From: a virus
Strand: one strand, 5' to 3'
IMG/VR virus record: IMGVR_UViG_3300002040_000067
Coordinates: 1 to 26,267 of that record
Length of the DNA: 26,267 nt
Positions 1 to 26,267 of the stretch are shown piece after piece (within the stretch, counting starts at the first letter, position 1; every line of letters starts with the position of its first letter). The notes below the pieces were generated by a model. The model saw only the letters and a program-made list of their open reading frames with translations, made no database searches and was not told where the DNA came from. A program made the translations under genes and the position numbers.

Positions 1-3000
1 GCATCACTGACGGAACTACCTTGCCCAACAATAATTGCTGATCCCCCATTTCCATTAACACCAGCAAGTTTTCTGCCAACAGTTACAATTCCGATAAAAT
101 TACTATCCGTTGTTGTAGTAATTCCAATCTTTCCTGTTTTTGGAAGAATTGTAATTGGATTATTGATCAACTCTGGAACATAATCGTTACTTTGATCTAA
201 AGGTGGGTTATAGAAATATGCAGTTCCTGAACTTTGAGTAAACTCCGCTTTATAGAGTTTAAATTTTAAATCTTGATTTTGATCGGTTGACCAGATAGAT
301 CCATTTTGAGACTTGAATAGAGATCCAAGAGCAAACTGTTTAGTATAAATGACTTGATCAACATCAGGAAGTTGTTGTGTGTTGACAGTCTTACTTCCCA
401 TAACAGCTGTCCACACTTCATATTCATCACTTTGATCTGATATTAAAACTACTGCATATTCTCTACCAGGTGCCAGGAATATTGGTTCCGGGAATCTAAT
501 ATTTGTAGCAATTTCTCCAGTATCTGATGTTTGAATTAGTTGTGTTTCAACACCATTAACATTACCTCTTGGTCTAAGAATTACTGGTTTTCCAACAGTT
601 GTAAGTGTTGGTGTCCCTAATTGAGTTTCTCTTATTTCCACTCTAATTGGTGCATTGCCACTATCAATTGTAGCAAAAAATACATCTACTGATGTTAAGA
701 ATACTCCGTTCACGTCATCATCAGTATCAATATCAGATTTGACTTGAATATTGCCACCAACAGTAAATGTTTGTGCTAGAGGATCAGTATATTCAACATT
801 AACACGTCTTCTTAGATTCAAATTTACGGTATTTGAAATATTTGTTCTTGTGGTTTCTCTTGTTACTGTTGCTCGGAATCTTAAAACAGTTCCATTTGCG
901 GTATATGATGTTTCTGCAAAAGAAATTGAATTGCTTCCCGGTAAACCTTTATCATTTGTGGAACTAGATGTTAATTTATAAGTCTTTGTTCCTGCACGTA
1001 ATCTAACGTTTGGTGTTGGATCCACATATGGAGGTCTAATAAAGAATGAACCATTAATATCTCCAAAATTATCTGAAATTAATCTAATGTCTTTTACAGA
1101 GGCAATAGCATTACTAGTTTGTCCAACTAATTGCATACCAGACTGAATATATCCAAAATATCTTCCCTGTGCTCTCTTAGAAAGTCCATCAACATCAACA
1201 TTAAGGACATTTGATGTGGAACTATAGATTGTACCTAAAGTTTGAGTTTTATTATATGGATTCTGATTATATGTTAAATCTGGACTTGAAATAGATCCCG
1301 ATTTATGATCTGGTCTACATACTCTAAATTTAATTCTTTCAACACCTCTTACAGTTCCAATAACAGTCTCTCCAACTGTAAATGCATTAGATACATTTTC
1401 AATTTCTACAAGTTTTGGAATTACATCGACCCCACTTCTTCCATCTAAGAATTGATAATATCTTGTGTTTGGTTTTAAATTGGATGCATTAAACTCCACA
1501 TTTCTAGATCTAATGAAAAGCTGATCGTTACTACCCACTACTTCATTACGAATACTGGTATCTACAGTATCAAAAGATCCTCTAGAAGTGCTTGAGGCAC
1601 TGAAAGAGAAATTCCCTGCCTGTTCTGCTTGTCTTCTTCTAGCAGTTCTTCCACTTCCCCCACGAACTCTGACACCGGTTGTAACATTGGAATTTAGATT
1701 ATTAGTTAAATTGACATTATTTGTTCTGGTAACTCCCCTATTAATTGTTCTATCAGGTAATTGAACTGTTCTAGTCCAACTATCGACTGCAGGATCTAAT
1801 GTAACTGTTCCATCATAAACAACAATGTTAAATGGATTTACATTTTCAACTTTAGTAGCAAATGGTTGTTGCAACCAATCAATTTGATCATATGAAAGTG
1901 TTAATACATTTCCCGTTTTTTCTATATTAGAATCTAAAAGTACTAGAGGAGTAGTTGAATACTTATCTGCACTCAAATCTAAATTCTCCGGAGTAAAATT
2001 TTCTAAAGTCGATACTAATGATTCTAATGAATTGCTACTAATATCAGAATTAAGTGTTCTTGATTCTTCGTCAATTAATGTTGTAGATTCAAAAGTATCA
2101 AATCTAGAACTGTCAGAAAAATCATCAACAAAAAATCCACTCTTAAATCTATCAGAACCTTCAGAATCTTTTATCTGTAGTGTTTGAGTATTAACTTCGA
2201 GTAAAGAAAGAGTTGTTACTCTTTCTAAATTTTCTACTCTATCTTCAATGATGCCAATATCTCTCATTGTATATCTTCTATTATCAGTTAGGATAATATT
2301 CGCATCAGATGTGTCATAAAGATATGCTGGATATTCTATAGTTCCAAGTTCTAAAAATTCACCTTTTTTAGTGGGTGGTTTTGGATTTTTTGAAGATACT
2401 CCTTTATCTACAACAAAATTCCCAAGAATATCTAGATAAATTTTATCTATTCTAGGAAGATAGAAACTTTGACTAATTACAGAACCTTCTTCAGGTGCCA
2501 ATAATCTTAATGGGGAAGTATTAAATGCCGAAGTTCTGGCATTAAAATCAAATGGTGATCTATCAATTGTTACTGCGGGATTAAAAACTGCTACTCTAGG
2601 TCTAAAATCTAAAGTATCTGTTGCTCTAATAGACCCTCCAATATTTGGAATATCTTTAGAAAATCTTTCTGCATCATAACTATCTACAGTAAATACATCT
2701 CCAGTATCATTTGTTGGGACAGTGTAATGATCAAAAATTACTATTAAACGTCTTGATGGTTCTTGAGTGTTTTTGTTTCTTACAATTCTCGAATAATCAT
2801 AATACTGATTTTTTTGTCCTCTATTCAACTTAAAAGATTGTGTTATATTACTATAATTTCCATTTGTTATAGAATCAACTTGAGTATTAATTTCAGATTC
2901 TTCAAAAGATACTACTTCTCCAACTGAAAATTTGTTTTCGTTTAAGTAAACAATTCCCAATTTATTATTAGATCCTGTTGAAGGATTTGTGGTGTTGTTA

Positions 3001-5615
3001 GTAACAACTCTAGCAATGGTGTTACTTGTAGATCCTATAATATTTTCTCCAATTATTACATTAGATCCAACATTTGCGATAACAGGAAATTCAATAATAT
3101 CAAAAGATGGATCATTACTATTCAATGATTCATAAACTGCAAGTACTTTTGAAACATCGGGATAATTTAATGAAATATCTTCATCTTGAACTCTTAATCC
3201 ATAATATTCATTAGGAGTCAATCCATCATTTTTGGAAGTTGCGGTAGTAGTTCCAGATTCTTTTAATTTAGATCTATTTACAAATAAAACCGTACTTCTA
3301 GAATAATTTTTTGTTTTACTTTGAATATTACTTTTTATTGCCGTCACATTAACAACAGTATCATTATTTGAAAGAGTGCTGTCTAAACCTCTAATAGTTA
3401 CTGTATTTCCACTAATACTGAATGCATCTGAAGTAATCGTTCCTATACCTCCTCCACTGTATCCAATACCAAATCTCTCTTGATCAAAATTGACCCAAGA
3501 TACATCGCCAATATCACTAGTATTGATAGTTATAGTATTGTTAGAATTATCAACATCTTTTCCAGTTAACTGTTCAGTAATGAATAGTTGAGAATTGGAA
3601 AGATCAATACTAGATGTATTTGGTTCTGTTAGGGGGGCAAATAAAGTTCCCGAACCTCTTACTATTGGTGCTCCTAAAAATCCATTAACTTGAATATCTG
3701 ATGTTGGAAGTGCTCCATTAAATACTCCAGCAACATTTGATATTGCAGAAACCTCAAATGACAGTGCATCTGCTGCCACACTAGATACTCTATTAAAAAT
3801 CTCTAATGAAGAACCGGATTGTTGATATCTGATCACAGTATCAGTTCTAATACCAACAAAAGTTCTACCTGGAGAAGTTACTGTAGATATACCTCCCCCA
3901 GATGCAGTAATTGTTAATTCAGATACAGAACCAGGAAAATTGAATGATTCTAAAATTGAATCCGCTTGAAAATTGCTATAACTGAAAGGTGCCGTTTGTT
4001 TTACTGACTTAATGTTTTGTGTATTATATGCACGAACTTCGGTTACAGATCTTGAGGATTCTATCCCATTAATTAATAAAATTTCACCCTTAGCGAACGT
4101 TCCAGAAGTCTGCCTCAAGAAAATTTGATTAGATGCTCCATCTGCTGTTACAAAACCACTGGATCCTGTACTCTTTCCTTTGATAAAGAACGATTGTTTT
4201 ATTTCATCTGAAGAAACAGATTGATTTAATGTTAATCTTGTATATGTCTGAATATCATACAATCTTAAATCCCAACTAGTTTCTGCATTAGAATATGCAG
4301 AATCTGTTAAATTAAATGAATATACTCTAGCTTCTCCAATTTGACTTCCTAAACATCCAAATTGAGAGTATAACGAGATTGTTTCTCTTACCTTTGCTAA
4401 TCCAGTTACGTTATTAACTCTCAGTAAATTTCCCATTTCAAATGGGACCGTAACATTTTTGATATCTTCTGTATCCCTTGGTTTATCTACATCAATAATA
4501 CTAGATGATGTCTTTTCAATATCATATCCTTTTACGTATGCTTTTCCTGGTGATATCTTTAATGCGGTTAAATTATTCGAAGGAGTATTTCCATCATCAG
4601 TCTGTTCATTAGAAAAGTATACTCCATCATTACCTAATCTATCGTTTAACGACTCTTCTAAATTAAGATCAAATAAATTTACAGTATAGTTACCCGATTC
4701 ATCAAAAGTTCTTTCTGCAAGATAATCACGAATTCTATTATATTCAGTTTTAGTTGTAATTTTTTTAATTTTTCCATTTTTTACTCTAAGTAACTCTACA
4801 AAATTAGTATCATTAGTATCTGTTAATGATTTTTTTGTGAGAGTTAATGTTATTTTTAATCTATCTGCACCAGGTGAAGCATAGTTTGAAAATCCTTTTG
4901 CATTATCAAATAAGGATTCATCTTCCTTTGCATTAATCAGAGATTCATTAATTTGCAATCCAACTCTATATGATGGTGTATTTGTATAAAAATCTAAGAG
5001 AATTGTTTGGGATAAAACATTTACAAAATATCCTCTTATGAAGTAAATGCCATTACCAATAGATGCGGATGACCCTATTGCGGATGCATTGGAACTAATA
5101 GATGAAGCAAATGGAGTTCCAGAATTTATTGTGGTATTTCCATAAACTACATTTGTATTAGAAGACAACAGTTCGCCATCTTGGAATTGTGTGAATTGAG
5201 AATTATTATCAGACTCTACATATTTTACATATAAAGTTATATATTCTACATCATCACTTTCTGTTGGTAAAATTACTTTTTGAACTCTAGCAGTAACACC
5301 AGAAACTTGACCTGTTATTGTTTTTCCAACAAATTTGTCAATGTATAATGATATATCAGTTCCGAATTGTGTGGTATTTACCTTTATTGCATAAAATTGA
5401 CCATCATATGAAATATTTCCTGGGATGACAACTGATCCCTCTTTGAATATATGAGTTCCAAAATTTTCTACTTGATTTTGAAGGATTGACTGTAAAGTCG
5501 TCAGTTCTCTAGTTTGAACTGGATATCCTGGTTTAAATAAAACTTTTAAAAAGTTTTTTGATGCATCAAAATCATCATAGTATGGATTGATATTTAAATT
5601 TGTTTTTTGCGACAT
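1..5615 (-). CDS. Large virion structural protein with DUF4815-type N-terminus, 3' end outside the window
   Basis: This reading frame is open from the ATG at 5615-5613 to the left edge, giving at least 1871 codons, so the C-terminus is missing. The N-terminus (MSQKTNLNINPYYDDF, then residues about 22-60 with FKPGYPVQTREL and LQSILQNQVENFG) matches what I know of DUF4815, found in large structural proteins of cyanomyoviruses. Around residues 1115-1136 lies a short heptad-like stretch (RDIGIIEDRVENLE), probably a small coiled coil. The remainder is rich in Ser, Thr, Asn and Gly and looks like beta-structured tail or baseplate surface protein. It follows gene 8 with a 6-base gap; the upstream stretch is A-rich (AAAGAAAA) without a strong Shine-Dalgarno. 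It stands where T4 has genes 9 to 11, so a peripheral baseplate or fibre-attachment role is plausible, but this is inferred from position. It is probably expressed from the late promoter ahead of gene 8. Confidence 0.85.
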   Translation of the reverse strand, partial: MSQKTNLNINPYYDDFDASKNFLKVLFKPGYPVQTRELTTLQSILQNQVENFGTHIFKEGSVVIPGNISYDGQFYAIKVNTTQFGTDISLYIDKFVGKTITGQVSGVTARVQKVILPTESDDVEYITLYVKYVESDNNSQFTQFQDGELLSSNTNVVYGNTTINSGTPFASSISSNASAIGSSASIGNGIYFIRGYFVNVLSQTILLDFYTNTPSYRVGLQINESLINAKEDESLFDNAKGFSNYASPGADRLKITLTLTKKSLTDTNDTNFVELLRVKNGKIKKITTKTEYNRIRDYLAERTFDESGNYTVNLFDLNLEESLNDRLGNDGVYFSNEQTDDGNTPSNNLTALKISPGKAYVKGYDIEKTSSSIIDVDKPRDTEDIKNVTVPFEMGNLLRVNNVTGLAKVRETISLYSQFGCLGSQIGEARVYSFNLTDSAYSNAETSWDLRLYDIQTYTRLTLNQSVSSDEIKQSFFIKGKSTGSSGFVTADGASNQIFLRQTSGTFAKGEILLINGIESSRSVTEVRAYNTQNIKSVKQTAPFSYSNFQADSILESFNFPGSVSELTITASGGGISTVTSPGRTFVGIRTDTVIRYQQSGSSLEIFNRVSSVAADALSFEVSAISNVAGVFNGALPTSDIQVNGFLGAPIVRGSGTLFAPLTEPNTSSIDLSNSQLFITEQLTGKDVDNSNNTITINTSDIGDVSWVNFDQERFGIGYSGGGIGTITSDAFSISGNTVTIRGLDSTLSNNDTVVNVTAIKSNIQSKTKNYSRSTVLFVNRSKLKESGTTTATSKNDGLTPNEYYGLRVQDEDISLNYPDVSKVLAVYESLNSNDPSFDIIEFPVIANVGSNVIIGENIIGSTSNTIARVVTNNTTNPSTGSNNKLGIVYLNENKFSVGEVVSFEESEINTQVDSITNGNYSNITQSFKLNRGQKNQYYDYSRIVRNKNTQEPSRRLIVIFDHYTVPTNDTGDVFTVDSYDAERFSKDIPNIGGSIRATDTLDFRPRVAVFNPAVTIDRSPFDFNARTSAFNTSPLRLLAPEEGSVISQSFYLPRIDKIYLDILGNFVVDKGVSSKNPKPPTKKGEFLELGTIEYPAYLYDTSDANIILTDNRRYTMRDIGIIEDRVENLERVTTLSLLEVNTQTLQIKDSEGSDRFKSGFFVDDFSDSSRFDTFESTTLIDEESRTLNSDISSNSLESLVSTLENFTPENLDLSADKYSTTPLVLLDSNIEKTGNVLTLSYDQIDWLQQPFATKVENVNPFNIVVYDGTVTLDPAVDSWTRTVQLPDRTINRGVTRTNNVNLTNNLNSNVTTGVRVRGGSGRTARRRQAEQAGNFSFSASSTSRGSFDTVDTSIRNEVVGSNDQLFIRSRNVEFNASNLKPNTRYYQFLDGRSGVDVIPKLVEIENVSNAFTVGETVIGTVRGVERIKFRVCRPDHKSGSISSPDLTYNQNPYNKTQTLGTIYSSTSNVLNVDVDGLSKRAQGRYFGYIQSGMQLVGQTSNAIASVKDIRLISDNFGDINGSFFIRPPYVDPTPNVRLRAGTKTYKLTSSSTNDKGLPGSNSISFAETSYTANGTVLRFRATVTRETTRTNISNTVNLNLRRRVNVEYTDPLAQTFTVGGNIQVKSDIDTDDDVNGVFLTSVDVFFATIDSGNAPIRVEIRETQLGTPTLTTVGKPVILRPRGNVNGVETQLIQTSDTGEIATNIRFPEPIFLAPGREYAVVLISDQSDEYEVWTAVMGSKTVNTQQLPDVDQVIYTKQFALGSLFKSQNGSIWSTDQNQDLKFKLYKAEFTQSSGTAYFYNPPLDQSNDYVPELINNPITILPKTGKIGITTTTDSNFIGIVTVGRKLAGVNGNGGSAIIVGQGSSVSD

Positions 5616-5621
5616 TTTTCT

Positions 5622-7202
5622 TTAGAATTCCAGAATAATTTTGATGTCTTCCTTTTGCCTAGAGTCTCTCGTAACAAGAGAACGATTGTCAATGTAAATA
5701 ACATCTCCCGTATTTTTATTTATCTCAGGATCGGCAAGTCCACCTGAGAATGTAACTCCTAAATTAATTATTTTAGATCCAATTGTAGTTGTAATTCCTC
5801 CAAAACCTGTATCAATTGATGCTGAAAAAGTTCCATCAGAAATTGAATTTGATGAAGATTCAAAACTAACAACATTGGCCTTACTAGTTACATCGTTTCT
5901 GTCGGTTTGATCAAAAGTATTGGCAAAGTTTAAAGATCTATCTTGATAATATTTCAATACTTTAGTATCAGCATCATATGATGCTATATATCCTCTTGCA
6001 ATACTGCCATCTGAGGTTTCCTGCTCAATTTTATTTCCAATAGTAGCAGTAATATCTGATGTTAATTTTATTGATCCTAATGACGAATACTCACTTGCAC
6101 TATAAAGTGTTGATGAATTATATGTTTCTGGATTTTTTATAATTCCAACCTGAGAAAATTTAGTGTTTACTGGAAAATCTCTTGTAGAGTCATCAAATCT
6201 GGTATATGCGAGAACTTTATCTGCTCCCAACTCTTCATATATGTTGTATCCATGACCTCTAGATGGAGGTATAATTGGAATTAATTTTGATGAATTTTGT
6301 ATCAGATCATCTGTTGCATGTCCAAAATCAACAATTCCAAAAGTATATCCACTGCCACCAGAAACAACTGTTGTTTTAATAATTGTGCCAGAAGTATCGA
6401 CTTCTATATTTACTTTTGCTCCAGATCCATCCCCTTTAATATTATATGTGCCTGATCTATATAAACCATCACCTCCCCCATCTTCAATATAAACATATTT
6501 TATTTGATTGTTATTTATTGTAGAATCACCAGAATCTCTTATAGATTGAATTTGGAAATCATTTGATGTTGACCAATCACTTGGAAGAACAATATATTCA
6601 GTAGAATCAAATTTAATAATATCACTTGGAGATATAGTAAACAAATACTTCCAAAGATATTCATCCCCGCTTGTTCCTGCAGCAGATACTTCCAAATCTG
6701 TAAATGTTGGTTCGTCTTGAGAAGTATTTCCAGTTAAGTTTACTGTTCCTCCAATACTACCATGAGATCCATTATAAATGCATATGTAAACTTTAAAGTC
6801 ACTATTAACCACATAATAATTGCTATCATAAAGTCTTGCACTTTGTGATATTGGGGTTAGATTTCCAACACTATAATCATGTCGATACATATCATAACGG
6901 GTATTAACAGTCCAATTGACCTTTTTTATAACTCTTCTAATATTTGAACTAGTTAATTTTTTTCCAAATAGTGCTGTATTTCTATAATGACTCAAATACT
7001 GCTGATTATCAATAGGACTTGGGGGATTTGAATTAGTTTCCTCTCCCCAAGTAGTACTCCTACCAAATCCCACAGGACTAGAAATTGTTCCTGGATTTGA
7101 AAGTCCCAAAAATACATAATAATTATTATCAGCACTCAATACAGACTCTACAAAATTATTGGCATTAGCAATCCTAAATTGATCTGTTACTATAGCGGAC
7201 AT
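5622..7202 (-). CDS. 8: Baseplate wedge protein gp8
   Basis: This 526-aa protein resembles cyanophage baseplate wedge gp8; T4 gp8 is shorter, about 334 aa. Recognisable parts are the start MSAIVTDQFRI, a conserved block at residues 88-140 (IRRVIKKVNW, YDMYRHDYS, YYVVNSDFKVYICIYN) and residues 163-198 (DEPTFTDLE, YLWKYLFTISPSDIIKF). In T4, gp8 forms dimers that link wedges in the inner baseplate. The extra length includes a glycine-rich insertion, GDGSGA at 257-262 and GGSGYTF at 282-288, of the same kind that recurs in the giant neighbouring protein. The ATG is preceded by CGTGTAAT without a Shine-Dalgarno. A perfect late promoter box lies 17 bases upstream, so gene 8 can be transcribed apart from the 12-kb gene before it. 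The identification rests on memory of the family and on synteny with genes 25 and 6. Confidence 0.85.
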   Translation of the reverse strand: MSAIVTDQFRIANANNFVESVLSADNNYYVFLGLSNPGTISSPVGFGRSTTWGEETNSNPPSPIDNQQYLSHYRNTALFGKKLTSSNIRRVIKKVNWTVNTRYDMYRHDYSVGNLTPISQSARLYDSNYYVVNSDFKVYICIYNGSHGSIGGTVNLTGNTSQDEPTFTDLEVSAAGTSGDEYLWKYLFTISPSDIIKFDSTEYIVLPSDWSTSNDFQIQSIRDSGDSTINNNQIKYVYIEDGGGDGLYRSGTYNIKGDGSGAKVNIEVDTSGTIIKTTVVSGGSGYTFGIVDFGHATDDLIQNSSKLIPIIPPSRGHGYNIYEELGADKVLAYTRFDDSTRDFPVNTKFSQVGIIKNPETYNSSTLYSASEYSSLGSIKLTSDITATIGNKIEQETSDGSIARGYIASYDADTKVLKYYQDRSLNFANTFDQTDRNDVTSKANVVSFESSSNSISDGTFSASIDTGFGGITTTIGSKIINLGVTFSGGLADPEINKNTGDVIYIDNRSLVTRDSRQKEDIKIILEF

Positions 7203-7219
7203 ATTACACGGTTTTCAAG

Positions 7220-7227
7220 TATTTATA
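7220..7227 (-). promoter_or_regulatory. T4-type late promoter box upstream of gene 8
   Basis: The minus strand reads TATAAATACTT here, an exact match to the T4 late promoter core TATAAATA and its usual CT extension. It lies in the only real gap (30 bases) between the giant gene and gene 8, and 17 bases separate it from the gene 8 ATG, leaving a leader of about ten bases. Late promoters of this type are read by host RNA polymerase carrying phage gp55 sigma and gp33. Neither factor gene is in the window. Confidence 0.8.
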
Positions 7228-7232
7228 TGGTT

Positions 7233-10200
7233 TTAATTATCTTTAATCTCAGGAAGTGCTCCTGTCAATCTAATACCTTCACCTCTTCTCTGAATTGTTG
7301 GAAAAGTTGATAATCCAACATCGACAGTTTTACCAGAAACATTAATGGAAATTGGAGCAGAAGATCTAGTAATTGAAGTAAATAATCCCCAAGAAAATTC
7401 TCCCACATGATTACCACTAGTAGAAAGTCCTGTTACATCAGTTCCAGAATCAATATTGCAGGTAACAATGCCAACAAAATCACCATCACGGCTTAATTCA
7501 TGGATATAGTAAATATTATCTAAGAATGTAGTTCCAATACCAACTATGGCAGTATTTGAACTATCTACCGATGTAACACCAGATCCAATTATAGTATTCT
7601 TAACAAATATTGGATATCCAATCTTTAAATCATCTCCAAAATTTGTTGCTCTCCTAAGATAAAACTTAAGAGCTTGTGGATGTCCACCAGATCCGGAAGT
7701 AGGTTCTATTCCTGTTATAATTCCCGAAAATCCTTTAATAAATCCAATTCCATTAAGATTTTCAGTATTTGAATCTGGGAGGGATATAATTGTATTAGGT
7801 GCTATTGTATATCCAAATCCAGGATTTGTTATTGTTGTTCCAGTAAGTGTTCCTCCAGATCCTACTGTTGCAGTTGCAGTGGCAGTTGTTCCCACACCCA
7901 CATTTTGTGGATCATCGATTTGTAAAGGATTTTGGAATTTAATATTGACAGTAGATCCAACATATCCACTTCCAAAATTTTCTGGATCAATAGTAAGAGA
8001 AGAGACAGTTCCACCAGCACCGATTGTTGCAGTTATATTAGCAGGAGAAGGATCTACTTTACCATCGACAATAAGACCCGATAGATTATTAAATTCAAGA
8101 GAACTATCTAGACTATAACTAAAATTACTTACATCATCAACAAAAATACTAGAATCGGAGGTTGTAATATCTTTAATAATTTTTGCAGTCGGATAAATTT
8201 GAGCAATAATAGATTGTCTTGTCTTATAGACAAACTCTCCATTAATTCTTCTATCAGTTTTTTGTTTTGTCCATGACATTGGTTTCAAATTGACTTCATC
8301 AACACCTTGATCCACATATAAATTCGTCTCAAATTTATCCGAAAAAGATACATCAAAAATTGTTCTTTGATTTTGAGTAATTGTTTCTGCAATAGTATCA
8401 TTTTTAAATATTCTGATATCATCACCTCTTTCTAATGATGGAATGATATTATTTACTTGTATGTCATCTACACCTCTAGTTCCTCTATAGTAGAAAATAT
8501 CAATTTTATCTTCTACTTTTGGTGGGACAGTAAATGAAAATGAAGTTCCTCCATCAAATATATAAGAGACACCAGGTTCTTGAATGATACCATTAATAAT
8601 AACAATTAATATATTTTCAAGTTCTATAGTAGAATCTTCAGGTTTTTCAAAACTCAATATAGATCCATTATAATTAAGTGGGAATATTAATCTCACCCCA
8701 TCTTGGAAGTTTTTAATAGAATCAATATAATCAAGTTCTCCAAACTGCCAAGAAGCAAAATTATCACTGAAAGTATCTAAAACTGTAAACTGATATTCTG
8801 AGATTGGAGATGCTAAATCTTTAGCAGTAACAAGTCCAACTGGTGTAAATACATCACCTTTTCTGAATGAATACCCAGATCTTGTTATAGAGAAACCATT
8901 AACTGCAAAATAAGTTGATCCAATACCTGTTGAAGAATTTGCATTAACATCAATATTCAATAGCAATCCAGTCCCAGTATCAGTTGTTAATCCAACACCA
9001 ACTCTAGAAACACCTACTACTTCAAGATTTTCGTATGTTGGTTCAGAAACAAATATTTCAGTTTGATCAGAATAATCAGATCCGCCATTTGATACATTAA
9101 ATGTTAATGTTCCTCCCGTTCCTACAGGTGAGGCGGTTATTACTGCACCAGAACCATCCCCAGTTGGATCGAAAATAGAAACCCCAATTGATACTATGGA
9201 ATTATATCCAGACCCAACATTATCAGTGGTGCCAATACCAATACTATTTTGAATAACACCACCACTTATGATTGCGGTAACTGCTGCACCAACAAGAGGT
9301 GCGTAACCAAGTCCTCCAGTTGATCCCAAAGAAACAATAAGTCCTCCTCTAGGAATTTGGTTTTGATTTAGATCAGACTCAGAAATCAAAATACTAGTAG
9401 GATCAGTTATATCTGTTCTAATACCACTGAATACAATAGATGATATTCCCGTAGGTGATAATTGTTCAATAATACTGAAATTATTTGCTGGATTATTTTC
9501 AGTTGTTGGGGTTTGAAATATTCCATTAATAAATACGAGTCCATTTCCACCAATTGTTCCGACACCACTAGTATTTGCCCCACCAACAGTGAGTGTAAAT
9601 GTTCTACCAATTCCATTGAATCCATCAGAAATGTCATCATAAACTTCATTTGTAGTATAATCCTTCCTAAGAAATACTCTACCAGTAAAGTCTGATGTTT
9701 CAAATATTAAATTGTTATTAGTTCTCGTAATATTAGAATTTCCTCTAGGTGCTTTTGTAAAGAAAATACTATCATCAACAATATTATAAGATCCTTTGTA
9801 AATTCTAGATGATGTACCGTCTGTATGAGATGTTGCAGATGATCCAACAAATGCTCTCTCAACTTCTACCAATTTTTCAGATCCAGTATTTGTTATTGGT
9901 CCGACATTTGTTGTCCCTAAACCAACATTGATAATATTCATATATTCTTCATCAATTTTCAATATATTGAGAGGAGATATGCTGGTAATATCACTCAAAG
10001 TAAAAATAGTTGCTTCTGTTGAGATGCCTCCACCATTTCCGGAAAGTGTTTGAGTAATATTAGTAAAAGAGATTGGATACTGAACAATATTATCTATAGT
10101 AATAATAACCTTTTCATTTTTCTTTGCCATCGCAAATACGTGAGCATTTCCTTCACCTATAGATGTAAATGTAACTGCTGATCCTGCTTTAGTTGTTGAT

Positions 10201-13200
10201 ATTGAAAAACTATTATCAGTATTAACAATTGCAAAAACTTGTGAAGGAAGTTCTTCATTTATAGAACCATTTTTATACATCATTGGAGTCGATCCAACTC
10301 CAACAAAAGTCGATTTTGGAGTGTATATTAATTCTTCATTATCACTAAATAAATGATCATTTATCGAAAATTCACCTGTTGAAAGATTGAGAATATCACT
10401 ATCTGATGGGTTAAATGATTTGGCAAAAATTGGAATGGTATTTGATCTTAATATAAAATTACTCTTATTAATCCTTTCCCCATTAATTGCTAGATATGAA
10501 GAAGTGTTTACAGTTTCGATAGAGTTTCCATACAAAAGATTTGGTGCTTGATTAATCAAATCAACCGTAGTATATAAGCACTCACTAAATGATTTGATTT
10601 CTAAATCACCACTAAAATTAGAATCTGGGTAGAATTTTAATAATACATTACTTCCATTATATTCTCCACCAAATGTTCCAATACCAATTGCAGTATCAAA
10701 TGTTCCGATACCAGAAGATGAAAGAAATGCTGATTGTTGTGTATAAATGTTAGTTCCATCTTGAACCATCATTATTTGTTGAATGGATTTGGTAGTTCCT
10801 ATTCCAACCTCAACTAAAGATCTTGCAGAATCAAAATTATCTTTATTTAATATTAAGAAGGAGGTAGAAACTCCAGAAGTAGTCCTAGAAAAACTTGATT
10901 CATAAAATGCTGATCTTTCATTACCTTCTAGTTGATTTGGTAAAATATATCTAAACGTTCCAACGCCAACAGACGTAGATCCAAAACCAACTATACGTGT
11001 TTTGACAATTACATCTTCATCAGTATCATTAATATATTTTAAATTAAATAATCCAGAATCTATATCTGCACCGAAAGAACCTATAAAATTATTTGATCTT
11101 GAAAAATTACCAGTATCAAAATAATACTCTGAAATACTAGTATTAGATCCATCATGAGTTACATATAACTCAACAAAGTTCATTTCATTACTAACTTCTT
11201 TATAAACCTGTGCATTAACATGGAAAGAGGTAATATCATCAGTTGAAACACCAATAATATTACTTGTAGTATCCACCAGGCATATTTGACTGCGAGAAGT
11301 TAAATCAACAAATCCTATTGATGTTGTACCCAATCCAATAATTTGATTATCGAATTTTTTATCAATATACTTAATATCATACTCGGTATTATAAGGATCT
11401 TTAGGAGTAAATCTTAAATACTTAGTATCAAATTCGTCAGTTTCTATTGAAAAATTGCCATATTGTTCACCACTTGCTGAAGTTAAACCAGTTCCTATAT
11501 TAACTAAGGATTGTTTTTCTAAAATAGCAATATTACTATTAGTTGGATTATTTAAGAATACTAAACTTGTTAGTTGTATTTCATTTTTGTTACTTATGTC
11601 AGAAACTTTAAATAGATAGTTATTATAAGAATTTGCATTATCAATCTTTAATATGTCTTTATATGTAAAAGGTTCATCCTCAGAATTAGAGAATTGGTTT
11701 GAAATGTCATCTATTTTTAAAACAACATTAGATATAGATTCTTGATAATTTGTAAGTTTTTTATTTTTTAATTTTATAAATTTTGATTTATTTTGTATAA
11801 TATTTACATCTTTCACAAAAGCAAAATTATTGATAGTATCAATTCTCCTTTCTTCAATATAATCTTTTATAATAGTAGTTTCATCAGAAAAAGTAGTAAT
11901 TCCAATATTTTCATCTTCATCAGAAATAATTTCTGTATCTGAGAAATTTTTAGTTCCGATGGAATGAACTAAACTATTGATAGGTGTTCTAATATCATTC
12001 CATTGTTGTCTACTCTTAATAGAATATGATAAATTTTGATAATAATCATTATCTTGAAGAACTTGGAAATCTTCACTCAATTTCCCAGTTTCATTTCTCC
12101 AACCTTCAGATATTCTATTAGAAAATTTAATATCAAATATTCCACTATAATTTTCAATAGATTCTATAGTGGCAATGTTTCCTGTAGTTTTACCTGTGAT
12201 TATTTCATTGGGAGAAAGATTGTAAGAACCAATTAGTTTAATATAACCAGAATTATCATAACCAACAACCTCAAGATCTCTATCAACACCATTAGACAAT
12301 ATTGTTTCACCGATTTCAAATTCTGATGGTGTTAATGAAATTGAGAATGTAGGATAATTATTTTTAGATACAATGGTTCCAAAAGAATCTTGAATTGTTT
12401 TAGCAATTCCTGTGTTTGTTCCTAGACCGAAAATGCTAATAGTTACTTGATCATCGTTAATTCCGCCAAATAATCTTTTGTTTTTATAATCAGTTACTTT
12501 AAAGAATCTATACCCATAGTCACTGGAATTAAATCCTTCACCATCTGTTCCGAATTTTTGAATACCTTCAATAAAAACTTGCTCATCCACCACAAAAACA
12601 TCTGTAGAAAATCCTACCGGTGGTGTTGTTATAATACAAGTAAAAATACCAGTATTTGATGATTGAACTTCTTTAATGCTAACTCCATTACTATTATTGA
12701 TAGTAAAAAGTTCTGCCGATTGATCAGAGATTCCCTTGGGGGAATTATCGACAAATAAACTGGTGATTGAATTTCCAGTAATTTTTGGTATTATCAATCC
12801 ATTATTTAATACATTTCTTGTAATATTATTCACAACAATAATTTCTGGTGGTGAAGTATATCCAGATCCACCAGAAATTATTGTTACAATACCAACTGTA
12901 TTTGAATTCTTTAATTTAATTTTTGGAGACAAGAAAGCATGTGGCCTTAAAGTTTTATCGGAAGAATATTGAAAATTTTCGTTAACTAATTTTGTTTCTT
13001 TAATTTTCCCCATACTATTGGAATTTAAAGAAACAGATAAATTTTTTCCATTTGCCGTATTTACGTTTAAAAATGAGGGCAATTTTTTATATCCAAATCC
13101 ACTAGATATAATTCTAACCGCATTTACTGGACCAGAAGATGATGTTGAAGTTGTCGTATATTCTAAATTATCACATTCTGCGGAAATATATTCTATTTTT

Positions 13201-16200
13201 TCTGGAGATTCATTTAGAGAAATTTGAAAAGTAGTTGACCCTATACCAGAAATATTATAAGTTTTATTATAAACACTATCACTAAATAAAATTTCTGAAA
13301 AATTATTTACATCTTTATCAGAAGAACTTATATAACCAGATTTTTCTAAAGAATAATAAAGTCTTTTTGGTAATTCGGAACTGTAATTAATAGTAAAAGA
13401 AGCATTAGTAGATATTCCTACTGTTCCTACACCAATTGTACTAAAAGTTTCTGTAGAACCTGTTGACACAAACTCATTATTAAAATCTTGATCATAATAA
13501 AGTTTAAATTCATACCCAGATAAAGAAGAATCTGTTAAATCAAATACTAAATTATTATTTTTGACTGATTGTAATTGTGGATTAATTAGTGATATTATTT
13601 GTGAAGAACCTCCCGTAGAAGCAAAACTTACAACTGTTGGTGGATTTTGTTGAGAATCTATTAAAGTCTCACAGAGATTAATTGTATTTCTATTAATTTT
13701 ATAAACAAAATATTCATTATATCCATTATCCTCATAAAGAACTTTATCACCAGTTACTAATTCATGATTGGTAATTGTAATTTCATTAGTTGTAGTATTA
13801 ATTCCTGTAGAGTTGAATCCAATTGGATTGACTACAATATTATCAATTTCTGATTTATAAAGAACACGAACCGCTGTTGAGGTTCCAATACCCACTGAAA
13901 GATTTGGTTGAACATTCATAGTGATTAAATCACCATTAGATAATCCATGTGAATATGAAGTTGATATTGAAACTGTTGAGATAATTTTCTCAATTTTTCC
14001 AAGTTTTTGTATGTTATTAGTATCGAAATAATAATTATCAGCATTATCACCTCCAGATCTAAAGAAAACTTCATCGGAAGTGAGAGAAGTTTTTATCCCA
14101 ATAGTGCTTGGAGACTTATTGACAGCATATACTGGTTCTGTTGTTGGAATAGGAAATGGCGTTCCTGTAGGAGATGTTGAAATTAAAATGGCACCAGTAT
14201 TGCCATTTTGACTAAATGTAAGTTTCTGATTAGTTTGAAGAGAATGATCTTTAATACTAATTCTTTGTGTGGGAATAGATCCAGAAATTACCTCTTGACC
14301 AAACGGATATGACACTTCATATCCCAATCCTGCCGTTGTTCCAAAACCAACAGATTCTTGTGGATTAAAATAAAATCTATTGTTTACTTTAGAGACAAAA
14401 TAATCTACGTTTTGATTAATTGTAAATGTTTTTGGTTTGAATGATACTGCTGTTCCAACAGTATGTGCAATTCCAGAATCACCTCTTTTTACTCTAAAAA
14501 TATTTTTATTTGGATATATATTTAAAATTTCTAAAGTTTCAGTTCCAATCTCAATACTACTGCCAACAGAAATTCCAGATGGAATTTGCGTCACATAAAT
14601 TTCTGTTGTTGCAGCACCAGTTCCTCCAATCTCTGTAGTTATTCCTATAGTTGGGATAATTGGGACCTTAATTTTAAATGAACCATTTAAAATTGAAAGA
14701 TTTGAAGTACTAAATCCGGATATCACGACAATATCATTGTCTAACAATGTATGAAAAGGAGAAATTGTTACAGTTACTTTATTATCTCCACTTAGAGTAA
14801 ATATTGCATCATTATATACTTCATATGAAGTATCAATTCTATCAACATCCCTCCCCTTTAAGGATGAGACAATAGCACTAATTCCTCCACCTTCAGTATT
14901 GTCATTGTTGAAATTCAATGATTCGTTTACTTTGTAATTATCTCCACTATTGATAACCGAGATATTAGAAATTGTTCCTTCACTGATAGATTCGACTATT
15001 ACTTTTTGTCTTTTGATGTCATCATTTTCGACAATAAAATCATTACCGGCATTCTTTTCTAAAATTTTATAACCCAAAGTATTTCTAGAAAGAGATGAAT
15101 TATTAAAATTAAATTTTTGATTTAAACTTTTATTTTCCTCAATCGTATTTGATCGAAAAGAATTTCCAATGAAATATGGAAACTGGGGTTCTTTTGTTAT
15201 TTGATCTATAACTGCGTAATATGCATAGACTCCATTTGGAAAATCATTAGTCTTTGAAAATCTTCCATTATTTCTATCAAGATCACCATTTTGAGGATTA
15301 TAACTATAATCTTCATTAAAAAATCCTAAAGGAAACTCAGATTCTGATGGTCTATCATAAACATTTGTTATACTTTGTGTATAACTAGATGTCATAGTTT
15401 TAATACCAGAATTTATATTGTTTGGGTCTGGAGTTGAATATGGACCATAGATAGGATTTCCATCATATGCCCATCCAATGATATTAGATAAAGTCTCACC
15501 AGTATCTTCAAATGAAGATTGCAAATCTTCAAAATATCCAGTTACTGAATATGATAATTCATCATTCTCATCTTTTAATATTTCAGTTTGTTTTGTAGAT
15601 AATTTTTCGACTTGATTGACAGTAAGTTCTCTTATAGATGCATCTAAAATTTGATCGCTACCACTAGAAACTACTTTAATTTTAGTAGAAGTTGAATATC
15701 CTATTCCTGGATTAATAATATTAACATCGGTAATTTTTTCATTAGTAACTATTGCTCTTAATTTAGCACCACTTCCTGCATTAGTTGGGTCTAAAACGAT
15801 TAAATCTGGAGTAGAAAAATATTCAAGTCCACCAAATTGTATATTTACTTCATTTATAGATCCATTAGATATGATAGGATTTATTTGGCCATCTCTACCA
15901 TTTTTAACTGTAAATGATGGGGATTTTTCAAAATTGAGAATATTCGATCCGTATCCAGTTCCTGGTTCATAAACATAAATTTGTTCAATAGATCCTTTTA
16001 CAACTGGTGTTACTTCTATAGATTGAATTTGTGTTGTTGTTCCAATACCAACTGATGTAAACTCAATATTTGCTCTTATATCTGGATATTTAAACTCTTG
16101 GAATCCACTCCCTACGGTGTTTAATTCTTCATATTTTTTTCTTTCATAATTTGTAATATTTGTTCCTCCAATACCAGCATCACATAACCTAAAAGAATTT

Positions 16201-19200
16201 TCGTCAATTTTTAAAACATAATATTGATTTTCAGTTGTAATTCCTGATATTTTACTTGTTTCATAACTATACTCTACAATTTCACCATTATTAAATCCAT
16301 GATTTTTAAAGTTGATAGAGTTTTGTGTTGTGGTGATTCCTGCCGGTTTAACTAAAAGTTTTCTATTTGTAAATGAACCCCCATCAATTACTTTTATTTC
16401 TGAAATAGTATTATTAGAAAATTCGGTTAAAAATTTATGAGTTCCACTTAGTGAAGTTGTTGCAAAAGAAACTTGATTAGTCTCATTTAAATAATCATTA
16501 AAATTATCGAATAACGTTATTGTTGTGTTATTATCAATTTTTGCAAAATAATCTTTATTATCAGATAATTGCGAGATTCCTAATCCAATACTAACACTCT
16601 CATTACCATTATTTCTATAAGTAATTTTTTGACCATTTGAAAAATTATGATCATTTAAAAATGTTAGTTGATTGGTGGTTGTACTTATACCACCACCCTG
16701 TGTAGTTGCTCTTGCATCAAATAATACTTCCCTTCTTCTTTTAATTAATACTGGTTCAAAAAATCCTCCAGATCTATTTCCACCAGTAACATCAACCGAT
16801 AATACTTCTTTAATATCAAAATTTTGCTTATCTACAATAATATCTGTTAATGTTCCAGTTATAACCGGTTGGACTAAAGATGTTATTCCGATACCGGATG
16901 ATACTTGTATTTTTGGAACATTAACAACATCAAAATTATGCCCACTATTTAAAATTTTAATATTTTTAATCGGACCATAATAAATTTTATCAAAAGTTTT
17001 ATAATTTGATATTTCAACTCCATTAATCAACATTCCTATTGATCCTGGAATTGTTTCCTCTAAATTTCCATTTTTAATATTAGGATTGAGAGAAAATTTC
17101 TTAAGAATTTTTTGGGGATTTAATATTTCTGATTTTTGAGAATATAAAGTAAAAGTATGAGTTCCTAATACTGGAGAAGATGCTGCTCCTTCAGATGATA
17201 CTGATTTGAATTGAACGGCATTTAGATTAGAATCCAAAAAAGAAGGAGAAGTATAAAGTTTTATTTTTTTCTTATTACTACCAGATAAAACCTTAATATA
17301 ATAAGAACCTTCTTCCAATCCATTTAAAGGATCACCAGACGATCTATATTGAATTCTTTCTCCACTTATAAATGGAACAGGAGTACCAAAAAGGATAGTA
17401 GAGTATAGTCCAGTGACCTCATCATAATCAACAAGAGGGTCTTCAGAAGAAGGTGAAATTGATGATGAGTTAATTGATTTTGTTATCTGATATGAATAAG
17501 AATTTGTAAGACCATTTCCCCAGGATGGAAGTGAATTTGATGCTATATATGCAAAATTATCATCATCAACATACATGTTCTGAACATCAGAAATAATGCT
17601 ATTATTCTGATATTTGAAATTAACAGAGGTACTATTTGCTTTATTAATTTTTCTTCTTAACTTTATAGACTGTTCCTCATTTGGAGAGAAAGAGCTTAGA
17701 TTTGATATAAAAACAGAATTGGTTATAATATCTGAATTTACATACGGAGTGTCTGAAGTATCTGTAGGATATATTATATCGTTTGTTTTTTCATCTATAA
17801 ATTCTACTCGATCACCCTTCTTTAATTGAGACCTATCGACAGAAGTTTGTAATATAACACCAATTGGAGACGAACCTCCTATAAAACTATCAATTTTTAT
17901 TGAAGAACTTGTGTTATAGATCCAAGAATTTGCAAAAATTTCTCTATAGGTTTTACTTTGTTCTGGGTTTTCAATTAAAGTTCCAATACTCTTAATTTTT
18001 AAAATCTGGCCTTCATCTACAGAAATTGAATCTGATTTTTGGATAAAATCTGAAAGAACTCCCCTCAATCTAAGAACAACTTTTTTCGATACATCTCCAT
18101 TTTCATAAGAAAAATATGTATCATCCGAAAAAATATCTTCCTCAGAAGTAATTGTATTTCCGACACCGGAGCATCCCAAAAATTGATTGACACTTTTATC
18201 TGAATATATAATAGTATTATTTTTGGAATATATTGTTCCTGTCTGACCAAATCCAATTGTGGAATCTACAGATATTACAGAAGCACCAACACTAACATTC
18301 TCTAAAATTTTTGAGTTGGGGGTAATTGTGAAATTGCCCTGAACATTGCTATTATCACTATATCCAACAAATAAACCTATTTTAAAATATTGTTTTTGCT
18401 CTCTTGTAAAGATTTCAACTGAAGATATTGAAGCGTATACTGCAGAATCTTTTGATTTAGTTAATGTCTGTCCTACTATTTTTGTAATATCTCCGCTGAT
18501 AGATTCAGCAACACATACTTCTTTTCTAATAAAATCTGCATTTGATGATTTTATTAGATATTCTTCAAGATTAATTACTTTAGGAGTTTCTCCAAATAAT
18601 ACATTAAATAATATTCTGAATGAATCATTAGTACCTTTTGATTCATAAAAAGATCTTGATGATTTTATAAAGTTTCCGGCATCTATTCTAGAGTCAAAAA
18701 TTTTATCTTCAAATCCTGGAGTATATGAAGATTTTAATTTTTTATAAAATTCCTTTAAAAATAAAGAACTTAAATTCTGTACTGAGGAATTTGAAGTGTG
18801 GGAATCAATAGTTGTATTTGAAAATACTAACTCTTCTTCATTTAAATCTTGATGATAACTAGTAATTCCACTAAAACCACGAACACATCCAGTAAAAGTA
18901 TTTGTAGTGATTCCAGTATATGTTATAATTTCATCATCAATCTTTAATAAACCATATTGTTTAGGAAATCCTTTTGTATTAGAAACCTGAATTACATCAT
19001 CATCTAATCCGACATCAGAGGATAAATTTATTGACCCTACAACTACTTCTGGAGTTAGGTTATCTACTTTTAAATATTGATCTAAATTTTCTGCAATATC
19101 AACAGGACCTCCCTGATATTCTTGAGAAATATAATATTGCTTTAAAAAATCTACTGCTTTTGGACTTTCACCTAGGACATACTCCGGCAATTGATTAGAA

Positions 19201-19247
19201 ATTATGTCCTGAATCTTGATTCTAGATTCAATTCCAGTTTGTATCAT
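7233..19247 (-). CDS. Giant multi-repeat virion structural protein at the gene 7 position
   Basis: One uninterrupted frame of 4004 codons, 46% of the window. It starts one base after the gene 6 stop (TAATATG, with AGAAAG as weak ribosome site) and ends 30 bases before gene 8. The N-terminus (residues 1-65, with QLPEYVLGESPKAVDFLKQYY) looks like a folded docking segment. Beyond it are long beta-type, Ser/Thr/Asn/Gly-rich stretches with at least three repeat families: H-x-F/L-x-x-G modules, E-I-x-x-x...RG modules and GSGY modules. A YHYH-like domain lies at residues 1258-1363 (GWAYDGNPIYGPY, then YAYY and FPYFIGNSF). Residues about 3540-3590 hold an IINGIIQEPGVSYIFDGG block that I associate with cyanophage tail proteins. 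I see no signal peptide, transmembrane segment or clear enzyme site. T4 gp7 is 1032 aa and sits between gp6 and gp8, so this protein may be its positional replacement in the wedge, a fibre, or both. That role is inference. Confidence 0.85.
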   Translation of the reverse strand: MIQTGIESRIKIQDIISNQLPEYVLGESPKAVDFLKQYYISQEYQGGPVDIAENLDQYLKVDNLTPEVVVGSINLSSDVGLDDDVIQVSNTKGFPKQYGLLKIDDEIITYTGITTNTFTGCVRGFSGITSYHQDLNEEELVFSNTTIDSHTSNSSVQNLSSLFLKEFYKKLKSSYTPGFEDKIFDSRIDAGNFIKSSRSFYESKGTNDSFRILFNVLFGETPKVINLEEYLIKSSNADFIRKEVCVAESISGDITKIVGQTLTKSKDSAVYASISSVEIFTREQKQYFKIGLFVGYSDNSNVQGNFTITPNSKILENVSVGASVISVDSTIGFGQTGTIYSKNNTIIYSDKSVNQFLGCSGVGNTITSEEDIFSDDTYFSYENGDVSKKVVLRLRGVLSDFIQKSDSISVDEGQILKIKSIGTLIENPEQSKTYREIFANSWIYNTSSSIKIDSFIGGSSPIGVILQTSVDRSQLKKGDRVEFIDEKTNDIIYPTDTSDTPYVNSDIITNSVFISNLSSFSPNEEQSIKLRRKINKANSTSVNFKYQNNSIISDVQNMYVDDDNFAYIASNSLPSWGNGLTNSYSYQITKSINSSSISPSSEDPLVDYDEVTGLYSTILFGTPVPFISGERIQYRSSGDPLNGLEEGSYYIKVLSGSNKKKIKLYTSPSFLDSNLNAVQFKSVSSEGAASSPVLGTHTFTLYSQKSEILNPQKILKKFSLNPNIKNGNLEETIPGSIGMLINGVEISNYKTFDKIYYGPIKNIKILNSGHNFDVVNVPKIQVSSGIGITSLVQPVITGTLTDIIVDKQNFDIKEVLSVDVTGGNRSGGFFEPVLIKRRREVLFDARATTQGGGISTTTNQLTFLNDHNFSNGQKITYRNNGNESVSIGLGISQLSDNKDYFAKIDNNTTITLFDNFNDYLNETNQVSFATTSLSGTHKFLTEFSNNTISEIKVIDGGSFTNRKLLVKPAGITTTQNSINFKNHGFNNGEIVEYSYETSKISGITTENQYYVLKIDENSFRLCDAGIGGTNITNYERKKYEELNTVGSGFQEFKYPDIRANIEFTSVGIGTTTQIQSIEVTPVVKGSIEQIYVYEPGTGYGSNILNFEKSPSFTVKNGRDGQINPIISNGSINEVNIQFGGLEYFSTPDLIVLDPTNAGSGAKLRAIVTNEKITDVNIINPGIGYSTSTKIKVVSSGSDQILDASIRELTVNQVEKLSTKQTEILKDENDELSYSVTGYFEDLQSSFEDTGETLSNIIGWAYDGNPIYGPYSTPDPNNINSGIKTMTSSYTQSITNVYDRPSESEFPLGFFNEDYSYNPQNGDLDRNNGRFSKTNDFPNGVYAYYAVIDQITKEPQFPYFIGNSFRSNTIEENKSLNQKFNFNNSSLSRNTLGYKILEKNAGNDFIVENDDIKRQKVIVESISEGTISNISVINSGDNYKVNESLNFNNDNTEGGGISAIVSSLKGRDVDRIDTSYEVYNDAIFTLSGDNKVTVTISPFHTLLDNDIVVISGFSTSNLSILNGSFKIKVPIIPTIGITTEIGGTGAATTEIYVTQIPSGISVGSSIEIGTETLEILNIYPNKNIFRVKRGDSGIAHTVGTAVSFKPKTFTINQNVDYFVSKVNNRFYFNPQESVGFGTTAGLGYEVSYPFGQEVISGSIPTQRISIKDHSLQTNQKLTFSQNGNTGAILISTSPTGTPFPIPTTEPVYAVNKSPSTIGIKTSLTSDEVFFRSGGDNADNYYFDTNNIQKLGKIEKIISTVSISTSYSHGLSNGDLITMNVQPNLSVGIGTSTAVRVLYKSEIDNIVVNPIGFNSTGINTTTNEITITNHELVTGDKVLYEDNGYNEYFVYKINRNTINLCETLIDSQQNPPTVVSFASTGGSSQIISLINPQLQSVKNNNLVFDLTDSSLSGYEFKLYYDQDFNNEFVSTGSTETFSTIGVGTVGISTNASFTINYSSELPKRLYYSLEKSGYISSSDKDVNNFSEILFSDSVYNKTYNISGIGSTTFQISLNESPEKIEYISAECDNLEYTTTSTSSSGPVNAVRIISSGFGYKKLPSFLNVNTANGKNLSVSLNSNSMGKIKETKLVNENFQYSSDKTLRPHAFLSPKIKLKNSNTVGIVTIISGGSGYTSPPEIIVVNNITRNVLNNGLIIPKITGNSITSLFVDNSPKGISDQSAELFTINNSNGVSIKEVQSSNTGIFTCIITTPPVGFSTDVFVVDEQVFIEGIQKFGTDGEGFNSSDYGYRFFKVTDYKNKRLFGGINDDQVTISIFGLGTNTGIAKTIQDSFGTIVSKNNYPTFSISLTPSEFEIGETILSNGVDRDLEVVGYDNSGYIKLIGSYNLSPNEIITGKTTGNIATIESIENYSGIFDIKFSNRISEGWRNETGKLSEDFQVLQDNDYYQNLSYSIKSRQQWNDIRTPINSLVHSIGTKNFSDTEIISDEDENIGITTFSDETTIIKDYIEERRIDTINNFAFVKDVNIIQNKSKFIKLKNKKLTNYQESISNVVLKIDDISNQFSNSEDEPFTYKDILKIDNANSYNNYLFKVSDISNKNEIQLTSLVFLNNPTNSNIAILEKQSLVNIGTGLTSASGEQYGNFSIETDEFDTKYLRFTPKDPYNTEYDIKYIDKKFDNQIIGLGTTSIGFVDLTSRSQICLVDTTSNIIGVSTDDITSFHVNAQVYKEVSNEMNFVELYVTHDGSNTSISEYYFDTGNFSRSNNFIGSFGADIDSGLFNLKYINDTDEDVIVKTRIVGFGSTSVGVGTFRYILPNQLEGNERSAFYESSFSRTTSGVSTSFLILNKDNFDSARSLVEVGIGTTKSIQQIMMVQDGTNIYTQQSAFLSSSGIGTFDTAIGIGTFGGEYNGSNVLLKFYPDSNFSGDLEIKSFSECLYTTVDLINQAPNLLYGNSIETVNTSSYLAINGERINKSNFILRSNTIPIFAKSFNPSDSDILNLSTGEFSINDHLFSDNEELIYTPKSTFVGVGSTPMMYKNGSINEELPSQVFAIVNTDNSFSISTTKAGSAVTFTSIGEGNAHVFAMAKKNEKVIITIDNIVQYPISFTNITQTLSGNGGGISTEATIFTLSDITSISPLNILKIDEEYMNIINVGLGTTNVGPITNTGSEKLVEVERAFVGSSATSHTDGTSSRIYKGSYNIVDDSIFFTKAPRGNSNITRTNNNLIFETSDFTGRVFLRKDYTTNEVYDDISDGFNGIGRTFTLTVGGANTSGVGTIGGNGLVFINGIFQTPTTENNPANNFSIIEQLSPTGISSIVFSGIRTDITDPTSILISESDLNQNQIPRGGLIVSLGSTGGLGYAPLVGAAVTAIISGGVIQNSIGIGTTDNVGSGYNSIVSIGVSIFDPTGDGSGAVITASPVGTGGTLTFNVSNGGSDYSDQTEIFVSEPTYENLEVVGVSRVGVGLTTDTGTGLLLNIDVNANSSTGIGSTYFAVNGFSITRSGYSFRKGDVFTPVGLVTAKDLASPISEYQFTVLDTFSDNFASWQFGELDYIDSIKNFQDGVRLIFPLNYNGSILSFEKPEDSTIELENILIVIINGIIQEPGVSYIFDGGTSFSFTVPPKVEDKIDIFYYRGTRGVDDIQVNNIIPSLERGDDIRIFKNDTIAETITQNQRTIFDVSFSDKFETNLYVDQGVDEVNLKPMSWTKQKTDRRINGEFVYKTRQSIIAQIYPTAKIIKDITTSDSSIFVDDVSNFSYSLDSSLEFNNLSGLIVDGKVDPSPANITATIGAGGTVSSLTIDPENFGSGYVGSTVNIKFQNPLQIDDPQNVGVGTTATATATVGSGGTLTGTTITNPGFGYTIAPNTIISLPDSNTENLNGIGFIKGFSGIITGIEPTSGSGGHPQALKFYLRRATNFGDDLKIGYPIFVKNTIIGSGVTSVDSSNTAIVGIGTTFLDNIYYIHELSRDGDFVGIVTCNIDSGTDVTGLSTSGNHVGEFSWGLFTSITRSSAPISINVSGKTVDVGLSTFPTIQRRGEGIRLTGALPEIKDN
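7770..16015 (-). repeat. Glycine-rich GSGY modules
   Basis: The giant protein repeats a unit of the form GSGA/GSGG, a short beta strand, then [NS]-[PG]-G-x-G-Y-x-x-x-P and a further strand. Copies are near residues 1078-1111 (YEPGTGYGS), 1151-1196 (GSGAKLRAIV, NPGIGYSTS), about 2020 (SSGFGYKKLP), about 2075 (SGGSGYTSPP), 3356-3402 (GDGSGAVITA, NGGSDYSD), 3726-3774 (ENFGSGYVGS) and 3783-3826 (NPGFGYTIAP). The span given covers the outermost copies. Gene 8 carries one more copy. Confidence 0.65.
10300..17421 (-). repeat. Degenerate protein repeat family, H-x-[FL]-x-x-[GN] modules
   Basis: Within the giant protein a module recurs with the core hydrophobic-x-x-H-x-[FL]-x-x-[GN]-[DEQ]-x-[ILV]-x-[YF], often followed about 20-30 residues later by YF/YYV-x-K-I-D/N and a final beta strand. 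Approximate residue positions of copies are 609-672 (lacks the His), 856-919 (HNFSNGQKITY), 974-1029 (HGFNNGEIVEY), 1489-1524 (HTLLDNDIVVI), 1660-1687 (HSLQTNQKLTF), 1756-1782 (HGLSNGDLITM), 1820-1860 (HELVTGDKVLY) and 2957-2982 (HLFSDNEELIY). Nucleotide identity between copies is low, so these are old duplications at protein level. They are probably beta-sandwich or beta-hairpin units. Confidence 0.7.
15160..15476 (-). other. YHYH-like domain inside the giant protein, histidines replaced
   Basis: Residues 1258-1270 read GWAYDGNPIYGPY, close to the signature of the YHYH domain. About 70 residues later, at 1341-1344, the place where the family normally has Y-H-Y-H reads YAYY, followed by FPYFIGNSF at 1355-1363 in place of the usual F/Y-P-Y-x-x-G. 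The frame and the flanking signatures are kept while both histidines are lost, which suggests the fold is retained without a histidine-dependent function. Confidence 0.65.
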
Positions 19248-19248
19248 A

Positions 19249-21165
19249 TTACTTTCTGATTAAACTTCCGTTTGAATAACTTGATGTGTAAAAATCCCTA
19301 TTAAAGGATGTACCTGATATTTCATCCCCAGATGAAATTACATCCTTAATCATATTTATTTCACTTGCTGCGATGTCAAAATTAAGATAAAGGTCTCTTA
19401 ACCCAACAACATCATTCGATTCTGGAAATGCTTGTATTTCTATAATGTTATTTGGTTTGACAGTTGATACGACATTTATTGTTCCCAAATTAATCTCACC
19501 CTTTATATAATCAACTGTTCCTGCAGATTTAGAAATAACTCTTATAGTTCCATCTGATAAATTTTTAACTATAGAAAGAAGACCAGTTTTTTTATCCTTA
19601 TTTGGTATATCAGTCAAATATACAACATCACTCTCACCAGATATATTAAATCCAGTAGATTTAATATTTTTTCCATCTTCAGACACATGAAATTGATTTC
19701 CAAAACATAATTCATACTGTGCAAATTGATTTAGTAAAGTAAATAAATTTCTTCTTATTGTTACCCTAGTAATATTTGATGTAATAGAAGTATCAGTATT
19801 ATCGATAATTCTTAAAACTTGACTATATCTAAATCTTCCTCCAAATTTATTGAGATTAGTTGATTTGGAATAGTTTGTAATTGAATTAATTACCTTCGAC
19901 TTTAAATTTTCTGGTGTTGACACCATAGAATCATTATAATAGATAAATGATTCAGTCTCAATATACAAAATTTTAAGATCTACAATTTTTTGATTGATTC
20001 CAGATATTGAATATTGTTTAAGTTGAGATAAAATTCTAGATTTATTAAACTCGGATACTAAAAATCCATTTTTAGGTTTGATTGAAATTTGAACAGTTCC
20101 AAATTTGGGGGGATCTAGTTCTTCACCACCGACAACAGATACAGATTCAGTATCTGGGTATATTGTTTTGACAATTGATTTGTAATCTCTTCCAGTGACT
20201 GCTCTATTTTGTGCAGAATATATTCTTGGGGCAAAATATTTAACAGAATCTATAGATTCAATATCTCCACCATTTTGAGATGATTGATTTGCAATAATAG
20301 TAAATGGTTCTGGAGAAACTGATGTTCCATTACTATCGACTATATTACCAGAAAATGCGAATATATTAGCACCATTACCATCTTTTCCATCAGTAGTAAG
20401 ATAGTTTACAGTAATTATTTCTCCAGTTTCTAATTTTTTTCCAATCAAACCGTCACCGAACAAGATCTCATATTTTTCATCTTGAACTTCTTGAATCAAA
20501 TAAACAAGGGAATCTCCAGTAATATTAGTAATATTATTAATTAATTTATATTCTGTTCCTAATCCAGTATCTGCTTCCTTCTTTACATATACTTTTATTG
20601 TTGAGGTATCAATAAATGAATTATTCAAAACAAATCTTTGATCTAATGATGAATCAACTATGAATTTTTTCTCAAGGAATGTTCCCTCATAAATTTCTAT
20701 ATTTTCAAATATTGCCGATACTCTAGTAGTAGAATCTATATTCTCAATATTAGTTGCTCTTTGTATGTCTTCTAGTATTGAGAATGTATATGAAGTATCA
20801 TTTGCATTTCCAACACAAACTAAACCCTTCTTCAATGTCAACGTTGGTGAAGAAGACCCACTTACATTCGTTATAAGGGTTACAGATGCCTTCGCAGCAC
20901 TTCTTGACTTGGGAACATACCCAATATTCCTAGCAAGAGAAACAACGTTCTCACGAAGTGTTGCAGAGTCTAGAAAAGACTCATTCACAACCATGTTTGA
21001 GTTGAATGCTGTTATGTAAGTATTATATGCTAAAGTATCAATCAATACTGAAAAATTAGAACCCTCAAAGTCAATTCCCGTGAAATCAGAATTTGCACGT
21101 AGATAATCTTTGATAGATTCTTTTATTTGATCGAAATCTAAATTAGTGAATTTTGTAAAAGGCAT
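19249..21165 (-). CDS. 6: Baseplate wedge protein gp6
   Basis: 638 aa, close to T4 gp6 (660 aa). The N-terminal region at residues 6-96 (FTNLDFDQIKESIKDYL, GSNFSVLIDTLAYNTY, VNESFLDSATLRENVVSLARNIGYVPKSRSAAKA) is the classical start of T4 gp6 and related baseplate J-like proteins. The middle (residues about 310-350, SVKYFAPRIYSAQNRAVTGRDY) is also typical of J-like proteins. In T4, gp6 dimers make the continuous ring that ties the six wedges together. The gene begins one base after the gene 25 stop, and the ribosome site AAGG falls inside the end of gene 25 (ACAAGGTAATATG), which indicates coupled translation. It is followed one base later by the giant gene. Transcription is expected from the late promoter ahead of gene 25. 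Confidence 0.93.
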   Translation of the reverse strand: MPFTKFTNLDFDQIKESIKDYLRANSDFTGIDFEGSNFSVLIDTLAYNTYITAFNSNMVVNESFLDSATLRENVVSLARNIGYVPKSRSAAKASVTLITNVSGSSSPTLTLKKGLVCVGNANDTSYTFSILEDIQRATNIENIDSTTRVSAIFENIEIYEGTFLEKKFIVDSSLDQRFVLNNSFIDTSTIKVYVKKEADTGLGTEYKLINNITNITGDSLVYLIQEVQDEKYEILFGDGLIGKKLETGEIITVNYLTTDGKDGNGANIFAFSGNIVDSNGTSVSPEPFTIIANQSSQNGGDIESIDSVKYFAPRIYSAQNRAVTGRDYKSIVKTIYPDTESVSVVGGEELDPPKFGTVQISIKPKNGFLVSEFNKSRILSQLKQYSISGINQKIVDLKILYIETESFIYYNDSMVSTPENLKSKVINSITNYSKSTNLNKFGGRFRYSQVLRIIDNTDTSITSNITRVTIRRNLFTLLNQFAQYELCFGNQFHVSEDGKNIKSTGFNISGESDVVYLTDIPNKDKKTGLLSIVKNLSDGTIRVISKSAGTVDYIKGEINLGTINVVSTVKPNNIIEIQAFPESNDVVGLRDLYLNFDIAASEINMIKDVISSGDEISGTSFNRDFYTSSYSNGSLIRK

Positions 21166-21166
21166 A

Positions 21167-21568
21167 TTACCTTGTTGCCTCTAAAAGGAACGAATATTCT
21201 TGTGTAGGAAACTCTTGACCAATAATATCAAATATTACGGTAACATCAAATGCATTACGATCTGGTCTTGGTAGAACCTCGACTTGTAAATTATCAACTC
21301 TTGGTTCAAAATTATTGATGGATATTTGAATTTGATCACTAATTACTGAAGCTGTACCAAAATCAACAAACTCAAATAAACTTCCCCTTACGTCAGAACC
21401 AAATATTGAATTAAAAAACTTTTCAGTAGGTATTGTTTGAACAATATTTCTCACAGATCTACGAATTGCTGCCTCATTTTTGAGAACAGGTATATCTTTA
21501 GTAATTGGATGAGGTTCAAATGATAAACTAATATCTTTAAATGACCGTGATATCCTCTGAATTGCCAT
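21167..21568 (-). CDS. 25: Baseplate wedge protein gp25
   Basis: 133 aa, the same size as T4 gp25 (132 aa). Family features visible are the stretch at residues 30-57 (NEAAIRRSVRNIVQTIPTEK, then FFNSIFGSDVRG), the NNFEPRVD motif at about residues 86-93, and a beta-rich C-terminus. The E-P-R motif is the conserved core of the gp25/TssE sheath-nucleation family. In T4, gp25 joins gp6 and gp53 in the inner baseplate and helps start sheath assembly. The ATG follows CTTTAACA with no evident Shine-Dalgarno. It is the first gene after a perfect late promoter box 22 bases upstream, so it heads the 25-6-giant transcript. No gp53 or gp5 homologue lies next to it in the window. Confidence 0.95.
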   Translation of the reverse strand: MAIQRISRSFKDISLSFEPHPITKDIPVLKNEAAIRRSVRNIVQTIPTEKFFNSIFGSDVRGSLFEFVDFGTASVISDQIQISINNFEPRVDNLQVEVLPRPDRNAFDVTVIFDIIGQEFPTQEYSFLLEATR

Positions 21569-21590
21569 TGTTAAAGAGTTTTCTTAATTA

Positions 21591-21598
21591 TATTTATA
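21591..21598 (-). promoter_or_regulatory. T4-type late promoter box upstream of gene 25
   Basis: The minus strand reads TATAAATATAATT, containing an exact TATAAATA late box. It lies in the 32-base gap between the 58-aa gene and gene 25, with 22 bases between box and ATG. Together with the identical box ahead of gene 8, this makes a late promoter much more likely than a chance AT-rich match. Confidence 0.8.
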
Positions 21599-21600
21599 CT

Positions 21601-21777
21601 CTATTCCTCAAGATTCTTCTGACCTTCTTTTAAATCATCATGCATAATCTCTTGAAGCACTCTTTCTTCTGGATCATTGGTTTTTTTGGGTAATGACCAG
21701 TAATCTGTGGTCAAACTTGTTGTTCCCCACACTTCTTGCATATAACTTTTGTTTCTATCTACTGGTGAATTGCCCAT
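21601..21777 (-). CDS. Small protein of unknown function, 58 aa
   Basis: A short minus-strand frame starting MGNSPVDRNKSYMQEVWGTT and ending GQKNLEE, then TAG. The N-terminal half is polar with aromatic residues (W17, Y26, W27) and the C-terminal half (residues 34-58, DPEERVLQEIMHDDLKEG) is charged and probably a single helix. It has one of the best ribosome sites in the window, AGGAG at 21786-21782, 4 bases before the ATG, and that site is partly inside a small hairpin. I do not recognise a function. Its place directly ahead of gene 25, with a late promoter in the following gap, suggests a small late protein or an assembly helper. Coding status is supported by the ribosome site, gene packing and residue composition. 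Confidence 0.75.
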   Translation of the reverse strand: MGNSPVDRNKSYMQEVWGTTSLTTDYWSLPKKTNDPEERVLQEIMHDDLKEGQKNLEE

Positions 21778-21781
21778 TTCG

Positions 21782-21801
21782 CTCCTGATTAGTAAAATCA
21801 G
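21782..21801 (-). promoter_or_regulatory. Hairpin overlapping the ribosome site of the 58-aa gene
   Basis: On the minus strand CTGATT (21801-21796), loop TTACT and AATCAG (21790-21785) form a perfect 6-bp stem. The last two stem bases are the first two of the AGGAG ribosome site (21786-21782) that serves the ATG at 21777. Such a stem could reduce ribosome access and make translation depend on temperature, a bound protein or upstream translation. The pairing is seen in the sequence; control is inferred. Confidence 0.45.
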
Positions 21802-21831
21802 AACTTTTTGAGGGGTTACTATCCCTATTTT

Positions 21832-21839
21832 TATTTATT
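21832..21839 (-). promoter_or_regulatory. Possible weak late promoter ahead of the 58-aa gene
   Basis: The minus strand reads AATAAATA, one base off TATAAATA, at the end of the 238-aa gene and 54 bases before the 58-aa ATG. The surrounding A/T run makes a chance match quite possible. Confidence 0.25.
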
Positions 21840-22551
21840 TTTCACCCACTTTGGAGTTAATACAACGAGGATTACATGGATTTGATCCACAATTATCACA
21901 TACTTCACGTTCCTGTGCGGTCTTCCAGAAATATTCGTCCTCACGTCCCATTCCAAGTCGTTCAAATCCATTCTCAACTTGATAATATTGAGTCGAAACC
22001 TTAAAATCAGGCATTTTTGGTTCGACAGGTGTCAAACTATTGTCAAAAATACGTAATCTATTATTTGGATACAGTGCATACTGTCCATTCTCAAGTTCAA
22101 TTAGGTTATGAGACTTATGTTCGGCAGGATTTTCACTGGTTGCCCAATCAACATAGTCCGGATCATGATGATAATTATCAATAGTACAGACATATGTACC
22201 TTTTACATTACCAAAATCCCGTGTATAACATTCAAAGTCCATTGAACCAATAAATTTCTTATCCACCGAGACAACCCCGTAGTCCATACAATTCCAAAAC
22301 TGTAGGTTCGGTAGGTTCATGTCCGGACTTGGGGTCTCAGGGTCTGTCACAAAGGCACTGATAGGCAATTTATCATACATTGCCGCATATTCTGGTAGAT
22401 AGGTCTCAAAATAAAAAGCACGTCCAGGAATCGATTTAACCGATACCCAAACGCCCTTTACAAATTCACCATGTCCACTTTGATGGTCCGTTAGATATTC
22501 CTTACGAACCCATACTTCCTGTGATGGAAGATTTGCAATCAAACATGCCAT
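21835..22551 (-). CDS. Conserved phage protein of unknown function with C-terminal cysteine knuckle, 238 aa
   Basis: The 238-aa product begins MACLIANLPSQEVWVRKEYL. It has a body rich in aromatic residues and short polar loops (for example residues 106-135, FECYTRDFGNVKGTY and DNYHHDPDYVDW) and ends with four cysteines, C218, C221, C226 and C230, in a C-x2-C-x4-C-x3-C pattern that could hold a zinc ion. I recall similar proteins in cyanomyoviruses but no assigned function. It starts 28 bases after the 50-aa gene. No Shine-Dalgarno is visible; a TATAAT hexamer on the minus strand at 22577-22572, with TGGACA 15 bases further upstream, could be a weak promoter but the spacing is short. The context, between small genes and the baseplate operon, points to a virion or morphogenesis role. 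This is inference. Confidence 0.85.
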   Translation of the reverse strand: MACLIANLPSQEVWVRKEYLTDHQSGHGEFVKGVWVSVKSIPGRAFYFETYLPEYAAMYDKLPISAFVTDPETPSPDMNLPNLQFWNCMDYGVVSVDKKFIGSMDFECYTRDFGNVKGTYVCTIDNYHHDPDYVDWATSENPAEHKSHNLIELENGQYALYPNNRLRIFDNSLTPVEPKMPDFKVSTQYYQVENGFERLGMGREDEYFWKTAQEREVCDNCGSNPCNPRCINSKVGEK

Positions 22552-22579
22552 ATAGTGTCAATAAAACTACAATTATATA

Positions 22580-22732
22580 TTAACCTCGTCCTTGTCCACG
22601 ATACATCTTACGCTTTCCATTACGAGAAGTCGCGGCATACTTCGTGTGCTTACCACTCCCTTGACGAGACTTCTTCGGTTTCCCTTCTATAAAACCATCA
22701 CCACTTAATCCAACCTTTGAACGTACTGCCAT
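22580..22732 (-). CDS. Very basic small protein, 50 aa
   Basis: The frame encodes MAVRSKVGLSGDGFIEGKPK and continues to the end YRGQGRG, 50 aa. Thirteen residues are Lys or Arg plus one His, and Gly and Ser are frequent, so the chain is strongly cationic and probably disordered alone. It is preceded by a strong ribosome site, AAGGAG with a 5-base spacer to the ATG, where the upstream gene's TAA stop forms part of the site. This argues firmly that the frame is real. The composition suggests binding to DNA, RNA or an acidic protein surface, for instance a DNA-packing or ribosome-like peptide. I recall near-identical small proteins in cyanomyoviruses, without an assigned role. Confidence 0.85.
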   Translation of the reverse strand: MAVRSKVGLSGDGFIEGKPKKSRQGSGKHTKYAATSRNGKRKMYRGQGRG

Positions 22733-22737
22733 AATAA

Positions 22738-22743
22738 CTCCTT
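22738..22743 (-). promoter_or_regulatory. Strong ribosome binding site for the 50-aa gene
   Basis: The minus strand reads TAAGGAGTTATTATG. AAGGAG lies 5 bases before the ATG at 22732, and the TAA stop of the preceding 53-aa gene (22744-22742) provides its first two A residues. Terminating ribosomes are thus placed directly on the next start. Confidence 0.8.
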
Positions 22744-22903
22744 AAATACTTACCATTTTTGTTTCGAGATCTTGCGGTCTTGGAGAACCTTTCTGATAAT
22801 ACTCTATCGAAAGATCCTCCATAATATCAAAATATTCTTCCTCGGTCAAGTTCTTGTGTAGTACTTTCCCTTTATGGAGAACTGTATATTTTGTCAGACT
22901 CAT
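22742..22903 (-). CDS. Small protein of unknown function coupled to the glycosyltransferase-like gene, 53 aa
   Basis: The frame is open further upstream (to 22954), but the likely start is the ATG at 22903-22901, which overlaps the TGA stop of the previous gene as TGATG. That gives a 53-aa protein (MSLTKYTVLHKGKVLHKNLT to TKMVSI). Residues 18-40 (NLTEEEYFDIMEDLSIEYYQ) look like an amphipathic helix, and the first 16 residues like a beta hairpin. The longer version would add 17 residues read out of frame from conserved coding sequence, so I reject it. Function is unknown. Translation should be coupled to the gene before it and leads straight into the 50-aa gene. Confidence 0.75.
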   Translation of the reverse strand: MSLTKYTVLHKGKVLHKNLTEEEYFDIMEDLSIEYYQKGSPRPQDLETKMVSI

Positions 22904-23661
22904 CAGATAACTCTTGTCTTCTCGTGCCCAACTCTGATACGTGGATCGCACCAAATCTCAAATCCTGCTTCGATAGCATCGAGACAGAAACTTACATCCT
23001 CTCCACACATATCCTGTACCTCTCCACTCTCAAAAACTTGCATCTTCGGAGCAAACCATGGATACTTCATTTCATCGTTCTCAAATACTCCGTGCTTAAT
23101 CAGTAACCATCCAAATCCTGCATAATCTACAGTAAACGGTTTACGTCGCTTTGAAATACTCTCCCCGGTTTCATGATTCATCACTCCACCACCCTTACGG
23201 AAATCTTCCTCATCTAACCAATGTGCAACTGAAGTCGTCTTACCATCTTCTGTCATATACCATCCACTCGCAATGGCCTGGTCCATCAATACTAACTGCC
23301 AAAACTTCTCAGATGAAAATACAATGTCACTATCAATCCATAATTGCCAATCATACTGTAACTTCCCGTCCCATGGAATTTGATCCGGTCCTCGCAGTAC
23401 ATTCGCACCTAAACATTTACATCTGGCAAAATTTACCATCGATGAATAATCTTGCGAAATCTGAATACTTGCTCCTGCCTGTACTAAATCAAAACAAAGT
23501 TGTACAAAGTTTTTGAGATACGTATAAGATACTCCTCTACCTGGCAAACAAAAGACAATGGACTTGCCTTTCACCATTTCCTTTGCCTTCTCATAGTCCC
23601 ATTCTGGAGCACTCTCAGTTGCTTTGGGTGTCTTTGCTTTTACTGTAAATCCTTTAGCCAT
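22903..23661 (-). CDS. Glycosyltransferase-like protein (GT-A type)
   Basis: 252 aa. After a Lys/Ala-rich start (residues 1-30) the chain reads SIVFCLPGRGVSYTY (34-48), then an alpha/beta region. WIDSDIVF at 108-115 holds a D-x-D motif (D110, D112), the metal and sugar-nucleotide site expected in GT-A enzymes. DYAGFGWLLIKHGVF at 179-193, GEDVSFC at 220-226 and GHEK at 245-248 fit the later acceptor and base motifs (ED and the final His) of family-2-like enzymes. No membrane segment is seen, so it would act in the cytoplasm, perhaps on a virion protein, DNA or a host sugar. It is followed by the 53-aa gene with a TGATG overlap and starts 38 bases after the AbrB-like gene. No Shine-Dalgarno is obvious. 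The fold assignment comes from motifs; the substrate is unknown. Confidence 0.7.
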   Translation of the reverse strand: MAKGFTVKAKTPKATESAPEWDYEKAKEMVKGKSIVFCLPGRGVSYTYLKNFVQLCFDLVQAGASIQISQDYSSMVNFARCKCLGANVLRGPDQIPWDGKLQYDWQLWIDSDIVFSSEKFWQLVLMDQAIASGWYMTEDGKTTSVAHWLDEEDFRKGGGVMNHETGESISKRRKPFTVDYAGFGWLLIKHGVFENDEMKYPWFAPKMQVFESGEVQDMCGEDVSFCLDAIEAGFEIWCDPRIRVGHEKTRVI

Positions 23662-23699
23662 AACTGTAAATGAACTTCGTCACTATCATAACACTCTAT

Positions 23700-23897
23700 C
23701 TATACACCGTCAAGGTCTTTAATAATAATACAATCATTCTCTACCTCAATGTTTACTTCTGTTCCCTCATACCACCCCTTCTCATCACAGATCCACTCCG
23801 GTATCGTAATAATATGTTCCCCACTTACTGGGTCGATCTCTACAGTCGTAAAATTTTCCTGCGGATTTTTTTGCATATCTTTGAATCCTTGTGCCAT
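23700..23897 (-). CDS. AbrB/MazE-like small protein, 65 aa
   Basis: The 65-aa product has a polar N-terminus and then residues 18-62, with a beta strand, a turn (DPVSGEH), ITIPEWICDEKGWYEGTEVN and a final strand IIIKDLD. The order strand, IP, short helix, GW-x-x-G-T/D, strand, basic-hydrophobic strand is typical of the swapped-hairpin AbrB/SpoVT/MazE DNA-binding fold. Proteins like this act as dimers that bind AT-rich DNA, as transition regulators or antitoxins. No toxin partner is visible next to it. It stands directly after the hairpin-rich gap at 23898-24063, which might hold its own operator. No clear Shine-Dalgarno precedes the ATG (ATATATAAAAAATG). Fold assignment is by pattern only. 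Confidence 0.6.
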   Translation of the reverse strand: MAQGFKDMQKNPQENFTTVEIDPVSGEHIITIPEWICDEKGWYEGTEVNIEVENDCIIIKDLDGV

Positions 23898-24063
23898 TTT
23901 TTATATATGAAAATTTTTTTTATTAGACTGATATCACAAACGGACTTTGGGTCGTTTATAGCTTAAAGTAGTAGGGGGTTTTTATATACGGGGCACGGCA
24001 ACGCATAACATAAGGGGGCATATACCCCCCTACTGCTGTTTCACTAACGAATGCCCCTATCTA
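23898..24063. other. Noncoding island with paired G and C runs
   Basis: This 166-base gap contains no convincing reading frame. It holds several G or C runs that can pair in more than one way: TAGTAGGGGG at 23969-23978 is nearly complementary to CCCCCTACTG at 24026-24035, while AGGGGG at 24013-24018 pairs with CCCCCT at 24026-24031. ATGCCCC at 24051-24057 and GGGGCA at 23990-23995 add further partners. A/T-rich flanks include TATATAAAAA on the minus strand (23988-23979). It separates the GC-richer small-gene module from the AbrB-like gene. Confidence 0.6.
24013..24031 (-). terminator. Terminator-like G/C hairpin after the 63-aa gene
   Basis: On the minus strand AGGGGG, loop GTATATG and CCCCCT make a 6-bp stem 33 bases after the 63-aa stop. 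The stem is followed only by TATGTTATG, so there is no full U-run. It could end or slow the accessory-module transcript, or compete with the longer pairing described for this gap. Confidence 0.35.
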
Positions 24064-24255
24064 TCAATTCTCTAGAACCCAGGTGCCTAACTCACCAGCA
24101 TCTAGACGTTCATTCATCAGTGCCCACCATGGAGAGGCAATGAAGTCATCTAGCAAACCCAGATGATGAACAAACCGCAAACCCTGTAACCAGGAGACGG
24201 TGCCATCCCATTCAGCAGAGGTGAGAAACTCATTCCAGATAAGGTCAGAACGCAT
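24064..24255 (-). CDS. Tryptophan-rich small protein, 63 aa
   Basis: The frame encodes 63 aa with six tryptophans (residues 7, 16, 22, 43, 44, 59), an unusual share. Residues 22-42 (WLQGLRFVHHLGLLDDFIAS) look like one amphipathic or partly buried helix; SPWWALMNERLDAG follows. It begins 42 bases after the 61-aa gene, presumably in the same transcript, and ends at TGA just before the hairpin island. No Shine-Dalgarno is present; TTTTCTCTC directly precedes the ATG. An overlapping frame at 24150-24335 is judged a shadow because it is Ser/Pro/Leu-rich and clashes with both neighbours. I do not recognise a family. Confidence 0.55.
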   Translation of the reverse strand: MRSDLIWNEFLTSAEWDGTVSWLQGLRFVHHLGLLDDFIASPWWALMNERLDAGELGTWVLEN

Positions 24256-24297
24256 GAGAGAAAATCGAAAAATAATTGACGGGGCAGGGTTGACGAC

Positions 24298-24483
24298 TTA
24301 GACAGGTGCTCCACTACGGATGCGACGGTTCGCATGACCTGCCTTTACGGAGGGTCTCCATGCTGTCTTGGCACCCCCGACCTGAGACATCGTTGCCTCA
24401 CCCTTACGGGGTTTGCGAACGGGCAGACGGGTCACGGTGAATTTTCCCTCTGCGATTGCTGCGTTGAGTTCGATGGTCGTCAT
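24298..24483 (-). CDS. Basic small protein behind a sigma70-type promoter, 61 aa
   Basis: The 61-aa product starts MTTIELNAAIAEGKFTVTRL and continues with a cationic tail (residues 20-61, with RKPRKGE and HANRRIRSG). The first 20 residues could form a helix and strand, while the rest looks flexible and nucleic-acid binding. G+C is the highest of any gene here, well above half by eye. A good sigma70-type promoter (TTGGCA, 16 bases, TAGAAT) lies 25-53 bases upstream, so it heads a short transcript with the 63-aa gene. The ATG follows CCCACCTC with no Shine-Dalgarno. Function is unknown; the charge and early-type promoter suggest a host-takeover or nucleic-acid-binding peptide, which is inference. 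Confidence 0.6.
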   Translation of the reverse strand: MTTIELNAAIAEGKFTVTRLPVRKPRKGEATMSQVGGAKTAWRPSVKAGHANRRIRSGAPV

Positions 24484-24508
24484 GAGGTGGGTTGCTTTGT
24501 TCTCTCAT

Positions 24509-24536
24509 ATTCTACAGCATCGCACCCCCCTGCCAA
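24509..24536 (-). promoter_or_regulatory. Sigma70-type promoter for the 61-aa gene
   Basis: The minus strand has TTGGCA (24536-24531), a 16-base spacer and TAGAAT (24514-24509), each one base off the consensus. Transcription would start near 24502, about 19 bases before the ATG. It lies in the 92-base gap after the nucleotidyltransferase-like gene. This suggests expression by the unmodified host polymerase, as for early phage genes. Confidence 0.55.
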
Positions 24537-24575
24537 CCCCCTGAATGATAAGGGTTGCTGATGAGGGTGATAAGA

Positions 24576-25487
24576 TTATTTGTCTACACTTTGGAACTTA
24601 TTGTTGCTGAAATTGGCATAACTGAATTGCTCACGATTAACCAACTTAAATGTACCGAACTCATTAGAGTAGACATAACCCTCACCACCGATTGGGGTCT
24701 GCCCGATGTATGCCTTTGGACCATTATTCCGGCAGAGATAGATAGCATCCTCTTTTATCGACTTAACTAACAACCAGAAACTGATGAGTTTCTCATTCAT
24801 AAAGGTGGAAGCAATCACGGGACGATTCTCACGAATGCAAGAATTAAGTTCCTGTTTAATCAGTTTGGCATCCTTATCTGACACAAACTCAACGTTCTGT
24901 GCCATTACTCTTGCGAAAGAGATTACGTCGTCTAAGTCATGGAATCTCTTCAGTCCATCATCATAACGACCAGACGCAATCGTTGCCCTTGGTTTCACAA
25001 ACTTACAATAGAATGTGTCTGTAATAGTGAAGTTCATTGGGTATGCGATTGCATCCCTTAAATCACTCTCTGCTGTGTAAACTGTATGAGGAGCAACGAT
25101 AATCTCCTCTTCTACAATGTTATCGAACTGATAGGTGATTGTGTTCGGTGTGTATTCATCAGTGCCACCGAAACCAATAAAGTCCCCCTGAAAGATACCT
25201 TCAGTTTGTGGAAGATAGTCAAGGCACTTATGCAGAATTGTTGCAACGTTGCCCGTATGGTTAGCATCAATATCCTGATGCGATTCGTTGATTTTGATCT
25301 TTACTTTGTTAAAAACTGACTTAGTACCAACGAAGAAATTACCAGTCGCAGGATTCTTTCCCCATACGATTGCAGGTGCCCCGTCCATCTTCACTGACAG
25401 ATTGCCTTCATTACGTAGACAATCAAGAGCACTTAAATCACCAGTGAGAATAGAATCTTCGGGATGTTCGATGTGCTTGTTTTGCAT
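24576..25487 (-). CDS. Nucleotidyltransferase-superfamily (ligase-like) protein
   Basis: 303 aa. The order of motifs matches covalent nucleotidyltransferases: motif I K33-M-D35-G36 (SVKMDGAPAIVWG) with the presumed AMP- or GMP-accepting lysine 33; FFVGTKSVFN at 51-60; a motif III-like GIFQGDFIGF at 97-106; motif IV E269-G-Y-V-Y; and motif V FKLVN at 280-284 with K281. DNA ligases, RNA ligases and capping enzymes share this scheme, and EGYV is most like Rnl2-type RNA ligases. I see no OB-fold or further C-terminal domain, so it is a bare catalytic core, about the length of a minimal ligase. I recall related proteins, without proven activity, in marine T4-like phages. Substrate could be DNA or RNA ends. 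The start lacks a Shine-Dalgarno (CATTCTCTAAATG). It lies between two small genes of unknown function. Confidence 0.7.
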   Translation of the reverse strand: MQNKHIEHPEDSILTGDLSALDCLRNEGNLSVKMDGAPAIVWGKNPATGNFFVGTKSVFNKVKIKINESHQDIDANHTGNVATILHKCLDYLPQTEGIFQGDFIGFGGTDEYTPNTITYQFDNIVEEEIIVAPHTVYTAESDLRDAIAYPMNFTITDTFYCKFVKPRATIASGRYDDGLKRFHDLDDVISFARVMAQNVEFVSDKDAKLIKQELNSCIRENRPVIASTFMNEKLISFWLLVKSIKEDAIYLCRNNGPKAYIGQTPIGGEGYVYSNEFGTFKLVNREQFSYANFSNNKFQSVDK

Positions 25488-25525
25488 TTAGAGAATGATG
25501 AGAATGAGAATAATTGAATAGAAAC

Positions 25526-25543
25526 GGGCATAGATTGATGCCC
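25526..25543. terminator. Hairpin between the 108-aa and nucleotidyltransferase-like genes
   Basis: GGGCAT, a 6-base loop and ATGCCC form a perfect 6-bp stem. The T-run (CTTTTTTAGTTTT, 25547-25559) lies on the plus-strand side, so by the usual rule it would stop plus-strand transcription, although all genes here are on the minus strand. For minus-strand RNA only GTTTCTATT follows. It may be bidirectional, a weak terminator, or a stabilising 3' stem of the 108-aa transcript. Confidence 0.35.
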
Positions 25544-25561
25544 ACTCTTTTTTAGTTTTGA

Positions 25562-25888
25562 TCATGCAAGACGCATACCGTTACGGAACTCAGTTGTAAA
25601 GAATTCGGTGCCATTCCAGAGACGGATGAACCATTCAAAGTTTTTCTGGAATACACTTTCACCAGCAACTCCGTACTCTGAAAGGATTACATTCAGACGG
25701 GATTTTGTGGTCTTTGATTGTCTGCCACCATCATAAAGTTTCATTGAATCTTCGTCAATCTCAGCAATCAAGTTACCGTGAAGATAAACCTTGCTGATAC
25801 CGTCTTCAAGGGTGACGCACGTGTTCGCAGAGGTCCAGTTGGTGTTGTCCTCGATTGCCTGAACCATTTGGGTTTCGATTTTACGCAT
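25562..25888 (-). CDS. Conserved protein of unknown function, 108 aa
   Basis: The 108-aa protein begins MRKIETQMVQAI and contains VYLHGNLIAEIDEDS at 34-48, LYDGGRQSKTTKSRLNVIL at 51-69, VFQKNFEWFI at 79-88 and ends with FRNGMRLA. I recall this family as common in cyanophages and also present in cyanobacteria, with no known function. The strand pattern with a Tyr-x-H-G-N turn suggests a small alpha/beta protein. No Shine-Dalgarno is present; the ATG is preceded by CCTGCCTCTC, as in the 63-aa gene. The 160-base gap upstream is likely to hold its promoter, though I cannot point to a convincing one. A 6-bp hairpin follows its stop. Confidence 0.85.
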   Translation of the reverse strand: MRKIETQMVQAIEDNTNWTSANTCVTLEDGISKVYLHGNLIAEIDEDSMKLYDGGRQSKTTKSRLNVILSEYGVAGESVFQKNFEWFIRLWNGTEFFTTEFRNGMRLA

Positions 25889-26048
25889 GAGAGGCAGGTA
25901 GAAAGGGTTTAGAGGTGTGGTGAGGTGCTGTCCCCTCCACTTCTATACAATACACGATTTTGAGGTCTGTGCCGAAACCTTGTGCCACTTTGTCCGACTG
26001 TCCACTCTCGGCCGCTCTGAGTATCATTTAGTGATACTACAGTTAGTG
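25889..26048. other. Intergenic region upstream of the 108-aa gene
   Basis: 160 bases, moderately GC-rich. It contains a 7-bp hairpin next to the preceding stop, a TATAGA hexamer on the minus strand about 60-65 bases before the 108-aa ATG without a matching -35, and a 48-codon minus-strand frame (25881-26027) that I do not accept as a gene. It is probably a leader and promoter region. Confidence 0.4.
26020..26038. repeat. Perfect 7-bp inverted repeat after the acidic-protein stop
   Basis: AGTATCA, loop TTTAG, TGATACT. The stem begins 10 bases past the stop codon at 26049 in the minus direction and has no U-run after it. It could protect a transcript 3' end or be a binding site for a dimeric regulator. 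Confidence 0.4.
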
Positions 26049-26267
26049 TTACTTAGTCTCTGCTAATTCCTGCTGTTGTAACATTAGTTGCTCTTCTACA
26101 GCCTCATCCACACAGTCTTGAATCACCTCATAGATGTAATCAATGTTGCCAACATCATCAAAGATGCGTTCAAGAACCTCAGGATCTTCTACATTGTTAT
26201 CATAATCAGTGTTGCCATCTTCGTCCTTCAAATGACAATCATTCTTGGTATAAATCCATGCGGCACA
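26049..26267 (-). CDS. Acidic protein of unknown function, 5' end outside the window
   Basis: The frame is open from the right edge (first codon at 26267) to TAA at 26051-26049, giving 72 visible residues. A TTG at 26231 could serve as a start, but the upstream residues (AAWIYTKNDCHLK) are continuous and protein-like, so I take the gene as truncated by the window. The visible part is strongly acidic (DEDGNTDYDNNVEDPEVL, then DYIYEVIQDCVDEAVEEQL) with a probable helix near the end and a Gln-rich tail. Such acidic small proteins can act as DNA mimics or adaptors, but nothing here shows it. I do not recognise the family. Confidence 0.65.
   Translation of the reverse strand, partial: CAAWIYTKNDCHLKDEDGNTDYDNNVEDPEVLERIFDDVGNIDYIYEVIQDCVDEAVEEQLMLQQQELAETK

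Follow-up and report, generated by a model that had tools for sequence, protein, structure and literature searches.

The protein encoded between gp6 and gp8 in the window (the whole stretch analysed, an IMG/VR record of 26,267 bases) is very probably the gp7 of this phage, with the wedge core of T4 gp7 (about residues 643-912) carried in two pieces rather than one. As judged from sequence comparison, about 2,000 residues stand between the two core halves and about 1,550 follow the second. The segments of this giant and the neighboring genes, which were named via Pfam and PHROGs, are collected in Table 1.

Table 1. Features of the window and of the giant gp7-position protein
Feature	Residues of the giant	Position in window	Strand	Basis or remark
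DUF4815 protein		3..5615	minus	PF16075; cut by the window end
gp8 baseplate wedge protein		5622..7202	minus	PF09215, PHROG 438
Giant gp7-position gene	4004 codons plus stop	7233..19247	minus	ATG start; ORF call and PHROG 2885
C-terminal tail	about 2451-4004	7236..11897	minus	without Pfam match; conservation examined
Core C part	2381-2450	11898..12107	minus	probable counterpart of T4 gp7 about 862-912
Insert 3	about 409-2380	12108..18023	minus	beta-rich, between the core halves; limits approximate
YHYH domain (PF14240)	1248-1347	15207..15506	minus	E 7.4e-23; within insert 3
Probable domain V counterpart	237-408	18024..18539	minus	hhalign, VIA; exact limits uncertain
Small beta barrel interrupting the domain V counterpart	309-376	18120-18323	minus
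N2	159-236	18540..18773	minus	helices matching T4 gp7 about 718-758
Insert 1	65-158	18774..19055	minus	small beta module separating N1 and N2
N1	1-64	19056..19247	minus	helical by prediction; probable equivalent of the helical domain of gp7 (core bundle)
gp6 baseplate wedge protein		19249..21165	minus	PF21379, PHROG 219
gp25 baseplate wedge protein		21167..21568	minus	PF04965, PHROG 261

The first-pass annotation of this DNA had read the gene order as 25-6-giant-8-DUF4815, with a gap of one base between the giant and gp6. The Pfam and PHROGs names of the flanking ORFs bear out the order, and the gap is as described, the first base of the giant being 19247 and the gp6 ORF ending at 19249. The T4 order with which it was compared, 6-7-8-9-10, is confirmed in AF158101; T4 gp7 has 1032 aa there, which makes the giant nearly four times as long, in line with the original estimate. 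The DUF4815 protein occupies the same place as the gene named VrlC or VriC in S-SRM01, S-T4, and Mosig. Chance does not account for so long a frame: in all 80 related viral contigs kept (from 590 related stretches found), its homologue runs on without a stop as far as the available DNA reaches (up to 3,747 codons), and the annotated counterpart in P-SSM2, where the gene order is the same, has 5,195 aa. The giant directly follows gp25 and gp6 in five annotated Kyanoviridae records (P-SSM2, 5,195 aa; S-SRM01, 3,895; S-T4, 4,749; ACG-2014f, 4,225; S-CAM7, 4,314); the next gene is gp8 or "baseplate wedge" in four of these and unnamed in S-T4. GenBank labels for relatives of the giant include gp7, baseplate wedge initiator, or baseplate wedge subunit. 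We note that the gp7-position gene of S-SKS1 (HQ633071) consists of three overlapping frames of 710, 1,601, and 1,113 codons, partly annotated, at about 18,000 to 28,200 of the locus; either sequencing errors or a truly interrupted gene could account for this. Upstream of gp25 in the window, positions 21835-25888 (minus strand) hold genes matching PHROG 3704 (labeled ferredoxin), PHROG 1574 (and, weakly, a glycosyltransferase), DUF6267, and Kyanoviridae Gp96, the last of which fits a Kyanoviridae origin of the window.

The giant matches PHROG 2885, "baseplate wedge subunit", over residues 2-3337 (3465 bits, E 0). The earlier statement that it has no detectable similarity to gp7 turned out to be wrong, as matches to T4 gp7 are found with BLASTP, with hhalign, and through PHROG 2885. 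With residues 1-516, BLASTP gives one anchored match to T4 gp7 (185-220 with 718-754, E 7e-4), and hhalign of a profile of 77 N-terminal sequences against five gp7s aligns 191-292 with T4 725-813 (E 8.5e-6), both E-values being those of single comparisons. T4 gp7 itself matches PHROG 2885 at profile positions 196-224 (E 1.3e-4), in addition to its own PHROG 964. The N2 helices and the start of domain V (T4 718-813) are thus present in the giant. For the core-bundle helical domain (T4 643-689), the short-family profile aligns at its positions 11-132 with T4 gp7 648-758, and a model of the window's N1 finds gp7-position ORFs, while the Pfam model of the T4 domain, PF21428, matches none of the 10 non-T4 records. 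By sequence comparison, residues about 1-408 of the giant, the N half of the core, match the wedge core of T4 gp7. In the PDB, residues 1-516 of the window protein as a single sequence returned three chance matches only (best E 0.27), and, as a point against the gp7 reading, a profile of residues 1-420 returned no match at E <= 10. A profile of 35 short relatives searched against 177,635 PDB sequences at the same threshold gave two matches, both named gp7, from KP1 (E 2.5e-5, residues 731-833) and T4 (E 1.1e-3).

Structure prediction backs a gp7 fold as support and not as proof. The AF2 model of window residues 1-420, made from 62 sequences, has a mean pLDDT of 69 and a pTM of 0.38 and contains the N1 helices at low confidence. 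The best two of its 698 Foldseek matches in the PDB are chains of 9f4a (E 3.7e-4) and 5iv5 (E 3e-3), which we read as gp7 from their length (about 1,000 residues) and from the PDB profile search; the Foldseek TM values to these chains are low, at 0.13-0.14. VIA places model residues 236..408 on gp7 760..853 of 5iv5 with Z 9.3 (92 residues, 3.3 A), where unrelated barrels score similarly, and gives Z 9.1 against 9f4a; T4 domain V spans 766-861. The VIA result is dominated by the barrel at 309-376, which is also F1-ATPase-like, and two unrelated phage chains outrank gp7. If the VIA alignment to gp7 is right, insert 3 would start near residue 409. The AF2 model of an 874-aa relative is poor (pLDDT 49, pTM 0.26). 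Its top three Foldseek matches are T4 or KP1 chains taken as gp7 (E 1.5e-4, 6.6e-4, and 7.8e-3; next 0.16), and VIA agrees (Z 10.7, 10.5, and 7.9; next row 6.7), but with such a model we give these matches little weight.

The second half of the core, corresponding to the segment after domain V (T4 about 862-912), is present via bridge proteins. Compared directly with T4 gp7, the C part of the giant matches weakly (E 0.15 and 0.37), a longer C-half model run over the T4 ORFs in a ten-locus test did not match gp7, and KP1 gp7 reaches only 3.8 bits with the short-family profile over its second stretch, 862-912. The tie to T4 is made only by short proteins of 419, 587, and 874 aa at the same locus, which match both families. 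A search of phage records with T4 gp7 gave 1,434 records at E <= 0.01, and the weakest among the 60 listed is the unannotated Desulfovibrio phage 7757, where a 587-aa ORF is flanked by neighbors that by eye resemble gp6, gp8, and DUF4815 proteins. This 587-aa protein aligns with gp7 644-897 (E 2.4e-8) and with PHROG 964, the T4 gp7 family, at 644-830 (E 4e-6); it also matches PHROG 2885 at positions 2398-2467 (E 4.8e-20), and the XG4 protein matches the same PHROG at 2409-2464. Among the 60 listed of 1,330 records found by tblastn with the Desulfovibrio protein, T4-type phages are matched via its residues 9-289 and cyanophages via residues near 12-135 or 160-317, often at two places per record. 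A profile was also built from 35 giants, namely the window protein, those of five named phages, and those of 29 loci with 3,390 aa or more. With this profile the Desulfovibrio protein aligns in order at giant residues 7-57, 193-280, and 2299-2536 (E 0.014, 0.0046, and 8.4e-6; scores 32.9, 36.7, and 59.2); of the decoys, one reversed sequence scored 20.8, and the highest score among 20 shuffles was 28.6. A search of viral contigs with the Desulfovibrio-phage protein gave no match.

The gp7 core of T4 is contiguous and lies at the C-terminal end, within about gp7 643-912 of 1032 aa, whereas that of the giant starts at the N-terminus and is apparently not one continuous stretch, some 2,000 residues separating its halves; both proteins sit between gp6 and gp8. 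The proteins of XG4 (a Pseudoalteromonas phage, 419 aa), Desulfovibrio phage 7757 (587), and Mosig (a pelagiphage, 874), which are unannotated or "hypothetical" in their records, resemble the giant in having the core at the N-terminus with the C half after it, and differ in that the gap between the halves is tens to a few hundred residues. P-SSM2 gp7, the "baseplate wedge initiator" of 5,195 aa, is a member of the same family and among the closest known counterparts of the giant: it has the same gene order, 53% identity over residues 2-400, and both core halves, and differs in length, mainly in the tail.

Models of giant residues 1-320 and 2290-2460 were run on 15 gp7-position proteins, and both halves were found in order at E <= 1e-3 in 13 of them, including XG4 (419 aa), Desulfovibrio (587), Mosig (874), S-CRM01 (1,454), and Syn9 (6,076). 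The exceptions are the first frame of S-SKS1, with the N half only, and T4 gp7, with N2 at E 1.2e-5 and the C half at E 0.15. Of 261 viral loci, 177 have both halves in a single ORF with the N half first, and most of the others are cut. For giants the count is 36 of 80 (44 run off the DNA), with a gap of 1,953-2,234 aa; for Mosig-like loci, 79 of 80 with 297-342 aa; for S-PM2-like loci, 45 of 80 (35 run off the DNA) with 1,355-1,597 aa; and for XG4-like loci, 17 of 21 with 348-957 aa, four ORFs being cut at the 5' end. Gp7 of the Mosig type is evidently not confined to marine cyanophages, as the 20 listed of 426 records with relatives of the short Mosig protein include phages of Methylophilales, Stenotrophomonas, Sinorhizobium, Pseudomonas, and Acidovorax.

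Small beta modules turn up repeatedly, both in the giant and in neighbor proteins, which raises the question of whether only the N half is gp7 and residues 2381-2450 resemble the short proteins through such a module, with no split of the core. When the longer models were tested against the 711 ORFs found at ten loci, the best match was to the gp7-position ORF in 10 of 10 for the N half and 9 of 10 for the C half (T4 missing); the lower matches included those to a 1,387-aa Syn9 neighbor that shares the small barrel module with the giant (N half, E 2.3e-7) and, as a reading without a split might lead one to expect, to the Mosig VrlC ORF (C half, E 0.012). The short core models (giant residues 1-64, 159-236, and 2381-2450), from the last of which the module is mostly excluded, match the gp7-position ORF in each of nine loci when run on 918 ORFs, with one stray (an 82-aa ORF, E 0.0098), and the 70-residue C model matches gp7-position ORFs only (9/9). 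The C part, moreover, is found a single time in each protein, behind the N half in every case, and PHROG 2885 independently puts it at 2398-2467. We consider a resemblance through a shared module, with no split, distinctly improbable and regard the split of the gp7 core in the giant as highly likely.

Profile searches bear on whether a second gp7 occurs in related phages. With the short-family profile, A3, the gp7-position gene is recognized as carrying the core in all 11 phage records searched. Of its 37 matches, 11 fall outside that gene, at profile positions 153-545 and none at N1/N2; one of them is to the Mosig VrlC ORF (153-192, E 0.001). A T4-gp7 profile matches the gp7-position gene only, in five of the 11 records, and gives no match in the other six. 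A second gp7 homologue, which the first-pass annotation had named as evidence that would count against its proposal, is therefore absent from these 11 related records as judged by the N-half positions of A3 and by the T4-gp7 profile. Its suggestion that the giant sits at the gp7 position and may replace gp7 is best recast: with the N half confined to the gp7-position gene in these records, the giant is best read as this phage's own gp7.

The Pfam model PF23786, Baseplate_wedge, lies above its cut-off (27 bits) for the Mosig (E 2.6e-11), XG4, and Desulfovibrio proteins and below it for S-CRM01 and S-PM2, and is not reported for S-RSM4. The window protein gives no match above the cut-off, with 16.1 bits for residues 1-420 and none on the whole record. 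Run on ten whole records, the same model matched the gp7-position ORF in nine, none above the cut-off, with none in T4. A further weak match lies away from the gp7-position ORF in S-SRM01 (E 0.037), and in Syn9 model positions 177-221 and 235-280 are matched 8.2 kb apart within one ORF. The T4-specific gp7 domain models (helical PF21428, V PF21427, and VI PF21456) match none of the 10 non-T4 records above the cut-off, apart from which there is a single stray match (E 0.09). Neither T4 gp7 1-640 nor domain VI has a counterpart that could be detected in the giant, and domain VI (920-1012) may be specific to T4's relatives. One might take the silence of the T4-specific models on relatives of the giant, and the fact that Pfam reports only YHYH in the window protein, to mean that an unrelated fibre or shell protein has taken the place and role of gp7. 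Given the profile and bridge evidence for the N half of the core, we consider this very unlikely.

An earlier report (PMC7029224) describes gp7 as absent from pelagi- and cyanomyophages and apparently substituted by VrlC, the DUF4815 protein encoded after gp8. In addition to that account, the weak matches in the Mosig VrlC ORF mentioned above (C-half model, E 0.012; short-family profile 153-192, E 0.001) could be cited in its favor. Against it, the N1, N2, and C models give no match at E <= 0.01 in the DUF4815 ORF of the window, which is partial, or in the VrlC/VriC ORFs of Mosig and S-SRM01. Mosig has the 874-aa protein at the gp7 position with its PF23786 match (E 2.6e-11), and HTVC008M has a homologue of that protein over residues 1-851 (E 1e-71). 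As far as sequence goes, the two pelagiphages examined, Mosig and HTVC008M, lend no support to VrlC as a substitute for gp7, and we regard it as extremely improbable. We also considered whether VrlC might be the giant itself and rejected this, as annotated records put VrlC at the DUF4815 place, after gp8 (in S-T4, after the unnamed gene). In RefSeq, the HTVC008M homologue of the Mosig protein (NC_020484, 33435-36476) is labeled "head closure Hc2". The label looks mistaken or module-driven, since PHROGs 460 and 3465 of that name also match gp7-position proteins.

Relatives of the giant have been detected in virions. The tabulated data for S-SZBM1 list protein 208 with 71 peptides, 13.5% coverage, and an emPAI of 0.41, against 0.23 for 209 (PMC9146016); S-SZBM1_208, a protein of 6,619 aa that was also covered by the short core models, adjoins the wedge genes 209 and 210. 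In the data for S-CREM2, 91 unique peptides cover 27.2% of ORF122, which has about 1,937 aa (PMC10665884). Absence from virions, the other finding that the first-pass annotation would have counted against itself, is thus not what these two tables report. The chain could be cleaved after translation so that its parts act as separate proteins; its size alone invites the thought, and the coverages of 13.5% and 27.2% are tabulated without a map along the chain (PMC9146016, PMC10665884). We judge cleavage unlikely. The S-CREM2 virion table is headed by ORF124, a hypothetical protein encoded after the ORF at the gp8 place, with 450 unique peptides (PMC10665884), and on this count an abundant outer part may be what is encoded at the DUF4815/VrlC place.

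How the giant might be arranged in the baseplate can be sketched by analogy. In Vibrio phage XM1, gp17, a T4 gp7 ortholog of 242 aa, is described as forming a bundle of its N-terminal helices with two gp16 chains and as holding the spikes by a loop and a C-terminal tail (PMC10457771). On that description the giant would resemble gp17 in its N-terminal bundle helices and in carrying outer parts on a loop and a C-terminal tail, although gp17 is very small. As in T4 and XM1, one copy of the giant per wedge would bind two gp6 chains via N1 and N2. With its two ends thus anchored at the wedge, insert 3 would protrude as a loop, forming a large arm or rim rich in beta structure, and the tail would leave from the same place. 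Insert 3 and the tail could then supply, in one chain, some of the roles of outer gp7, gp10, gp11, and gp12 in T4, and could couple host contact to contraction of the sheath. A position of insert 3 and the tail at the baseplate periphery, which we infer, has about an even chance of being correct, and a putative combined wedge-and-fibre function of the giant is plausible. According to a review, the tail genes that cyanomyoviruses lack include g10, g11, and g12 (PMC2984593), though one gene is labeled gp10-like in the Syn9 record. We tentatively propose, at somewhat less than even confidence, that the gp7 core is an insertion scaffold, whose site after domain V takes from tens of residues to about 2,800, and that in marine cyanophages much of the outer baseplate (in T4, outer gp7, gp10, gp11, and gp12) has been fused into one chain with two wedge anchors, through which the arm would act directly, as a lever, on the trigger of contraction.

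Insert 3 and the tail could instead be mainly host-recognition arms or adhesins and not a structural rim. The length of the insert among phages, from about 300 to over 2,700 aa, and the precedent of XM1 (PMC10457771) are consistent with this. Within the window's clade (34 relatives), however, insert 3 is of near-constant length with a median identity of 0.46-0.53, close to that of domain V, unlike a fast-changing adhesin. The corresponding medians are 0.78 for N1, 0.69 for N2, 0.56 for domain V, and 0.58 for the C part; the last 600 residues are poorly judged for conservation, most loci ending near residue 3,737. The YHYH domain lies within insert 3 in the window, in S-PM2, and in S-RSM4. A main role as adhesin is a real possibility, to which we give a little under half of our confidence.

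The protein as such is not new, its family being already named (P-SSM2 "gp7", PHROG 2885) and its relatives seen in virions; the interest lies in the split-core architecture and in the role of insert 3. Our searches of open-licence PMC papers turned up no description of a split gp7 core or of a size range of 419-6,619 aa, nor a baseplate structure solved by cryo-EM for a marine cyanomyovirus. Marine cyanobacteria and SAR11 are widely infected by T4-like phages, and the protein at this one locus ranges from 419 to 6,619 aa. Our results provide a testable map of the 4004-residue protein, with its wedge stretches, its insertion site, and the candidate host-contact parts. The results also argue against VrlC as a stand-in for gp7 and draw attention to labels such as "head closure Hc2" given to a gp7.

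Two repeated elements were observed along the giant. The motif GxGY occurs nine times within residues 1086-3841, compared with a mean of 1.3 in shuffled sequences (maximum 6 of 500), and an HMM built from it finds eight copies in the giant; it is a putative repeated beta element. The second of the two motif counts made in the giant showed no enrichment, with 5 occurrences and a mean of 3.1 in shuffled sequences. The small beta-barrel module occurs twice near the N-terminus, at residues about 78-134 and 317-371, and again in the tails of S-PM2 and S-RSM4 and in neighbor proteins of Syn9, S-PM2, and S-SZBM1. S-SZBM1_205 (L281, 16260-18107; 615 aa), labeled "baseplate wedge initiator", shares only this barrel module with the giant and is without the core.
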